From Rhodospirillales bacterium (lineage in GTDB: Bacteria; Pseudomonadota; Alphaproteobacteria; UBA8366; JADFVY01), in NCBI GenBank assembly GCA_020356105.1, contig CP070634.1, positions 540,697 through 604,696 of the forward strand: a stretch of 64,000 nt of DNA. Direction: 5' to 3'. Made by a program: the position numbers and the translations under genes. The notes under the pieces are model-generated. The model was not told where the DNA came from, made no database searches, and saw nothing but the letters and a program-made list of their open reading frames with translations. Shown here in pieces: positions 1 to 64,000 of this stretch (positions are counted from its first letter, which is position 1; each line of letters starts with the position of its first letter).

Positions 1-643
1 CCGCAAACAGGCCAAGCGCGAGCGGCACCAGCGACAGGCCGTCCCACAGATACAGAAGATCGAACGTCCAGCGCAGTTCACCCGTCTGCGGCTCGTCGCC
101 GATGGTCGAGAGGAGCAGCCCCACCGCGGCGGCAATCAGCCCCTTCGTCAGCGCGCCGTAACTCAGAGACGCGACAAGCGTGAGCCCAAGCAGACAGATC
201 GCCAACAGTTCCGGGGTCCCGACGGACAGGATGAAGGGCCGCAGGATCGGGATCGACATGGCAAGAACGACGGCGCCGAACAGTCCGCCGCACACCGAGG
301 AGGTGAACGCGGCACCGAACGCGCGCCCGGCGTCCCCCTTTTTGGCCATCGGGTGGCCGTCGAGCACCGTTGCCGCCGATCCGGTGGTTCCCGGAACACC
401 GAACAGGACCGCCGGGATGGTATCCGAGGTCGTGGTCACGGACTGCACGCCGACCAGGAACGCCAGAGCGGTGTAGGGGTCCATCGCGAAGGTGAACGGC
501 AGAAGCAGAGCCAGCCCGACCAACCCGCCAATTCCGGGAATGACGCCGATCATCAGGCCGAGCAGGGTGCCGAGACCGACGAACAGGAGGCGTCCGGGAT
601 CGGCGATGATGGCGAGCGCGTCGGCCGCCGCCTCAATGATCAT
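1..643 (-). CDS. TTT transporter large permease, TctA family (partial, 3' end beyond window)
   Basis: Large membrane subunit of a tripartite tricarboxylate transporter, which imports a carboxylate together with a periplasmic binding protein. The first 214 codons are visible; the gene runs off the left edge. The N-terminus has the family glycine-rich signature GVIPGIGGLVGLALLLPF near residue 36, followed by hydrophobic segments and a second conserved stretch around VLFGVPGTTGSAATVLDG. It starts at ATG 643 with GAGGA about 13 bases upstream. It diverges from the TctC-type gene at 876, so permease and binding protein would be transcribed from opposite sides of one control region; no TctB is visible. 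The family call is firm; the substrate is unknown but is probably a carboxylate handled by the UbiD enzyme next door. Confidence 0.9.
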   Translation of the reverse strand, partial: MIIEAAADALAIIADPGRLLFVGLGTLLGLMIGVIPGIGGLVGLALLLPFTFAMDPYTALAFLVGVQSVTTTSDTIPAVLFGVPGTTGSAATVLDGHPMAKKGDAGRAFGAAFTSSVCGGLFGAVVLAMSIPILRPFILSVGTPELLAICLLGLTLVASLSYGALTKGLIAAAVGLLLSTIGDEPQTGELRWTFDLLYLWDGLSLVPLALGLFA

Positions 644-734
644 CCCTGTTACCCGTCCTCCCGCATCCGCTCGCCGTTGTGCCCGCGAGGCGCACGTCCC
701 TGGGCCCGCCACCCTTGCGGGATCGTCGTTGAAG

Positions 735-755
735 ATTGTCATAGTGTATGACAAT
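735..755. promoter_or_regulatory. Perfect inverted repeat, probable GntR/FCD operator
   Basis: The arms ATTGTCAT (735-742) and ATGACAAT (748-755) are perfect reverse complements around a 5-base spacer. The site lies in the 232-base gap between the divergent tctA-like and tctC-like genes, where one regulator could control both. FCD-type GntR proteins bind short AT-rich palindromes of this style, and one is encoded at 3660-4343 at the end of the same gene group. The palindrome is seen directly; the pairing with that regulator is inferred. Confidence 0.6.
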
Positions 756-875
756 ATTTCGCGCAGTCGCAAGAATGGGGGCGGCGCGTGTGGCTGTATT
801 CTGCCGTGTGACCGCGGTTGCCGGAACCGACAGCCGCCGCCACCGACCGAACAACCGAAAACGGGAGGCAAAATC

Positions 876-1943
876 ATGAAACCACGGCAAACCGTTGCCA
901 GGAGATGGGTGACCCTCGGCGGGCTTGCCGCGCTGGCTCTTGGCGCCTTCGGCGCCGGCGAGGCGCAGGCGGCCAGCGTTGAAGACCTTTACAGGGGGAA
1001 GACGCTGACCATTCTGCTCGGGCATCCGCCGGGTGGCTCCTACGACCTGTATGGGCAGCTCGCGGCGGCGCATATGGGCAGGTTCATCCCCGGCAATCCG
1101 AATATCATCGTGCAGCACATGCCCGGCGGTGGCGGATCGAAAGGCGCCGCCCATTACATGGCGAATGTGGAGGCCGATGGCATGACCATTGCGCTGCTTC
1201 CCGACACGATGGCGCATGTCCAGCTGCTGCGCCCCAAACGCGGCAAATGGGATTCGTCCAAGATCCGGTATATTGGTCGCTTCGCGCCGACCAACTCCGC
1301 CTTCGCGATTCACAGGGATGCCGCCGCGAAGACAATCGAGGATTTGAAGACCGTCCAGACCACCGCAGGCTGCACCGGGAAATCTTCGCGCAGTGCGCAG
1401 ATGCCCGCGCTGCTCAAGAACCTTGCGGGCATGAACCTCAAGCTGATCTGCGGCTACAAGGGATCGTCGGCCGCCACGCTCGCCGTTCTGAAGCGCGAAG
1501 TCGACATGGTCAACAAGGCCTGGCCGGCATTCAAGTCGGGGAACGCGGCCGAGCTCCAGTCCGGCGAGTTGGTCATTATTCTGCAGTCGGGTCTGGAGCG
1601 GGATCCCGACCTGCCGAATGTACCGCTGCTGCAGGAGATCGTGGACGATCCGAAGGCGAAGGAGATCATGGAGTTCTCGTCGGCCGCGGCGCCGATCGGC
1701 CGGTCGCTGATGACCAAGGAAGGCGTCCCGGCAGATGTTCTCGCCGCGCTGCGCGCAGCGTTCCAGGAGATGGTCGTCGACGAGGAATTTCTTGCCGACG
1801 CCAAGCGGCGCAAGGCGGACATCATTCCGGCTTCGGGTGAGGACATGGAAAAGATTCTCGCAAAGATCCTCAGCGCATCGCCGGAGCTGGTCAAATCCGC
1901 CAAGGCCGCGATGGATACGTCCAGCGCCGCCAGCACGAATTGA
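876..1943 (+). CDS. TTT transporter periplasmic substrate-binding protein, TctC family
   Basis: A 355-residue extracytoplasmic solute receptor for a tripartite tricarboxylate transporter. The first ~33 residues form a signal peptide: basic start, hydrophobic core LGGLAALALGAFGAG, then an AQA-type cleavage site. The mature part begins with the family pattern of an ASVEDLYRGKTLTILLG strand and a glycine-rich loop near HMPGGGGSKGA. ATG 876 follows GGGAGG; the reading frame extends further upstream, but that part has no signal peptide or ribosome site. The gene leads a rightward group with a UbiD decarboxylase and a GntR regulator. A hairpin just after its stop may favour higher expression of the receptor than of the genes behind it. 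The ligand cannot be read from sequence. Confidence 0.9.
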   Translation: MKPRQTVARRWVTLGGLAALALGAFGAGEAQAASVEDLYRGKTLTILLGHPPGGSYDLYGQLAAAHMGRFIPGNPNIIVQHMPGGGGSKGAAHYMANVEADGMTIALLPDTMAHVQLLRPKRGKWDSSKIRYIGRFAPTNSAFAIHRDAAAKTIEDLKTVQTTAGCTGKSSRSAQMPALLKNLAGMNLKLICGYKGSSAATLAVLKREVDMVNKAWPAFKSGNAAELQSGELVIILQSGLERDPDLPNVPLLQEIVDDPKAKEIMEFSSAAAPIGRSLMTKEGVPADVLAALRAAFQEMVVDEEFLADAKRRKADIIPASGEDMEKILAKILSASPELVKSAKAAMDTSSAASTN

Positions 1944-1962
1944 CCTCTGGTAATCGACACCG

Positions 1963-1991
1963 CGGGGCGGTGGTGGGCGGCCACCGCCCCG
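1963..1991 (+). terminator. GC-rich hairpin between binding protein and UbiD gene
   Basis: An 11-base perfect stem (CGGGGCGGTGG paired with its complement at 1981-1991) closes a 7-base loop 20 bases after the TctC stop. No T-run follows, so it is more likely an attenuating or mRNA-protecting hairpin than a full terminator. This would raise receptor mRNA relative to the downstream UbiD gene. Confidence 0.45.
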
Positions 1992-2033
1992 ACCATTTCG
2001 GTGTTCAACAAGGCAACCGACTGACTACATCCG

Positions 2034-3647
2034 ATGACGGCGCCGATTGATTTCCAGGAACACCTTGCCAACCTCGAGGCGCGGGGCCTGTTGACGCGCA
2101 TCGACCGGGCGATCGACAAGGACAGCGAACTCCACCCGCTGGCTCGCTGGCAATTCCAGGGCGGCCTGCCTGAAAAGGAGCGCCGCGCCTTTCTGTTCAC
2201 CGATGTGCGCGGCGCCAAGGGCGAGTCCTACGACATTCCGGTTGCGGTCGGGGCGCTCGCGGCCTCGCCGGAAATCTATGCGGCCGGTCTCGGGGTCGGC
2301 ATCGAGGAGATCGGCGATCTGTGGGTGCGGGCGATGGCGAATCCCCTGAAGCCGGAGCGCATCGATACAGCGCCCTGCCAGGAGATCGTTCTGTCCGGCG
2401 ACGAGTTGACGGTCAAAGGGGGCGGCCTCGCCGGTTTGCCGGTTCCGATTTCAACGCCGGGATTCGATGCAGCACCGTATTTTACCGCGACCCTCTGCGT
2501 TACCCGGGACCCCGAAACAGGCATCCAGAACATGGGCACCTATCGGGCGGCGCTGAAGGCGAAGGATCGCCTGGGTGTCCGCATGGCGTCCCGCCTCGGG
2601 GGAGCCGGCGGTTATCTGCACTGGCAGAAGTATCAGGCGCGGGGCGAGAGCATGCCCTGCGCCATCGTCATCGGTTGCGCGCCCGCGGTCCTCTTCACCG
2701 GCCCGCAGAAACTCCCCGTGGATGAAGACGAGATCGGCGTCGCCGGCGCGCTGATCGGGGCCCCGGTCCGAGTTGTCCGTTGCAAGACGATCGATCTCGA
2801 CGTGCCGGCGGATGCGGAGATCGTCATAGAGGGGCTGATCGATACCGAGTTGCTCGAGCCCGAGGGGCCGTTCGGCGAGAGCCATGGCCACGTCGCGCTC
2901 GAAGATTTTAACATGTCGATGACCGTCACCGCGATCACACATAAGCAGCGGCCCGTCCTGGTATCGATCGTCAGCCAGGTGACGCCGAGCGAGTCGAGCG
3001 TCATGAAGAAAGTCGCCTACGAACCGTTGTTCCTGACGCATCTGAAATCGCGCCTGAACATTACGGGGGTCAAGCGCGTTGCGATGCACGAGCCGCTGAC
3101 CAACCTGCGCAAGGTCATCTTTCTGCAGTTCGAGCGCGGCGCGCCGCAGACCGAGATCTGGCGCGGTCTTCATGGGGCCGCGACGCTGCAGGCCCAGTGC
3201 GGCAAGATCGTCATTGCCATCTCCGACGATGTGGATCCGGAGAACGCCGACGGCATCTTCTGGTCGCTGGCCTATCGTTCGAACCCGACGACCGACGTGC
3301 TGATCACACCGTATCGCTCGCCCGGGCACGGACCCAAATCGGGCCGTGGCGACATGGACGGCACGATTCTGATCGATGCGACGCTCAAGCAGGATTTGCC
3401 GCCGCTTGCGCTGCCTACGGAACCTTTCATGACCCGGGCCAAGCAGCTATGGGAGGAACTCGATCTGCCGCGGCTCTCGCCGCAACCGCCCTGGCACGGT
3501 TATTCGCTGGGCGACTGGAGCGAGCTGTGGGACCGGTTCGCTGCGGCTGCGGTCGCCGGCGATTGGGAGGAGAGCGGTGCCAATACCTGGGCGCGTCGGC
3601 GCGGCGGGATGAAGCCGGAGACGCCCGTGCGGGACATCGAGGACTAG
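2034..3647 (+). CDS. UbiD-family decarboxylase
   Basis: A 537-residue member of the prenylated-FMN-dependent UbiD family, which reversibly decarboxylates unsaturated or aromatic acids. The diagnostic pieces are present: NMGTYR at residues 166-171 and EPEGPFGE ending at 282. This supplies the catalytic arginine R171 and the glutamates E277 and E282, with spacing very like that of the fungal enzyme Fdc1. Length is normal for the family. No UbiX-type flavin prenyltransferase lies in the window, so the cofactor must come from elsewhere. Lying between a TTT receptor and its likely regulator, it probably acts on the imported acid. The start ATG 2034 has only a weak ribosome site. Confidence 0.9.
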   Translation: MTAPIDFQEHLANLEARGLLTRIDRAIDKDSELHPLARWQFQGGLPEKERRAFLFTDVRGAKGESYDIPVAVGALAASPEIYAAGLGVGIEEIGDLWVRAMANPLKPERIDTAPCQEIVLSGDELTVKGGGLAGLPVPISTPGFDAAPYFTATLCVTRDPETGIQNMGTYRAALKAKDRLGVRMASRLGGAGGYLHWQKYQARGESMPCAIVIGCAPAVLFTGPQKLPVDEDEIGVAGALIGAPVRVVRCKTIDLDVPADAEIVIEGLIDTELLEPEGPFGESHGHVALEDFNMSMTVTAITHKQRPVLVSIVSQVTPSESSVMKKVAYEPLFLTHLKSRLNITGVKRVAMHEPLTNLRKVIFLQFERGAPQTEIWRGLHGAATLQAQCGKIVIAISDDVDPENADGIFWSLAYRSNPTTDVLITPYRSPGHGPKSGRGDMDGTILIDATLKQDLPPLALPTEPFMTRAKQLWEELDLPRLSPQPPWHGYSLGDWSELWDRFAAAAVAGDWEESGANTWARRRGGMKPETPVRDIED

Positions 3648-3659
3648 GGGGACGGCACG

Positions 3660-4343
3660 GTGTCCGGCATGTCCGGCGTCAGGCTGTTGCCGGTTCGGCA
3701 AGAAGTGGAGACGCTCCGCACCAAGATCATCGCGCATCTGCGGCGAGCAATCGAGGAGGGGATCCTGGAGCCCGGAATGCGGCTGGTCGAAAAGGATCTC
3801 TGCGAGCAGCTGGAGGTCAGCCGGACGTCATTGCGCGAAGCGCTGCGCGAGCTTCAGGCGGAAGGCGTCCTGGCCCATGTGTCGAACCGTGGACTGACCG
3901 TCGCGACGGTGACCCGGCGCGAGGCCGAGAACATCTACCGCATCCGCCAGGTGCTGGAGCCGCTTCTGGTCGAACAATTCATCGAGAACGCAAGCGCCCC
4001 GGACATCGATATGTTGAAGGCCAGCAGCCGTGCACTGAGCGCGGCCTACAAATCCGGCGATTTTGCCGCCATCACCGCAGCGAAGCGTGATTTCTACGAC
4101 CGGATCTGCATCGGTGCCGACAACGCCATCGCCTTCGACATCCTCAATCGCCTGACCCTGCGGACATCCCAGCTGCGCCGTCGCTCGGTCGTGCGGGCTG
4201 AACGGCAAGACCAAAGCGTGTCGGAGATCGAGGCGCTGGTGCGGGCGATCGCAGCCGGCGATGTCACGACGGCGCGGAAAGTCGCCGAGAGTCATGTCGC
4301 CAACGCGGCGCGCTCTGCCTTTCTAGCGTCGCCCGATCTGTAG
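3660..4343 (+). CDS. GntR-family transcriptional regulator, FCD type
   Basis: A 227-residue DNA-binding regulator. Residues ~20-85 form the GntR winged helix (IIAHLRRAIEEGILEPGMRL, then the recognition region LEVSRTSLREALRELQAEG). The rest is an all-helical FCD ligand-binding domain with histidine near the C-terminus (ESHVANAAR). It starts at GTG 3660, 12 bases after the UbiD stop, or at ATG 3669. Such proteins usually repress a neighbouring catabolic operon until its acid substrate or intermediate binds. The likely target is the inverted repeat at 735-755. The effector is unknown. Confidence 0.88.
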   Translation: MSGMSGVRLLPVRQEVETLRTKIIAHLRRAIEEGILEPGMRLVEKDLCEQLEVSRTSLREALRELQAEGVLAHVSNRGLTVATVTRREAENIYRIRQVLEPLLVEQFIENASAPDIDMLKASSRALSAAYKSGDFAAITAAKRDFYDRICIGADNAIAFDILNRLTLRTSQLRRRSVVRAERQDQSVSEIEALVRAIAAGDVTTARKVAESHVANAARSAFLASPDL

Positions 4344-4455
4344 CGCAGCACGGACCGCGCGGCCGAGGGGCGTCAATCAGCGCACGGCTTCGTCAGGGAG
4401 GGTGCGCCGGGCTTTCCGCGCAACGCCAATCGGAACGGCTGCGAGATGCGCGGAC

Positions 4456-6675
4456 TTATCCGCCCGCCCGTCCTCGCTTCTCGTCGTCCGCGGCCGCGGC
4501 CGCACCCGCCAGCTCGGCGATCTCCTTCTTCTTTTCCGCCGACAACTCGAGATCCTGCGGCAAGTCGACTTTGACCCTGCGATGGGCAAATTCGATTCCG
4601 GCTTCCTGGAAGGCCTTCTGGACGCGGAGATACAACTCCTTGCGGATCTGGAACTGCGTTCCCGGCCTGGCCATGAACTTGCCACGGACGATGATCGCCG
4701 ACTCCTCCATGGATTTGACACCCTGGCTCTTGAAGGGTTCGATGAAATTCTTGCCCAGTTCCGGATGCTCCAGCATCTCCCGGCCGATCTGCTTGAAGAT
4801 TTTCTTTACCTGATCGATGTCGGTGTCATAACCGACCCGGAACTCGAGCTTCATGATCACCCAGTCGCGGCTGTAGTTGGTCAAATGCTGAATCTCGCCG
4901 TAGGGCACGGTGTGCAGCATGCCGAGATGGTGGCGCAAGGCCAGCGAGCGCACATTGATCCGCTCGACCGTGCCCCTGACGCTGCCGATATCGATGTACT
5001 CGCCGCGCCGAAAGGCATCGTCGATCAGAAAGAACAATCCCGAGACGAGATCGCGCACCAGCGTCTGCGCCCCGAAACCGACGGCGATGCCGATGACGCC
5101 GGCGCCGGCCAGCAGCGGGCCGATATTCACGCCGAGCGCCGAGAGGATCACCATCACCACCATCACGATGATCGAGATCTGCGCCATGCGCATGAACAGC
5201 GGCAGTATTGTGCCGAGGCGAGAGGTGCCCGTACCGCCGCCTTCGGCACCGGTGGCTTGCGTTTCAGCCTCCACCGGCATATGGCGGGTCAGCATGGCCT
5301 TGAGCAGGCCCCAGGCGAGATAGCCGACGAAGATCGTCAATGCGATGTCGAGAGCGGCACGCGCAACCCGTCCGCCGATGCTGGTCGCCTCGAAGCCGAA
5401 CGGATTCGCGCCCCAGATCGTCGCCAGCGCCACCACGGCAATCACGCCGACCAAAATATGCATGGCCCGACGAAAGACCTGCTGCGAGTCCTTGGCGGCT
5501 TCGTCGGCCGAGCCGAGAACGCGATCGATGAGGCCGCACAGGATTCGGTCGGCCAGGGGCAACATTGCAATCAAGACAAGGCTGGATACCCCGGGGGCGG
5601 TGCCCGCGGCCCTGCCTGAAAAGCCGTTGAAAACGGCGAGAACGTATATGACGGCAATGTAGAGTATCACCGGCACGTACCAGAGCGCGGCAAGCGCCAC
5701 GACGATCCCGGCCGGCGATTCTCCCGCGCTGGTTGTCATTAGGGCCACCCCGACCGGCTGCCGAAGGCGCCAGATTCCGGCAATAAGAACAGCAAAGAAA
5801 GCGGTTCCCACGCTGAGTAACAAGAACAAGTGCAAATTGGCTTCAAGGCCAAGCAACTGCAAGAGGTCGCAGCCCAGCAGTCCGAACGCGCCGACTGCAC
5901 CGAATCCCTGAACGTACCGGTGCGCGGTGCGGGCGTCCGGATCACCAAGCGGCACGACGCGCGGCACCCGCCTGCGCGGTGCAAAGAACATGCGCGATAA
6001 GGCGACGATCGCGCGATACAGGACGACGGCCGTGATCAAGGTGAGCACGAAGAGCTGAGTCGGCTCGTGGCCATCATAAAGAACGAAGAACAGCACCAAC
6101 GATATGGCGGTGAAGATGGCCAGACCGATCAGGTCGATCAGCAGTATGCCCGCCGCGCGGCCGAACCGCTCCAGGAAATCGCCGACCTGCTTTGCCTCCA
6201 GCGGCCTCTCGACCGGCGACAGCAGCCGCATCGACAGCCGCTCGCCCACATAGGCAACGGCGAATATGATCGCGAGGTAAAGCACGACCCGAAGCGGCCG
6301 CCAGACGTCGCGCTCCTCGCTCAGCCGCTGATAGAGGAATACCGGAACCTGCGGCAATCTTGGCGCGGTCTTCAGCGCCGCAATGAGGTTTTCCCGAAAC
6401 ACTTCGCTGCGCGCCTCGAGCTGTTCGATCGCCGAGTCGTCCTGATCGCCGTCTGGCTCCGCGCTGGCCTGCAAGTATTCGACCAGCAGCGCGCGGGCCT
6501 GCTCGTCGGACAGACGCGACAGGAGCTCGGCCCGTTCCTCGGCAGAAAGTGAAGAGAGTACCTCGGCCGTTACCGGCGCAGCTTGCGCCTCCTCGGCGAT
6601 CAACTGCTGCGCCAGAAGGCCGGACGGAGCCGACGCAATGAGCAGTATGAGGAACGCGCCTATCAAATTTCGCAT
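4456..6675 (-). CDS. Large MscS-type mechanosensitive ion channel
   Basis: A 739-residue inner-membrane channel of the MscS superfamily, of the long type with a periplasmic N-terminal domain and extra membrane helices. A signal peptide (LIGAFLILLIASAPSGLLAQ) is followed by an acidic helical region and many hydrophobic segments. The conserved pore and beta domain lies at roughly residues 490-700. It contains the glycine/alanine-rich pore helix GAGVIGIAVGFGAQTLVRD and the pattern FFLIDDAFRRGEYIDIG. The C-terminus is alanine- and charge-rich. I chose ATG 6675 because it gives a clean signal peptide and has AAGGG upstream; an in-frame start at 6714 is less likely. The gene is convergent with the GntR gene and appears monocistronic. 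Its probable role is osmotic protection. Confidence 0.92.
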   Translation of the reverse strand: MRNLIGAFLILLIASAPSGLLAQQLIAEEAQAAPVTAEVLSSLSAEERAELLSRLSDEQARALLVEYLQASAEPDGDQDDSAIEQLEARSEVFRENLIAALKTAPRLPQVPVFLYQRLSEERDVWRPLRVVLYLAIIFAVAYVGERLSMRLLSPVERPLEAKQVGDFLERFGRAAGILLIDLIGLAIFTAISLVLFFVLYDGHEPTQLFVLTLITAVVLYRAIVALSRMFFAPRRRVPRVVPLGDPDARTAHRYVQGFGAVGAFGLLGCDLLQLLGLEANLHLFLLLSVGTAFFAVLIAGIWRLRQPVGVALMTTSAGESPAGIVVALAALWYVPVILYIAVIYVLAVFNGFSGRAAGTAPGVSSLVLIAMLPLADRILCGLIDRVLGSADEAAKDSQQVFRRAMHILVGVIAVVALATIWGANPFGFEATSIGGRVARAALDIALTIFVGYLAWGLLKAMLTRHMPVEAETQATGAEGGGTGTSRLGTILPLFMRMAQISIIVMVVMVILSALGVNIGPLLAGAGVIGIAVGFGAQTLVRDLVSGLFFLIDDAFRRGEYIDIGSVRGTVERINVRSLALRHHLGMLHTVPYGEIQHLTNYSRDWVIMKLEFRVGYDTDIDQVKKIFKQIGREMLEHPELGKNFIEPFKSQGVKSMEESAIIVRGKFMARPGTQFQIRKELYLRVQKAFQEAGIEFAHRRVKVDLPQDLELSAEKKKEIAELAGAAAAADDEKRGRAGG

Positions 6676-7049
6676 TGTGGCGTTGCCCTTATTTTCACGT
6701 CCTGTGTACATCATCCTTCACTTGCCACTGGTGAGCCGCCTTGGCCACGGACCCAGGGGACTCGTCTAATAACTGGCCTCAAGCCTGCCACCGATCGCCT
6801 CGGCTGTCGCCGGATCGTCGACCGCGGCCAGGCTGACGACGCGAGCATACAGAGTTTCCGCGGACTCGGCACCACTTCCCGGAACTGCCCTGCAGGGGTC
6901 TCTTGGGCGCGACCGATCCCGGCCGATGGCCGCGAGCCCGCGCGGCATGCAGCCGGGCCGGGAAATTGGCCGGGCTGACGGTCTGGCCAGATTGATGATC
7001 ATGGTGCGTGCCGAAATCGTATGGGGCGCGATACGAACGCGGTCCCCTG
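6676..7049. other. Intergenic stretch without a convincing gene
   Basis: These 374 bases separate the channel gene start from the end of the HupE-like gene. A leftward open frame ending at 6766 gives a plausible-looking 30-residue tail but has no ribosome site and no recognisable domain, so it is not called. The promoter of the channel gene should lie in the first ~150 bases; no strong consensus was seen. Confidence 0.5.
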
Positions 7050-8066
7050 TCAGATCACGATCAGATTGGCGACCCGCTCGATCGTCCAGTGGGCGGCGAG
7101 CGAGCCGATGACGTAGACCGGGATCCGCCACGCCCATGCCGGCCACGGTGCGTCGAGGCGCCGCCAACCGGCAATGACGCCGAGCACCGCGGCGACGAAC
7201 AGTAGCTGCCCGATCTCCACCCCGATGTTGAAGAACAGCAGCGCCAGCGGGATCGCGTTCTCCGGCAGGCCGACCTCTGCTAGGGCGCCGGCGAAGCCGA
7301 ATCCGTGCAGCAAGCCGAAGGCGAAGGCAACGATCCAGGGGCGGCGTTCGGTAAGACCCGGTCGGCCCTGGCGCGTGTGCACGATCTCCATCGCCACGAA
7401 CAGGATGCTGAGCGCGATGATCGCCTCGACGGGCCCTTGTGATACCTGCACGAGGCCCAGTGTCGCGCCCGCCAGCGTGATACTGTGCGCGGCCGTGAAG
7501 GCGGTGATCGTCCAGACCAGACGCCGCCAGCCGGACACCAGGATCAGCAGCGCGAGAACGAACAGCAGATGGTCGACGCCGAGCAGGATATGCTCGATGC
7601 CGAGCACGAGGTAGGTGCTGGCGACGTCCAACGCTCTGGGTGTCGCCTCGATGACGAATTCGGTCGCGCTGGGGGTCAGCCGCGCGGTCTGCTCCGTGCC
7701 GTCGTCTCTCACGATGCGCACCAGGACGTCGGTTTGCGTCGCGGGCAAGCCCTCGATCGCGATTGTCCCGCCAACCAGGCCGCCGGGGCAGGTCGCGGTC
7801 CAGCGGGCAAGATACGCGGCGCCGTCCCACACGGGCTGCACCGGCAATCGCGGCTCGCAGCTGTCGGGCAACCGGGCGGCGATGGCCATGGGACGCCCGG
7901 CGACCGCCGGCGTCTTCCAGGTGACGGTATAGATGTCCGCGTCGATCGGGCGAATCTCGAGATATCCGGGCTGAAGCGCATGGCCGATTGACGACGGCGC
8001 GGATCCGATCACGCCGACCAGCATGGCCATAAGTGCGAGAACGAACCTGCTCGCGGAGCGCATCAT
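7050..8066 (-). CDS. HupE/UreJ-like membrane protein
   Basis: A 338-residue membrane protein. An N-terminal signal peptide (~29 residues) and a ~120-residue extracytoplasmic domain precede six or so membrane helices. The helices carry the histidine signature EHILLGVDHLLF (about residue 155), then HSITL and LLHGFGFAGAL. These match the HupE/UreJ_2 family, which is related to nickel permeases, though the transported ion of this subgroup is not established. The start codon ATG 8066 follows GGAGAG and overlaps the stop of the isomerase gene by 4 bases (ATGA), so the two are translationally coupled. It is the last gene of the DUF3604-DUF3604-isomerase-HupE group. Confidence 0.8.
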   Translation of the reverse strand: MMRSASRFVLALMAMLVGVIGSAPSSIGHALQPGYLEIRPIDADIYTVTWKTPAVAGRPMAIAARLPDSCEPRLPVQPVWDGAAYLARWTATCPGGLVGGTIAIEGLPATQTDVLVRIVRDDGTEQTARLTPSATEFVIEATPRALDVASTYLVLGIEHILLGVDHLLFVLALLILVSGWRRLVWTITAFTAAHSITLAGATLGLVQVSQGPVEAIIALSILFVAMEIVHTRQGRPGLTERRPWIVAFAFGLLHGFGFAGALAEVGLPENAIPLALLFFNIGVEIGQLLFVAAVLGVIAGWRRLDAPWPAWAWRIPVYVIGSLAAHWTIERVANLIVI

Positions 8067-8914
8067 CGGCTCTCCATCGTCCGGGCATCGGCGCCCTGTA
8101 TCTCGACGACATAGCGCTCGCGAAGCTGCGCGTAATACCGTTCCCTGATCTCCGCCGCCCTTGCCGCCTTCCAGTCCCTCAGCACGGCATCGCGGACGTC
8201 TTCCAGCGGCGGCGTTCTGGCGGGCAGGCTTGCGCCGATATGGACTAGGTGCAGGCCATAGGATGATGCGACGGGACCGGTCCAAATGCCGACGGGAAGG
8301 TCCGCGATCCGCTCGAAGAAGCCCTTGCCGAACACGTCGTCCACGGCCCTTGGCGGGGAAAGGCGAAGTCTGGCCGGCAGGAGGGTCCGTTCTCCCAGGT
8401 CGGAAGGATCGAGGGAAGGGTCCAATTGCAGCCTGCTCAACAGATCCGCGACGTGGTCGGAAGGCGGAGTCTCGCCGAGATAGACCTGCTCGAAGGTGAG
8501 CTGGGCGTCCCGCCGATAGGTTTGTTCATTGGCGGCGAAATAGGCCTCCAGCTCGCCCTCGGCCGGCTCCAGCAGATCGGCGCCGATGTCGGTCAAAAAC
8601 TCCATTTTCTGTCGCAGGCGCCGCCGGACTATGGTGTCGCCGCGGTCGAGGCCCAGGGCCAGCGCCTCGCGGTAATAGATCTCCTCGCGGACGAACTCGT
8701 TGATCGTGGCGCGCAGTTCGTCCTCGGTGGGTGGCCGTCGCCAGACTGCCTGGAAGCCGTTCGCCAGCTGTTCGATCTGCGCGGGCCCCACGACGATCGT
8801 GTCGGTCGGGCCCGGGCGCGGTTCGTTCAACGCCCCGAAGAGCAGAAAGATCAGGCCGCCGATGGCCAGAAAATGGAGAAGCGGCTCCCGAAGGAGCCGC
8901 GTAAGAATTCTCAC
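8063..8914 (-). CDS. Membrane-anchored parvulin-type peptidyl-prolyl isomerase
   Basis: A 283-residue protein with a short cytoplasmic start, one membrane helix (about residues 12-31, LLHFLAIGGLIFLLFGAL) and an extracytoplasmic PpiC/SurA-like region. The isomerase core at roughly 125-245 includes a strand like LTFEQVYLG and the ending GPVASSYGLHLVHIG, typical of parvulins. The start is GTG 8914, set by a perfect AAGGAGG 8 bases upstream; it lies 13 bases after the DUF3604 stop. It may help fold the secreted DUF3604 proteins encoded immediately upstream. That partnership is inferred from position only. Confidence 0.85.
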   Translation of the reverse strand: MRILTRLLREPLLHFLAIGGLIFLLFGALNEPRPGPTDTIVVGPAQIEQLANGFQAVWRRPPTEDELRATINEFVREEIYYREALALGLDRGDTIVRRRLRQKMEFLTDIGADLLEPAEGELEAYFAANEQTYRRDAQLTFEQVYLGETPPSDHVADLLSRLQLDPSLDPSDLGERTLLPARLRLSPPRAVDDVFGKGFFERIADLPVGIWTGPVASSYGLHLVHIGASLPARTPPLEDVRDAVLRDWKAARAAEIRERYYAQLRERYVVEIQGADARTMESR

Positions 8915-8927
8915 CGGGTGAACCTCC

Positions 8928-10877
8928 TTACGATGGCGGCGTAAACCAGATCGGTGCGGTGTAAGCCCGCTCTTGGGTTGTGGCCGGCACCCCTTCGGGC
9001 AGGTCGATACCATAGCGGAAGGCGTCGTAGGTGGTCCAGCGTGGGGTCGGGATCTCCAGCACCCGCACGTAGTAGAACGCCTTCTGTTTCGGGTCGAAAT
9101 CGGGGTCGGTCCATACCGTCCCGAGCTCCGAGGCGCCGATCGTGTTGGTCCAGTTGGCGTTGGCTACGTCGACGGTGTTGCCGACGGCGGGCAGCTTGCC
9201 GTCGGCGCCCGGCTTGCGGTCACCCGACCAGGCGACGTCGTACACCTTTTCGTGCGTCGCACCATCGGCGTCAAGCCAGCCCTTGATGATCTGGACGCGG
9301 TCGAGATTGGCGCCGATCGGATCGCGCACCGCAATGACCATGAAGTTCGGTGCCTCCGCACCCTCGGGCATGGACCGCAGGTCGCCACCCATCGGCACGC
9401 CTCTTTCATACCCTACGATCGCCGGCATTCTGGAATTCAGGTCCTGTTCGGTAAAATCCCAACCGCCAAACAACCGCACGCTCATGCGCGGGCCGGTCGT
9501 GCCGTAGACCTCCTTGCGCAGCATCGCATCGAAGATGGCCTCGCGGGTGTTCTCGGTCGCCCAGACCGCCGCGAGACCCGACGCTACCATCTGCCAGCCC
9601 ATGATGCGGCCGTTCTCGTTTTCCATGAACGGGTGAGACATCCGGTCAGGCTTGGGCTCGTACCCGGCATGTTTGCCGAAGAAATTGTCCTCCTCGGCGG
9701 TCGCGAGCGAGGTGTGGCTATCGGTGGCGCCGATGAGGCCGAACTTGTATGGGTTGGTGCCGAGCCGCGTCTCTATTTGAAGCCCTCGCTTCAGCGCCTC
9801 GCGGGCATATTCGCCGGCAAGCATTTCATTGGTCTTGGCTTCGGAAACGTCGAGGTTCCCGATATCCCAGGTCCCGTAATCGGCGAACTCATCGTCTGGA
9901 GACAGGAAGGGATGGGCTTCGCCATCACCTTTTATCTGGGTTGCCTCATAGATCGGCTCCCACTTGTCGCGCTGGGTGACATATGTCTCGTCAAGCTCGG
10001 TGCCGTTCCACTGCGCTTCCAGAGGGAACATGATGCCGTTTGAGAGGTTGCCGTTATGCGGGATCGCCAACACCTCACCCCCGGTCTGTTCCTCGTAACT
10101 GGCCATGTACTTCCACAGATCACGCGGGTCCGGGCTGCCGATCGGCGTCTGGGTCGTATAGGGCACCACTTGCCTTGTCCTGACTGCACCATCACGAAAG
10201 ATGACGACACGATGCATGTTGTTGCCGTTGATCAAGGAGGTCCACTCGAAGCCTATTAAGGCGGTAAAACGCCCCGGATCGTTGAAGGCCTCGGCGTCGT
10301 CGATGACCTTTTCCCAGAGGTTCTTGTAAATTTTCGAGCCAGGCGAATAGAGCCCCAGCAACTTGGGATCCATCTTGCCTTGCGAGAAGGTTCCGATCAG
10401 ATCGAGCGCCGCCTGCACCGACGCTTCGCCGCCTTGCGCGAGCCCCTTGCTCCAGCGAGCCGCCTGTTCAAACGTCAAGAGATCCGGCTTGCCGGCGGCA
10501 AGGTCGCCGAAGAAACCCATTCCGTCGGAATGATCTGCGACCACCAGCCAGTCCAGCGGGCGCGACAGCCGCACCGCCTGCCCGGTGGAAGACACAACTT
10601 CCTCGCCACGCGCGAACCGGTATGCATCGCGGGGCGGCAGGCGGTTGCCGAACAGGCCCGCATCCATCGAAAGCGCGGTATGGAGGTGGGAATCACCCCA
10701 CAGGGGACGCTCCGGATAGCTACGCTTGGCATAGGGCGAATAGACCTTGCCGGTATAGGCGGCCGACAAGCTTTGCTTTGTAGCGTGGCCCGGTGTGGCA
10801 ATACCTTCACCGGAGGCGACAGGAGTTGCCGCCAATAACGCCATGGCGGCCGCTGCGGCGAAAATTACTCTGGTCAT
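8928..10877 (-). CDS. DUF3604 secreted protein (second copy)
   Basis: A 649-residue exported protein of the DUF3604 family. A signal peptide ([21 protein letters not shown]) precedes a mature region with a PHP-like metal-site pattern: WGDSHLHT with H64 and H66, ADHSD at 114-118, and a later [15 protein letters not shown]. These histidines and aspartates suggest a metallo-hydrolase, but the family has no settled reaction. AGAGGA lies just before the ATG. It is a close paralogue of the gene at 10931-12868: about 60 percent of positions match over ~90 residues around the first motif, counted by eye. It probably arose by tandem duplication. Confidence 0.85.
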
Positions 10878-10930
10878 CGGTTCCTCTGTCCGTTCGGCAT
10901 TGATGGGGACGTTAGCTCCCCTTGTTCAAC

Positions 10931-12868
10931 TTATCCACCCGGGGTGTACCAGATCGGCGAGGTGTAGGCGCGCTCCTGGGTGATCATCGGTACGTTCGCA
11001 TCCATGGACACGCCGAACCGTACCGCGTCATACGCCGTCCAGCGCGGCGTCGGGATCTCGATGACGCGGGCGTAATAGAAGGCGCGTTGCGCCGAGTCGA
11101 ACTCCGGGTCGGTCCACACGGTGATCAGCTCTGACGCGCCGATGGTGTTGGTCCAGGTGGCATTGGCGACATCGACGGTATTGCCGACTGGCGGCAGCTT
11201 GCCGTCGCCCCCCGGCCTGCGGTCGCCGGACCACACGACGTCATGAACCCGCTCATGGGTCTTGCCATCCGCATCAAGCCAACCCTTGACGATCTGGATC
11301 CGGTCGAGATTGCCGCGGTACGGGTCCTTTAGCGCCGCGACGAGGAAGCTCGGCGCCTTGCCGGCGGGAGCGGCACGCAGATCGCCGCCCATCGACACGC
11401 CCTTGGCGTAGCCGGTTAGCCCTGGCGCGCGTGCCCGTGCGTCCGCCGGCTCGAAGTCCCAGCCGCCGAAAAACCACACGGTGATGCGCGGCCCCGTCGT
11501 GGCATAGACCTCTTTGCGCTTCATCGCATCGAAGATCGCCTCGCGCGTGTTCTCCGTCGCCCAGACGGCGGCATAACCTGAGGAGACCTGCTCCCATCCG
11601 TAATATCTGATATCGCCGAAATTGCCGACCAGAGCGCTAGCGCGTTCGGGCTTTGGCTCCTTGCCGCTGTGCTTGCCGAAGAAATTCTCTTCCTCGGCCG
11701 TCGCCAGTCCAGTGTGGCTGTCGGTGGAGCCGACCATGCCGAACTTGTAAGGGTTTACGCCGAGCCGCTGCTCCAGCTTGAGGCCGTTCTTCAAGGCCTC
11801 GCGCGCGTATTCGTACTGCAGCATCTCGGGTTTCTTTGGAACCGGTCCGAGATTCGCCTTGTCCCACAGGGTGTCGTACCCCGCGAATTCGTCGTTCGGC
11901 GAAAGATAAGGATGCGATTCGCCGTCACCCTTGATCTGGGTGACCTCGTAGATCGGCTCCCAACGCATTCGGGTTCTGGCATAATCGCCCGTCAGCGATT
12001 CGCCGGTCTTGGGATTGATCTCCGGGAACATCAGCCCGTTGCTGACATTGCCGTTGTGGGCCAGCGCCAACAGGCGCCCACCTGTCTTGCCCTCATAGGC
12101 CTGCATCCACTTCCACAGATCCTCGGGATTGAAGCTCTCGGCGGTCGTATAGGGCAGCATCTGCCGCGCCTGGTCGGCGCCGTCCCGATAGAGTACGTTG
12201 CGGTGCAGGTTGTTGCCGCCCTCCGTCGACGTCCACTCGTAGCCGATGATCGTGGTGAAGCGGCCGGGCTCGTTGTATTGCTCGGCGGTCTTCAGATAAC
12301 GCCTCCAGACCGAACCGACGAAATCCTTGTCCATCAGGATTTCCGGGATCTGCTCCCCGGTGATGCCGGCGAAGGTCTCGATCACCTCCATCGTCGCGGC
12401 CAGGGCTGTATCGCCGCCCTCAACGATGCGCTCATGCCAGTCCCTGACTTTCGGATCGCGCATCAGCGCCGGATTGCCCTTGACGATCTCGTTCATTGCG
12501 CCCATCGCATCCGAATGGTCGGTGACGACGAGCCAGTCGAGCGGCCGCGCGAGCTTCACACGCTCGCCATGCGAGGCGGTCACCTCCTCGCCGCGGGCGA
12601 ACCTGTAGGCCTCCTCCGGGCCCAGCGTGACGCCGAAGGCGCGGGCATCGAGCGACAGGTTGGTGTGCAGATGGGTATCGCCCCAATACACCCGCGTCGG
12701 GAAGTTACGGCCGGCATAGGGCGAATAGCCACGTGCCGTGAAGGCCTCTTTCACCGATTCGCGATCGCCGCCGACACTGCCCACCGAATCCGCAAGCGCC
12801 GGCGAGGCGAGAATTGCAGCGATGCCGACCGCGGCAAGAGGATGAATACGAGAGTTCCAACGAGCCAT
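10931..12868 (-). CDS. DUF3604 secreted protein (first copy)
   Basis: A 645-residue exported paralogue of the next gene, sharing all the metal-site patterns (WGDTHLHT with H66 and H68, TDHSDAMG, STDSHTGLATAEEENF). The signal peptide ends near ASPALA. ATG 12868 has AGGCAGGG upstream and gives a clean signal peptide; the open frame reaches 12988, but that extension has neither. It is the first gene of a leftward four-gene group with a 53-base gap to the second copy, so its promoter should lie between 12869 and 13249. Function is unknown; the repeated context with an isomerase and a HupE-like protein argues for an envelope role. Confidence 0.85.
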   Translation of the reverse strand: MARWNSRIHPLAAVGIAAILASPALADSVGSVGGDRESVKEAFTARGYSPYAGRNFPTRVYWGDTHLHTNLSLDARAFGVTLGPEEAYRFARGEEVTASHGERVKLARPLDWLVVTDHSDAMGAMNEIVKGNPALMRDPKVRDWHERIVEGGDTALAATMEVIETFAGITGEQIPEILMDKDFVGSVWRRYLKTAEQYNEPGRFTTIIGYEWTSTEGGNNLHRNVLYRDGADQARQMLPYTTAESFNPEDLWKWMQAYEGKTGGRLLALAHNGNVSNGLMFPEINPKTGESLTGDYARTRMRWEPIYEVTQIKGDGESHPYLSPNDEFAGYDTLWDKANLGPVPKKPEMLQYEYAREALKNGLKLEQRLGVNPYKFGMVGSTDSHTGLATAEEENFFGKHSGKEPKPERASALVGNFGDIRYYGWEQVSSGYAAVWATENTREAIFDAMKRKEVYATTGPRITVWFFGGWDFEPADARARAPGLTGYAKGVSMGGDLRAAPAGKAPSFLVAALKDPYRGNLDRIQIVKGWLDADGKTHERVHDVVWSGDRRPGGDGKLPPVGNTVDVANATWTNTIGASELITVWTDPEFDSAQRAFYYARVIEIPTPRWTAYDAVRFGVSMDANVPMITQERAYTSPIWYTPGG

Positions 12869-13249
12869 GGTCCCTGCCTTCTCATAGTTTTCAGTTCCTG
12901 CACTATGCCGTATAGCAAATCGGCGGCGCAAGGTCGCCCTCCTGATGATCATCCGATATTCCGCGACATCCGGCGTCTCGCCCGCCACGCCGCATGGGTA
13001 TCGCGCATCGGTCGCACTGCAGGGTGAAGGGGGCCGATTGGCAGGACAAATCGAACCGAGTGTCCGTTCAAGGCTTTCCCGATATTCTCCCGCAGGCTAT
13101 GAAATGACCGTCGAAAATCGTGGGCGGTACAACGGGGCGCGGATGTGCGAACACGCATGCGGATGATCCGTTGGCGCGCCGGAAGAGCAGGGATCAACCC
13201 TGTCTGACACAGCCTGTCGAACCGTATGATTGAGAGAGTTGGAGGATCG
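12869..13249. other. Divergent promoter region, DUF3604 group / cti
   Basis: These 381 bases separate two divergent transcription units and must hold both promoters. I found no gene, no strong inverted repeat and no convincing -35/-10 pair. The only clear signal is the GGAGG ribosome site just before ATG 13250. Confidence 0.5.
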
Positions 13250-15598
13250 ATGAACCGCAAGGCAGCCTACTGGCTGTGCGTCACTGCCTTCATTTCCGGG
13301 TGCGCCGCGCTTGGGACCAGCCAGCTCGCGGGGCGGTTCGGCGAAGCGGCGCCGCGCGAGCGCGCGGTCGAGACCCTGCCGCCGCAGGCCATCGATTACT
13401 GGTCCGCCGTCAAGCCCGTCATCGACAAGCGCTGCGTCGTCTGCCACGCCTGCTACGATGCGCCGTGTCAGCTGAAGCTGGGCTCGATCGAGGGCATCGA
13501 GCGTGGGGCGTCGACGGCGAAGGTTTACAACCCGGCCCGCTTCCGGCAGGCGCCGATGACACGGCTGTTCGAAGACGCGCATTCCGTTGCCGAATGGCGC
13601 GCGAAGGGGTTCTTCCCGGTCCTGAACGAACATGCCGATACGCCCGAGGCCAATCGCGAGGCTGGTGTCCTGTACCGGTTGCTCGAGCTGAAACGGGCCC
13701 ATCCGCTCCCTGCCGGGAAGCGGCTCCCGGACAGCTTCGATCTGTCGCTCGACCGCAAGGAATCCTGCCCGAAGCCGGAGACCTTCGATGCGCATGCGCG
13801 CAAGCATCCGCTCTGGGGCATGCCATATGCGTTGCCGGCCCTGACGATCTCCGATCAGGCGGTGTTGATGGGCTGGATCGAGCAGGGCGCGAAGTATCTG
13901 CCGCGCGAGCCGATGGCCGCTGTCTTTCGGGCCCATATCGACCGCTGGGAACGGTTTCTCAACGGCGACTCGCTGAAGGAACAGCTCGCCAGCCGCTACA
14001 TCTTCGAGCATCTCGCACTGGCACATCTGTATTTCCCTGCGGTCGACGAGCGCAAATTCTTCAGGCTCGTGCGCTCTGCGACGCCGCCGGGGCAGCCGCT
14101 TGCGCTCATCGCCGCAAGGCGTCCCTTTAACGATCCGGGGGTGAAGCGGGTCTACTATCGGATCGTCGCGGACCCGGAGACCGTCGTCGCCAAGACCCAT
14201 ATGCCGTACCGGCTCGACGATGCGCGGATGCGGCACTGGCGGTCGCTGTTCATCGACGCGGACTACGAAGTGACCGAGCTGCCGTCCTACGAGGAGAGCG
14301 TCGCGGCCAATCCGTTCGTGACGTTCCGGGACCTGCCGGTGCAGTCGCGCTACAAGTTCCTGCTCGACGAGGCGCAGTTCACGGTCATGGCCTTCATCAA
14401 GGGTCCGGTGTGCCGTGGCCAGGTCGCGCTCAACGTCATCAACGACCGGTTCTGGGTCTTCTTCGTCGACCCGAACCAGCCCGAGATCGGCCGGACCGAT
14501 GCCTTCTACGCCAGCCAGGCCGACAAGCTGACCCTGCCGGCGAGCACGGGCGAGATCTATACGCCGCTCTCGCACTGGCGCAAATACGCGGCCCGGCAAA
14601 AGGCCCTGCTGCAGGAAAAGGATCGGTTTCTGGCCGAGACGCTGGGCGAAAGAAAGCGGCTGGATCTCGGTGTCATCTGGGATGGCGACGGAACCAACAG
14701 CAATGCCGCGCTGACCGTGTTCCGGCACTTCGACAGCGCCACCGTCGAGCAGGGCCTGCTCGGAACGCCACCGAAGACGGCGTGGCTGATCGGGTATGCG
14801 GTGCTCGAGCGGATCCATTACCTGCTGGTCGCGGGCTACGACGTCTATGGCAATCTCGGGCACCAGCTGGTGACTCGTCTGTACATGGATTTCCTGCGCA
14901 TGGAGGGCGAGTCGAACTTTCTGCTGCTGCTGCCCGAGGCCGCCCGCACCCGCGAGCGCAATCACTGGTATCGCGGCGCAGAGGACGACGTGATTGAATT
15001 CATGACCCTGCCGAGTTTCGAGGACCGGTCGGTGCCGGCGATCGATTACCGGACGGATGACGAGAAGCTCGAACTGTTCGGCCTGCTGAAGAAACGGCTG
15101 GCGAAGGTCCTGTCCGATCGGCACACGATGGCGGCAATTCCAAACCCGCAGATCCGCGAACAGCTGGAGCGGCTGCACCGCGTGACCGGTACGGCGGCCA
15201 CGCTGATGCCGCAGACCGCCTTCATCCGGATCCGTGCGGCGGCTGGCGACGAGTATGTGACACTGCTGCAGGACAGCGCGCATCTCAACATCACCTCGAT
15301 GTTCGGCGAGAAGAAGGTGCGCATTCCGGAAGAAGACACGCTGAGCGTCATTCCCGGCTTCATCGGCAGCTATCCCAATGCCTTTTATGTCGTCGATGAG
15401 GACGCATTGGAGACATTTGTAGACACCGTAAGGGGTCTGCGGAGCGAGGACGATTACGCGCGGCTGCTCGATGCGTTCGGCATCCGGCGCACCGATCCGC
15501 GGTTCTGGACCAACAGCGATACCTTCCACCTCGCCTATCAGCTCCGCTACCCGGTCTCGTGGGGCATGCTCGATTACAACCGGCTGGACAACCGTTGA
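13250..15598 (+). CDS. cti: Fatty acid cis/trans isomerase, haem-motif lipoprotein
   Basis: A 782-residue protein matching Cti, which converts cis-unsaturated fatty acids of membrane phospholipids to trans, stiffening the membrane under solvent or heat stress. The start has a lipoprotein signal with lipobox ISGC (cysteine 18). The c-type haem motif CVVCH lies at residues 62-66 in the context CVVCHACYDAPCQLKLGS, which is diagnostic for Cti. Known Cti proteins are periplasmic; lipid anchoring would place this one on a membrane surface. ATG 13250 follows GGAGG by four bases; an in-frame upstream ATG at 13226 would spoil the signal peptide. It is monocistronic. Regulation cannot be read from the sequence. 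Confidence 0.93.
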   Translation: MNRKAAYWLCVTAFISGCAALGTSQLAGRFGEAAPRERAVETLPPQAIDYWSAVKPVIDKRCVVCHACYDAPCQLKLGSIEGIERGASTAKVYNPARFRQAPMTRLFEDAHSVAEWRAKGFFPVLNEHADTPEANREAGVLYRLLELKRAHPLPAGKRLPDSFDLSLDRKESCPKPETFDAHARKHPLWGMPYALPALTISDQAVLMGWIEQGAKYLPREPMAAVFRAHIDRWERFLNGDSLKEQLASRYIFEHLALAHLYFPAVDERKFFRLVRSATPPGQPLALIAARRPFNDPGVKRVYYRIVADPETVVAKTHMPYRLDDARMRHWRSLFIDADYEVTELPSYEESVAANPFVTFRDLPVQSRYKFLLDEAQFTVMAFIKGPVCRGQVALNVINDRFWVFFVDPNQPEIGRTDAFYASQADKLTLPASTGEIYTPLSHWRKYAARQKALLQEKDRFLAETLGERKRLDLGVIWDGDGTNSNAALTVFRHFDSATVEQGLLGTPPKTAWLIGYAVLERIHYLLVAGYDVYGNLGHQLVTRLYMDFLRMEGESNFLLLLPEAARTRERNHWYRGAEDDVIEFMTLPSFEDRSVPAIDYRTDDEKLELFGLLKKRLAKVLSDRHTMAAIPNPQIREQLERLHRVTGTAATLMPQTAFIRIRAAAGDEYVTLLQDSAHLNITSMFGEKKVRIPEEDTLSVIPGFIGSYPNAFYVVDEDALETFVDTVRGLRSEDDYARLLDAFGIRRTDPRFWTNSDTFHLAYQLRYPVSWGMLDYNRLDNR

Positions 15599-15845
15599 TT
15601 GCATATGCGGATAGAATTACGCGCTATAAGATTATTTTGGCGGGCGCCGGTCCGGCCGACGGCCTCGGCCCGAGCCGATCCGGGCAACACCCCCAAGGAC
15701 GGTCCCCGGGGTACCGGATCATCATCGCAATCCCCGCACCGGCGGCGCCCTCGCCCTATGGCGCCGGCAGGAATTGGTCTAAGATTTTGCGCCGGACCGG
15801 CCCGCGCCCGGTAACAGACGCGGTCGGCAAGGAGACAGGTAAGCG

Positions 15846-18737
15846 ATGCGGATTCTCAAGATCATCGGCATTGTCGCGGCCGGCGTCGTGGCGCTGCTGG
15901 TCGCCGTGATCGTCGGCGCCGTCATCGTGCTCAACTTCCTCGACTTCAACGCCTACAAGCCCGTGATCGCCGATGCGGTGAGAAACTCGACGGGCCGTGA
16001 ACTCGTCATCGCCGGCGATCTGCGGGTCGAGATTTCGTTCACACCGGGGATCGTTGCCGAGGGCGTGACGCTCTCGAACGCCGAATGGGGCTCGCGCCCC
16101 GAGATGGTGGCGGCGCAGCGGCTCGAGATACACGTCGCGCCACTTCCGCTGATATACGGATCCCTGCAGATCAGGCGCATCGAGCTGACCGGCGCGGACG
16201 TTCTGCTGGAGACCGATGCCGACGGTCGGGCCAATTTTGCATTTGCGATGCAGGAGGACGCACCGGAAGAGCTGCGGCCTCAGGAGGAGGCGCGGGACGG
16301 ATTCACGGCAGTGCCCCTGATACTCGAAGCGAGAGTTCGCGAATCCCGCCTGACCTATGTGAACGGCGCGACCGGCGTTACCCGCAGCGCGGCCTTCGAG
16401 GCGGTGACCCTGAACAGCGGAGGTCGCGGCGCACCGCTCAAACTTGACGTCGCGGCAAGCTACAATGACGTTCCGCTTCGTGCCGAGGCGACACTCGGTG
16501 CGATGTCCGACCTCATTGCACCGAACGGCCCATGGCCCGTCGATCTCGCGGCCGAGGGCGGCGGCGCGAAGCTGACGGTAGCGGGCACGATCGCAGAACC
16601 GCTTGCCGGTGCCGGCCTCGATCTTGCGGTATCGCTGAACGGCGCTCAGACGGGCGACCTCTCCGGCCTCTTGGGCAGCCCGCTTCCGGAACTGGGCGCC
16701 TATGCGCTGTCGGGCCGGCTTACGGGCGACCTGCGGTCGACTCTCGAACTCGGCGATCTCAAGACGCAACTCGGGACCAGCGACCTTGCGGGAAGCGCCA
16801 CCGCCAGTCTCGCCGGCCCGCGCCCGGTGATCGACGCAAAGTTGCTGTCCAAGAAACTCGACCTTGCCGGGCTGGGCACGGGGGTGAACGCGTCGCTGGT
16901 GAATTCGGCGGCGACTCTCTCCCTTACCGGGCGAACCCTTACCGTCGCACGGTTTTCGACGCGGCTTGCCGGCGGGTCCGCCACGGCCTCCGGTACGGTC
17001 GCCGACGTGTTCGAGCTGGCCGGCATGGACCTTTCGGTATCCGCATCCGGCGACCGCTTCACCGATCTCTCGCAACTCGCTGGGACCGAACTGCCGGCCC
17101 TCGGCGCCTATTCCATCTCCGGGCGGCTCCGCGGCGACGTTGCCGGCACGATCGATGTGTCCGGGCTGGTGGCGCGGCTCGGCGAAAGCGATGTAGCCGG
17201 CAGCGCGACAGTCTCGCCCGCCGATCGCGGCCATATGCTGCGCGCACGTCTTTCATCGAACAGCATCGATCTGCCCGCCCTCGGCGTCCTTGACGTGCCG
17301 CTGCGGGATGCGGCCACCGTGGTCTCGCTGAAGGACAAGACCCTGACGATCGAATCGTTCCGGGCAACCCTGTCCGGCGCCGCGATCGACCTTTCCGGGG
17401 CGATCGCGGATCCCGCTGCCGCGGCGGGGCTGGATTTGTCGGTCACGGCGAAGGGGAGGCAAATTGCCGACCTGGCGGCGCTGGCGGGGATGGAATTGCC
17501 GGAACTCGGCGCATACAGCGTGACGGGCCGGCTCAACGGGAATCCGCGCGAAACGCTGCGGGCAACGAATATCGCGGCTCGACTCGGCGAGAGTGATCTG
17601 AGGGGGCGCATCGCGGTCACGCTGAGCGGCGACCGCCCGGGGGTTGATGCCGATCTGTCTTCGGACCGCATCGATCTCGTCAGCCTCGGGGCGATTAAGC
17701 CCACCCCCGGCGACGGCGCAACCGGCCAGCCCGCGGCCGAGCCGAAACCGGATCGGTTGTTTCCCGACGATCCGCTGGAGCTCGAATGGCTCAACGCGGC
17801 CGATGTGACCATTCGATATGGCGCCGCGACGGTCATCGGTCGGCAGCCGCTGATGAGAGATGCCGCCATCGCCCTCTCGCTCCAGCACGGTCTTCTGGAG
17901 GTCGAGTCGGTCAGGGCGGTCCTGCAGAACGGCATTCTCGACGGCGCCGTGCGCATCGATGGCCGCAAGAAGGCGACGGGGTGGGCCGCTAGGATCGCAC
18001 TGAAAAAGGTCGACCTGGCGGTCCTGATGGCACAGACGGCGCAGGCCGGTGCCATTCAGGGACAGATCAATCTCGAGTTCGACCTGACCGCCCGGGGAAA
18101 TTCGATCCGCCAGATCATGGCGGGCCTCGACGGCCACGTTCTGCTGGCGATGGGCAAGGGCCAGATCAGATCGCGGACGCTGCAGACATGGGTCGGCGGG
18201 CCGACGCAGGTCCTCAGCAACGTGCTCACGCTGAATATGCGCGGCAACACGGCGGTGAACTGCGCGATGGCGTCCTTCTATATCAAGCAGGGCCTGGCCA
18301 CCAGCGACGGGCTGCTGCTCGATACCGACGTTGCCGCCTTCGTCGGCAAGGGCAACGTCAACCTTAAGACCGAGGCCGTCGACGTGATCATCGATCCGAA
18401 GGTCAAGCGACTGACGCTGAGCGCCGCGGTGCCGGTGCACATTCGCGGCACGCTCATGCGGCCGACATACACCCTCGACGAGAGGGCGGTCGCCCTCAGG
18501 GTCGGTGGATTGCTGGGCGGCCTGATCTATCCGCCAGCGCTCATCATCGGGCTCGGCGAACTGGGCACGTTCAGGGACGGGGATTGCGTTGGCGTCACGG
18601 CCGTTCCCGAAGATCCGGGAGCGGCCGAGCAGCCGGCGCCGACGACGGAGCCGGGGCCAACGAGATTGCCGGGAAGGATCCTCCAGGGGACGGGAGATTC
18701 GATCACCAGGGGATTGCAGAGATTGTTCGGCGAATAG
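15846..18737 (+). CDS. AsmA family protein with three internal repeats
   Basis: A 963-residue AsmA-like protein: one N-terminal membrane anchor (residues ~4-33), the AsmA start pattern (FLDFNAYKPVIADAVRNSTG, then LSNAEW), and a long periplasmic beta-rich body. AsmA-like proteins are linked to outer-membrane homeostasis and, for the larger relatives, to lipid transport between membranes. The middle holds three tandem copies of a ~135-residue unit starting at residues 257, 393 and 528. Each has a GLDLSV-type start, LPxLGAY, SGRL and LGxSDxxG. The C-terminus (~650 on) is the conserved AsmA_2-like part. The paralogue at 19715 has only one such unit. AGGAGA lies upstream of the start. Confidence 0.88.
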   Translation: MRILKIIGIVAAGVVALLVAVIVGAVIVLNFLDFNAYKPVIADAVRNSTGRELVIAGDLRVEISFTPGIVAEGVTLSNAEWGSRPEMVAAQRLEIHVAPLPLIYGSLQIRRIELTGADVLLETDADGRANFAFAMQEDAPEELRPQEEARDGFTAVPLILEARVRESRLTYVNGATGVTRSAAFEAVTLNSGGRGAPLKLDVAASYNDVPLRAEATLGAMSDLIAPNGPWPVDLAAEGGGAKLTVAGTIAEPLAGAGLDLAVSLNGAQTGDLSGLLGSPLPELGAYALSGRLTGDLRSTLELGDLKTQLGTSDLAGSATASLAGPRPVIDAKLLSKKLDLAGLGTGVNASLVNSAATLSLTGRTLTVARFSTRLAGGSATASGTVADVFELAGMDLSVSASGDRFTDLSQLAGTELPALGAYSISGRLRGDVAGTIDVSGLVARLGESDVAGSATVSPADRGHMLRARLSSNSIDLPALGVLDVPLRDAATVVSLKDKTLTIESFRATLSGAAIDLSGAIADPAAAAGLDLSVTAKGRQIADLAALAGMELPELGAYSVTGRLNGNPRETLRATNIAARLGESDLRGRIAVTLSGDRPGVDADLSSDRIDLVSLGAIKPTPGDGATGQPAAEPKPDRLFPDDPLELEWLNAADVTIRYGAATVIGRQPLMRDAAIALSLQHGLLEVESVRAVLQNGILDGAVRIDGRKKATGWAARIALKKVDLAVLMAQTAQAGAIQGQINLEFDLTARGNSIRQIMAGLDGHVLLAMGKGQIRSRTLQTWVGGPTQVLSNVLTLNMRGNTAVNCAMASFYIKQGLATSDGLLLDTDVAAFVGKGNVNLKTEAVDVIIDPKVKRLTLSAAVPVHIRGTLMRPTYTLDERAVALRVGGLLGGLIYPPALIIGLGELGTFRDGDCVGVTAVPEDPGAAEQPAPTTEPGPTRLPGRILQGTGDSITRGLQRLFGE
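16614..17691 (+). repeat. Three tandem coding repeats (~135 codons each) inside the AsmA gene
   Basis: Units begin at 16614, 17022 and 17427, i.e. 136 and 135 codons apart. Shared landmarks are the LPELGAYALSGRL, LPALGAYSISGRL and LPELGAYSVTGRL stretches and the LGTSDLAG, LGESDVAG and LGESDLRG stretches. The copies have diverged in DNA sequence, so this is old duplication, not a recent slippage product. Confidence 0.8.
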
Positions 18738-19063
18738 GGGGACGGGCACCGGCGACGGCGTGTCGGGCTCTCTGGCCGTGTCCACAAGGTCCCCGAACAT
18801 CGCGTCGGGCGCCCTTATCCCGAGCCCGTCGGAGGACACAAGCTCCCCGGCATGGAGCGCTTCGCACGGAGCGCCAATTCGTCATTGCGAGGAGGCCGAA
18901 GGCCGACGCGGCAATCCAGGGTGCTGCTAAAACGTGTGCCTTTCTGGATCGCCACGGCTGCCGCGCAGCCTCGCGATGACGATATTCTGTTTTGTGCAAA
19001 GGTCTCGATGCTGGGGCGGGCCGGCGCGCCGATACTGCCGAGCGCGGCCCAACGGATTGTGCG
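18738..19063. other. Intergenic region holding a palindromic repeat
   Basis: These 326 bases lie between convergent genes (AsmA and the small secreted protein). Apart from the palindromic element at 18881-18980, no gene or clear terminator is visible. Confidence 0.6.
18881..18980. repeat. Interspersed palindromic repeat element (~100 bp)
   Basis: The left arm begins GTCATTGCGAGGAGGCC and ends GGCAATCCAG at 18919; the right arm begins CTGGATCGCC at 18944 and ends GCCTCGCGATGAC. The arms are imperfect reverse complements over ~37 bases around a 24-base centre. The ends, GTCATTGCGAG / CTCGCGATGAC and CAATCCAG / CTGGATCG, match a repeat type scattered between genes in many Alphaproteobacteria. 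It sits between convergent genes and may act as a transcript end or stabiliser. Confidence 0.75.
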
Positions 19064-19441
19064 CTAAGGCGTGAGGATCTTCCACTCGCCCTCGCTGGTC
19101 TTGCAGCGGTCGACGATGAAGCGGAAGGGGTCCCTTGTCCGCCGCAGCTCGATGTCATGCCGGAGTCGCCGGCACGGCATGCCCTGGTGCTCGAATATCT
19201 CGATCAGCGTGACGGTCCCGCGGTTGCCGGTTGCCGGATTTTCCCATGCTTCGACCGCGTTCAACTCCACTTCCTCGCTCAGGTAGAGCTTTCTGGACGC
19301 GGCGTCGAGCAGCGCGGCGTCTCCCTCCCCCAGCTGAAACCCGGATCCCCTGAACGGATTGGCGGTCCCCGTCGTCACGGTGGCAATCGTTACCGCAGCC
19401 AAAAGACAGGCTGCCAGCAATTTCGATCTGGTCGGACGCAT
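19064..19441 (-). CDS. Small secreted protein, RT0821/Lpp0805-like surface protein
   Basis: A 125-residue protein with an N-terminal signal peptide (KLLAACLLAAVTIATVTTGTA). The mature part has FRGSGFQLGEGDAALLDAA, then WENPATGNRGTVTLIEIF and CRRLRHDIEL. The W-NP-x-GN-x-GTVT block followed by a CR motif resembles the RT0821/Lpp0805 (17-kDa surface antigen-like) family. It lacks the glycine-zipper segment often seen in larger relatives, so the match is to the C-terminal domain. ATG 19441 is chosen for the signal peptide and a GGGGAG site. The gene lies alone, pointing left between the two AsmA genes. Function is unknown; an envelope location is likely. Confidence 0.6.
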   Translation of the reverse strand: MRPTRSKLLAACLLAAVTIATVTTGTANPFRGSGFQLGEGDAALLDAASRKLYLSEEVELNAVEAWENPATGNRGTVTLIEIFEHQGMPCRRLRHDIELRRTRDPFRFIVDRCKTSEGEWKILTP

Positions 19442-19714
19442 CGCCCGGCTCCCCGCTGTTCGAACGACGTCGCAAAGGCTTAACATCGCACCCTTGCACA
19501 GGGTATCGAATTTCGGGACATCTGTGTAGCCGATCGCAAACCGTGACCGGGCCGTCGCGCTGGGATCTGCTTCCGAGGCACCCCTTGTGCCGCATTGGGA
19601 TGCCGGGCTGCCGATTGTGGTGCGCTCGGGCTTTCGTTGATTTATCATGTGTTACAGGTTTGATCGGGCATGCCTCGCATGGCGCAGATTGCCCGGAACC
19701 AGGGGGAGCAGACA

Positions 19715-21805
19715 ATGAAAATTCTCAAGGTGCTCGGTCTTGTCTTGGCTGGCCTTCTGGTGCTGGCGATCGCCGGTGTCGTTGCTGCTCTTCTTCTTAT
19801 CGACGTCAACTCCTTCAAGCCTCTGATCGCCAATGAGGTGAAGAAGGCGACCGGTCGCGATCTGACCATTGCCGGCGATTTGCGGCTGGGGGTCTCGCTC
19901 GTCCCCAGTATTGTCGCCGACGACGTGACCCTGTCGAACGCGGAATGGGCGTCGCGTCCCGAGATGTTCTCGGTCCGGCAACTCGAAGGGCGGGTGGTCC
20001 TGCTACCGCTCCTGGCCGGTGTGCTGGAGATCGACCGCATTGCACTTATCGGCGCGGATATCATGCTGGAGGTCGATTCTGGGGGCCGCGCCAATTTCGA
20101 TTTCACCTCCCCGGATGGCGAAACAGCGGCGCCAGCCCCGCCGCCGGAAGAGGAGCTGTCCGTCGGCGCGATACCCTTGGTCCACGAGGTGGAAATCAGG
20201 GACTCCAACCTCGCCTACGTCAACGCGGTGACGGGCGTAAGACACGATACCGCAATCGATTCGCTGATCATGCGAAGCAAGACGTGGGAGGCACCGGTCG
20301 AGCTGTTCTACGAGGGCGACATCAATGATGAGGCGATCCGCATCCGTGCCGAAGTGGGAAGCCTTGCGGTCCTGTTCGAACAACGCACGCCCTGGCCGGT
20401 GGATTTGTCCGTCGAAGCCGGCGGCGCCGAAATCGCCGTTCAGGGTTCGATCGCAGATCCCCTTACGGCGACGGGACTCGATCTCGCGGTCGCCGTCAAC
20501 GGCGATCAACTCGGCGATCTTTCCGGCATCCTCGGCGCAAAGGTACCGCCGTTCGGCGAATACGCGGTCTCGGCGCGCGTTGCGGGCGATGTGACCGACA
20601 CGATCCGCGCGTCCGAAATTGCCGTGCAGCTGGGCAAGAGCGACGTCAAAGGCGAGGTGTCGGTCGCACTCGCCGGCACGAGGCCGGTCGTGGACGCCGG
20701 GTTCTCCTCCGAGAATCTGGATCTTGCGGTTCTCTCCGGCGCCGTGGCTGTCCCGTCCGAGGAGAAGAAGGCCGAGAAAACGGAGAAATCAGAGCGACTG
20801 TTTCCCGATGATCCGCTCCAGCTCGAAGCCTTGAAATCGGTCGACGCCTCGTTCCGGTACGATGCGGCGTCGGTCGTCGGCCGGCGCGCGACACTGCGCG
20901 ACATGACGGTCGCCTTTACGCTGAAGAACGGGCTTCTCGATGTCGAGCAGCTCAAGGCGCAACTGTATGAAGGGACGTTCGAGACGACCGTGCAATTTGA
21001 CGGTCGCACGGAACAGGCCGGCGTGGTCGCGAAGGCCGCGTTACGAAAGTTCGATCTCGGCCGGGTGCTCGCCGAAACCTCCGCCGCGGGCATGGTGGAG
21101 GGTCAGGTCAATTTCAATCTCGCCGCAGAGGGAAAGGGCCGCTCGATCCATGAAATCATGGCGAGCCTGGACGGCAAAATCGATCTGGCCATGGGCAAGG
21201 GGAGAATCAAATCGCGGGCGCTGCAGCAATGGGTCGGCGGGCCGACCGAGGTGCTCAGTAACTTCCTGACCATGAATCTCGAGGGATATTCGACCGTCAA
21301 CTGCGCACTCGGTTCCTTCGATATCAAACAGGGCGTTGCGACCACCGGCGGCCTGCTCCTCGATACCGACGTCGCCGCGTTCGTCGGCAAGGGGACGGTG
21401 AACCTGGGAACGGAGGCGCTCGACCTCGTCATCGATCCCGAGGTCAAGCGAATGACGTTGAGCGCCGCCGTGCCCGTGCTCATTCGTGGCACCTTCATGA
21501 AACCGGAATACAGCCTCGACCGAAAGGCGGCCGCCCTGCGGGTTGGCGGATTGCTAGGCGGTCTTGTCTATCCGCCGGCGCTCATCATCGGGCTCGGTGA
21601 ACTCGGTACCTTCGGCGAGGGAGACTGCGTCGGGGTGAAGGGAACTGCCGAGGGGCAGGCGCAGCCGACGCCGGCCGCGCAACCCGCACAACCGGCACAG
21701 CCCGAGCAGACGACGGATCAGGAGCCCGAAAACCTGCCCGGCAAGGTTCTCAAAGGCACGGGCGATTCAATCACCAAGGGCCTCAAGAAGCTGCTCGGAG
21801 ATTAG
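19715..21805 (+). CDS. AsmA family protein (short paralogue)
   Basis: A 696-residue paralogue of the AsmA protein at 15846. It shares the N-terminal anchor, the DVNSFKPLIANEVKKATGRD start, a single copy of the mid-protein unit (from residue 254, GLDLAVAVNGDQ) and the same C-terminal region. Both proteins end in a proline/alanine/glutamine-rich linker and an LPGxxLxGTGDSIT tail. The length difference between the two proteins is almost exactly two repeat units. ATG 19715 follows GGGGGAG. An envelope role is expected as for other AsmA proteins. Substrate and partners are not visible. Confidence 0.88.
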   Translation: MKILKVLGLVLAGLLVLAIAGVVAALLLIDVNSFKPLIANEVKKATGRDLTIAGDLRLGVSLVPSIVADDVTLSNAEWASRPEMFSVRQLEGRVVLLPLLAGVLEIDRIALIGADIMLEVDSGGRANFDFTSPDGETAAPAPPPEEELSVGAIPLVHEVEIRDSNLAYVNAVTGVRHDTAIDSLIMRSKTWEAPVELFYEGDINDEAIRIRAEVGSLAVLFEQRTPWPVDLSVEAGGAEIAVQGSIADPLTATGLDLAVAVNGDQLGDLSGILGAKVPPFGEYAVSARVAGDVTDTIRASEIAVQLGKSDVKGEVSVALAGTRPVVDAGFSSENLDLAVLSGAVAVPSEEKKAEKTEKSERLFPDDPLQLEALKSVDASFRYDAASVVGRRATLRDMTVAFTLKNGLLDVEQLKAQLYEGTFETTVQFDGRTEQAGVVAKAALRKFDLGRVLAETSAAGMVEGQVNFNLAAEGKGRSIHEIMASLDGKIDLAMGKGRIKSRALQQWVGGPTEVLSNFLTMNLEGYSTVNCALGSFDIKQGVATTGGLLLDTDVAAFVGKGTVNLGTEALDLVIDPEVKRMTLSAAVPVLIRGTFMKPEYSLDRKAAALRVGGLLGGLVYPPALIIGLGELGTFGEGDCVGVKGTAEGQAQPTPAAQPAQPAQPEQTTDQEPENLPGKVLKGTGDSITKGLKKLLGD

Positions 21806-21980
21806 CACGAAGCCCGACGCGCATGGCGCCAGGTCGCGGGCGACGTGATCGGTCGGCGTCGTCACCGTCGACATCGCCGCCGCGCCGGTGCCGGCGCGTG
21901 TTGACAGGTCTCATGGTGGCTTGCTTGATAACGCGTGCGGCGGCAGCGGCCGGCGGCGAACACGAACAAGTGGCGGAGCG

Positions 21981-23336
21981 ATGGACGACCAGCAGATCGA
22001 CGACAATGAACTTGCCGCCGCGCTTCGCCGGCGTCTTCTGGACCGCACCGCGCGGATCGGCATCATCGGGCTCGGTTATGTCGGGCTGCCGCTCTCCGTT
22101 GCATTCGCCGAGAGCGGCTTTCACGTCACGGGATTCGACATCGACGCCGGCAAGGTCGCGCATCTCAACGCCGGCGAGAGCTATATCGGCCATGTCGGCT
22201 CGGAGGCGATCGCTGCGCTCCTGGGCCAGGACCTGTTCCGCGCGAGCGCCGATTTCCCGGAGCTTGCGGGCATCGATGTCGTGCTCATTTGCGTGCCGAC
22301 GCCACTGACGCGGCAGCGTGAGCCGGACCTTCGATTCGTCACCGAGACCGCGTCGGCGATCGCGCCGCATCTGGGGCCGGGCCGGCTTGTGGTCCTGGAA
22401 TCGACGACCTGGCCGGGAACCACGGAAGAGGTCCTCAGGCCGATCCTGGAGTCGGGCGGGCTGACCTCCGGCCGCGACCTGTTCCTGGCGTATTCTCCCG
22501 AGCGCGAGGATCCGGGCAATCGGGATCATCGAACTGCGACGATCCCGAAGGTCGTCGGGGGGCATGGCCGCGTCGCGCGGGATCTTGCCGAGGCGCTGTA
22601 TGGGCAGGTGGTCGCAGAGATCGTGCCGGTTTCGTCGACCGCGACGGCTGAGGCGGTCAAGCTTTCGGAGAACATCTTTCGCGCCGTCAATATCGCGCTG
22701 GTCAACGAGTTGAAGCTGGTCTACGACCGCATGGGCATCGACGTCTGGGAGGTGATCGAGGCGGCGAAGACCAAACCGTTCGGCTACATGCCGTTCTATC
22801 CCGGCCCGGGCCTCGGTGGGCACTGCATTCCGATCGACCCGTTCTATCTGACCTGGAAGGCGCGCGAGTACGGCATTTCGACCCGCTTCGTCGAACTCGC
22901 CGGAGAAATCAACACGGAGATGCCGCGCCACGTCGTCGAACGACTGGCACAGGCGCTCGACGCCCGCGCGGGCAAGGGTCTGAACGGGGCGCGGGTTCTT
23001 GTCCTCGGTGTCGCCTACAAGAAGAATGTCGATGATACGCGCGGCAGCCCCGCATTTGTCATCATCGAGCTGCTCGAAGCGCGCGGCGCGTCCGTCGCCT
23101 TCCACGACCCGCATGTCGCCGAGATCCCGCCGACCCGAGAGCATGGCGGCCTCGCCGGTCGCCAATCCGTCGAGCTGAGCGAGCAGGCGCTGGCTGAGTT
23201 CGATGCGGTGCTCATCGTCACCGATCACGATGCAGTGGATTACGAGTGGCTCGTTCGGCACAGCCGCCTGGTGGTGGATACGCGGAACGTGACGCGGCGG
23301 ATTTCCGACCGCCGCGAGCGCATCGTCAAGGTTTAG
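21981..23336 (+). CDS. Nucleotide-sugar dehydrogenase (UDP-GlcNAc/ManNAc 6-dehydrogenase type)
   Basis: A 451-residue enzyme that would oxidise C6 of a UDP-amino-sugar to the uronic acid using two NAD+. An N-terminal Rossmann fold carries GLGYVG (residues 30-35); the catalytic cysteine C282 lies in GPGLGGHCIPIDPFYL. The C-terminal UDP-binding domain includes GVAYKKNVDDTRGSPA. The PGPGLGGHC wording is closer to WbpA/WecC than to plain UDP-glucose dehydrogenases. ATG 21981 follows GGAGCG. The gene overlaps the DUF72 gene tail-to-tail by 11 bases. It could supply an acidic amino-sugar precursor to the glycosyltransferases 5 kb away, but that is inference. Confidence 0.88.
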   Translation: MDDQQIDDNELAAALRRRLLDRTARIGIIGLGYVGLPLSVAFAESGFHVTGFDIDAGKVAHLNAGESYIGHVGSEAIAALLGQDLFRASADFPELAGIDVVLICVPTPLTRQREPDLRFVTETASAIAPHLGPGRLVVLESTTWPGTTEEVLRPILESGGLTSGRDLFLAYSPEREDPGNRDHRTATIPKVVGGHGRVARDLAEALYGQVVAEIVPVSSTATAEAVKLSENIFRAVNIALVNELKLVYDRMGIDVWEVIEAAKTKPFGYMPFYPGPGLGGHCIPIDPFYLTWKAREYGISTRFVELAGEINTEMPRHVVERLAQALDARAGKGLNGARVLVLGVAYKKNVDDTRGSPAFVIIELLEARGASVAFHDPHVAEIPPTREHGGLAGRQSVELSEQALAEFDAVLIVTDHDAVDYEWLVRHSRLVVDTRNVTRRISDRRERIVKV

Positions 23337-24069
23337 CGGCGGCGACCAGCCCGGCCAGGCCGGCCGCGTTCTCGAACGCATAGCCGGCCTCGTCATTGTC
23401 GAAGAAGCAATAGACGTCGAGCCCGTTGGCGCACCACTGCCCGATGCGCTCCGCCCAGCGCCGAAGCGCGCGGCCGTCATAGCGTCCCCGATAGGCGGCC
23501 GCCGGGCCGTGCAGGCGAATGTAGACGAAATCGGCGGTGGTCAGGCGCGGTGCGCGCATGCCGGCCAGTTCGAACACGCAGAAGGCGGCGTTGCGCGCCT
23601 CCAGAAGGGCCGCAACCGAATCATTGTGCCAGCTCGGATCGCGGAACTCGAACGCGTAACGCTGTCCGGACGGCAGCGCTGTGAGGAAGTTAGCGAGCCG
23701 TTCCGGATTGCAGCGCCAGCGCGGCGGCAGCTGGAACAGGATCGGGCCCAGGCGTTCGCCAAGCGGACCGACGGCGTCCATGAATCGCTGGAGTCCGGCG
23801 CCGGGGTCCTTCAGCTTTTTCATGTGGGTGAGGTAGCGGCTGGCCTTGACCGCGAACACGAAGCCCGGCGGCGTCGCCGCCAGCCAGCCGTCTATGCTTG
23901 TCTCTTGGGGCAGTCCGTAGAAGGTGCTGTTGACCTCGACGGCATGCAGGATGCCGGCATAGTAACCGAGCGCGTCGTCCAGCGGCATGTCGTCCGGATA
24001 GACAGGCCCCAGCCAGTGCTGATAGCGCCAGCCCGACGTGCCGATGAAACTGCTGCCGAACCGTGTCAT
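23326..24069 (-). CDS. DUF72 family protein
   Basis: A 247-residue member of the DUF72 (YecE-like) family, predicted as a TIM-barrel protein. It has the typical start FIGTSGWRYQHWLGPVYP, the EVNSTFYGLP strand, FEFRDPSWH in the middle and CFFDNDEAGYAFENA near the end. Biochemical function of the family is not established. Its 3' end overlaps the sugar dehydrogenase gene by 11 bases in convergent orientation. A 216-base gap separates it from the methyltransferase gene upstream, so it may have its own promoter. Confidence 0.88.
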   Translation of the reverse strand: MTRFGSSFIGTSGWRYQHWLGPVYPDDMPLDDALGYYAGILHAVEVNSTFYGLPQETSIDGWLAATPPGFVFAVKASRYLTHMKKLKDPGAGLQRFMDAVGPLGERLGPILFQLPPRWRCNPERLANFLTALPSGQRYAFEFRDPSWHNDSVAALLEARNAAFCVFELAGMRAPRLTTADFVYIRLHGPAAAYRGRYDGRALRRWAERIGQWCANGLDVYCFFDNDEAGYAFENAAGLAGLVAAAKP

Positions 24070-24285
24070 CGTCCAAACCCGCGGGAACGGTTCGACCCGC
24101 CGCCGCGGCTCACGGTCCTCATGGCGCCCGCCGCGATATTGCCCCGATTGTCGCGGATCGACCGAACTGGTCCCGGCGACCCTGCACGGCGAATCGCTCC
24201 TGCGGTCGGAGCCGCATCTGCACGAATCGGGGCCATGTCGTTCGCGCGGCGTCCAGCGCCTGCCTTCTGTGTGGGCCGGGTCCGT

Positions 24286-24780
24286 TCACGCGACCGCTCG
24301 ATACAGGTAGTATCGCTCCGGCGGCACGCCGTCCGGAGCCTCGATCTCGCGCCAGGACTCCGGGGCCGGCAGCGGCTGGTCGCTCAGAACGATGCCGCCA
24401 ACGCGCACCATCTCGGCGAGCAAGGGGCCGACCTTCGAAGCGAGGCGTGCATTGCGCGCGGCATCGCCGGTGCCGATATCGTTGTGCACCAGGGCAATGG
24501 TGCGCCCGAGCAATCGCTGCGCCCGCTGCAGCGTGGCCTCGACGTCGCCCATGAAGAGATGGTCCCGATCCGGGATGCAGTCGGGATGGGCGTTGATCTG
24601 TCTCTCGAAGACGAAGATCTCCCGATCCGGCAGCCGTTCGCGCAGATGATCGTAGGTGCGGCCGTTGCCCAGGCCCAGCTCGAGGATCGGGCCCGGCAGA
24701 CCGCCGATCTCCGCCGCCGCCCAGTCGATGCAGGCGCGCTGGGCCTGCAGGCGACGGATCACGCTGTCCAGCCGGCTCAT
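24286..24780 (-). CDS. Small class I SAM-dependent methyltransferase
   Basis: A 164-residue Rossmann-fold protein with the SAM-binding motif ILELGLGNGRTYDHL (E34, G36, G38, G40) and a following acidic strand FVFERQINAHP. It then has GRTIALVHNDIGTGD and a conserved end, GGIVLSDQPLPAP. The size suits a compact methyltransferase with little added substrate domain; the acceptor cannot be told. It lies 52 bases after the cyclic-nucleotide-binding gene in a leftward group led by the ABC-like protein, so a role in the same process is likely. The start ATG 24780 has a weak GGGCGG site. Confidence 0.75.
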   Translation of the reverse strand: MSRLDSVIRRLQAQRACIDWAAAEIGGLPGPILELGLGNGRTYDHLRERLPDREIFVFERQINAHPDCIPDRDHLFMGDVEATLQRAQRLLGRTIALVHNDIGTGDAARNARLASKVGPLLAEMVRVGGIVLSDQPLPAPESWREIEAPDGVPPERYYLYRAVA

Positions 24781-24832
24781 CGCCGCCCGCGCCCCTGCGC
24801 AGGGCCGATCACTCCGCTATCGCCCCGGCAGG

Positions 24833-25300
24833 TCATCTGCTGCGATCTTCGTCGACAGCCATGGCCATCTCGCGCAGCTGTGCATTGGTCTGCAACAGGC
24901 GGTTCGCGAGTTCGCGCATGATCTCCTTGGCGATTTCCGGAAACTCGCCGATCAGCCGGAAGAACAGCTCCTTTCTGATCCGCAGCGCTACGAGATCTGA
25001 TTTCGCGGTCACGGTCGCGGTCCGCGGCACGTCACAGAGAATCGCGATCTCGCCGACGAAATCATGATTGCCGAGCGTCGCCACGGACAGCGGGCCCTTC
25101 TCCGTGTCGATCGTAACGTCGGCCCGACCGGTTATGATCAGAAATGCCGCATCGCCCGGGTCCCCCTGGCGAAACAGCACTTCGCCATCCGCGTAGGACA
25201 GGCGCTCGCTAGTGAATGCAAGCAGCTTCAGTTTCGCCGGTTCGATATTGGCGAACATCGGTATCTTGCGGAGCAGTTCGAATTCTTGCTGCAGGCTCAT
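24833..25300 (-). CDS. Cyclic nucleotide-binding domain protein (single domain)
   Basis: A 155-residue protein made almost wholly of one cNMP-binding domain. The phosphate-binding cassette FVGEIAILCDVPRTATV has the key glutamate E84 and arginine R93, so nucleotide binding looks intact. There is no DNA-binding helix-turn-helix after it, only a C-terminal helix, so it is not a Crp-type regulator. It probably modulates a partner. It lies 30 bases downstream of the ABC-like gene, suggesting that it gates or senses for that membrane protein. AAGGA precedes ATG 25300. An adenylate cyclase is encoded at 40968-42323 in the same window. Confidence 0.87.
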   Translation of the reverse strand: MSLQQEFELLRKIPMFANIEPAKLKLLAFTSERLSYADGEVLFRQGDPGDAAFLIITGRADVTIDTEKGPLSVATLGNHDFVGEIAILCDVPRTATVTAKSDLVALRIRKELFFRLIGEFPEIAKEIMRELANRLLQTNAQLREMAMAVDEDRSR

Positions 25301-25330
25301 CTGCGGATCCTTCTTTCCTGCGGCTCGCGG

Positions 25331-28006
25331 TCAGAGATCATGGAGAAAGTTGCGATAGGTGCCGCCTTCGCGGTCGGCCAGCTCCTCCGGCGAACCGTCC
25401 TCGGCGATACGGCCCTCATCCATAACGACGACACGCGGAAATTTATTCGCCAACGTAGCATTATTGAGCACCCAGACGACCGTGCGGCCGCCGCATTCCG
25501 CCAGTACCCTGTTGACGACGGTGTTCTGCATCCGCGCATCGAAGCCGGCGGCGGCCTCGTTGACCAGCAGGATCCGGGGTCGCTTCAGCAGGCAGCGCGC
25601 GATGCCGATCTTCTGACGCTGTACCGGCGACAGCCGTGAGCCGCCCGGCCCCGTCTGGCTGCGCAGGCCTGCGGACATCACGACGTCGCGCAGGCCGAGC
25701 CCCTCGAGGACCTCCGCGATAAGAACGCCGACGCGCTGCGCCGCGTTGGCCTGGCCGTAGTCGATCTTGCCGAACAGGATATTGTCCTGGATTGTCGCGC
25801 CGGGATTGTACGCTTCGGGATCGAAGAACGCGATCCTGCCGGTGAGCTCGTCCGGCAGGCCCTCGGCAAAGGCGCGGCGTGCCTCGAGCAGACGTGACTG
25901 CAAGGCCTTGTCGATCAGGTCGAGACGGTGGCGTGCCGGGATCAGCTTGAAGGGGAGCGCAATCAGGCGATCCCGGTCGGTCTCGCCGAGCGCGTCAAGG
26001 CCGCGCGCCGCCCGTCCGAGAATCGCGTGGAACTCCGGCAAATCCTCGGCCGAGATGAAGCTGAACCGTTCGAAGAATTCGTGACCCGGCGGCAAGTCCG
26101 CGAACAGCTCGACCATCGTCTGGGCGACGTGCCGGCCGATCTTGAGGAACTCGTCGGTGAGCGCGACGCGCTCCAGAATGCGTCGAACATACCAGTTGGC
26201 GGCGATGTGCTGTTCGCTCAGTGTCTCGTCGAGCGGTACGCCGAATATCAGGTTCTCCGCGACCGAGGCGTTGAGGTTATAGCGCCCCGCATCGAATGGT
26301 TCGACCAAGCGCGAGACCTCCGGATCGGCCAGCCGGTCGCGGACCGCGGCGCGCGCCTCGAGGATCTTGCGCGCAACGTCCGGCTTCTCTTCCGGTTCGA
26401 TCGTGCCGCGCAGGCCGCGGGCATAGATATCGTCGTCGAGATCGACCGCCCGCAATACGTCGAGCATTCGCGCCTCCAGTTCGTCCGGTCCGGCGACGTC
26501 GGCAGAGGCGTAGTCGATCCAGTCCGCGTTGAAATCCAGCGTCGTGTTGCCGGCTTTTTCCGCTTCATGGAGTTCCTGCTCGTACCTGGCCTGCGCGTCC
26601 GCCTCGTACCCGGCCGCCCTCGTCGGCTCGTGCTTCAGTGCGAAGGCCAGCGCGTCGGCCAGGGAGCCCGCCTGGACGTATACCGACGGCCCGACATAGG
26701 CGATGCGTCGGCCGGTCACTGCGCGGGGCAGTCTCTTGATGTCGCGATCGTCCAGCATGACCGACCCGCTCGTCGGCGTCAGCAGGCCGGCGATTGCCAT
26801 CACGAGCTCGCCCTTGCCGCTGTTCGCCGTACCCACCACGGCCACATGATCGCCGGCGCCGATGTCGAGCGTGACACCGTCAAGCGCGCGCACGCCATCG
26901 TCGTCGACCAGACCGACGTTCTGCAGCACCACCGGGGCATCCGGCGCGATGTCGCCGGCCTCGTCGAGTTCCGACAGGAGCGTCTCCTCGTCCAGGATGT
27001 GCGGCGGATCGAACTGTTCGATCACCTGGCCGTACTTGATCCGGACATCTTCCTTCTGCTGATACCAGGTCAGCATTTCCTTCCAGGGTCCGGCGAGGTC
27101 CTTGTAGGCCGCGAGGACGGCAACCAGCGCACCGAAACTGAGCTCGCCCTCGATGACGAGCCAGCCACCGATCGAAAAGAAGAAGAACGGTGTGAGCTTG
27201 TCGATGAAGTTATTCAGGAACTTCATGAAGAACTTGATGCGATAGATATCGAACCGGATCCAGTAGATGATGCCAAGGCGCGACGCGAACCGGGACAGCT
27301 CGTGTCGCGCGGAGTCATGGGCGCGCAGCTCGGTGATCCCCGAGACCGTCTCCCCAATGTGATCGGACAGCCGACGCACGTTTTGCACGCGCTGCTTGCC
27401 AAGCTCGTTGACCCGGCGCTGGAGCTTCGGAATCACATAGATCTGCAGTGGATAGAGGGCGATCGCCGCGGTTCCCAATATCGGGTCCTGGACCATGATG
27501 AAACCGAGGATGATCAGCAATTGTCCGCCCTGGAACATCGGGTCGGCGAACGCGGTGCCGATGAAGCCGCCCAGCGGCTCGACCTCGGCCGTGATCATCG
27601 GGATCAACTCGCCCTGGCTGACCTTGCGAAATTGCGGCAGCGGGAACCGCAGGATCCTCTGGTAGAGCTGATAGCGCAGCCGCCGCAGAAGCCGCTCGCC
27701 GAGACGGCCCTTGAAGACGTTGATGTAATATTTCAGGACGCCGTTCACCAGCACGAGGAACAGGTATACGAAACTGAGCCCGATCAGGAATTCGATCTGG
27801 CTGGTGCCGACGCTGAGCATGGGTGAACCGAACAGCACGACGTCGAACGGCGGTCCGGACGTCGCACCGATCGCCTGGTTCACGATCACCTTGGGCATTT
27901 CGAGCGCGAGGTAGAGGAAGGGATAGGACAGGACGATCACGGCCAGCAGCCAGATCTGCTGCGCCTTGCTGTATCGCAGTATGAAGCCGAAGATGCTCGG
28001 TTCCAC
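25331..28006 (-). CDS. ABC exporter-like protein with degenerate, inserted ATPase domain
   Basis: An 891-residue half-transporter layout: six-helix exporter membrane domain (~10-330) then a nucleotide-binding domain. The ATPase half is abnormal. Walker A (from residue 392) reads GTANSGKG, with G where S/T is needed. About 390 residues of charged helical sequence separate it from the signature, against roughly 100 normally. The signature is LSPVQ (792-796) instead of LSGGQ; Walker B is ILLVNE (812-817), with N for the usual D; the switch histidine is N (848-849). GTG 28006 is chosen because the upstream in-frame stretch is not protein-like; ATG 28144 is the alternative. It is followed closely by a cNMP-binding protein. 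A regulated or non-hydrolysing transporter is possible. Confidence 0.82.
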   Translation of the reverse strand: MEPSIFGFILRYSKAQQIWLLAVIVLSYPFLYLALEMPKVIVNQAIGATSGPPFDVVLFGSPMLSVGTSQIEFLIGLSFVYLFLVLVNGVLKYYINVFKGRLGERLLRRLRYQLYQRILRFPLPQFRKVSQGELIPMITAEVEPLGGFIGTAFADPMFQGGQLLIILGFIMVQDPILGTAAIALYPLQIYVIPKLQRRVNELGKQRVQNVRRLSDHIGETVSGITELRAHDSARHELSRFASRLGIIYWIRFDIYRIKFFMKFLNNFIDKLTPFFFFSIGGWLVIEGELSFGALVAVLAAYKDLAGPWKEMLTWYQQKEDVRIKYGQVIEQFDPPHILDEETLLSELDEAGDIAPDAPVVLQNVGLVDDDGVRALDGVTLDIGAGDHVAVVGTANSGKGELVMAIAGLLTPTSGSVMLDDRDIKRLPRAVTGRRIAYVGPSVYVQAGSLADALAFALKHEPTRAAGYEADAQARYEQELHEAEKAGNTTLDFNADWIDYASADVAGPDELEARMLDVLRAVDLDDDIYARGLRGTIEPEEKPDVARKILEARAAVRDRLADPEVSRLVEPFDAGRYNLNASVAENLIFGVPLDETLSEQHIAANWYVRRILERVALTDEFLKIGRHVAQTMVELFADLPPGHEFFERFSFISAEDLPEFHAILGRAARGLDALGETDRDRLIALPFKLIPARHRLDLIDKALQSRLLEARRAFAEGLPDELTGRIAFFDPEAYNPGATIQDNILFGKIDYGQANAAQRVGVLIAEVLEGLGLRDVVMSAGLRSQTGPGGSRLSPVQRQKIGIARCLLKRPRILLVNEAAAGFDARMQNTVVNRVLAECGGRTVVWVLNNATLANKFPRVVVMDEGRIAEDGSPEELADREGGTYRNFLHDL

Positions 28007-28203
28007 GGTGCTCGACCGCCGCCACTCTGTCTCAAAATCCCGCCCGCCGGCGGGGCAAACCTTACCGCAGCTTATACGGCCCGAAACCCTCCTTGGAAAA
28101 AAATTGAACGAGGGTGCTTCCGGCAACCGCCCCGGCCGTGTCATAGTCGGCCCGCAAAACCGGAAGCCGACGGTTCGCCGACGCGGCAGGAGGTAGCGAT
28201 ACG

Positions 28204-29451
28204 ATGGGCATACACGACCGAGAGGCCCGCGTCCTGATCTACAGCCATGACACGTTCGGGCTGGGCCACCTCAGGCGCTGCCGCGCCATTGCGCATTCCA
28301 TGGTGGGGGAGCGTCGCGCCATGTCGGTCCTGATCCTCTCGGGATCGCCGATCATCGGCAATTTCGATTTCCGCGCGCGAGTCGATTTCGTCCGGGTGCC
28401 GGGCGTGATCAAGCTTCGCAACGGCGACTATACCTCGCTTGCCCTCCATATCGATATCGAGGAGACGCTGGCAATCCGGGCCTCGATCGTTCGCCACACG
28501 GCCGAGGCGTTCGATCCCGACCTGTTCATCGTCGACAAGGAACCGCTTGGCCTGCGGGGAGAGGTGGCCGGCACGCTCGATCTGCTGAAGGCGCGCGGCG
28601 TGCCGTTGGTGCTGGGGTTGCGGGATGTGCTGGACGATCCGCTGACCCTGCACAAGGAATGGGCGCGCAAGAAGGTTATTCCCGCGCTCAAGGACTACTT
28701 CGACGAGATCTGGGTCTACGGCATGCCGGAGATCTGCGATCCGCTCGCCGGAATTCGCCTGCCAGCCCGCGTTCGCAACAAGGTGCACTACACCGGCTAC
28801 CTTCGGCGGGAATTGCCCACTGCGCCGGCCGCGCACACGGCACTGTCGAAGATCTCCGCGCCCTACATACTGGTGACGCCTGGCGGCGGCGGCGACGGCC
28901 AGCAGATGGTCGACTGGGTGTTGCGTGCCTATGAGTCCTGTTCCGACCTGCCGTACCCGGCGCTGATCGTCCTTGGCCCGTTCATGGCTTCCGAGGACCA
29001 GTCCGAATTCCTGGCCCGCTGCGAGCGCCTGGAAACCGTCGAGGCGATCACCTTCGACGCCCGCATCGAAGGCCTGCTCGACCAGGCGGTCGGCGTGGTG
29101 GCGATGGGCGGATACAATACGTTCTGCGAGATTCTTTCCTTCGACAAACGCGCGCTTATCGTACCGCGCATGGAACCGCGCATGGAGCAGTATATCCGCG
29201 CGAGCCGGGCCTGGGACCTCGGCCTTGCGGGCATGCTGCCGAATGACGGCGTGCGCACCGCCGCCGACATGGCGAACGCCCTGCGGCGGCTCGGCAGCCG
29301 GCCGCTGCCCTCGACGCGCATGCCCGACGGGATGCTGGACGGCCTCGATAATGTCAATCGCCTGGCCGACCGGCTGCTGCACCGCAACGGCCGGCGCCCG
29401 GGGTCCATCGATCTGGCGCCGCCGCTGGCTGTCGTGGGGGCGGAGCAGTAG
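28204..29451 (+). CDS. MurG-like glycosyltransferase
   Basis: A 415-residue GT-B-fold glycosyltransferase-like protein. The N-terminus has YSHDTFGLGHLRRCRAIA, the MurG/Gtf-type glycine loop, and a second Rossmann half begins near YILVTPGGGGDG. The end has the donor-site pattern VVAMGGYNTFCEILSF followed by RMEPRMEQ. It resembles the gene at 32441-33598 in layout (both have GHxxR and GYNT). It is the first gene of a tightly coupled rightward operon; the AGGAGG site lies 10 bases upstream of ATG 28204. A divergent 197-base gap separates it from the ABC-like gene. Donor and acceptor are unknown. Confidence 0.8.
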   Translation: MGIHDREARVLIYSHDTFGLGHLRRCRAIAHSMVGERRAMSVLILSGSPIIGNFDFRARVDFVRVPGVIKLRNGDYTSLALHIDIEETLAIRASIVRHTAEAFDPDLFIVDKEPLGLRGEVAGTLDLLKARGVPLVLGLRDVLDDPLTLHKEWARKKVIPALKDYFDEIWVYGMPEICDPLAGIRLPARVRNKVHYTGYLRRELPTAPAAHTALSKISAPYILVTPGGGGDGQQMVDWVLRAYESCSDLPYPALIVLGPFMASEDQSEFLARCERLETVEAITFDARIEGLLDQAVGVVAMGGYNTFCEILSFDKRALIVPRMEPRMEQYIRASRAWDLGLAGMLPNDGVRTAADMANALRRLGSRPLPSTRMPDGMLDGLDNVNRLADRLLHRNGRRPGSIDLAPPLAVVGAEQ

Positions 29452-29455
29452 CACC

Positions 29456-30709
29456 GTGCCCGCGGTTGCGGTCATTCTGAAGGGTTATCCGCGTCTCTCG
29501 GAAACCTTCATTGCGCAGGAAATAAGAGAGCTGGAGCGTCTTGGCGCGGACCTTCGCATCATATCGCTGCGCCATCCGACCGACCGCCACCGCCATCCGG
29601 TGCATCGCGAGATCGCCGCTCCGGTACGTTACCTGCCGGAATACCTCCATCATGAACCCCTGCGTGTCCTGCGGGGGCTCGCTGCGGTGCGCCGAAAGGC
29701 GGGCTTCGCAAAGGCTCTGTCGGTCTGGTTGCGCGATCTGCGGCGTGATCCGACACGCAACCGGATCCGTCGGTTCGGGCAGGCCTGCGTGCTCGCCGCC
29801 GAGCTGGAGCCCGACACCACCCATTTGCACGCTCATTTCCTGCATACCCCGGCCTCCGTCGCCCGCTACGCGGCCGCGATATGCGGCCTGCCGTGGAGCT
29901 GTTCGGCGCACGCAAAGGACATCTGGACCACATCGGACTGGGAAATCGCCGAGAAGCTGGCGTCACTCGACTGGCTGGTGACCTGCACCGCCGCCGGTCG
30001 GGACCGGCTGCAGGATCTGGCACGGGATCCGGACCGCGTCGCGCTTGTCTATCACGGGGTCGACCTCGCGCGTTTTCCGCCGGGCGGCGACGACCGGCCG
30101 GCGCGCGACGGCAACCTGGTCTCGGATCCGGTGACCATCCTGTCGGTCGGCCGCATGGTCGAGAAGAAGGGATATGACGACCTGCTCGATGCCCTGGCCG
30201 GCTTGCCGCCGGCCATGTCCTGGCGATTGCGGCATATTGGCGGCGGCAAGCTCGGCGATCGGTTGCGGGCCCGGGCCGCCCGTCTCGGTATCGAAGACCG
30301 GATCTCATGGCTTGGCCCTCAACCTCAGGAAACCGTGCTCGACGAAATGCGCGCGGCCGATCTGTTCGTTCTGGCCAGCCGAGTCGCGTCCGATGGCGAC
30401 CGGGACGGGTTGCCCAACGTGTTGATGGAGGCCCAGAGCCAGGGGCTGGCGGTGCTGGCGACCCGGGTTTCTGCGATACCGGAGTTGATCATCGACCAGT
30501 CGACGGGCTTTCTGGTGCGACCGGGTGATCCGGACGCGCTCGCGCAGGCCCTTGCCCGACTGATCGCCGATCCGGAATTGCGTCGACGGCTCGGGCGTGC
30601 CGGAGCGAAGCGTGTTCGGGACTCGTTCTCACTTGCCGCCAATATCGGAGAGATTGCCCGGCGGTTCGGCATGACCCGCGAAGAGCGGTGGGCGGCCGCA
30701 TGCGAATAG
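29456..30709 (+). CDS. Glycosyltransferase family 4 protein (colanic-acid type)
   Basis: A 417-residue GT4-like enzyme. It begins VAVILKGYPRLSETFIAQEI, typical of exopolysaccharide glycosyltransferases of the colanic acid/WcaL kind. It has HLHAHFLHTPASVA in the acceptor half and SVGRMVEKKGYDDLL in the donor half. The donor-site motif is DGLPNVLMEAQSQG with AIPELI, the EX7E motif having D in place of the first E, as is common in this subgroup. It starts at GTG 29456, 4 bases after the previous stop, with GGAG upstream. It probably acts in the cytoplasm, building a lipid-linked or free glycan. Confidence 0.87.
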   Translation: MPAVAVILKGYPRLSETFIAQEIRELERLGADLRIISLRHPTDRHRHPVHREIAAPVRYLPEYLHHEPLRVLRGLAAVRRKAGFAKALSVWLRDLRRDPTRNRIRRFGQACVLAAELEPDTTHLHAHFLHTPASVARYAAAICGLPWSCSAHAKDIWTTSDWEIAEKLASLDWLVTCTAAGRDRLQDLARDPDRVALVYHGVDLARFPPGGDDRPARDGNLVSDPVTILSVGRMVEKKGYDDLLDALAGLPPAMSWRLRHIGGGKLGDRLRARAARLGIEDRISWLGPQPQETVLDEMRAADLFVLASRVASDGDRDGLPNVLMEAQSQGLAVLATRVSAIPELIIDQSTGFLVRPGDPDALAQALARLIADPELRRRLGRAGAKRVRDSFSLAANIGEIARRFGMTREERWAAACE

Positions 30710-31848
30710 CCTTCTATGCGCCGCTGAAGGCTCCCGACCATCCGGTGCCCTCCGGCGATCGGCGGGTGGCCCGGCTGTTCATGGAGGCGCTGCGCTGCGG
30801 TGGGCACGATGTCGAGCTGGCATCTCGTTTTCGCAGCTACGACGGGTCCGGAGAGGCGATACGACAAGCCCGCCTGCAGCGGCTCGGTGTTCGCCTGGCG
30901 TCCCGTTATCTCGAGCGGTGCCGAGGCACGGCGCCTGACCTCTGGTTCACCTATCACCTTTATCACAAGGCACCGGACTGGCTTGGGCCAACTGTCGCGG
31001 CTCGGCTCGGCATTCCCTATGTCCTGGCCGAGGCGAGTTTCGCCCCGAAACAAGCGGCCGGACCGTGGGCAGCCGGACACGCGGCGGTCGCCGCCGCCAT
31101 TCGCGAGGCGGAGCGCGTCATTTGCATCAACCGCGATGATGCGGCCTGCCTGCGGCCACTGCTTCAGAGCGCGCGGCGTCTTAACGAAATCAATCCGTTT
31201 CTCGATATCGAACCGGCTCGCGACGCCCGAAATCGTCGGACCGCACATCGGAGGACGCTTGCGGCGCGCTTGGGTATCGAGCCGGGCGTGCCGTGGATTG
31301 CGGTGGTCGCGATGATGCGGCAGGGCGATAAACTGGCATCGTACCGAATGCTCGGCGATGCCCTCGACCGCATCGGTGACCGTCGCTGGGTGCTGCTGGT
31401 CGCCGGCGACGGTCCGGCCAGGCCGGAGGTCGCCAAGGCGCTGAATTTCGGCGATCGGGTGCGGTTCCTGGGGGTGCTCGACGAACCGGCGGTCGACCAG
31501 TTGAACGCGGCGGCGGATCTCGGCGCCTGGCCCGCCGTCAACGAGGCCTTCGGCATGGCCGCTCTGGAGGCGCAAGCCGCCGGCCTGCCGCTGGTTGTCG
31601 GCGATCGTCCCGGGGTCCGGCAGATCGTGCAGGCCGGCGAGACGGCGCTGCTCGCGGGTCCCGAAGATCCCGCGGCGTTCGCGCGGGCGCTGGCATCGCT
31701 GCTGGACGATCCGATACGCCGCAGGGAAATGTCCGCTGCGGCGTTGGCACGTGTCGCGCGCGAGCACAGCCTGTCGGTTGCGGCGCATCGGCTCGACGCG
31801 GTTGTTGTTGCCGCGGTTGCGGACAGGCTGCGGGCGAGGGCGTCGTGA
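30700..31848 (+). CDS. Glycosyltransferase family 4 protein
   Basis: A 382-residue GT4-like protein with the full donor-site motif EAFGMAALE (EX7E) followed by AAGLPLVVGDRPGVRQIV. Its N-terminal half (MRIAFYAPLKAPDHPVPSGDRRVARL) is acceptor-side. ATG 30700 overlaps the preceding gene by 10 bases, and the end overlaps the phosphatase gene by 4. It is the third glycosyltransferase of the operon; together with the other three it implies a glycan of several sugars. Confidence 0.85.
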   Translation: MRIAFYAPLKAPDHPVPSGDRRVARLFMEALRCGGHDVELASRFRSYDGSGEAIRQARLQRLGVRLASRYLERCRGTAPDLWFTYHLYHKAPDWLGPTVAARLGIPYVLAEASFAPKQAAGPWAAGHAAVAAAIREAERVICINRDDAACLRPLLQSARRLNEINPFLDIEPARDARNRRTAHRRTLAARLGIEPGVPWIAVVAMMRQGDKLASYRMLGDALDRIGDRRWVLLVAGDGPARPEVAKALNFGDRVRFLGVLDEPAVDQLNAAADLGAWPAVNEAFGMAALEAQAAGLPLVVGDRPGVRQIVQAGETALLAGPEDPAAFARALASLLDDPIRRREMSAAALARVAREHSLSVAAHRLDAVVVAAVADRLRARAS

Positions 31849-32444
31849 CCTTGCTCGCGGTTGTCCGGCACGGCCCCACGGAGTGGAATACACGCGGCCG
31901 CGTCCAGGGACGCACGGATGTTCCGCTGGATGCCACGGGGATTGCGGAAGTCCGGCGATGGAGCCTGCCGCCCGACGTCGATGGGTTTTCCTGGGTCTCG
32001 AGCCCGCTCACCCGCACCATGGAGACCGCGCGAATTCTGCGCGGGGAAGAGGTCAGGCGCGACGCGCGGCTGGTCGAGATGGACTGGGCAGGCTGGGAGG
32101 GAGAAACGCTCGATGCGCTGCGCGCGGAGCTGGGCGACTTGATGCGCGCCTGGGAGGCCAAGGGGCTCGATTTCAAGGCGCCCGGCGGCGAAAGTCCACG
32201 AGAGCTACAGGCACGGATTGCCCCGTTCCTGGTCGAACTCGCGGGCCGCGCCGAGGATACGGTGGCGGTCACACACAAGGGCGTCATCCGGGCGCTGTAC
32301 GCGCTGGCGACCGGGTGGGATATGACCGGCAAGCCGCCCCAGAAACTCCGTGACTCCTGCCTGCACCTGTTCCAGCTCGCGGCCGATGGCACGCCGGCTC
32401 CAAAACGCTTGAATATACCACTCGCACCGGGCGCGGGCGAATGA
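31845..32444 (+). CDS. Histidine phosphatase family protein
   Basis: A 199-residue phosphoglycerate-mutase-like phosphatase. It has the catalytic RHG at residues 8-10 (VVRHGPTEWN, H9), the acid region VEMDWAGWEGET, and the second histidine H144 in VTHKGVIRAL. It could remove phosphate from a sugar phosphate or a lipid-linked intermediate of the surrounding glycosyltransferases, but substrate specificity cannot be read. It starts at GTG 31845 inside the previous stop (GTGA overlap) and ends with an ATGA overlap, so it is translationally coupled on both sides. Confidence 0.9.
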   Translation: MTLLAVVRHGPTEWNTRGRVQGRTDVPLDATGIAEVRRWSLPPDVDGFSWVSSPLTRTMETARILRGEEVRRDARLVEMDWAGWEGETLDALRAELGDLMRAWEAKGLDFKAPGGESPRELQARIAPFLVELAGRAEDTVAVTHKGVIRALYALATGWDMTGKPPQKLRDSCLHLFQLAADGTPAPKRLNIPLAPGAGE

Positions 32445-33598
32445 AGAGCGCCACGGTTCTAGTCTATGTGCAGCACCTCCTCGGCATCGGACACCAGATG
32501 CGCGCGGCGGCGATCGTGCGTGCGATGCGGGCGCAGGGGCTGAACGTAACCTGTGTCTCGGGGGGCGAACCCGCCGGCATGCCCGACCTTGGCGGCGCCC
32601 GTCTGATCCAGCTTCCACCGCTGCGCGCGGCAGACTCGAGTTTCAGGCGTTTGGTCGACGAGATGGGCCGGGAGATCGACGCCGAAGGGCGCGCGCGTCG
32701 CCGCGATGCGCTGTTATCGGCGTTCAGGGACGTCCGGCCCGGGGTGTTACTGATCGAGAGCTTTCCGTTCGCGCGCTGGCAGTTCCGCTTCGAACTGCTG
32801 CCGCTGCTGCAGGCAGCACGCGAGAAGGGCGTGCGGGTGGCAGCCTCCGTGCGCGACATCCTGGTTGCCAAGGACGATCCGACTCGCGTGGACGCGATCG
32901 TCGATATCCTGCGCGAGTCGTTCGATGCGGTGCTGGTGCATGGCGATCCGCGGCTGGTGTCGCTCGACGCCACCTTCGGCGCCGCCGACAGGATTGCCGA
33001 CCTGATTCACTACACCGGATATGTCGCGCCGCCACCGCCCGACATTGCCGCCGACGGCCCCGGTGCCGGCGAAGTGGTGGTCGCGGCCGGCGGCGGTGCC
33101 GTTGGCGGGACGCTGTTGCGAACAGCATTGGCGGCGCGCCCGTTGACCAAATTCGCTTCGTCCCGGTGGCGACTGATCACGGGTCCGAATTTGCCGCCGG
33201 CAGAGCGACAGGCCCTGGCAGCGCCGCGCGGCGTGACGATCGACACCATGCGCGATGACTATCGGGAAATCCTCGGGCGTGCCGCGCTCTCTGTCAGCCA
33301 GGCCGGATACAACACCGTCATGGATATTCTGGTTGCCGGTGCGCGCGCCGTGCTTGTGCCCTTCAGCACCGACACGGAAACCGAGCAGAGATTGCGCGCC
33401 CGCCTCCTGGCGGCGCGCGGGCGTGTGCAGGTGATTTCCGAATCGGGCCTGTCGCCGTCGGCGCTGGCCCAGGCAATCGACACCGCCGCCGAGATGCCGC
33501 GGCCCGATCCACCGGATTTCAGCCTCGACGGCGCAAATGGAACCGCGCGGCTCGTTGCCGCCCTGTTGACGCGCACACCCGCGCGCAACGGTCTCTAG
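32441..33598 (+). CDS. MurG-like glycosyltransferase (second)
   Basis: A 385-residue GT-B-fold protein similar in plan to the gene at 28204. It starts VLVYVQHLLGIGHQMRAAAI, has an IHYTGYV segment in the middle and VVAAGGGAVGG at the start of the donor half, then SVSQAGYNTVMDILVAG near the end. The shared GHxxR, H(Y)TGY and GYNT landmarks suggest that the two MurG-like genes are old paralogues. It overlaps the phosphatase gene by 4 bases and is followed after 33 bases by the deacetylase-like gene. Confidence 0.8.
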   Translation: MKSATVLVYVQHLLGIGHQMRAAAIVRAMRAQGLNVTCVSGGEPAGMPDLGGARLIQLPPLRAADSSFRRLVDEMGREIDAEGRARRRDALLSAFRDVRPGVLLIESFPFARWQFRFELLPLLQAAREKGVRVAASVRDILVAKDDPTRVDAIVDILRESFDAVLVHGDPRLVSLDATFGAADRIADLIHYTGYVAPPPPDIAADGPGAGEVVVAAGGGAVGGTLLRTALAARPLTKFASSRWRLITGPNLPPAERQALAAPRGVTIDTMRDDYREILGRAALSVSQAGYNTVMDILVAGARAVLVPFSTDTETEQRLRARLLAARGRVQVISESGLSPSALAQAIDTAAEMPRPDPPDFSLDGANGTARLVAALLTRTPARNGL

Positions 33599-33631
33599 GC
33601 GACCCATGCCAATTCCGCCTATACTCATGAC

Positions 33632-34450
33632 ATGATGGACAGGGCGCAGACGGTTGGAGCGAGCGATGTGGCGGACGACCTCGCAAGGTCGCCGCGGTCC
33701 GACCCTTGGGCCATGCTGGGCGCGGAACTCGATGCCTGGCAGGCGGTCGGACGACGGGCGACGTTCTGGTGGCGCGACGACGATGCGACGCGTCCTGGGA
33801 TCAAATTGTCACGGCTGCTTGATCTTGCCGGCACGATACCGTTGACGCTCGCGGTGATCCCGGCGCGGGCCCGGCCCGAGCTCGATAACACCCTGGCTGC
33901 GCATCGTGAAGCCGGGGGGAGACTCTCGGTCGTGCAGCACGGGTTTGACCATCGCAACCACGCGCCGATGACGGAGAAGAAAGCGGAATACGGCCCGCAC
34001 AGGCCTCTTGCGACGATGATCGCCGAACTGGCCGACGGCTGCCGAATTCTCGAGTCACTCTTTGGCGAACGGTTCCGGCCGATCCTGACTCCCCCGTGGA
34101 ACCGGATCGCGCCTGCTCTCGTGCCGCGGCTCGGCGAGGCCGGCCTCGCCGGACTTTCGGTCTTCGGCGACCGCTTTCTGGACAGCGGGCCGAACGTCGT
34201 CAATACCCATATCGATATCATCGACTGGCGGGGAAACCGCGGCTTCGCGGGAGATGAAGCCGTGCTTGGCGCCGCTGTCGGCAGTCTTCGCCTGCGCCGA
34301 AAAGAAGTGATCGAGTCCGGCCCGCCGACCGGACTGCTGACCCATCATGTAGCGCATGATGAGGCCTCATGGCAGTTCCTTGAGCGCTTTGTTGCGGTAG
34401 TCGCCGACCACCCCGCCGGTCTCTGGATCGACGGAACGACGATCGCGTGA
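33632..34450 (+). CDS. Polysaccharide deacetylase-like protein
   Basis: A 272-residue protein with NodB-fold metal-site pieces: an acidic motif FWWRDDD (D49-D51), the histidine motif HGFDHRNH (H103, H107, H110) and TPPWNRI. These resemble carbohydrate deacetylases, in a variant wording seen in a little-studied branch. There is no signal peptide, so action on a cytoplasmic intermediate is more likely than on secreted polymer. The start ATG 33632 has no good ribosome site, the only weak junction in this operon. It overlaps the next gene by 4 bases. Confidence 0.75.
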   Translation: MMDRAQTVGASDVADDLARSPRSDPWAMLGAELDAWQAVGRRATFWWRDDDATRPGIKLSRLLDLAGTIPLTLAVIPARARPELDNTLAAHREAGGRLSVVQHGFDHRNHAPMTEKKAEYGPHRPLATMIAELADGCRILESLFGERFRPILTPPWNRIAPALVPRLGEAGLAGLSVFGDRFLDSGPNVVNTHIDIIDWRGNRGFAGDEAVLGAAVGSLRLRRKEVIESGPPTGLLTHHVAHDEASWQFLERFVAVVADHPAGLWIDGTTIA

Positions 34451-34965
34451 GCGCCGCAGCGATGAGCGTGCACCTTTATCCGACACGGGATCTATCAGCC
34501 GATTATGTGCGCGCCGCGATAGGGCTTTCGGTTACCGCGGGTCCCGCACTCTTGCTGCAGCCGGCACCGGCGGTCGCGGCTGTCCTGGGTGGTCTCGCGG
34601 TGCTGTTCGCCGCCTTTGCACTGCGCACCGGCATGCGCCAACTGACCGCAATAGAGGTGACGGAAGACGGAATCGCAGCGCAGGGCCCGCTTTCTCGCCG
34701 CATATCCCGGGATGAGGTCACGCGGGTCAGGCTCGACTATTTTTCCTTCGGACGCGAGCGTGCCAAGGGCTGGATGCAGCTCAAGATTAGCCACGGGTAT
34801 CGGCACATTCGGGTCGACTCTACGATCGAGGATTTCGAGACGGTCGCCCAGGCGGCCGCGGAAATAGCGCGCCGCAACGAGCTGGCGTTGTCCGATACGA
34901 CGGTTGCGAACTTTCGCGCGATGGGGCTGGCGGTCGATGACCCCGATCGGGAGATCGCGGCGTGA
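34447..34965 (+). CDS. Small membrane protein of unknown function
   Basis: A 172-residue protein with a hydrophobic hairpin (about residues 22-60: AIGLSVTAGPALLLQP, then VAAVLGGLAVLFAAFAL). A cytoplasmic domain rich in beta-forming residues follows, TAIEVTEDGIAAQGPLSRRIS, reminiscent of bacterial PH-like domains. I do not recognise a named family. It is coupled by 4-base overlaps to the deacetylase-like gene before it (GTG start at 34447) and to the ABC ATPase gene after it. It therefore bridges the glycan genes and the importer genes. Confidence 0.7.
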   Translation: MSAAAMSVHLYPTRDLSADYVRAAIGLSVTAGPALLLQPAPAVAAVLGGLAVLFAAFALRTGMRQLTAIEVTEDGIAAQGPLSRRISRDEVTRVRLDYFSFGRERAKGWMQLKISHGYRHIRVDSTIEDFETVAQAAAEIARRNELALSDTTVANFRAMGLAVDDPDREIAA

Positions 34966-36866
34966 GGGACGATTTGCTGACAGTGCGTGATCTCCGGGTC
35001 GCCTTTGATCTGCCGGAAGGCCGAGTCGAGGCGGTCCGGGGCGTTTCGTTCTCGGTTCGACCGGGTTCCACCGTAGCGCTTGTCGGTGAATCCGGGTCCG
35101 GCAAGACCGTCGTGTCGCAGGCGATCATGGGTATTTTGCCCAAGGCGGGTCGTGTTACGGCGGGTTCCATCATGTTTCGTGATCCGGAGCGCCCCGGACC
35201 GCGCGACATTCTGAAGCTCGATCCGAACGGCGACGAGATGCGATCGATTCGCGGCGGACGGATCTCGATCATTTTCCAGGAGCCGATGACATCCCTGTCG
35301 CCGCTGCACACGATCGGCGACCAGGTGTCCGAGGCCTTGCGACTGCACCGGCCCTGCGGCGCCGCGGAAGCGCTCGAGCTGACCCGCGATATGCTCCGAT
35401 TGGTGGGCTTCCCCGATCCCGCGCGCGCGATCAAGACCTACCCGTTCGAGCTGTCCGGCGGCCTGCGGCAACGGGCGATGATCGCCATGGCGCTGATCTG
35501 CCATCCGGCTCTGCTGATCGCGGACGAGCCGACGACCGCCCTCGACGTGACCATCCAGGCGCAGATTCTCAAGCAGATCGTCGACCTGCAGAGCGAGCTC
35601 GGGATGGCGATCCTGATCATCACCCACGATCTCGGCGTGGTCGCCAACGTGGCCGAGGACGTGGTCGTCATGTATCACGGGGAAGTCATGGAGTCCGGCA
35701 GCCTCGAGGACATCTTTCGCGCCCCCGCCCATCCGTATCTCAAGGCCCTGTTTCGAGCGGTGCCGCGATTCAACATGGAGTCGGGAGAACGCCTTGTGCC
35801 GATCCGCGAGGTGGCCCCGCCCAGCGGCGCGATCATCGAGCATCACATTGCCGACGCGGCGCGTCGCGCCGGCGATGCCAAACGCCCGCTCCTGTCCGTG
35901 CAAGCGATCTCGAAGACGTTTACGATCCGCAAGGAGTCCTGGGTGGGCACCTCGGAGGCCGGGCGCATCGAGGCGGTCGCCGACGTCAGCTTCGATATCC
36001 GTCAGGGCGAGTGTCTCGGCCTCGTCGGAGAGAGCGGCTGTGGCAAGACGACGCTCAGCAAGATCATAATGCGTGCGCTGACCGCCGATTCCGGCCAGGT
36101 CACGTATGACGGGCCCGACGGTCCGATCGACGTGCTGGCGCTCGAGGGGGCCGAACTGACGGCGTTTCGCCCCAACATCCAGTTCATCTTCCAGGATCCC
36201 TTCGGATCGCTCAACCCGCGCATGCGTGTCGCCGACATCATCGCCGAACCGCTTGTGATCCACGGGGTCGGCGATGTCGGCCAGCGCCGCGAGATGGTCG
36301 AGGAGCTGCTCCGTCTGGTCGGGCTCGATATCCGTCATGCCAGGCGCTACCCGCACAGCTTTTCCGGTGGCCAGCGCCAGCGGATCGGCATCGCACGGGC
36401 CCTGGCTCTGCGTCCCAGCCTGCTGATCTGTGACGAGCCCGTCTCGGCGCTCGACGTGTCCATCCAGGCGCAGATCCTTAACCTTCTGAAGGATCTCCAG
36501 TCGGCGTTGGGATTGACGTATCTTTTCATCTCCCACAATCTGGCCGTCGTCGACTACATCGCCGACCGCATCGCCGTTATGTGCCGCGGGCGTCTGGTCG
36601 AGGTGGCGCCGCGGGAGGTCCTGTTCCGTAATCCGGTCCACCCGTACACACAGGGCCTGTTGGCGGCCGTTCCGGAACCCAGCCTGGATCATCCGCTCCA
36701 TTTCGAACGGCTGATGGAGGAGCGCGCCTCGGACCCGGCGGCATGGCCGGCCCCGTTCACCGACGATGCGACGAAGTCGCCGATCCTGCGCGCCCTCGGC
36801 GGCAATCACTTCGTTCGCGCGGATGCGCGCGCCGACTTGCCGAGCATCCAGAAGGAGACTGCATGA
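34962..36866 (+). CDS. Oligopeptide-type ABC importer, fused double ATPase
   Basis: A 634-residue protein with two complete ATPase domains, equivalent to DppD and DppF joined in one chain. The Walker A motifs are GESGSGKT (42-49) and GESGCGKT (356-363). The signatures are LSGGLRQR and FSGGQRQR, and the Walker B motifs [11 protein letters not shown] and [11 protein letters not shown]. Each half has the oligopeptide-family tail ([26 protein letters not shown]). This is the YejF/GsiA layout, powering import by the two permeases downstream. It starts at GTG 34962 overlapping the previous gene by 4 bases and ends overlapping the binding-protein gene by 4. Confidence 0.93.
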
Positions 36867-38755
36867 TGCGATCGTTGCTGCTTTTTGTTGCAGTGGTTCT
36901 CGCCTTGCCGACGGCCGCTATCGCGGCAGGTCCCGGCGAGCCGCCGTACCTGGCGGAGAAGGTCGCGGCCGGCCTCTTGCCGGCGCTTGCCGAGCGCCTG
37001 CCCGATCCGCCGCTCGTCGTCGAGATGGATGGCGAGCGGTCCGTCGGGCGTCATGGCGGCACGCTCAATATCCTGATGGCGCGCTCGAAGGACGTACGTC
37101 AGATGGTCGTGTATGGCTACGCGCGGCTTGTCCGGTACCAGCGCGATTACGAGATTGTCCCCGATATTCTCAGGGACATCGAGATCCAGAATGGCCGCAT
37201 CTTCACCCTGCATCTGCGCGCCGGTCATCGCTGGTCGGACGGTGCGCCGTTCACCACGGAAGACATCCGCTACTGGTGGGAGGACGTCGCGAACAATCCG
37301 CAGCTCTCGCCGACGGGTCCCCGGATCGAGCTGCGCATCGACGGCGAGTTGCCCAAGGTCGAGATCATCGACGAAACCACGGTCCGCTTCACCTGGTCGC
37401 GCCCCAATCCGAAATTCCTGCCGGCGCTGGCCGCCGCCAGCCCGCTCTACATCTATCGGCCGGCCCATTACCTCAAACAGTTCCATGCGCGCTATGCCGA
37501 CGAGGAGAGCCTAAACAAGCTGGCCAGGGAGAAGGGGCAGCGAAACTGGGCGGCGCTCCACAACCGGATGGACAATCTCTACCGGAACGACAATGTCGAC
37601 CTGCCCACCCTGCAACCCTGGGTCAACACGACCCGGCCGCCGGCCGAGCGCTTCATCTTCGTGCGCAATCCTTTCTTCCACCGGGTCGATTCCGAGGGCC
37701 GGCAACTGCCCTACATCGATCAGGTGGTCATGCAGATCGCCAACGGCAAAATCATTCCGGCCAAGACGGGCACCGGAGAGTCGGATCTGCAGGCCCGCTA
37801 CCTGCGGTTCGACAACTACACGTTCTTGAAGCAGAACGAAGAGCGCAACGGTTACAAGACGCTGCTGTGGCGCAACGGAAAAGGCTCGCACATGACCCTT
37901 TTTCCGAATCTCAACGTGCAGGATCCCGTGTGGCGCACCCTGTTCCGCGATGTGCGGTTCCGACGCGCCCTGTCCCTGGCGGTCGACCGCAACGAGGTCA
38001 ACCAGCTGATCTATTTCGGTCTGGCAATCCCCTCTCAGAACACGGTATTGCCGCAGAGCCCGTTGTTCCGGGAGTCGTATCAAAAGGCCTGGACGCAGTT
38101 CGATCTCAAAGAGGCGAACCGTCTGCTCGACGAGCTTGGATTGACCGAGCGGAACCGGGAGGGCGTAAGGCTGCTGCCGGATGGGCGTCCCGCGGAGATC
38201 ATCGTCGAGACCGCGGGCGAAAGTACCGAGCAGACTGACATCCTGTCGCTCGTGCATGACACGTGGCTGAAGGCCGGTATCAAGCTGCACAGCAAGCCCT
38301 CGCAGCGCGACGTCGTCCGCAACCGGATCTATTCAGGCGAAACCATGATGTCGATCTGGGAGGGCCTGGAAAACGGTTTGCCGGCGGCCGGCACCGTTCC
38401 CGAAGAACTCGCGCCGACCCATCAGATCCATTACCAATGGCCGATGTGGGGCCAGTTCATGGAAACCGGTGGACGAAGCGGGGAGCCGGCCGATATGGAG
38501 GAGCCTCGGCGGTTGCTTGCCCTGCTCGACGAATGGTACGCCGCCGATGATCGGACGCGCCGTCGGGAGATCTGGCACAAGATGCTCGAGATCTGGTCGG
38601 ATCAGCTCTTCACGATCGGGATCATCAGCGGGGACATGCAGCCGGTCGTCGTCAACGCGAAGCTGCGCAACGTACCGGAGCAGGGCATGTATACATGGGA
38701 CCCGGGCGCGCATCTCGGCGTCTACAGCCCGGATACCTTCTGGTTCGACACCTAG
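36863..38755 (+). CDS. ABC importer periplasmic binding protein (SBP family 5)
   Basis: A 630-residue extracytoplasmic solute-binding protein of the peptide/oligosaccharide type. A signal peptide (LLLFVAVVLALPTAAIA) precedes the family 5 pattern: GGTLNILM, RAGHRWSDGAPFTTEDIRYWW, DVRFRRALSLAVDRNEVNQL and a C-terminal two-lobe region. It is longer than DppA (~530) and nearer to the YejA-like group, whose members bind peptides or more unusual glycopeptide and opine ligands. ATG 36863 follows AAGGAG and overlaps the ATPase stop (ATGA). The ligand is not predictable. Confidence 0.9.
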   Translation: MMRSLLLFVAVVLALPTAAIAAGPGEPPYLAEKVAAGLLPALAERLPDPPLVVEMDGERSVGRHGGTLNILMARSKDVRQMVVYGYARLVRYQRDYEIVPDILRDIEIQNGRIFTLHLRAGHRWSDGAPFTTEDIRYWWEDVANNPQLSPTGPRIELRIDGELPKVEIIDETTVRFTWSRPNPKFLPALAAASPLYIYRPAHYLKQFHARYADEESLNKLAREKGQRNWAALHNRMDNLYRNDNVDLPTLQPWVNTTRPPAERFIFVRNPFFHRVDSEGRQLPYIDQVVMQIANGKIIPAKTGTGESDLQARYLRFDNYTFLKQNEERNGYKTLLWRNGKGSHMTLFPNLNVQDPVWRTLFRDVRFRRALSLAVDRNEVNQLIYFGLAIPSQNTVLPQSPLFRESYQKAWTQFDLKEANRLLDELGLTERNREGVRLLPDGRPAEIIVETAGESTEQTDILSLVHDTWLKAGIKLHSKPSQRDVVRNRIYSGETMMSIWEGLENGLPAAGTVPEELAPTHQIHYQWPMWGQFMETGGRSGEPADMEEPRRLLALLDEWYAADDRTRRREIWHKMLEIWSDQLFTIGIISGDMQPVVVNAKLRNVPEQGMYTWDPGAHLGVYSPDTFWFDT

Positions 38756-38786
38756 GCGGCGGCCGCAGGACGGGATTTCCAAAGGT

Positions 38787-39785
38787 ATGCTCCGCTATAC
38801 GGTCCACCGGGTGCTGGTCATGATCCCGACGCTGCTCGCGATCAGCGTCATGGTGTTCGTGATCATTCAGCTTCCGCCCGGCGACTATTTCACGACCTAC
38901 CTCAACGAACTGCAGAGCCAGGGAGAAACCGCCAGCGCCGAGCGGATCGAGTTCCTGCGCCAGCAATACGGTTTCGACAAATCGCCGGTCGAGCAGTATT
39001 TCGTGTGGCTCGCCGGCCTGCTGCAGGGCGATTTCGGCTATTCGTTCGAGTTCAACCTTCCGGTGTCCGATGTCGTCGGCGACCGCATCCTGCTGACCTT
39101 CATCGTCTCGTTCGCCACGATCGTCTTTACCTGGATCGTTTCCTTCATCATCGGCACATACTCGGCGGTCTACCAGTACAGCTTCGGCGATTACGCCCTC
39201 TCGCTTCTTGGTTTCATCGGCCTGGCGACCCCGAATTTCCTGCTGGCGCTGGTGCTGCTATGGATTGCCAACGTGTATTTCGGAACCTCGATCGGGGGGC
39301 TCATGGATCCCGAATACCTTGACCAGCCCTGGAGCTGGGGCAAGGCGCTGTCGGTGCTCGAGCATCTGTGGATCCCGGTCGTTGTCATCGGCACGTCCGG
39401 CACCGCCGGCATGATCCGTCGGCTGCGGGCCAACCTGCTCGACGAGCTGCACAAGCAGTACGTGGTGACGGCACGGGCCAAGGGGCTGCATCCCTTCAAG
39501 ATTCTTGTGAAGTATCCGCTTCGCATGGCCCTCAACCCCTTCATCGCGGATATCGGGAATCTGTTGCCGCAGGTCATCTCGGGGGCGGCGATCGTCTCGG
39601 TGGTGCTGTCGTTGCCGACGACGGGCCCGATGCTGCTCAAGGCGCTGCAGAGCCAGGATATGTACCTCGCGGGATCGTTCCTGATGATGCTCGCGATGCT
39701 GACGGTGATCGGCACGCTGATCTCGGATCTCGCATTGGCCGCGCTTGATCCGCGCATTCGCCTGGGAGGCGGGGTGCAGAAATGA
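38787..39785 (+). CDS. ABC importer permease, DppB/YejB type
   Basis: A 332-residue inner-membrane permease with about six helices. The start TVHRVLVMIPTLLAISVMVF is the DppB-type first helix. The ATPase-contact loop lies in GMIRRLRANLLDELHKQYVVTARAKGL. It begins 31 bases after the binding-protein gene with a weak site (AAAGG) and overlaps the second permease by 4 bases. It forms the pore together with the product of 39782-40954. Confidence 0.92.
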   Translation: MLRYTVHRVLVMIPTLLAISVMVFVIIQLPPGDYFTTYLNELQSQGETASAERIEFLRQQYGFDKSPVEQYFVWLAGLLQGDFGYSFEFNLPVSDVVGDRILLTFIVSFATIVFTWIVSFIIGTYSAVYQYSFGDYALSLLGFIGLATPNFLLALVLLWIANVYFGTSIGGLMDPEYLDQPWSWGKALSVLEHLWIPVVVIGTSGTAGMIRRLRANLLDELHKQYVVTARAKGLHPFKILVKYPLRMALNPFIADIGNLLPQVISGAAIVSVVLSLPTTGPMLLKALQSQDMYLAGSFLMMLAMLTVIGTLISDLALAALDPRIRLGGGVQK

Positions 39786-40954
39786 CCGATCGCGCCGACC
39801 TGCCGCACTATGTCAACCGGGCGCCGTTCGATCCGCTCGCCGTTACCGAACTGACGCCCGAGCAGGAGCGCTATTACACGGCCTCGCAGTGGAAACTGAT
39901 GTGGTGGCGCTTTCGCCGGCATCGAATCGCGGTTGTCAGCGGCGCCTTCCTGCTGCTCATGTATCTGTCGATCGCCGGCAGCGAGATCATCGCGCCGTAC
40001 GAACTGCATCACCGCCATACCGATTTTCTCTACGCCCCGCCGCAGCGGATCCACCTGTTTCACGACGGCGCATTCGTCGGACCGTTCGTCTATCCCTTCA
40101 ACAAGACGCTCGACATGGCGAAAATGCGCTGGAACTACACTCCGGATACATCGCGGCCCCAGCCGCTCCGGTTCTTCTGCGTCGGTGACCATGGCGGTGC
40201 GACATACCGGTTCTGGGGGCTGGTCGAGGGACGGTTCCATCTGATCTGTCCGCCGGACGGCGGCCAGGTGTTCCTGTTCGGCACTGATCGGCTCGGACGC
40301 GACATGTTCTCGCGGATCGTTTACGGGGCGCGCATTTCGCTCACCATCGGGTTGATCGGCATCGCCCTCAGCTTCTTCATGGGACTGGTGATCGGCGGAA
40401 TCGCGGGTTACTACGGCGGTCTCGTCGACAGCATCGTGCAGCGAATCATCGAGATTATCCGATCGTTTCCGGAACTGCCGCTGTGGATGGCCTTGTCGGC
40501 GGCGCTGCCGGTAACCTGGAGCCCGATGCTGGTGTATCTCGGGATAACCGTCATCCTCGCGCTGCTCGACTGGCCGGGCCTGGCCCGAGCGGTCCGGTCC
40601 AAGTTCCTCGCGCTGCGCGAGGAGGATTTCTGTACCGCCGCTCAGCTGATGGGGGCCGGGCCGGGCCGTGTCATATTCCGGCACCTGATGCCCAGTTTCA
40701 TGAGCCATCTGATTGCGTCGGCCACGCTGTCGATTCCCTCGATGATACTGGCCGAGACGGCGCTCAGTTTTCTCGGGCTGGGGCTACGGCCACCGATAAC
40801 CAGCTGGGGCGTGCTCTTGAACGAGGCTCAGAACATCAACGTGGTGGCCATTTATCCGTGGCTGATGCTGCCGGTCGTCCCGGTGATCCTGGTCGTGCTC
40901 GCCTTCCAGTTCCTGGGAGACGGATTGCGCGACGCCGCCGACCCCTACAAGTAG
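39782..40954 (+). CDS. ABC importer permease, DppC/YejE type with large loop
   Basis: A 390-residue permease, about 90 residues longer than typical DppC. After the first helix (~50-70) a ~110-residue extracytoplasmic segment is inserted, with aromatic and histidine-rich patches (YAPPQRIHLFHDG). The usual FGTDRLGRDMFSRIVYGARISL-like region then precedes the remaining helices. The ATPase-contact loop is REEDFCTAAQLMGAGPGRVIFRHLMP. The insertion recalls YejE-type permeases and may contact the binding protein. It is the last gene of the operon, with 13 bases to the convergent cyclase gene. Confidence 0.92.
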   Translation: MTDRADLPHYVNRAPFDPLAVTELTPEQERYYTASQWKLMWWRFRRHRIAVVSGAFLLLMYLSIAGSEIIAPYELHHRHTDFLYAPPQRIHLFHDGAFVGPFVYPFNKTLDMAKMRWNYTPDTSRPQPLRFFCVGDHGGATYRFWGLVEGRFHLICPPDGGQVFLFGTDRLGRDMFSRIVYGARISLTIGLIGIALSFFMGLVIGGIAGYYGGLVDSIVQRIIEIIRSFPELPLWMALSAALPVTWSPMLVYLGITVILALLDWPGLARAVRSKFLALREEDFCTAAQLMGAGPGRVIFRHLMPSFMSHLIASATLSIPSMILAETALSFLGLGLRPPITSWGVLLNEAQNINVVAIYPWLMLPVVPVILVVLAFQFLGDGLRDAADPYK

Positions 40955-40967
40955 GACCACCCTCCGC

Positions 40968-42323
40968 CTATCGCGACAGGATGACGATTTCGAGCGGTGC
41001 CTCGGCGCCGAGAATGTGAACCGGGCCGACCCGCTCGGCGGGCCCGATCGGCACAAATCCCTGCCCGCGTGCCAGCTCGAACGCGTGGCGCGTCGCCAGC
41101 GCTCGGGTTTCGCCGACCTTGTTGTGCTTTTCCAGCTTGGCCGCGAGGTTCACCGCGTCGCCGATCACCGTGTATTCGAGCCGCGTGTAGTCACCGACGG
41201 CGCCGAACACGACCCGGCCTGCGGCGACGGCGGCGCCGACCCGCAACGGCTGTTGGCCCCGCTGTTCTCTTTCCCGGTTCCAGTCGTCGGCGGCGCCGAT
41301 GACCGCCTCGAGCGCGCGCAGCGCATCGGCTGCATGGGTCTCGCTCGGTGCCGCAGCCCCGAACGTCGCGAGGATGCCATCGCCGAGAAACTTGTCGATG
41401 CAGCCGCCATGCGCCTGGATCACCGGCACCATGCGGGACTCGTAGTCGACGAGGGTGCCGATCAGCTCCGATGGGGACAGCGTGTTCGCCAGCTTGGTGA
41501 AACCGCGAATGTCGATCGTCATGATCGAGGCCTCGCGCGCCTCGGCGTAGCCCGGCCGGATCTGGTTCTCGGCGCCGACGATCCGGGCGGCGATCTCTGG
41601 CGCGAAGAAGCGCGAAAGATCGCGGGCCGCGGCCTCTTCCACGATGGCCCGGACAAGCAGCCGCCGCGCCCGGACCAGCGCCAGCGACAGGATGGCGGTG
41701 ACCAGCAGGATCGCGATGATCTTGTCCATCTCGGCGCCGATCAGGATCGAGTTCGTGGTCAGGTACTCGACGTAATCGCGGGTGACGACGGTGCCCGACG
41801 GGTCGGCGTAGACGGCGTAGAGAGCCATCGCCATCCACCCCACCGCCGCCGTGCCGCCGGCCAGGATCACGTAGCGTGCCTCGAAGCGCAGCGCGCGAAG
41901 CGCGATGAAGATGAAGATATAGAGCAGGGTTGGAGCCTTCAGGTAGAAGGCCGGGGGTTGCTCGTACTGGATATGATAACTCCAGATCAGCAACAGCAGC
42001 AGGAAGAACTCCGTGACCACCGAAGCCGCGACGAACCAGCCGGCAACACGGCCCCGCCGGACGACCAGCAGACGCGCGACGCCGGCCAGGAAGAATGCAG
42101 CCAGCGCAAAGGTGACCGGCGGGAACATCCAGTCGCCGGTATAGGTCTTCGGCGCCACGGCGTAGAGCGCTGCGAAGAAGACAACGATCCCGAGCTGCAC
42201 GAGGGCGGCGAGCCGCTCGCTGTCGTCCTGCTGTTTCTCGATGGCCGCACGGACCCGCAGCGGGACCTGGTCGGCGCTCACCGGAGCGTCCGTGCGTGTT
42301 GCCGTGTTTGCGTTCGGATGCAT
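40968..42323 (-). CDS. Membrane-bound class III adenylate/guanylate cyclase
   Basis: A 451-residue protein with six hydrophobic segments (about residues 40-225) and a C-terminal class III cyclase domain. Metal-binding aspartates D271 (MTIDIRGFT) and D315 (FLGDGILATF) are present 44 residues apart, and the conserved VIGDAVNLAAKLE stretch carries the transition-state region. The catalytic domain therefore looks active, making cAMP or cGMP in the cytoplasm. ATG 42323 follows AGGGGA; an earlier in-frame start (42395) lacks one. It is the last gene of a leftward group with a methyltransferase and an MBL hydrolase. It may feed the cNMP-binding protein at 24833. Confidence 0.92.
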   Translation of the reverse strand: MHPNANTATRTDAPVSADQVPLRVRAAIEKQQDDSERLAALVQLGIVVFFAALYAVAPKTYTGDWMFPPVTFALAAFFLAGVARLLVVRRGRVAGWFVAASVVTEFFLLLLLIWSYHIQYEQPPAFYLKAPTLLYIFIFIALRALRFEARYVILAGGTAAVGWMAMALYAVYADPSGTVVTRDYVEYLTTNSILIGAEMDKIIAILLVTAILSLALVRARRLLVRAIVEEAAARDLSRFFAPEIAARIVGAENQIRPGYAEAREASIMTIDIRGFTKLANTLSPSELIGTLVDYESRMVPVIQAHGGCIDKFLGDGILATFGAAAPSETHAADALRALEAVIGAADDWNREREQRGQQPLRVGAAVAAGRVVFGAVGDYTRLEYTVIGDAVNLAAKLEKHNKVGETRALATRHAFELARGQGFVPIGPAERVGPVHILGAEAPLEIVILSR

Positions 42324-42416
42324 CGATTTCGTCCCCTGCGGATGGTCATGCCGCCGGCCCTGTCTTGATAGTCGCGCGCGATGCGGATCGGGCAATCAAG
42401 ATTTGCGCGCGAACAT

Positions 42417-43271
42417 TCACCCTTTCTTGAGCCACAGGCTCGTTTCCTTGGCGCCGGGGACAAGCGGCACGCGGCCCATGACACCGGCCTCGACACGGCG
42501 GGTCATGCGCGTCGCGACAAAGTGGCTGGCAAATTCGACGGACCATGCCCCGCCGGCGACAAGCTGGGCGACGGCCAGCTGTTCATTGTAACCGCGCCAT
42601 TCCCATTCCTCGGGATAATCGTCGGGAAGAAAGATATCGTGGAAATGCACCATGACGCCGGCCGGCAGCGACACGAGCACCCTGTTCAACAAGAGATCGA
42701 CGTCGGTGCCCGGCATCAGAACGTGGCTCGAATCGATGGCGAGGATATCACCGGCCTGCAGGTCGCGGAACGCGGCGTCGCCTGCGGCCTGCACGGTCAT
42801 ACGATGCAGCTCGACATGATCGAGGCGTTCGAGGCTGGCCCGCGGTGCCGGATCGATCGCGACGATCCGCGTCGCGAGGTCGGCGTCCGCGACGGCGCGG
42901 GCGAAGAACCGCGTTGAATGTCCGCATCCCACTTCGACGATGCGCCGCGGTGCAAGCTCCCGCGTGATCGCGTAGGCCACCGCGGCGTCGAGCCGCGGAA
43001 ACCAACTCTGCGTCCAGCGCGGCGCCGGCGGGGGCAGGTCCCGCAGCGACTCGAGCGCGTCCGCGTAGCGCTCGATGGCGTCGAGCCAGGCACCGAAGGT
43101 GTCGCGATGTCGCTCGAGGATCGTCGAGAAGGCGTCGTAGGACCCTCGCTCGGCGCGCCGCGGCACGTCCGCCGCGTAGCGACAGGGGATGAAGAAGCCC
43201 CGTCGCGCAATGCCCAGAACCGTCGGGATTCCGAGGCTCACATGACGACGCCACCCCCGCAACGACGACAT
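42417..43271 (-). CDS. Class I SAM-dependent methyltransferase-like protein
   Basis: A 284-residue protein. The SAM-binding loop IVEVGCGHSTRFFARA lies at residues 111-126 (E113, G115, G117), followed by IVAIDPAPRASLERL and the acidic post-loop DILAIDSSHVLMPGTDVDL. This is the layout of a branch often annotated next to sugar-modifying genes. A conserved VMVHFHDIFLPDDYPEEW segment could hold a metal or the catalytic pocket. It lies 6 bases after the MBL gene and 93 bases before the cyclase gene, in the same orientation. The substrate is unknown. Confidence 0.78.
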   Translation of the reverse strand: MSSLRGWRRHVSLGIPTVLGIARRGFFIPCRYAADVPRRAERGSYDAFSTILERHRDTFGAWLDAIERYADALESLRDLPPPAPRWTQSWFPRLDAAVAYAITRELAPRRIVEVGCGHSTRFFARAVADADLATRIVAIDPAPRASLERLDHVELHRMTVQAAGDAAFRDLQAGDILAIDSSHVLMPGTDVDLLLNRVLVSLPAGVMVHFHDIFLPDDYPEEWEWRGYNEQLAVAQLVAGGAWSVEFASHFVATRMTRRVEAGVMGRVPLVPGAKETSLWLKKG

Positions 43272-43277
43272 CGCATG

Positions 43278-44141
43278 TCACCCCGCCTCGAGGTGGAGAG
43301 GCACACCCGGCGACAGTTCCATGCCCTCGCGCGCCACGATCGTCCCCGCCCGTACCGCCGCCGCTTCGGCGGCGACCGTGTCCATGAACGCGTCGTCATG
43401 CGATGGATCGTGGTGGAAGATCACCAGTCGCTCGACGTTCGCGGCCTCGGCGACGCGCACGCCCTCCTGCCAAGTGGAGTGGCCGAAGTGACTGAATTGC
43501 GGGAATTCCTCGTCGGTGAACGTCGAATCGTAGATCATCATCTGCGCGCCGGATACGAAGTCCACCAAGGCCTTGTCGCGCTGTCCGGCGACATGGCCGG
43601 TGTCGGTGATGTAACACAGCGACCGCCCGTCGAATTCGATGCGGTAGCCGGTGGCGCGATCGGGATGATCGAGCGGCATGGTGCGGATCAGGATGTCCGG
43701 GGCCGGCTGCAGCGTCTCGCCCGCGGTGAAATCGCGGTACTCGATGGCGGCGGCGAAGACCTCGGGCGGCACCGGAAACAACGGCGCCATCATCATCTGA
43801 CAGATCACGGTCTTCAACGTCTGATCCGGCAGCAAATGGCCGGCCCAGATGCGGAAGCCGTTCTCTGCGGCAAAGAACGGTCGGAAGAACGGCAGCCCAC
43901 AGATGTGATCGAAATGGGTGTGGGTGAGGAAGATATCACCGTCGAACGGTCCCGTATCGGCATCCATATTCTCGCCGAGCGGCCGCAGGCCGGTCCCGGC
44001 ATCGAAGATCAGCCGGCGCGTGCCGCAAGACACTTCGATGCAGGATGTGTTGCCGCCGTAGCGCACAGTTTCGCCTCCGGGACAGGCGATGCTCCCCCGG
44101 ACCCCCCAGAAACGCACGCTGAACGTCATGGCTTCCGCCAT
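43278..44141 (-). CDS. MBL-fold metallo-hydrolase
   Basis: A 287-residue metallo-beta-lactamase-fold hydrolase. The metal motif HTHFDH is at residues 74-79 (H74, H76, D78, H79), with further ligands likely in ITDTGH and the late IFHHDPSHDD. The start FSVRFWGVRGSIACPG is typical of a branch fused or linked to cyclase and signalling proteins; some relatives act as cyclic-nucleotide phosphodiesterases. Lying in one operon with a cyclase, a phosphodiesterase role is attractive but unproven. ATG 44141 and 44129 are both plausible starts. Confidence 0.87.
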   Translation of the reverse strand: MAEAMTFSVRFWGVRGSIACPGGETVRYGGNTSCIEVSCGTRRLIFDAGTGLRPLGENMDADTGPFDGDIFLTHTHFDHICGLPFFRPFFAAENGFRIWAGHLLPDQTLKTVICQMMMAPLFPVPPEVFAAAIEYRDFTAGETLQPAPDILIRTMPLDHPDRATGYRIEFDGRSLCYITDTGHVAGQRDKALVDFVSGAQMMIYDSTFTDEEFPQFSHFGHSTWQEGVRVAEAANVERLVIFHHDPSHDDAFMDTVAAEAAAVRAGTIVAREGMELSPGVPLHLEAG

Positions 44142-44546
44142 TGGACGGATCCCCCATGCACGCGGCGACTTGCCGCGCGTTCATTCGGACAAGACTGCAT
44201 TCCCTGACACGCCTTCATGCACGAAGTTCCCAGATTCCGCGCTTCCTCACGCTTGCCCGCGTCCCGGCCCGCCATTCCGCTGCGTCCCGCTGCTTATCAT
44301 GGCCAACGACTCTGACCAGCGCAACCTTGCCGCCGACAAGCCGGTGCCGCCGGACAATCGGAAGCCCGCAGGATTTGAGCAAATATCGTGCCATGCGATC
44401 GCTTCGCGACGATCCCGTCGTCGGCCGCGATGGAGGGCTGACCCCGGCGCTCCGCCGCGGCTATACTGGCGCGCCCGACCGGGCCTATACCGTAGGATGG
44501 TGGCCGGCCGGCAACGGCATTGCGATCTTGCCTGGAGGCCAGCACG
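44142..44546. other. Divergent intergenic region
   Basis: These 405 bases separate the MBL gene from the dihydroxyphthalate-decarboxylase-like gene. No gene was found. Near the right end, TATACCGTAGGAT (44486-44498) resembles, with mismatches, the motif seen at three promoters of the catabolic island, and lies ~50 bases before ATG 44547. That makes it a weak fourth site. Confidence 0.45.
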
Positions 44547-45536
44547 ATGGTGGATCTACCACTGACCATCGCGGTCAGCGACTATGATCATGTACGGGAT
44601 TTCGCCACCGGACGCGTGCGCGCGGAAGGTATCGACGCCAACGTCCTGACCCTGTCGATCGAGCAGATATTCTCGCGTTTCGTCAAGTTCCGCGAATGGC
44701 ACGTCTCGGAGATCTCGGCGGCAAAATATGTGGCGCTGCGTTCACGCGGTGACGACTCGCTCTCGGCCATTCCGGTCTTTCCGTCGCGCGCTTTCCGACA
44801 CTCGTGCATCTATGTCCGGGGCGATTCCAAGATCAAGGCGCCGGCGGACTTGGCAGGGGGGCGGGTCGGCTATCCCGAATGGGCGCAGACCGCGGGCATC
44901 TATGCGCGCGCCCTGTTGACCCACGAATACGGCATACCGCTGTCGGCGATCGACTGGGTCCAGGCCGGCGTGGCCGAGCCGGGCCGAAGGGAGAAGGTCG
45001 CGCTGGATCTGCCGGAGGGGGTCCGCGTCACCCCCACGCCGGACAGGAGCCTCGATGAAATGCTTCTTTCAGGGGATCTGGACGCGGTGATCACCTCTCA
45101 TCCCCTGCCGTCCTTCCTGGCAGATGACGGGCGGGTGGTGCGCCTGTTCGCAGACTATCGGGATGTCGAGCAGGAATACTGGCAGCGCACCGGCATCTTC
45201 CCGATCATGCATTTCGTGGTCATCCGACAGGACGTCCTGCAGACCAACCCCTGGGTTGCCGTCAACCTGCAGCAGGCATTCGAAGAGGCGAAGCGGCGCA
45301 GCGTCGCGCGGATGCGCGATCCGCAGGCGTCGCGGTTTCCGATGGCGTGGACCACCCATTGCGCCGAGATGGCGATCCACCTTTTCGGCACGGATCCATT
45401 TCCCTATGGCGTCGAATCCAATCGGGTCACGCTCGAGAGTTTTCTGCGCTATGCCGGCGAACAGGGGCTTTGCAAGCAGCCTGTGACGGTCGAAGAGCTG
45501 TTCGAGAAGACCGTCCTCGACCAGGTTCGGGTCTGA
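44547..45536 (+). CDS. 4,5-dihydroxyphthalate decarboxylase-like protein
   Basis: A 329-residue protein related to Pht5-type 4,5-dihydroxyphthalate decarboxylase and to periplasmic-binding-protein folds. The N-terminus has the DYDHVRDFATGRVRAEGID pattern, then FREWHVSEISAAKYVALR and FPSRAFRHSCIYVR, with GRVGYPEWAQTAG in the middle. It has no signal peptide, which favours an enzyme or cytoplasmic sensor over a transporter receptor. GGAGG precedes ATG 44547. It leads the catabolic island, 203 bases before the flavoprotein gene. Phthalate itself need not be the substrate, because the family is broad. Confidence 0.82.
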   Translation: MVDLPLTIAVSDYDHVRDFATGRVRAEGIDANVLTLSIEQIFSRFVKFREWHVSEISAAKYVALRSRGDDSLSAIPVFPSRAFRHSCIYVRGDSKIKAPADLAGGRVGYPEWAQTAGIYARALLTHEYGIPLSAIDWVQAGVAEPGRREKVALDLPEGVRVTPTPDRSLDEMLLSGDLDAVITSHPLPSFLADDGRVVRLFADYRDVEQEYWQRTGIFPIMHFVVIRQDVLQTNPWVAVNLQQAFEEAKRRSVARMRDPQASRFPMAWTTHCAEMAIHLFGTDPFPYGVESNRVTLESFLRYAGEQGLCKQPVTVEELFEKTVLDQVRV

Positions 45537-45582
45537 ACCGGCACAAGCGCCTGCCGGGCCCGCTCGTGTCATCGCGCCGCGG

Positions 45583-45611
45583 TTGACAGTCCAATAATAC
45601 GATAATACGCT
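45583..45611 (+). promoter_or_regulatory. Predicted promoter of the flavoprotein operon
   Basis: TTGACA (45583-45588), a 17-base spacer and TACGCT (45606-45611) lie about 130 bases before the flavoprotein start. The -35 is perfect and the -10 weak. The 16-base repeat motif at 45594-45609 covers most of the spacer and the -10, so its binder would repress. Confidence 0.5.
45594..45609 (+). promoter_or_regulatory. Operator-like direct repeat (site A)
   Basis: Two exact head-to-tail copies of ATAATACG. The same two-part motif occurs at 51949-51964 and, inverted and more diverged, at 51824-51839. It begins at the sixth base of the promoter spacer, exactly as in the 51938 promoter. The probable binder is the FCD regulator encoded at 51118-51807. 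Confidence 0.55.
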
Positions 45612-45739
45612 TTTTATTCCAGCCCACCTCCCGCGACGGCCGGGGGGACGCGGCGCGGGGTTCGCTCCCGAAGCGCCGTGCCAAATCGAGGTGGCTGCGC
45701 CATGCCGGTGTAAGACCCGCTTGACCGAAAGGCATAACC

Positions 45740-47479
45740 GTGAGTGACGGGTGGAACGAGATCGACACCGACCTTCTCGTAATCGGCGGCGGGGTGGCCG
45801 GCAGTCTCGCGGCAATCCCGGCGCTGGAGGCCGGGCTCAAGGTCGTGATCTGCGAGAAGGGACGGCTGCTTGATCATTGTGGCAGTGTCGGTTGCGGCGT
45901 CGACCATTATCTGACCGTCATGGACAGCGGTCCCGAATGGGACACGCCGGAATTCCTGATCAAGCACGTGCCCGGCCTGACCGACGGAATTGTCGACATG
46001 GCGGTGACCAGCAAGGTCATCCACCAGATGCCGCGGATTCTGAAGAAGATCGAATCATTCGGCGTCGACTTCAAGGACCCGCGGATCGGCGATTATTACC
46101 GCCTGCGCTCGTTCGGTCTGCCGGGGACCTACCATATCAATTTCGACGGCACCGACTTCAAGAAGCTGATCGGCCAGCAGGTGCGCCGCGGCCGGGCGAC
46201 CGTGCTGATGCGCACGATGGGCGTGCAGCTTCTGATCGATGACAACCGTGCCTACGGGGCCCTGGCGTTCAATTTCCGGACCGGTGAGTGGTTTGCCATC
46301 CGGGCGAAGGCCGTGATGCTCGCGGCCGGTGAGGTCAACCGTCTGTCGAAGAACGCTTCGGGCCTGGCCTTCGACAGCTGGCATTTTCCGTACAATACGG
46401 GCGACGCCCACGCCATGGGCTACCGGGCCGGGGCGAAGCTCGCCAACATGGAGTTCATCGAATCGACACTGACGCCGAAGGGCTTCTCCGCCCAGGGCCT
46501 CAACGCCCTCGTCAGCCTCGGTGCCTACTTCGTCAATAAGAGCGGCGAGCGCTTCATGTTCAAGTATGACGAGAAGGGCGAGAATGCCCGCCGCGCGGTG
46601 CTCGCCGATGCCGTGGTCAACGAGTTCCTGCTTGGCAACGGGCCGATCTATGTCGACCTTCGCCATCTGCCGGAGGACGAGCTCGATCACATGGAGGCAA
46701 CGCTCCAGGTCGACCGCTATACGATGCCCGCCTTCTACGACCAGAAAAAGTTGAATTTCCGTGAGGACCTCGTCGAAATATCGGTGTCGGAATTCAGCAT
46801 CCGGCGCAGCGGCGTCTATTTCCGCGGCAGCGGTCTTGCGGTCGATACCAATGGCGAAACCTCGGTCGAGGGGCTGTTCGCGGCCGGCGACTGCGCCACG
46901 GTGAGCGGTGGAATCGCGGGCGCCGCGGTGCTTGGCCATATCGCGGGAGAGGGGGCGGTCAAGCGGATCCACACGTCGCCACGGAGCTTGCCAGAAATCG
47001 ACAGAGAGGCCGCCGGCGCCATCCGGGCCGAAGCGATGGGGTGTCTTGGACGTCCGGACGGCATGCCCTGGCGGGAACTCGAGGATCAGACGCGACAGAC
47101 GGTCACCGACTATGTCGGCGTGCGCCGCAATGACAAGGGTCTGAGGCTGGCGCTCGCGACGCTGCACGCCCTGGCCGAGAAGGAGCCGACCCTGCAGGCG
47201 GACGATCTCCACGGACTGATGCGGGTGTATGAATCCAAGAGCATCCGACTATGCGCCGAGCTGATGGCGACAACGTCGTTGACGCGCAAGGAAACCCGGA
47301 CGCGGTCGGCGCACCGGAGGCTTGATTACCCGGAAACCGACGACCGAAACTGGCGAAAATTCATCATTGTCGAACGCGGGGCGGATGGCCCCGCCGTCAG
47401 CACGCTGACGACCGACCGCCCATTGGCGGACGCGTTCGGACGCGCGCCGGAACGGGGTGAGGCCGATGTCGGCACCTGA
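45740..47479 (+). CDS. FAD-dependent reductase flavoprotein, AprA/fumarate reductase-like
   Basis: A 579-residue flavoprotein. The FAD-binding start is VIGGGVAGSLAA (G16, G18, G21), and the C-terminal FAD region is GLFAAGDCATVSGGIAGAAVLGHIAG. The VGCGVDHYLTV segment and overall plan resemble the adenylylsulfate reductase alpha subunit and fumarate reductase. It is paired with a two-[4Fe-4S] ferredoxin gene, as aprA is with aprB. No sulfate-activation genes are nearby; the neighbours are catabolic, so the substrate is probably an organic acid. It starts at GTG 45740 with GAAAGG upstream and overlaps the ferredoxin gene. Confidence 0.8.
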   Translation: MSDGWNEIDTDLLVIGGGVAGSLAAIPALEAGLKVVICEKGRLLDHCGSVGCGVDHYLTVMDSGPEWDTPEFLIKHVPGLTDGIVDMAVTSKVIHQMPRILKKIESFGVDFKDPRIGDYYRLRSFGLPGTYHINFDGTDFKKLIGQQVRRGRATVLMRTMGVQLLIDDNRAYGALAFNFRTGEWFAIRAKAVMLAAGEVNRLSKNASGLAFDSWHFPYNTGDAHAMGYRAGAKLANMEFIESTLTPKGFSAQGLNALVSLGAYFVNKSGERFMFKYDEKGENARRAVLADAVVNEFLLGNGPIYVDLRHLPEDELDHMEATLQVDRYTMPAFYDQKKLNFREDLVEISVSEFSIRRSGVYFRGSGLAVDTNGETSVEGLFAAGDCATVSGGIAGAAVLGHIAGEGAVKRIHTSPRSLPEIDREAAGAIRAEAMGCLGRPDGMPWRELEDQTRQTVTDYVGVRRNDKGLRLALATLHALAEKEPTLQADDLHGLMRVYESKSIRLCAELMATTSLTRKETRTRSAHRRLDYPETDDRNWRKFIIVERGADGPAVSTLTTDRPLADAFGRAPERGEADVGT

Positions 47480-47744
47480 GAGCGCCACTCATAACCCGAT
47501 CGACATCGATCCGGGCAAATGCGTCCGGTGTGATTTCTGCGACTGGATTTGCCCCGGCGACCTGATCTATCACGAGGACGGAAACAAGGAGAAGCTGCCG
47601 GTCGTGATGTATCCCGACGAGTGCTGGTATTGTGGCCTTTGCCAGTCGATCTGCCCGGCCGACGCCATCACCATCATCTTCCCCGAGGAGATGATCCACA
47701 ACAAGACGGATGTGGTCAGCCTGCTGGGGAAGGTCGTAAAGTAG
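47466..47744 (+). CDS. 2[4Fe-4S] ferredoxin, electron partner of the flavoprotein
   Basis: A 92-residue iron-sulfur protein with two CX2CX2CX3C clusters: C19, C22, C25, C29 and C53, C56, C59, C63, each followed by P. A ~24-residue insertion between the clusters and a C-terminal extension make it AprB-like, longer than simple bacterial ferredoxins. It overlaps the flavoprotein gene by 14 bases, so the two are coupled and should form one complex. ATG 47466 is preferred over the in-frame GTG 47457, as GTGAGG lies just before it. Confidence 0.9.
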   Translation: MSAPESATHNPIDIDPGKCVRCDFCDWICPGDLIYHEDGNKEKLPVVMYPDECWYCGLCQSICPADAITIIFPEEMIHNKTDVVSLLGKVVK

Positions 47745-47834
47745 CGATGCCGTCACCTCAGGGAGCGGCAAACATACAGTCGCAACCGGACCCGCCGGAC
47801 GGGCTGTAGATAAGAACGATGGGAGGCTGCGGGA

Positions 47835-49340
47835 ATGCTTGAGGCGATCGTTGGCGGTCTGACCATGCTGCTGACGCCGCAGGCCGTGCTGTTCATGTTC
47901 ATCGGCGTGGTCTACGGCCTGATGGTCGGAATCCTGCCGGGCCTCGGTGGCATCGTCGCGATGGCTCTGCTGCTCCCCTTCGCCTATGGATATGAGACCG
48001 CGGCCATGCTGGCGCTTCTGCTGGGCGCCCATATCGCCACGATCTGGGGAAGCTCTGTCACCGGCATCCTGTTCAAGGTTCCCGGCGCCGCCAAGAGCCT
48101 TGCCCTCATCTTCGACGGCTATCCTCTGACCCAACAGGGCCATGCCAGCCGCGCGCTTGGCGCTTCGGCCACCGCAGCCCTGCTGGGCGGTATACTCGGC
48201 GCGATCTTTCTGGCCATCAGTATCCCGATCGTGCGGCCCGTCATGCTGTTCCTCGGGCCGCCGGAATATCTCATGATGGCTCTATGGGGCCTGACCATCA
48301 TCGCGACATTCAGCGAGGGCTCGCTGCTCAAGGGGCTGGTCGCGGCATGCATCGGCGTCCTCATCGCCTTCATTGGCATGGACCCGGTGACCGCAACGCC
48401 GCGCTTTACCTTCGGGAGCATCTTCCTGTTGGATGGGGTCTCCTTCCCGGTGGCCATGATCGGCCTGTTCGCCGTCGCCGAGATGATGAAGCTCTACGTG
48501 AAGGGCGGCTCGATCCTCGACCGCGACGTGACGGAAGAGCGGAGCACGGTTCTCGACGGCGTCCGCGACGCCATCCGGCATTGGTGGCTGGTGGCGCGCT
48601 CGAGCCTTCTCGGGGTCTGGATCGGTGTTCTGCCAGGGATCGGCGCCAGCGTCGGCGGCATCGCCGCCTATGCGCAGGCCGTGCAGACCTCGAAGACGCC
48701 TGAAAGATTCGGCCATGGTGCGATCGAGGGCGTGATCGCGCCGGACGCCACTGTCGGCGCCAATGAGGGCGGTGGCCTGATGCCGACGCTGGCCTTCGGC
48801 ATTCCGGGTGGCGAGAGCATGGCGATCCTGCTGATCGCCTTCGTCACAATGGGGGTCACCCCGGGCCCGCAGATGATGACCAACCATCTCGATCTCGTTT
48901 TCGCCATGATGTGGATCATCGTGCTGGCCAATGGCATGACCACGCTGATCGGCCTCGGGATTTCCCCCTATCTTGCGCGGCTGCCGGCGATGAACGCCAA
49001 CATCATGGTGCCGCTGGTGCTGTCGGTCTGTTTCATCGGCGCTTTTGCGACCCGCGGCGATATCGAAGACGTCATCGTTGCCGCCATCTTCGGCGGTATC
49101 GGTTACATCATGGAGAAATACAACTATTCGCGGGCCAATCTGGTGATCGGCATGGTCCTCGCCGAAATGATCGAGCGGAACCTCCATATCTCGCTCACGC
49201 TGCATGGCGACTGGTTCCTCTTCACCCGGCCGATCACCCTGACGATGTTCATCTTCGTCATCTTCACGACGGCACTACCCTTCTATCGCAACTGGCGGCG
49301 GGGCCGGATGGTGGCGGCGTCAACGGGAGGCCGTCCATGA
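47835..49340 (+). CDS. TTT transporter large permease, TctA family
   Basis: A 501-residue membrane protein with about twelve hydrophobic segments and both TctA signatures: GILPGLGGIVAMALLLPFAYG near residue 35 and GVLPGIGASVGGIAAYAQA near 265. It is the main translocation subunit of a secondary transporter driven by ion gradients. GGGAGG lies 8 bases before ATG 47835. Its end overlaps the small-permease gene by 4 bases. It forms a complete system with 49337-49885 and 49972-50991, unlike the split one at the left edge of the window. Confidence 0.95.
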   Translation: MLEAIVGGLTMLLTPQAVLFMFIGVVYGLMVGILPGLGGIVAMALLLPFAYGYETAAMLALLLGAHIATIWGSSVTGILFKVPGAAKSLALIFDGYPLTQQGHASRALGASATAALLGGILGAIFLAISIPIVRPVMLFLGPPEYLMMALWGLTIIATFSEGSLLKGLVAACIGVLIAFIGMDPVTATPRFTFGSIFLLDGVSFPVAMIGLFAVAEMMKLYVKGGSILDRDVTEERSTVLDGVRDAIRHWWLVARSSLLGVWIGVLPGIGASVGGIAAYAQAVQTSKTPERFGHGAIEGVIAPDATVGANEGGGLMPTLAFGIPGGESMAILLIAFVTMGVTPGPQMMTNHLDLVFAMMWIIVLANGMTTLIGLGISPYLARLPAMNANIMVPLVLSVCFIGAFATRGDIEDVIVAAIFGGIGYIMEKYNYSRANLVIGMVLAEMIERNLHISLTLHGDWFLFTRPITLTMFIFVIFTTALPFYRNWRRGRMVAASTGGRP

Positions 49341-49885
49341 GCCGGCGCGCGCAGGAGAATATACTTGCCTGTCTGCTGATGGCATTCTTCGTCGGGGTTC
49401 TGGTGCTGAGCCTCGGCTACAGCCCTCGGGCGCGGCTCGTCCCGGTGCCGATCTCGGTACTTGGAATCCTTCTGCTCAGCGCACAGCTTGTCTGGCAGAA
49501 TCTGCGGTCGCCCGACGAGCTGCATGTCGACATGCTGGAATTCCTGACCAGGCGAGGCGGGCGCCCGAAGGACGACGCGGGCAACGCCGACGATGAGGCT
49601 GCCGACCAGGGGGCCGCGGCCGCGCCGCCGCCGTCGCAATTCGGCAGGGAGGTCTTGGCATTCGCCAAGGTGGCGGGTTTCGTTGCGATGTTCCTGTTGC
49701 TCGGGCCGTTCCCCTCGGTCTTCATCTTCGTGTTCGCCTATTTCTCGCTGACCCGCCACTATCACTGGGCGAAGGCCATCATCGTCACGACGATTTTTGT
49801 CGCCATAACTTATGCGCTGTTCGTGGAGGTTCTGGACATACAGCTCTATCACGGACTGCTGGAGCCGCTGGTCAACAGCCTGTAA
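49337..49885 (+). CDS. TTT transporter small permease, TctB family
   Basis: A 182-residue membrane protein with four predicted helices: two near the start (ACLLMAFFVGVLVLSLG and ISVLGILLLSAQLVW) and two near the end. A charged, alanine-rich cytoplasmic loop of ~50 residues joins them (GGRPKDDAGNADDEAADQGA). This matches TctB. ATG 49337 overlaps the TctA stop (ATGA). Confidence 0.9.
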   Translation: MSRRAQENILACLLMAFFVGVLVLSLGYSPRARLVPVPISVLGILLLSAQLVWQNLRSPDELHVDMLEFLTRRGGRPKDDAGNADDEAADQGAAAAPPPSQFGREVLAFAKVAGFVAMFLLLGPFPSVFIFVFAYFSLTRHYHWAKAIIVTTIFVAITYALFVEVLDIQLYHGLLEPLVNSL

Positions 49886-49971
49886 ACTGCGGACGCAGGA
49901 AAGCGAATTCGTTGGCTCATTCGGCGTCGGTAAGAACAAGACCAATAGAAATCACAGTGGAGGAAAGCACG

Positions 49972-50991
49972 ATGAAGACTACATGGAAGACGGCACTGGC
50001 AGGCGCGCTGGCGCTGGTCCTGTCGGCGGTGATGGTGCCGTTCGGCGGCGAGGCGACGGCGGGCATGTATGACGGCAAGGTCATCACCCTGATCGTGCCG
50101 AACAGTCCGAGCGGGCGCATGACCCGTTACGCGCGCCTGTACGCACCCTATATCGCCAAATACACCGGCGCGAAGGAGGTACGTGTCGTCAACAAGAAGG
50201 GGGGTGGCGGCGTCAAAGGAACCAATTTCCTCTGGGTCCAGGAGCCGGATGGCATGACCATCGCCTTCACCAGCGTTCCGACACTGATACTGGCGCAGCT
50301 GTCCGGCAGCGAAGCGGTCCAGTTCGATGCCACAAAGTTCGTCTATCTCGGACGCGCCGCGACCGAACCTCGGGTGATGGTCGTGGGCGGCAACAACGAA
50401 ATCAAGTCGATCCAGGATGTGATGAGCCTGAACCGGCCCTTCATCAATCCGTCGCAAGGCACCGACGAGGATTTCTATACGTTGGCGATCCTTGCCGACG
50501 CCATCGGCTTCGACCTCAAGATCGTGACCGGCTATGAAGGCCAGGCGGACACCGGCGTCGCCATCATCAAGGGTGACGGCGACGGTCTGTTGACCTCCTG
50601 GGCCTACACCATTCCGATGGTCGAGGCGGGTGACATGCGCCCGATCCTGACGATCTGGGAGGAGCGCCATACGGATTACCCCGATGTGCCGACCGCGCTG
50701 GAAGTCGTCAAGGCGGAGAAGAAGGACGCCGTCGAGGCGATCATCAACATGCTGGCGATGCATCGTGGTTTCTTCGGCCCGCCCAACATGGATCCGACTG
50801 CGACGGCAGAGCTGCGAAAGGCGATTTCGATGGCTTCCGCCGATCCGGAGCTTCAGGCGAAAGGCAAGGAGCAGGGCCTCATCCTGCTGCCGTCCGATGG
50901 CGAAACCGAGCAGAAGCGCATCGTTCAGATCACGAAAGCGAGCCAGGGGCTCAAACCGGTCCTCAAGGCCGCACTCGACTCGATCAAGTAA
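49972..50991 (+). CDS. TTT transporter periplasmic substrate-binding protein, TctC family
   Basis: A 339-residue solute receptor. Signal peptide KTALAGALALVLSAVMVPFG ends near EATA. The mature protein starts GMYDGKVITLIVPNSPSG and has the glycine loop VNKKGGGGVKGTNF that contacts the ligand carboxylate. GGAGGAAAG precedes ATG 49972. It is the last gene before a strong terminator. It differs clearly from the receptor at 876, so the two TTT systems probably carry different acids. Confidence 0.93.
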   Translation: MKTTWKTALAGALALVLSAVMVPFGGEATAGMYDGKVITLIVPNSPSGRMTRYARLYAPYIAKYTGAKEVRVVNKKGGGGVKGTNFLWVQEPDGMTIAFTSVPTLILAQLSGSEAVQFDATKFVYLGRAATEPRVMVVGGNNEIKSIQDVMSLNRPFINPSQGTDEDFYTLAILADAIGFDLKIVTGYEGQADTGVAIIKGDGDGLLTSWAYTIPMVEAGDMRPILTIWEERHTDYPDVPTALEVVKAEKKDAVEAIINMLAMHRGFFGPPNMDPTATAELRKAISMASADPELQAKGKEQGLILLPSDGETEQKRIVQITKASQGLKPVLKAALDSIK

Positions 50992-51025
50992 TAGACGGCG
51001 GGATTGGCCCGCCACATTCGAAATT

Positions 51026-51054
51026 AACGCCCGCCGGGAAACCCGGCGGGCGTT
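51026..51054 (+). terminator. Rho-independent terminator
   Basis: A 13-base perfect stem (AACGCCCGCCGGG with its complement) closes an AAA loop and is followed by CTTCG. It lies 35 bases after the TctC stop and ends the flavoprotein-TTT operon; the convergent regulator gene ends at 51118. Confidence 0.85.
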
Positions 51055-51117
51055 CTTCGCATTTCGGCGCTGGATCTCGCAATGGCACGTTCGACCCGGC
51101 CCGTCGGTGCCCGGCCG

Positions 51118-51807
51118 CTACGGCCCGCTGCCCAGCAGTCGCAGCACCTCGTGGGCGGCGCCCTCCGCTTCCTCGCGGGTGATCCGCTCCGCCGTGTCGG
51201 CGTCCCGATTGCGGATCGCCCGCAGCATGGCGCCGAGATTGGCGACGCTCTCGCGCGAGCGATCGCCCGAACGTTTCGGATGGGCGAGGCCCACGGCGCG
51301 CCACCGCCGGATCCGCGCGTTCAGCGTCACGAGGATCGACGTCAGGGTTTCGCTCATGACACCGCGATAGAGGATGTCATAGAATTTGTTCTTCATGTTC
51401 ATGATCTCGCCGGCGCCGCCCTTTTCATAGGCGGCGATCACGTCGTCGAGCGCCGCTTCCAGTTGAGAAATCATCGCCTCGTCGGCGTTTTCCGCGAACA
51501 GCCGGGCCGCCAGCCCTTCGAGCAGACTGCGGATACGATAGACATCGTGTGCCTCCGCCGGGCTCAGCTCACGGACCACCGGCCCCTTGTTCGGGATCAG
51601 GACGATCAGCCCTTCGGTCTCCAGCTGCCGCAGCGCTTCGCGGATGACCGTTCGGGAGACGGCCAGCATGTCCGTCAGCTCGCGCTCGATCAGGCGCTGT
51701 CCCGGCTCGATCCGGCCGGCTATGATCGCCTCGCGCAGATGGTCGACGACCTGTTGCCGCAAAGGCGCCGCCATCCGCGTAATCTCGTGTGTCGTGGACT
51801 GGTCCAT
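51118..51807 (-). CDS. GntR-family transcriptional regulator, FCD type (second)
   Basis: A 229-residue regulator. The winged helix at ~12-75 includes LREAIIAGRIEPGQRLIERE and VSRTVIREALRQLETEGLI. The FCD domain follows, with LEGLAARLFAE and a late histidine region (EEAEGAAHEVL). I chose ATG 51807 because the alternative ATG 51825 lies at the edge of the operator-like site. It sits between the TTT operon and the dehydrogenase operon, facing away from the latter. It probably represses both and itself through the repeated 16-base motif. The effector should be an acid of the pathway. Confidence 0.88.
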   Translation of the reverse strand: MDQSTTHEITRMAAPLRQQVVDHLREAIIAGRIEPGQRLIERELTDMLAVSRTVIREALRQLETEGLIVLIPNKGPVVRELSPAEAHDVYRIRSLLEGLAARLFAENADEAMISQLEAALDDVIAAYEKGGAGEIMNMKNKFYDILYRGVMSETLTSILVTLNARIRRWRAVGLAHPKRSGDRSRESVANLGAMLRAIRNRDADTAERITREEAEGAAHEVLRLLGSGP

Positions 51808-51823
51808 GTTCCAATCGATATGC

Positions 51824-51839
51824 AATATTACCGCTTTAT
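51824..51839 (-). promoter_or_regulatory. Operator-like repeat (site C)
   Basis: Read leftward it is ATAAAGCG then GTAATATT, the diverged form of the motif at 45594 and 51949. It lies 16 bases before the regulator start codon, where binding would block the gene (autoregulation). Confidence 0.45.
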
Positions 51840-51937
51840 TTTAGTCTCGTCGCGAAGGGGCGGCAACGTTACTTCGCCTTGTGCGACCCAATGCTTGGAA
51901 ATGCTTGCTCCAGGGCCATCGGGCAGGGCGGCGCCGG

Positions 51938-51966
51938 TTGACCGGTTTGTAATACCGTAATATCAT
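51938..51966 (+). promoter_or_regulatory. Predicted promoter of the dehydrogenase operon
   Basis: TTGACC (51938-51943), a 17-base spacer and TATCAT (51961-51966), 44 bases before ATG 52011. The geometry is identical to the promoter at 45583, and the repeat motif starts at the same spacer position. Confidence 0.6.
51949..51964 (+). promoter_or_regulatory. Operator-like direct repeat (site B)
   Basis: GTAATACC followed by GTAATATC, the same two-part motif as site A (45594-45609) and site C. It overlaps the -10 element, so its binder would repress. Confidence 0.55.
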
Positions 51967-52010
51967 CCCTGCCTTTCCGCCTAGAGTCTTTTCGAAGGGA
52001 GGCACGCCCT

Positions 52011-53105
52011 ATGGCGTCAGAGCCGGTGAAGGTTGGCATTGTGGGCCTTGGCCGCTGGGCCAAGGTGCTCACGCGGGCAACGCAGAAATCGGAGCGGTTG
52101 GAAATCGTGGCCGGTTACAGCCGCTCCGACGAGAAACGCCAATCCTATCATAGCGAATTTGGCATCAATGTCGTTGCCGACATGGCGACGATGCTGGACG
52201 ATCCGGATATCAAGGGCGTCATTCTCACCGTGCCGAATGAGCAGCATCTTCCGGTCGCCGAGAGCGTCGCCAAGGCGGGCAAGCACGTCTACACGGAAAA
52301 GCCGATCGCCAATACGCTGGAGAATGGCCTCAGATTGGCGGCGCTGGCGGAACGCTATGGTGTCCGGGTGATGGTTGGGCACAGTGCCCGGCTTCTCAAG
52401 GGCACACGCCGGATGAAACAGGCGATCGACACCGGTGAGATCGGCCGGCTCTCGTTTATCGAGGCGAATTTCTCGAACGAGCGCGCCCTCGAGCTGACAC
52501 CGGATACCTGGCGGTGGTACCGCGACAAGGCACCGGGCGGGCCGCTCTCGCAGCTCGCCATTCATCAGTTCGATGCCCTGCATTATCTCGGCGGCGAGAT
52601 TGCCGAGGTCTCCTCCATGGCTTCGAAACTGTCGCCCGTCGGGGCCGAGGTGGACGATCAGTCGATGACGTTGCTGCGGTTCGCCGACGGTGCGATCGGT
52701 TACGTCGGCTCATGCTGGACATCGCCCGGAATCTATCAGATCCGCGTGTTCGGACAGAAGGGCCTGATTCATTACGAGCTCGATTTCGGCACCTGGGACA
52801 ATCCGGACGACCTGCACAAGACTTCGCTGATGTATATCCAGCGCGGCAAGGATGCGTATGGCCAGCGGGAAGTCCTCGATCTCGATCCCGGCAACATGTT
52901 CGTCGACGAGCTGGAGATTTTCGCCGAAGCCTGCGCCACAGGCCGGCTCGACGAGCTGACCGCCCATGACGGGGTGATTGCGCTTGCCGTCGTCAACGCG
53001 GCGCTGCAATCCATCGAGCGCAAGGGCCAGGCCGTCGAGCTCAAGGAAATTCTCGACGAATCGCGGCGCCGGATCGCGGCGGAAGACCAGCATGCCGCCG
53101 AGTAG
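52011..53105 (+). CDS. Gfo/Idh/MocA family dehydrogenase
   Basis: A 364-residue NAD(P)-dependent oxidoreductase. The Rossmann start VGIVGLGRW (residues 8-16) and the EKPIANT motif with E96-K97-P98 are the family hallmarks. The C-terminal alpha/beta domain begins near MVGHSARLLKGTRRM. Members oxidise or reduce sugars, cyclitols and related hydroxy or keto compounds. It is the first of four rightward genes (dehydrogenase, creatininase-like, cupin, hydroxyacid dehydrogenase). GGGAGG precedes ATG 52011. Confidence 0.92.
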   Translation: MASEPVKVGIVGLGRWAKVLTRATQKSERLEIVAGYSRSDEKRQSYHSEFGINVVADMATMLDDPDIKGVILTVPNEQHLPVAESVAKAGKHVYTEKPIANTLENGLRLAALAERYGVRVMVGHSARLLKGTRRMKQAIDTGEIGRLSFIEANFSNERALELTPDTWRWYRDKAPGGPLSQLAIHQFDALHYLGGEIAEVSSMASKLSPVGAEVDDQSMTLLRFADGAIGYVGSCWTSPGIYQIRVFGQKGLIHYELDFGTWDNPDDLHKTSLMYIQRGKDAYGQREVLDLDPGNMFVDELEIFAEACATGRLDELTAHDGVIALAVVNAALQSIERKGQAVELKEILDESRRRIAAEDQHAAE

Positions 53106-53148
53106 CGGCGCACAACGGTTGCAACGGATGTAAAGGACGGCCCGACAC

Positions 53149-53970
53149 ATGTCGCACGCGTTAGCCACCCGTTACTTCGCCGATCTGACCCAGCCGGAGA
53201 TCGCTGCACAGTTCGAACGCAATCCGCTGGTTCTGCTGCCGGCCGGCAGCGTCGAGCAGCATGGCCCGCATCTGCCGACCGGGACCGATATCTTTGCCGC
53301 CAACGTGATCTCGCACGCCGTGGCGGAGCGGATGGACGGGCTCGTCCTGCCCGCAACGCCGCTAGGGGTTACGCCCATGCACATGCCGTTCGAGGGCACG
53401 ATCACGCTGACCCCCGACACGTACATGCGGGTGGTCAAGGAGACCTGCGTGTCGACGGCGCAGCACGGGGCGAAATATCTCTTGATCCTGAACTGGCATG
53501 AGGGAAACATCCCGTCGCTTGCGATCGCCGCGGAGTCTTTGCATCGCGACCACGGCATGACGGTGCTGACCGTCCAGGCCTGCTATGTCGCGGCGGAGCT
53601 CTACGGCCACGAATGCAACGGCCTTACGCATGGCGGCGAGATCGAGGCGCTCGCGGTGCTCGCTCACCGTCCCGACCTCGTGCATCTCGACCGCATCGAC
53701 TATTCCTCGGATCACGAACTCGGGCGTTCGATGGACCGGTTGCGCCGCACGCGTTCCTACCAGCCGGTCCTCACCGACATCCGCTCGATCGCGCCCACCG
53801 GCTGGTATGGCAGCCCGGAGCACGCCACCGTGGAGAAGGGCGAGCGGATGCTGCGCGACATCGCCGACGCCATTGCCACGGAAGCGACAGAGATTTTTCG
53901 CCAGCTCGATGCCGTCCAGGGTGGTGTCGCCGAGGTCAAGCAGCTTCGCGAGGCGGCCGGCGGATCGTAA
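53149..53970 (+). CDS. Creatininase family amidohydrolase
   Basis: A 273-residue protein of the creatininase/FAPy-deformylase family. Metal ligands are in place: E36 and H38 in GSVEQHGPHLPTGTD, D47, H117-E118 in LNWHEGN and E164 in HGGEIEAL. The usual GHGGN is replaced by NWHEGN, so the pocket differs from creatininase proper. The family cleaves cyclic amides, formamides or lactam-like bonds. It lies 43 bases after the dehydrogenase, with AAGGA before the ATG. It probably opens a ring or amide in the island pathway. Confidence 0.88.
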   Translation: MSHALATRYFADLTQPEIAAQFERNPLVLLPAGSVEQHGPHLPTGTDIFAANVISHAVAERMDGLVLPATPLGVTPMHMPFEGTITLTPDTYMRVVKETCVSTAQHGAKYLLILNWHEGNIPSLAIAAESLHRDHGMTVLTVQACYVAAELYGHECNGLTHGGEIEALAVLAHRPDLVHLDRIDYSSDHELGRSMDRLRRTRSYQPVLTDIRSIAPTGWYGSPEHATVEKGERMLRDIADAIATEATEIFRQLDAVQGGVAEVKQLREAAGGS

Positions 53971-53989
53971 CGGGATCGGATTGGCTGCC

Positions 53990-54373
53990 ATGGCACGGGT
54001 CGTAAGAAAGGGTGAAGCGAAGAGCCTGGAGCTGCCGGGTCGGATCTCGTGCGAGATGTTTTCGGGTCGCGTCGGTGCCGGCGGCGTGACGCTGCGCCTG
54101 GTCGAGATCCCGGTCCCGCTGCCGGACGAGACGCCGCGTCCGCCGCATCGCCATCACGATTTCGAGGAATGCATCTACGTCGTATCCGGGCAGGGCGTGA
54201 CGCACGCGGACAGTGGCGAGCACAGGCTGTCGGCCGGTGACGCAATTCTGATCCCCCCGGGCGAGTCGCACGTGACGCGAAACACCGGTGCCGAGCCGCT
54301 CGTCCTGCTGTGTTTTTTCCCGGTTGCCGATGTCGCGGCCGGCACGTCCGAGCCGGGCGCGTCGGCATCATGA
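53990..54373 (+). CDS. Small cupin-domain protein
   Basis: A 127-residue single-domain cupin. Motif 1 has H53, H55, E60 and G67 (HRHHDFEECIYVVSGQG) and motif 2 has H94 (PPGESHVTRNTG), so a metal site is complete. Such proteins act as isomerases, dioxygenases or sugar-acid binding proteins. The gene sits 19 bases after the creatininase-like gene and overlaps the next by 4, so it belongs to the same pathway. Confidence 0.88.
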   Translation: MARVVRKGEAKSLELPGRISCEMFSGRVGAGGVTLRLVEIPVPLPDETPRPPHRHHDFEECIYVVSGQGVTHADSGEHRLSAGDAILIPPGESHVTRNTGAEPLVLLCFFPVADVAAGTSEPGASAS

Positions 54374-55350
54374 CGCCGGATGTCGTCTGCCTGAGACCGG
54401 AAGCCGATTTCGTCAATGTCGGCGTGACCCCGCCGACGTCACTCTCGATCGCCTATCGGACGCCCGACGATGCCGCGCTTGCGGACCTGATCAGAGTCGC
54501 ACGGGCCGTGGTCATCCCGGCCGTCGGACCGGCGCTGGCCGCGGACCTGTTCGCCGGCAGTGCGGTCAAGCTCGTCCAGGTCACCGGTGCCGGGGTGGAC
54601 CGGCTCGACGCGGTGGCCATGAAGGAATTGGGTATAGCTGTTTGCAACGTCGTCGGCGGCTCCAACGAGACGGTGGCGGAATACGCGGTGGCCGGCGCGC
54701 TGCTGCTGCTGCGTCGCCTTGCCTGGGCCGACCATGAAATCCGCGTCGGCAACTACACGACGTTCCGTGCCCGCATGGTGGCGGACAGCCTGCGCGGCAT
54801 CGACGGGTTGACGATCGGCATCGTCGGTTTCGGCAATATCGGCGCATCGGTCGCCCGCGCCTTCCGGTGCCTCGGTGCGGACATCGTACTCCATGATCCG
54901 GCCACGCCTGACCCGGCGGTGGTGGACGAGCTGCATGCGACGCCGCTGCCGCTCGACGAGCTGTTGGCCGTGGCCGACGTCGTGACGCTGCACGTGCCGC
55001 TGCTGCCCGAGACGAGAGGGTTGCTCGGGCGGCGTGAACTCGCCCTGATGAAACCGGACGCGATCCTGGTCAACGCGGCGCGCGGCGGCGTCGTCGATGA
55101 ATCGGCGCTCGCCGAGGCGCTTGCCGCGGATCGACTCGGCGGGGCGGCCATCGACGTCTATGACGGCGAGCCGCCGGACTCCTCGAACCCGCTGTTCGCT
55201 CTCGACGGCGCGGCGGCACGACGGGTCCTGTTCACGCCGCATATCGCCGGGGTGTCGCGACAATCCTGGGCGAGGCTGTTCCGCGCGGCTTGGGACAACG
55301 TCGAGGATGTCGTGCTGCGCGGGCAGGCGCCTCGTTGTCGGGTCTACTGA
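54370..55350 (+). CDS. D-2-hydroxyacid dehydrogenase
   Basis: A 326-residue NAD-dependent enzyme that interconverts 2-keto and D-2-hydroxy acids. The nucleotide loop is TIGIVGFGNIGASVA; the catalytic arginine lies in VNAARGGVVDE, the glutamate in DVYDGEPPD and the histidine in TPHIAGVSRQSW. All three catalytic residues are present. ATG 54370 overlaps the cupin stop (ATGA). It ends the rightward island. Confidence 0.92.
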   Translation: MTPDVVCLRPEADFVNVGVTPPTSLSIAYRTPDDAALADLIRVARAVVIPAVGPALAADLFAGSAVKLVQVTGAGVDRLDAVAMKELGIAVCNVVGGSNETVAEYAVAGALLLLRRLAWADHEIRVGNYTTFRARMVADSLRGIDGLTIGIVGFGNIGASVARAFRCLGADIVLHDPATPDPAVVDELHATPLPLDELLAVADVVTLHVPLLPETRGLLGRRELALMKPDAILVNAARGGVVDESALAEALAADRLGGAAIDVYDGEPPDSSNPLFALDGAAARRVLFTPHIAGVSRQSWARLFRAAWDNVEDVVLRGQAPRCRVY

Positions 55351-55375
55351 CGCGCGGAAATTCCCGCCACACGGG

Positions 55376-55486
55376 TCATCCGGTCAGATAGCCGGAGAAC
55401 AGCAGGAACAGGACGATCCCGACGACGACCAGGAATACGGCCAGCCAGTTCTTCTTAAGGAGCTTCAGGGCTTTCGGTTCCGGCAT
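55376..55486 (-). CDS. Small single-helix membrane protein (36 residues)
   Basis: A 36-residue open frame: a basic start MPEPKALKLLKKNW, one strongly hydrophobic helix (LAVFLVVVGIVLFLLF) and a short SGYLTG tail. It begins 21 bases after the phosphoribosyltransferase gene on the same strand, so it may be co-transcribed; the ribosome site (GGGGGTG) is weak. The charge and hydrophobic layout is that of a real inner-membrane peptide. Family and role are unknown. Confidence 0.5.
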   Translation of the reverse strand: MPEPKALKLLKKNWLAVFLVVVGIVLFLLFSGYLTG

Positions 55487-55507
55487 TCAGGACACCCCCG
55501 TTTGGCT

Positions 55508-56173
55508 TCATGCCGGCGCATCCGCGCCGCGGCCCGCATCCATCAGCGCGCTGACCTCGCTGTCCGCGACCTGCGGGAAGCTGCCGTAGAACACGCTGAT
55601 CGCCCAGAACGGATCGGGCGTTGCGAGGCAGACGATCTCGTCGGCGTCGTCGCGCAGGCGCTCGACCGTGTCGGGCGGGGCGACCGGCGCGGCCAGCACC
55701 AGCCGCGCGGGACCGGCCCGGCGGACCGCGTGCAGGGCGGCCCGCACCGTGGCGCCGGTCGCGATTCCGTCATCGACGATCAGCGCGGTCTTCCCGGCGA
55801 TCGAAACCCGTTGCCGGCTGCCAAGCCAGAGTTCCCGCCGGCGCTTGATCTCCGCGAGCTGGCGGGCCTCCTCCTTTGCGATGTAGTCGGCGCTGACGTG
55901 CAGCATCGTCTTGACGTCCTCGTTGATCACCAGCTCCGGCTGCGCCCCGTCGACCACCGCGCCGAGCGCCAGTTCGGGCTGGCCGGGCGCGCCGATCTTG
56001 CGCACCAGGATGAGATCCATCGGCGCCCCGAGGACGCTCGCCACCTCGCGGCCGATCGGTACACCGCCGCGCGGCAGGGCGAGCACCACGGGGTCCTTGT
56101 CCTTGAAACGGGCGAGCCTGGCGGCGAGCTGCCTGCCGGCATCGGCGCGGTCCGCGAACATCGCGAATGTCAT
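55508..56173 (-). CDS. Phosphoribosyltransferase-like protein
   Basis: A 221-residue type I phosphoribosyltransferase fold. The PRPP-binding loop is ALIVDDGIATGATVRAAL, and the pyrophosphate-side VLALPRGGVPIGREVA comes early. This branch is not one of the purine, pyrimidine or orotate salvage enzymes; relatives are usually annotated only as predicted phosphoribosyltransferases. ATG 56173 overlaps the stop of the hydrolase gene by 4 bases. A PRPP-synthase paralogue lies 2.1 kb away, so PRPP may be made and used locally. Confidence 0.85.
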   Translation of the reverse strand: MTFAMFADRADAGRQLAARLARFKDKDPVVLALPRGGVPIGREVASVLGAPMDLILVRKIGAPGQPELALGAVVDGAQPELVINEDVKTMLHVSADYIAKEEARQLAEIKRRRELWLGSRQRVSIAGKTALIVDDGIATGATVRAALHAVRRAGPARLVLAAPVAPPDTVERLRDDADEIVCLATPDPFWAISVFYGSFPQVADSEVSALMDAGRGADAPA

Positions 56174-56859
56174 TTGCCACCTTCCTCGCGCGCGGGGAGA
56201 TGGTCGAGGAACCAGCCGCAGGCGCATTCGATGACCGATTCCAGCGCGCCGGGCTCCTCGAACAGGTGGGTCGCGCCCGGCACCACGGAGAGCCGCGTCT
56301 CGCATCTCAGCTGGGCCTGGGCTGCGCGGTTGAGTTCCAGCACCGCGTGGTCGGCGCCACCGACGATCAGCAGCGTTGGCGCCCGGACGCGCGGCAGATC
56401 CTCGGCGGCGAGATCCGGGCGGCCGCCGCGCGAGACGACTGCGGCGATATCCCGCTCGCTGCGCGCCGCGGCGACCAGCGCCGCCGCCGCGCCGGTGCTG
56501 GCGCCGAAATATCCGATTGCGAGTGCCGCTGTCTCGGACTGCGTTGCGATCCACGCGGTCGCAAGAAGCAGCCGCTCCGCCAGTAGCGGGATGTCGAAGA
56601 CCCGGGCGCGGTCGGCCGCCTCCGCCTCGGTGAGCAGGTCGAACAGCAAGGTCGTCAGTCCCGCCGCCTGAAGGGCTCTTGCGACATGGGTGTTGCGCGG
56701 GCTGTAGCGGCTGCTGCCGCTGCCATGGGCGAACAGCACGATACCACGCGCGTTCGCGGGCCGGGACAGCAACCCGTCGAGCCCCGGGGGCGCGATGCGA
56801 ACCGCGCGCGGCGCCACGTCCACGTCTTCGACGACCGGGTTTCGGGTGGTCACGTTCAT
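56170..56859 (-). CDS. Alpha/beta hydrolase, dienelactone hydrolase-like
   Basis: A 229-residue alpha/beta hydrolase. It has the oxyanion region VLFAHGSGSSRYSPRN, the nucleophile S in GYFGASTGAAAAL (GxSxG), and the histidine in VVPGATHLFEEPG. The acid is probably the aspartate in IVGGADHAVL. ATG 56859 follows GGAGG; the in-frame ATG 56898 does not. It is coupled by 4 bases to the phosphoribosyltransferase. The substrate is unknown. Confidence 0.85.
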   Translation of the reverse strand: MNVTTRNPVVEDVDVAPRAVRIAPPGLDGLLSRPANARGIVLFAHGSGSSRYSPRNTHVARALQAAGLTTLLFDLLTEAEAADRARVFDIPLLAERLLLATAWIATQSETAALAIGYFGASTGAAAALVAAARSERDIAAVVSRGGRPDLAAEDLPRVRAPTLLIVGGADHAVLELNRAAQAQLRCETRLSVVPGATHLFEEPGALESVIECACGWFLDHLPAREEGGK

Positions 56860-57052
56860 CCGGGCCTCCATCCGCAGGTGCCGAACGCAGCCTGCCAAGG
56901 CCGATGCAGGAAGCCATCCTGGGGGCCGTTCGCCGATCTGTCATTGATTCAGCGCAATCAAACCGACACCGCATTCGTGGCATTGTCCTTGTCTGCCGGG
57001 ACCGTCGCAGCGGGTTAGCGCGACGGTCATGTCCCGCAACCGGGAAGACCCG

Positions 57053-58105
57053 ATGGCCGATGACCGCAATTCCGCAGCAATGGCGTCCCCGCGGACGCGC
57101 CGGCCGTCATTGGCCGAGAAGATCGCCTTCCTCGGCTCTGCGGCGGCCCACTTGGGCGAAGCCGGGCCGATCGAGGTGGTCGAGACGCACATGTCCTTCG
57201 TCTTTCTGAGTGAGCGGTTCGCACACAAGCTGAAAAAGCCCGTCCGCTACGAGTTCCTCAACTTCCGCTCGCTGGCGGCGCGCCGCCGCAGCTGCCGCGA
57301 GGAGGTGCGTCTTAACCGCCGGCTGGCGCCGCAGGTCTATATCGGTGCGATACCGCTTGCCGTTGATGCGGCGGGGGCGCTCCGCCTCGGCGGCGCGGGC
57401 GCGGCCGTCGACTGGTTGGTGAAGATGCACCGGCTGCCTGCGGACCGCATGCTCGAGGCGGCGATCCGGCAGGGTACCGTCAAGCCCGCCGAGCTCGAGG
57501 CGGTCGCGCGGCTGCTCGCCGATTTCTATGCAGCCGCCGCGCCGGTCGCCCTTGCGCCGGCCGTATTCCGCCGTCGCATCGCCGCGGCCGTCGCCCGCGA
57601 CCGCCGCGACCTCGAGGCCGCCGAGTTCGACCTGCCGGCACCGGTGATCGCGGCCGTGTGCGCGGCGCTGGACCGGATGCTGACGGCGGACGCGGCACTG
57701 TTCGACCGGCGCGTGCGCGCCGGCTGCATCGTCGAGGGCCATGGCGATCTCAGACCCGAGCATGTCTATCTCGGCCCCGAGCCCGCGGTGATCGACTGCC
57801 TCGAGTTCAACCGCGATTTCCGCATCCTCGACCGGGCCGAAGAGCTCGCCTATCTCGCGATGGAATGCGAGCGACTGGGCGCGGCCGCCACCGGGACCGA
57901 TATCCTCGATGCCTGCTGCCGCGCGCTTGGCGACAGCCCGCCGCCCAGGCTGCTCGTGTTCTACAAGGCCTGCCGCGCGCTGCTGCGCGCGAGGCTCGCG
58001 ATCTTGCATCTGCGCGACGACGATGTCGCCGAGCCCGACAAATGGCGCCATCGCGCGCTCGACTACCTCGGCCTCGCCGAGGGTTACGCGCGCCGGCTGC
58101 GCTGA
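57053..58105 (+). CDS. Aminoglycoside-phosphotransferase-like kinase (COG2187 type)
   Basis: A 350-residue protein of the kinase-like fold. It has the catalytic-loop pattern HGDLRPEHVYL, followed by the metal-site VIDCLEFNRDFRILD. The N-terminal half (THMSFVFLSERFAHKLKKP) holds the conserved lysine region. In relatives this domain is often fused to a P-loop kinase; here that second domain is absent. ATG 57053 has GGAAGA upstream; the in-frame ATG 57029 has none. It diverges from the hydrolase gene and converges on the PRPP-synthase gene. Confidence 0.75.
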   Translation: MADDRNSAAMASPRTRRPSLAEKIAFLGSAAAHLGEAGPIEVVETHMSFVFLSERFAHKLKKPVRYEFLNFRSLAARRRSCREEVRLNRRLAPQVYIGAIPLAVDAAGALRLGGAGAAVDWLVKMHRLPADRMLEAAIRQGTVKPAELEAVARLLADFYAAAAPVALAPAVFRRRIAAAVARDRRDLEAAEFDLPAPVIAAVCAALDRMLTADAALFDRRVRAGCIVEGHGDLRPEHVYLGPEPAVIDCLEFNRDFRILDRAEELAYLAMECERLGAAATGTDILDACCRALGDSPPPRLLVFYKACRALLRARLAILHLRDDDVAEPDKWRHRALDYLGLAEGYARRLR

Positions 58106-58150
58106 CGAAGCCGGGAGCCCGCCGATCGCCGCTCGCCACAGCGGCGCGAC

Positions 58151-58248
58151 CTCACCCTTCGAGACGCCGCTCCGCCGCTCCTCGGGGTGAGGACACAGAC
58201 ATAGGAGCCTCACCCCGAGGAGATCGCGAAGCAACCGTCTCGAAGGGG
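58151..58248. repeat. Large palindromic repeat between convergent genes
   Basis: Arm 1 (58151-58192) runs CTCACCCTTCGAGAC ... CTCGGGGTGAGG. Arm 2 (58208-58248) is its imperfect reverse complement, CCTCACCCCGAGG ... GTCTCGAAGGG, with 15 bases between. The sequence type, CTTCGAGAC / CTCGGGGTGAGG, is a known interspersed repeat pattern in Alphaproteobacteria. It lies between the ends of two converging genes and could fold in both transcripts as a terminator. Confidence 0.8.
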
Positions 58249-58288
58249 CAGGTTGCTCGGTGGAAGCGGACCCGGACCGGACCGCGCC

Positions 58289-59281
58289 TCAATCGTCCGC
58301 GTCCCCCATCAGCGCGACCAGCGACCCGCCGGCATGGATGCGGCCGATCGCCTCGGCGAACAGGGTTGCCGCGTCGAGCACGACGAGGCGCCTCTCGACG
58401 AGCTCGGCCGGCAGGCGAAATGGCGGCACCGTGTCGGTGACGACAATGCCATCGAAGGCCGGGTCGGCGACCATGGCGGCGGCGTCGCCGGTGAACAGCC
58501 CGTGCGTTGCCACCGCATGCACCGCGGTCGCGCCGTTCTCGCGGCAGGCGCGGGCGGCACGCGTCATGGTGCCGCCGGTACTGATCAGATCGTCGATGAC
58601 GATCGCCGTGCGGCCGGCCACGTCGCCGACGAAGGCCGCCCCGCTGACGATTCCGCGGCTGCGGTATTTTTCCATGAAGGCGCCGCCGATCTCCTTGCCC
58701 GTGGCGCGCGCCAGCAGGGTGCGGAACCGGTCGGCCCGCTTGACCCCGCCGGCGTCGGGCGAGACCACGGCGATTTCGCCGTCGAGGATCGGGCGGAAAT
58801 GGTCGACGAACAGCCCGGCCGCCTCGAGATGGTCGGTCGGGCAGCGAAAGGAGTTTTGGAAGGCGGCGAGATTGTGCACGTCGATCGTCACCACCCGGTC
58901 GACTCCGACGGCCTCTAGGAGCTGCGCGACATAGCGCGTTGCCACGGGATCGCGGGTCTTGGTCTTGCGGTCCTTGCGGGCATAGCCGAGATAGGGAACG
59001 ATTGCGGTCACCCGATCCGCCGAGGCGTCCTTGAGCGCGCCGATGAATAACAGGAGGCGCACCAGCTTGTCGTTGACGCTCTGCTCTGCGTCGCCGTGCA
59101 GCGACTGCACGACGAAGGCATCGCGGCCGCGCACGCTCTCGCGCGGGCGGGCCTTGTGCTCGCCATCCTCGAACTCGCGCTCCTCGTGCGCGGCCAGCGC
59201 GACGCCAAGCGCGCCGGCCACCCGCTCTCCAAACGGCCGGGTCGCATGCAACGCGAAGAGCGCAAGATCCTGTCCGCCCAC
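58289..59281 (-). CDS. Ribose-phosphate pyrophosphokinase (PRPP synthase) paralogue
   Basis: A 330-residue enzyme making PRPP from ribose 5-phosphate and ATP. It has [18 protein letters not shown] near the start, [16 protein letters not shown] and the PRPP loop [13 protein letters not shown]. The start is GTG 59281, set by AAGGGG 8 bases upstream. Sequence differs from the housekeeping Prs type: [18 protein letters not shown] opens it instead of a GNSNPELA motif. It is probably the second, specialised copy found near phosphoribosyltransferase/hydrolase pairs. It precedes the palindromic repeat. Confidence 0.88.
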
Positions 59282-59363
59282 GGCGAGACCCCTTTCCGCC
59301 GGCAGAAGGGCAGGAAACGGCCCGTCCTGTCCATGACCCAGGTCAAGGCCGCATCGCCTGTCC

Positions 59364-60818
59364 CTAGAACGGGTACTGGCGGTGGCCGTTGGCGCTGGTG
59401 ATCCAGCGCGTCTCGGTGAAGGTCTCGATTGCCCAGCGCCCGCCGTGACGACCGAGGCCGCTGTCCTTGGTGCCGCCGAAGGGCGCGTGGAACTCGTCAT
59501 TGACGGGCGAATCGTTGATATGGGCCATTCCGGTCTCGAGCTTGCCGGCAATGCGCATGCCGCGCTCGCGGTCGTCGGTGATGATGCCCGCCGACAGGCC
59601 GTATTCGGTATCGTTGGCAAGCTCGACCATGGCCTGTTCGTCGTCGGCGACGATGATCGGCGCCACCGGCCCGAAGGTTTCGTCGCGCCACACCGACATC
59701 TGCGGGGTTACGCCCGACAGCACGGTGGGCGGTATGAACAGCCCGTCGCGCGTGCCGCCGGACCGCGCCTCGGCGCCCTTCGCCAGCGCGTCGCTTATAT
59801 GCGTCTCGACCCGGTCGGCTTGGCGCGCGTTGATCAGCGGGCCGATGACGTTCGCCTTGTCCTCGGTCGGCCCGACCTTCAGCGTACCCGCCTTGGCGGC
59901 CAGCTTCTCGGTAAACTCCTCGGCGAGGTTGCGCGCGACGATGATGCGCTCTACTGCCATGCAGATCTGGCCGGAATGGAAGAAGGCGCCGAACGCCGCG
60001 GCGTTGACCGCATGGTCGACATTGGCGTCGTCGAGCACGATCAGCGCGTCCTTGCCGCCCAGCTCGACGCAGCACTTCTTGAGCAGGCTTCCCGCCTTGC
60101 CGGCGATCGCCTTGCCCACCGGCGTCGAGCCGGTAAAGCTAATGCCCTTCACCGCCGGGTTGGCGACCAGCTCGTCGCCCAGCTCCGCGACTGCGTCGCG
60201 GCCGCAGGTGACGACGTTGACGACGCCGTCCGGGAAGCCGGCCTCCTCGAACACCTCGGCGAACAGCAAGCCGCCGCAGACCGGGCTCTCCTCCGACGGT
60301 TTCAGCACCACTGTGTTGCCGGCGGCGAGCGCGAAGGCCACGCCGCGGGACGACAGGATCAGCGGGAAGTTCCAGGGCGAGATGACCGAGACGACGCCGA
60401 GCGGGCTGCGCACCACCATCGAGCCGCGGTCGTAGGCCGAGGGCAGGACCTCGCCCATACTGTTGAAGGTCGTCGCCGCCGCCGTGCGCCAGACGCCGGG
60501 GGTGACCGTCGTCTCGTACATGCATTTGCCGAAGGTGCCGCCGATCTCCGGCCCAGCGGCCTGGACAAAGTCCTGCTGACGCGCCTCCAGGATCGCGGCC
60601 ACCTTGCCCAAAAGCGCCGCCCGCTGCACGTAGGGCGTCGCCGCCCAGCCCGGGAAGGCGGCCTGCGCCGCCGCGATTGCCGCCGCCGCATCGGCGCGGC
60701 CGGCATTGGGCACGCTGGCCCACACCTTGCCGGTCGACGGGTTGTAATCGTCGAACCTGCCGGCCGCCGCCGCCCGCCAGCCACCGCCAATGAACAACCC
60801 CTTCGCGTCGTAACCCAT
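59364..60818 (-). CDS. Aldehyde dehydrogenase family protein
   Basis: A 484-residue NAD(P)-dependent aldehyde dehydrogenase. The catalytic glutamate is E252 ([12 protein letters not shown]) and the cysteine C286 ([12 protein letters not shown]), 34 residues apart as in the family. The Rossmann part has [12 protein letters not shown] and [19 protein letters not shown] 60818 follows GGGAGG. It resembles benzaldehyde/vanillin-type members in length. The gene lies downstream of the IorAB-type genes with a 200-base gap and could finish oxidising an aldehyde. Confidence 0.93.
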
Positions 60819-61018
60819 GGTGCATCCTCCCTGAAATGGTTCCCGCAAACCCGTCCGGACCGCGCGCTCCATGGCGCGGCGACCGGCCCGCATCATACGG
60901 ATTGCGGCGTCTACCTTGAAGGGCTCGCAAGCGTGCACGCTGTCTTCCGCGGCGCGGACTTGCGGAACGACCCCGTGCCAAGACTTTTCTGCGGGTCTCA
61001 GCGCTTTGCTTCAGGCGG

Positions 61019-63199
61019 TCACACCAGCCCGTTCCGCGTCAGCGGCAGCTCCGTCGGCATTTTTCCGGTCGCGGCGAAGATGGCGTTGGCAACCGCGGGG
61101 CCGATTGGCGGCACGCCGGGTTCGCCGACCCCGGTCGGGGCTTCGGAGGAGGGCACGATGTGGACCTCGATGTCGGGCATCTCGTCGATGCGCAGGGGCT
61201 CGTAGGTATCGAAATTGTCCTGGTCCACTTCGCCGTCGGTCAGCGTGATCGCGTTGCGCAGGACCGCCCCGAGGCCGTAGCCGATGCCGCCCTCCATCTG
61301 GGCGCGGATGTTGTCGGGGTTGACCGGCACGCCGCAATCGACGGCACACCAGACCTTCTCGACCTTGAAGGTGCCGTTGGCCCGGCGCGAGATCTCGGCG
61401 ATCTCGGCGACATAGGAATTGAACGATTTCTGCACCGCGATGCCGCGCCAGCGCCCCGCCGGCGGCCCGGCATTCCAGTTCGCCTTCTCGGCCACCAGTT
61501 TCAGGACCGCGGTCTTGCGCTGATCGCCCGCCAGCAGCTCCAGCCGAAATGCAAGCGGCTCGCGCCCCGCCGCTTTCGCGGCGCGGTCGATCATCGTCTC
61601 CATCGCATAGGCGGTGTGGGTGTGGCCGACCGAGCGCCACCACAGAACCGGCACCTTGACGGCCGTGTTGTGCACCTCGCCCCGGAAATCGGGGATCGCG
61701 TAGGTCGCGTCCTCAAGGCCCTCGACCGAGCTGTGGTCGACGCCTTCGCTCACCGCGAAGCCCTCGAAGGGGGTGCCGATCATCAGCGACTGGCCGACCA
61801 CGCGGTGGTGCCAGCCGGTGAGCCTGCCGTTCGCATCGACGCCGGCCCGCACCCTGTGCACGTAGAGCGGCCGGTAATAGCCGCCTCTTATGTCGTCCTC
61901 TCTCGTATAGACCAGCTTGATCGGCTGCGGCCTGCCCCAGGCCTTGGCGATGGCGGCGGCCTCGCCGGCATAATGCGCATCGTAGATCGCCCTTCGCCCG
62001 AACGAGCCGCCGGCCCACAGCGTGTGGATGGCGACATCCTGCGGTGGGATGCCGAGCACCGCGGCGGTGACGTTCTGGTCCAGGGTCTGCAGCTGCGAGC
62101 CGGTCCATAGCGTGGCCTTGCCGTCCTTGAACAGGATGGTGATGTCGATCGGCTCCATCGGCGCATGCGCAAGGTAGGGGAAGACGTAGGTCTCTTCGAT
62201 CACCTGCGCGGCGCCGTTGAGAGCCGCTTCGGCATCGCCTTCGCTGCGAAAGGTAATGCCCTCGCGCTGCGCCAGCGCCTTGTACTCGGCCTCCAGCAGC
62301 GCGGTCGACCGGGTCTCGGCGTTCGAGAAATCCCAGTCGATCTTCAGCGCATCGCGGCCCTTGATCGCGGGCCAGATGGCGCGCGCCAGCACCACGACGC
62401 CCTGCGGGATCTGCAACACGTCGACGACGCCCCGCACCTTGCGCGCCTCTGTCGCGTCGACCGACCGGACCGTGCCGCCCCATTTCGGCGGCCGCGCCAG
62501 CACCGCGACCAGCATGTCGTCGAGCTGGACGTCCATGCCGAAGCTGCCCGGCGCGCCGACCGTCTTGACGTAGCTGTCGACCCGCGGAAAGCTCTTGCCG
62601 ATATAGACCCACTGGTCGGGCGTCTTCAGGGTGACATTCTCGGGCACCGGCATCCACGCCGCCGCCTCGGCCAGCTCGCCGTAGCGCGCGCTCTTGCCGG
62701 AGGCGTGCCGGACGATGCCCTGCGCGATCGTGATCTCGCCCGCCGGCACGGCCCAGCGCCTGGCGGCCGCCTCGATCAGCATGGCGCGTGCCGTCGCCCC
62801 GGCGCGGCGGTACTGTTCGAAGGAGTTGGCGATCGCCGTCGAGCCACCCGTGCCCTGGATGCCGAACAGGAGGTTCTTGTAAAGCTCGGCATTGGCCGGG
62901 GCGAATTCGACCTTGGTCTGCACCCATGTCGCGTCCAGTTCCTCGGCGACCAGCGTTGCCAACCCGGTTGCCGACCCCTGGCCCTTGTCGAGATGCTTGG
63001 AGAACACGGTCACCGTGCTGTCCGCATCGATGCGGATGAACGGCGTGAAGTTGGGCCCGTCCCCCGCCGCGGCGCGCGCCGGGTCGCCGCCGAAGTGCAC
63101 GCCGATGACGAGCCCGGCGCCGGCGAGCGCGGTGAATTTGAGGACGTCGCGGCGGCTCGGCCGCGGCGCATCGGCGGGGCGTGGCTTCATCGGATACAT
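61019..63199 (-). CDS. Molybdenum hydroxylase large subunit, IorB-like
   Basis: A 726-residue molybdopterin-binding subunit of the xanthine dehydrogenase family. It has a twin-arginine export signal (SRRDVLKF, residues 15-22, then a hydrophobic core), a cofactor region with [20 protein letters not shown] and the active-site glutamate E693 in GVGEPGVPP. Such enzymes hydroxylate N-heterocycles or oxidise aldehydes in the periplasm. The start ATG 63199 has GGAGGG upstream and lies 3 bases after the small-subunit stop. No FAD subunit is encoded here, which points to the IorAB type using a quinone or cytochrome. Confidence 0.92.
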
Positions 63200-63202
63200 G
63201 GC

Positions 63203-63661
63203 TCAGCCCTCCAGGATCTCGGATGCGCGGTGGATGCCAGCGCGGATCCGGTGATAGGTGGCGCAGCGGCAGACATTGCCGTACATGGCGGCGTCGATGT
63301 CCGCGTCGGTCGGCTTCGGCGTATCGGCCAGCAGCGCCGCCGCGCTCATGATCTGGCCCGACTGGCAATAGCCGCATTGCGGCACGTCGAGCTCGCGCCA
63401 GGCGGCGCGCACGGCTTCGGCCTCGCGGCTGAACAGCCCCTCGATGGTGGTGATGCGGCTGCCCTCGACGTCCTCGGCATAGGTCTGGCAGGCGCGCACG
63501 GGCGCGCCGTCGACATAGACGGTACAGGCGCCGCAGCTGGCGATGCCGCAGCCGAACTTGGTGCCGGTGAGCTTGAGCTCGTCGCGGATGACCCAGAGCA
63601 GCGGCGTGTCGCCCTCGACATCGACCGCCCGCTCCGAGCCGTTCAGGACAAAGCGTATCAT
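63203..63661 (-). CDS. [2Fe-2S] small subunit of the molybdenum hydroxylase, IorA-like
   Basis: A 152-residue electron-transfer subunit with two [2Fe-2S] clusters. The plant-type one has C38, C43, C46 and C58 ([17 protein letters not shown]), the second C96, C99, C131 and C133 ([10 protein letters not shown] and [10 protein letters not shown]). AGGAGG precedes ATG 63661. It passes electrons from the large subunit encoded right after it. Length and cluster spacing are standard. Confidence 0.95.
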
Positions 63662-63761
63662 GGAGCCTCCTGTTGTACTGGCCGGGGCCGCGGCGGCGCC
63701 CGGATCGTGGTGCCTGGAAAGAGAGTTTCGTTGCGGCGCCGCGGCCGTCAACCCTCGCCCG

Positions 63762-64000
63762 TCAAAGCGTGATCGCGGTGCTCTTGTAGACGGTGCGCAT
63801 GGCAAAGATCGAACGGATGCGCGCGACATGCGGCAGGCGTGAGAGGTACTCCTTGTGGATGCGCTCGAAATCCTGGACGTCGGCGACGACGACGCGCAAG
63901 AGGTAATCGGCGTCGCCGGCCATCAGGTAACACTCCATCACCGCCGGCACTTCGCGCACCGCGGTCTCGAATTCGCTGAGCAGATCCACGGCCTGGCCGG
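63762..64000 (-). CDS. Lrp/AsnC family regulator (partial, 5' end beyond window)
   Basis: The last ~78 codons of an Lrp/AsnC-type regulator; the N-terminal DNA-binding part is cut by the window edge. The visible ligand-binding (RAM) domain has [45 protein letters not shown] and the closing strand [10 protein letters not shown]. It points toward the molybdenum hydroxylase genes with 100 bases between, so it may regulate them, responding to an amino acid or related acid. Confidence 0.88.

Follow-up and report, generated by a model that had tools for sequence, protein, structure and literature searches.

A maintained ABC exporter family with degenerate ATPase motifs, linked to a cyclic-nucleotide-binding protein and a glycosyltransferase cluster

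The window, that is, the whole 64,000-nucleotide stretch of DNA that was analysed, encodes an ABC exporter-like protein whose gene lies between a gene for a small cNMP-binding protein and a cluster of glycosyltransferase genes. The locus is made up as follows, with counts referring to the loci in which each gene recurs.

24286..24780, minus strand: S-adenosylmethionine methyltransferase (Methyltransf_17), a frequent third gene (40 of 80 loci)
24833..25300, minus strand: stand-alone cNMP-binding protein of 155 aa, by Pfam, with the ligand motif GEIAILCDVPRTA
25331..28006, minus strand: putative pseudo-ATPase ABC exporter of 891 aa, GTG start, with an in-frame ATG at 28144 as alternative
28204..29451, plus strand: GTa, MJ1255-like/GT28-like glycosyltransferase, the divergent neighbour (56 of 80 loci)
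29531..30709, plus strand: GT1, GT4-type glycosyltransferase (Pfam Glycos_transf_1)
30688..31848, plus strand: GT2, GT4-type glycosyltransferase (51 of 80 loci)
31845..32444, plus strand: histidine phosphatase (44 of 80 loci)
32441..33598, plus strand: GTb, GT28-C glycosyltransferase (44 of 80 loci)
33632..34450, plus strand: conserved protein with no Pfam match, putatively polysaccharide-deacetylase-like by eye (35 of 80 loci)
34962..40954, plus strand: Yej/Opp-type peptide uptake ABC system (ATPase, binding protein, two permeases)
40968..42395, minus strand: membrane class III nucleotidyl cyclase (Pfam Guanylate_cyc), at the far end of the locus

Near the locus, two similar AsmA-like genes stand in tandem (window 15846-18737 and 19670-21805).

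The reading frame of the ABC gene, from 28006 to 25331 on the minus strand, contains no stops and encodes 891 residues. Since the GTG at 28006 lines up with the ATG-initiated start of the relatives ('ME(P/K)SIFKFILRYS'), the coordinates of the first-pass annotation were preferred over the in-frame ATG. Pfam recognised both ABC_membrane (PF00664), intact as that annotation had claimed, and ABC_tran (PF00005), split in two pieces, each domain above cut-off. Together with the AF2 model (pLDDT 88.2, pTM 0.83) and its Foldseek matches to TmrAB and P-glycoprotein, this gives the architecture of a type IV exporter, a six-helix ABC_membrane domain followed by an ABC NBD. The best PDB matches of the model were TmrAB (5mkk, TM 0.63 by target) and P-glycoprotein, and the CGT transporter 7zo8 was also retrieved. 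All matches to named NCBIfam families were far under the curated cut-offs, so that assignment to such a family was dropped. A long open frame of 632 aa runs antisense to the gene (window 25928-27826) and is probably a high-G+C artefact. Within the protein, the following elements were located.

26987..28006, minus strand: membrane domain (aa 1-340), Pfam ABC_membrane, the best-conserved large region (mean pairwise identity 0.56)
26807..26833, minus strand: degenerate Walker A, GTANSGKGE (aa 392-400), Lys retained, the Ser/Thr following it gone
26312..26704, minus strand: M1, first Q-loop/helical module (aa 435-565), from profile comparison and the AF2 model
25841..26305, minus strand: M2, second and extra module (aa 568-722), with 'YNLNASVAENLIFG' and an RHR motif
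25559..25834, minus strand: M3, third module (aa 725-816), in the canonical position ahead of Walker B, with 'YNPGATIQDNILFG'
25613..25633, minus strand: degenerate signature, LSPVQRQ (aa 792-798; RLSPVQRQK is aa 791-799)
25553..25573, minus strand: degenerate Walker B, ILLVNEA (aa 812-818), Asp replaced by Asn, Glu retained
25457..25477, minus strand: degenerate H-loop, VWVLNNA (aa 844-850), His replaced by Asn

The ATPase site had been described as damaged in the first-pass annotation (GKG in Walker A, N for D in Walker B, LSPVQ as signature, N in the H-loop), and all four substitutions were confirmed in the translated frame. The motif set of a functional ATPase (GxxxxGK[ST], LSGGQ, DE, His) is therefore absent from the window protein, which retains the Walker A Lys398, the catalytic Glu817 and the D-loop Asp823. 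Three other ABC exporters in the same genome carry GxxxxGK[ST], LSGGQ, DEA and HR. The distance from Walker A to the signature, put at about 390 residues, was measured as 395 (Lys398 to Ser793); it has a median of 396 (391-405) across the family and is 99-104 in the three canonical exporters.

The same degeneracy recurs among the relatives. A strong match, mostly full length, was found in 44 of 60 related genomes, and at least 432 relatives were confirmed in GTDB genomes, mainly in Alphaproteobacteria (Azospirillum, Nisaea, Thalassobaculum, Tistrella, Sneathiella, Reyranella, Inquilinus) and in some beta- and gammaproteobacterial MAGs. In an alignment of 57 rows, the Walker A Lys is kept in 38, the following Ser/Thr in 11, the Q-loop Gln in 11, the Walker B Asp in 8, the Glu in 39, the H-loop His in 15 and the D-loop Asp in 56. 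When 41 further rows were joined to this fixed alignment, individual states being less certain in the most divergent rows, relatives were again substituted at the same sites, and the complete canonical set occurred in none of the 57 and none of the 98 aligned homologues. The Walker A lysine is present in 53 of these 98 and absent from 45, and in 96 chains the signature departs from an exact SGGQ and at least one of Walker A, Walker B and H-loop is damaged as well. L002, the closest relative, shows the pattern of the window protein; the Sinorhizobium meliloti homologue reads GGTSGGGE at Walker A and FNQP at Walker B. Mean pairwise identity is 0.25 over the nine catalytic columns, compared with 0.40 for the NBD as a whole, and reaches 1.0 over the 98 rows at N585, N742, W496 and R710 in the modules and at E133 in the membrane domain.

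One member, L094 (7001-9637), is almost canonical (GDGNSGKT, LSGAQ, VLDEA, VHR), and some members of the family may thus hydrolyse ATP. It was the best candidate for a canonical, ancestor-like member, but it is nested in the tree, which suggests that each catalytic site changed repeatedly. Indeed, 9-17 changes were counted at each catalytic site on a quick tree whose root was not inferred, a number that fits repeated loss. Compared with a 77% identical full-length orthologue, dN/dS was 0.157 overall, 0.119 in the membrane domain and 0.157 in the insert, which indicates that the protein is maintained. Judged from these comparisons, the family is widespread and actively maintained, not decaying. 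On sequence grounds, the loss of motifs and the selection on the gene are well supported, as is the catalytic deadness of the family, with the counterpoint that the window copy retains the catalytic Glu and the D-loop Asp. The earlier proposal that the protein does not hydrolyse ATP is strengthened by a degeneracy that is family-wide and under purifying selection.

The unusual spacing can be traced to a duplication. Profile-profile comparison related M2 to M3 (E=1.5e-13), M1 to M2 (1.3e-9) and M1 to M3 (9e-8), all column-shuffled controls giving E>0.06, and the M1-M2 match extends into a signature-helix-like RILEAR helix. Moreover, M1 and M3 both align to one stretch of L144, a canonical exporter of the same genome (472-494 and 473-569), and the AF2 model shows a strand-helix-strand-helices unit in every module. 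Because of the profile matches, the shared L144 alignment and the modelled repeats, we interpret the spacer as a tandem expansion of the Q-loop/helical-subdomain segment. By homology, residues 435-816 are three related modules, and the ~300 extra residues are two additional Q-loop/helical-subdomain/signature-helix copies in tandem. The first-pass annotation, which had suggested predicting the structure of the inserted segment, had missed this duplication. The insert alone matched no fold in the PDB (best E 0.62); an unrelated inserted domain is excluded by the profile comparison, which shows duplicated modules. The module elements 'N..A[ST]V.EN[IL]LFG' are conserved far better than the catalytic sites, and the RHR motif of M2 is invariant across 26 relatives and near-invariant more widely. 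In ABC NBDs, the Q-loop/helical-subdomain segment normally touches the coupling helices of the membrane domain.

The gene for the cNMP-binding protein begins 30 bp downstream of the ABC gene and adjoins it in 73 of 80 GTDB loci, and 69 of the 73 adjacent proteins keep the Gly-Glu...Arg ligand motif. The cNMP domain is fused to the ABC C-terminus in L021, L071, L110 and Ruegeria, and, by alignment, other relatives of the f4 family appear to have the same C-terminal fusion. No cNMP-like gene was seen on the contig examined for L074, L077, L090, L091, L065 and L078, which are mostly gammaproteobacterial. The database name, and the annotation of the S. meliloti copy, is Crp/Fnr; a transcription regulator of that type would carry a C-terminal helix-turn-helix domain, but the 155-aa protein had cNMP-type matches only, with no DNA-binding Pfam domain. 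The cyclase gene lies 12.6-13.0 kb from the ABC gene in all 12 genomes with both on one contig, the fused f4 group excepted; in that group, where the sensor is fused, the cyclase and ABC genes are unlinked. The linkage of the cNMP-binding protein and the cyclase to the ABC gene is thus well supported on genomic grounds. Adjacency, fusions, the retained ligand motif and the syntenic cyclase all point to control by the neighbouring cNMP-binding protein, which had been offered earlier as an alternative to a non-hydrolysing protein; the two proposals appear compatible with each other and are not exclusive. In L071 (7001-10618), the ABC-like protein and its cNMP domain are continued by a GGDEF domain, which hints at a link with c-di-GMP. 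The fused ABC-cNMP gene of Ruegeria (L189 4603-7710) is followed by a gene for a CPBP intramembrane protease and not by a glycan cluster.

On the other side of the ABC gene, the glycosyltransferase cluster is conserved as far as S. meliloti and R. phaseoli, and the linkage with glycan biosynthesis is well supported. Both S. meliloti pSymB and R. phaseoli preserve the order GTa-GT1-GTb-ABC-cNMP, with similarly annotated binding-protein and permease genes upstream of the glycosyltransferase genes. The S. meliloti counterparts are 50% (GTa), 58% (GT1) and, in strain Rm41, 43% (GTb) identical, and the family member lies at 840-845 kb of pSymB, where an ABC ATPase and a Crp/Fnr regulator are annotated. 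From this neighbourhood, we infer a role of the ABC protein in glycan metabolism, a context that had escaped the first-pass annotation, whose interpretation was partly supported.

Relatives of the membrane domain also occur without an NBD.

Membrane-domain-only relatives, 382-440 aa: L145 3910-5094; L146 4289-5611; L147 3897-5045; L148 3595-4899; L151 8004-9308; L152 8004-9203
Second, more distant NBD-less set, 321-400 aa: L183 2862-3866; L184 3107-4069; L185 3048-4247; L186 3071-4111; L187 3008-4102

Proteins of the first set end right after the sixth helix and bear an additional N-terminal hydrophobic segment. Within the set, identity is 46-57% over most of the length; with the membrane domain of the window protein it is 38-46%. 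On Phaeobacter and Thalassospira plasmids, their genes stand between copper oxidase/CopB/azurin and cytochrome c genes, in copper-resistance operons. The second set is about 30% identical and its host genomes mostly also encode the full-length protein; none of the members inspected had a recognisable ABC ATPase encoded next to it. These genes show that such membrane domains are kept even when their own chain carries no motor, although one may be encoded elsewhere.

Taken together, we give about an even chance to the protein being a pseudo-ATPase ABC exporter, independent of hydrolysis and controlled by a cyclic nucleotide, which would be part of a glycan export or assembly locus. In a homodimer both composite ATP sites would be broken, so that ATP hydrolysis would not drive the protein. 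The former motor domain might then serve as a structural and signalling platform, enlarged by the two extra Q-loop/helical-subdomain copies. The small cNMP-binding subunit, a protein of its own in the window and part of the exporter chain in other lineages, would bind a cyclic nucleotide, for which the linked class III cyclase is a plausible source. Once bound to its ligand, the subunit would switch the membrane domain through the NBD platform. The membrane domain would most likely move or gate the product of the adjacent glycosyltransferase cluster. The absence of hydrolysis, the ligand, the gating, the substrate and the energy source are what we infer from the genes. A broader proposal, to which we would give somewhat less than an even chance, is that of an ABC lineage in which a signalling nucleotide has taken the place of ATP: the NBD would be a dead, triplicated scaffold, a CRP-like subunit fed by the co-encoded cyclase would gate the membrane domain so that a surface glycan is released or flipped, and related membrane domains would have shed the NBD entirely and work in copper-resistance operons.

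ATP might instead stay at the degenerate sites and stabilise the NBD dimer as in heterodimeric exporters, so that the protein would be an ATP-binding, non-hydrolysing switch. Stable ATP binding at degenerate sites has been described (reviewed in PMC7756269), and Lys398, Glu817 and Asp823 are there in the window copy, the lysine being shared by just over half of the homologues (53/98). Nevertheless, the other 45 lack it, the S. meliloti homologue reads GGTSGGGE, and the catalytic columns are the least conserved and are not conserved in a new form, unlike degenerate sites under pressure. We regard such a switch as rather unlikely. Of the claim that the protein binds but does not hydrolyse ATP, non-hydrolysis holds up and binding as a family trait does not, whereas binding without hydrolysis is possible, on motif content, for members that keep the lysine, the window protein included.

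A slow but real ATPase that tolerates unusual motifs appears improbable. The Glu and the D-loop Asp of the window protein and the nearly canonical L094 would suit it, but the Walker B Asp, the Walker A Ser/Thr, the H-loop His and the signature Gly-Gly are lost together, the same pattern is found in L002, and 45 of 98 members have no Walker A Lys. It is also unlikely that the protein pairs with a canonical ABC half-transporter supplying one working ATP site, although degenerate sites are common among heterodimeric exporters (PMC7756269) and three canonical exporters are encoded in the same genome. Indeed, a consensus site would need either an intact signature or an intact Walker A/B/H set in this chain, and neither half is kept in 96 of 98; moreover, no canonical exporter was a recurrent neighbour within 7 kb in 80 loci, and NBD-less relatives exist. 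A single decaying gene or an assembly error, which the many catalytic substitutions within one protein might evoke, has a negligible probability and is excluded by the stop-free frame, the 77% identical full-length orthologue, the dN/dS of 0.157 and the relatives substituted at the same sites.

An ATP-driven motor defines the ABC exporters and, to our knowledge, in those described with a degenerate site each dimer still has one working site. The window protein shares its membrane domain and overall fold with type IV exporters (ABCB/MsbA/TmrAB fold), whereas its family has lost the catalytic motifs and gained ~300 residues, two further Q-loop/helical modules. MRP1, CFTR, TAP1/2 and BmrCD have likewise lost Walker B, signature and H-loop residues in a maintained protein (PMC7756269), but they keep one consensus site, while here both halves are degenerate in the same chain (96/98). 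HetC, a peptidase-type ABC exporter, depends on its ATPase residue and, in vivo, on an N-terminal cNMP-binding domain; this sensor domain, which is related to the one described here, binds ppGpp (PMC10986499). The likeness is that a CRP-like sensor domain is physically attached to an ABC exporter, whereas the present family has a degenerate ATPase, lacks a peptidase domain and carries its sensor at the C-terminus or as a separate protein.

Searches of a set of openly licensed papers found no description of this ABC family. If true, a conserved family with both sites degenerate, a duplicated helical module and a cyclic-nucleotide subunit would test the function of the membrane domain without ATP hydrolysis, and would add a bacterial cyclic-nucleotide route that involves no transcription factor. 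As S. meliloti, a genetically tractable species, carries a family member on its pSymB, direct testing is possible. MsbA2 (SMb21191) of the same species is similar in being an ABC exporter, a proposed polysaccharide exporter, in a ChvI-regulated operon with glycosyltransferases. Identity with it is excluded by the pSymB map: the msbA2 operon lies near 938 kb and the family's member at 840-845 kb, so that the two are different genes.
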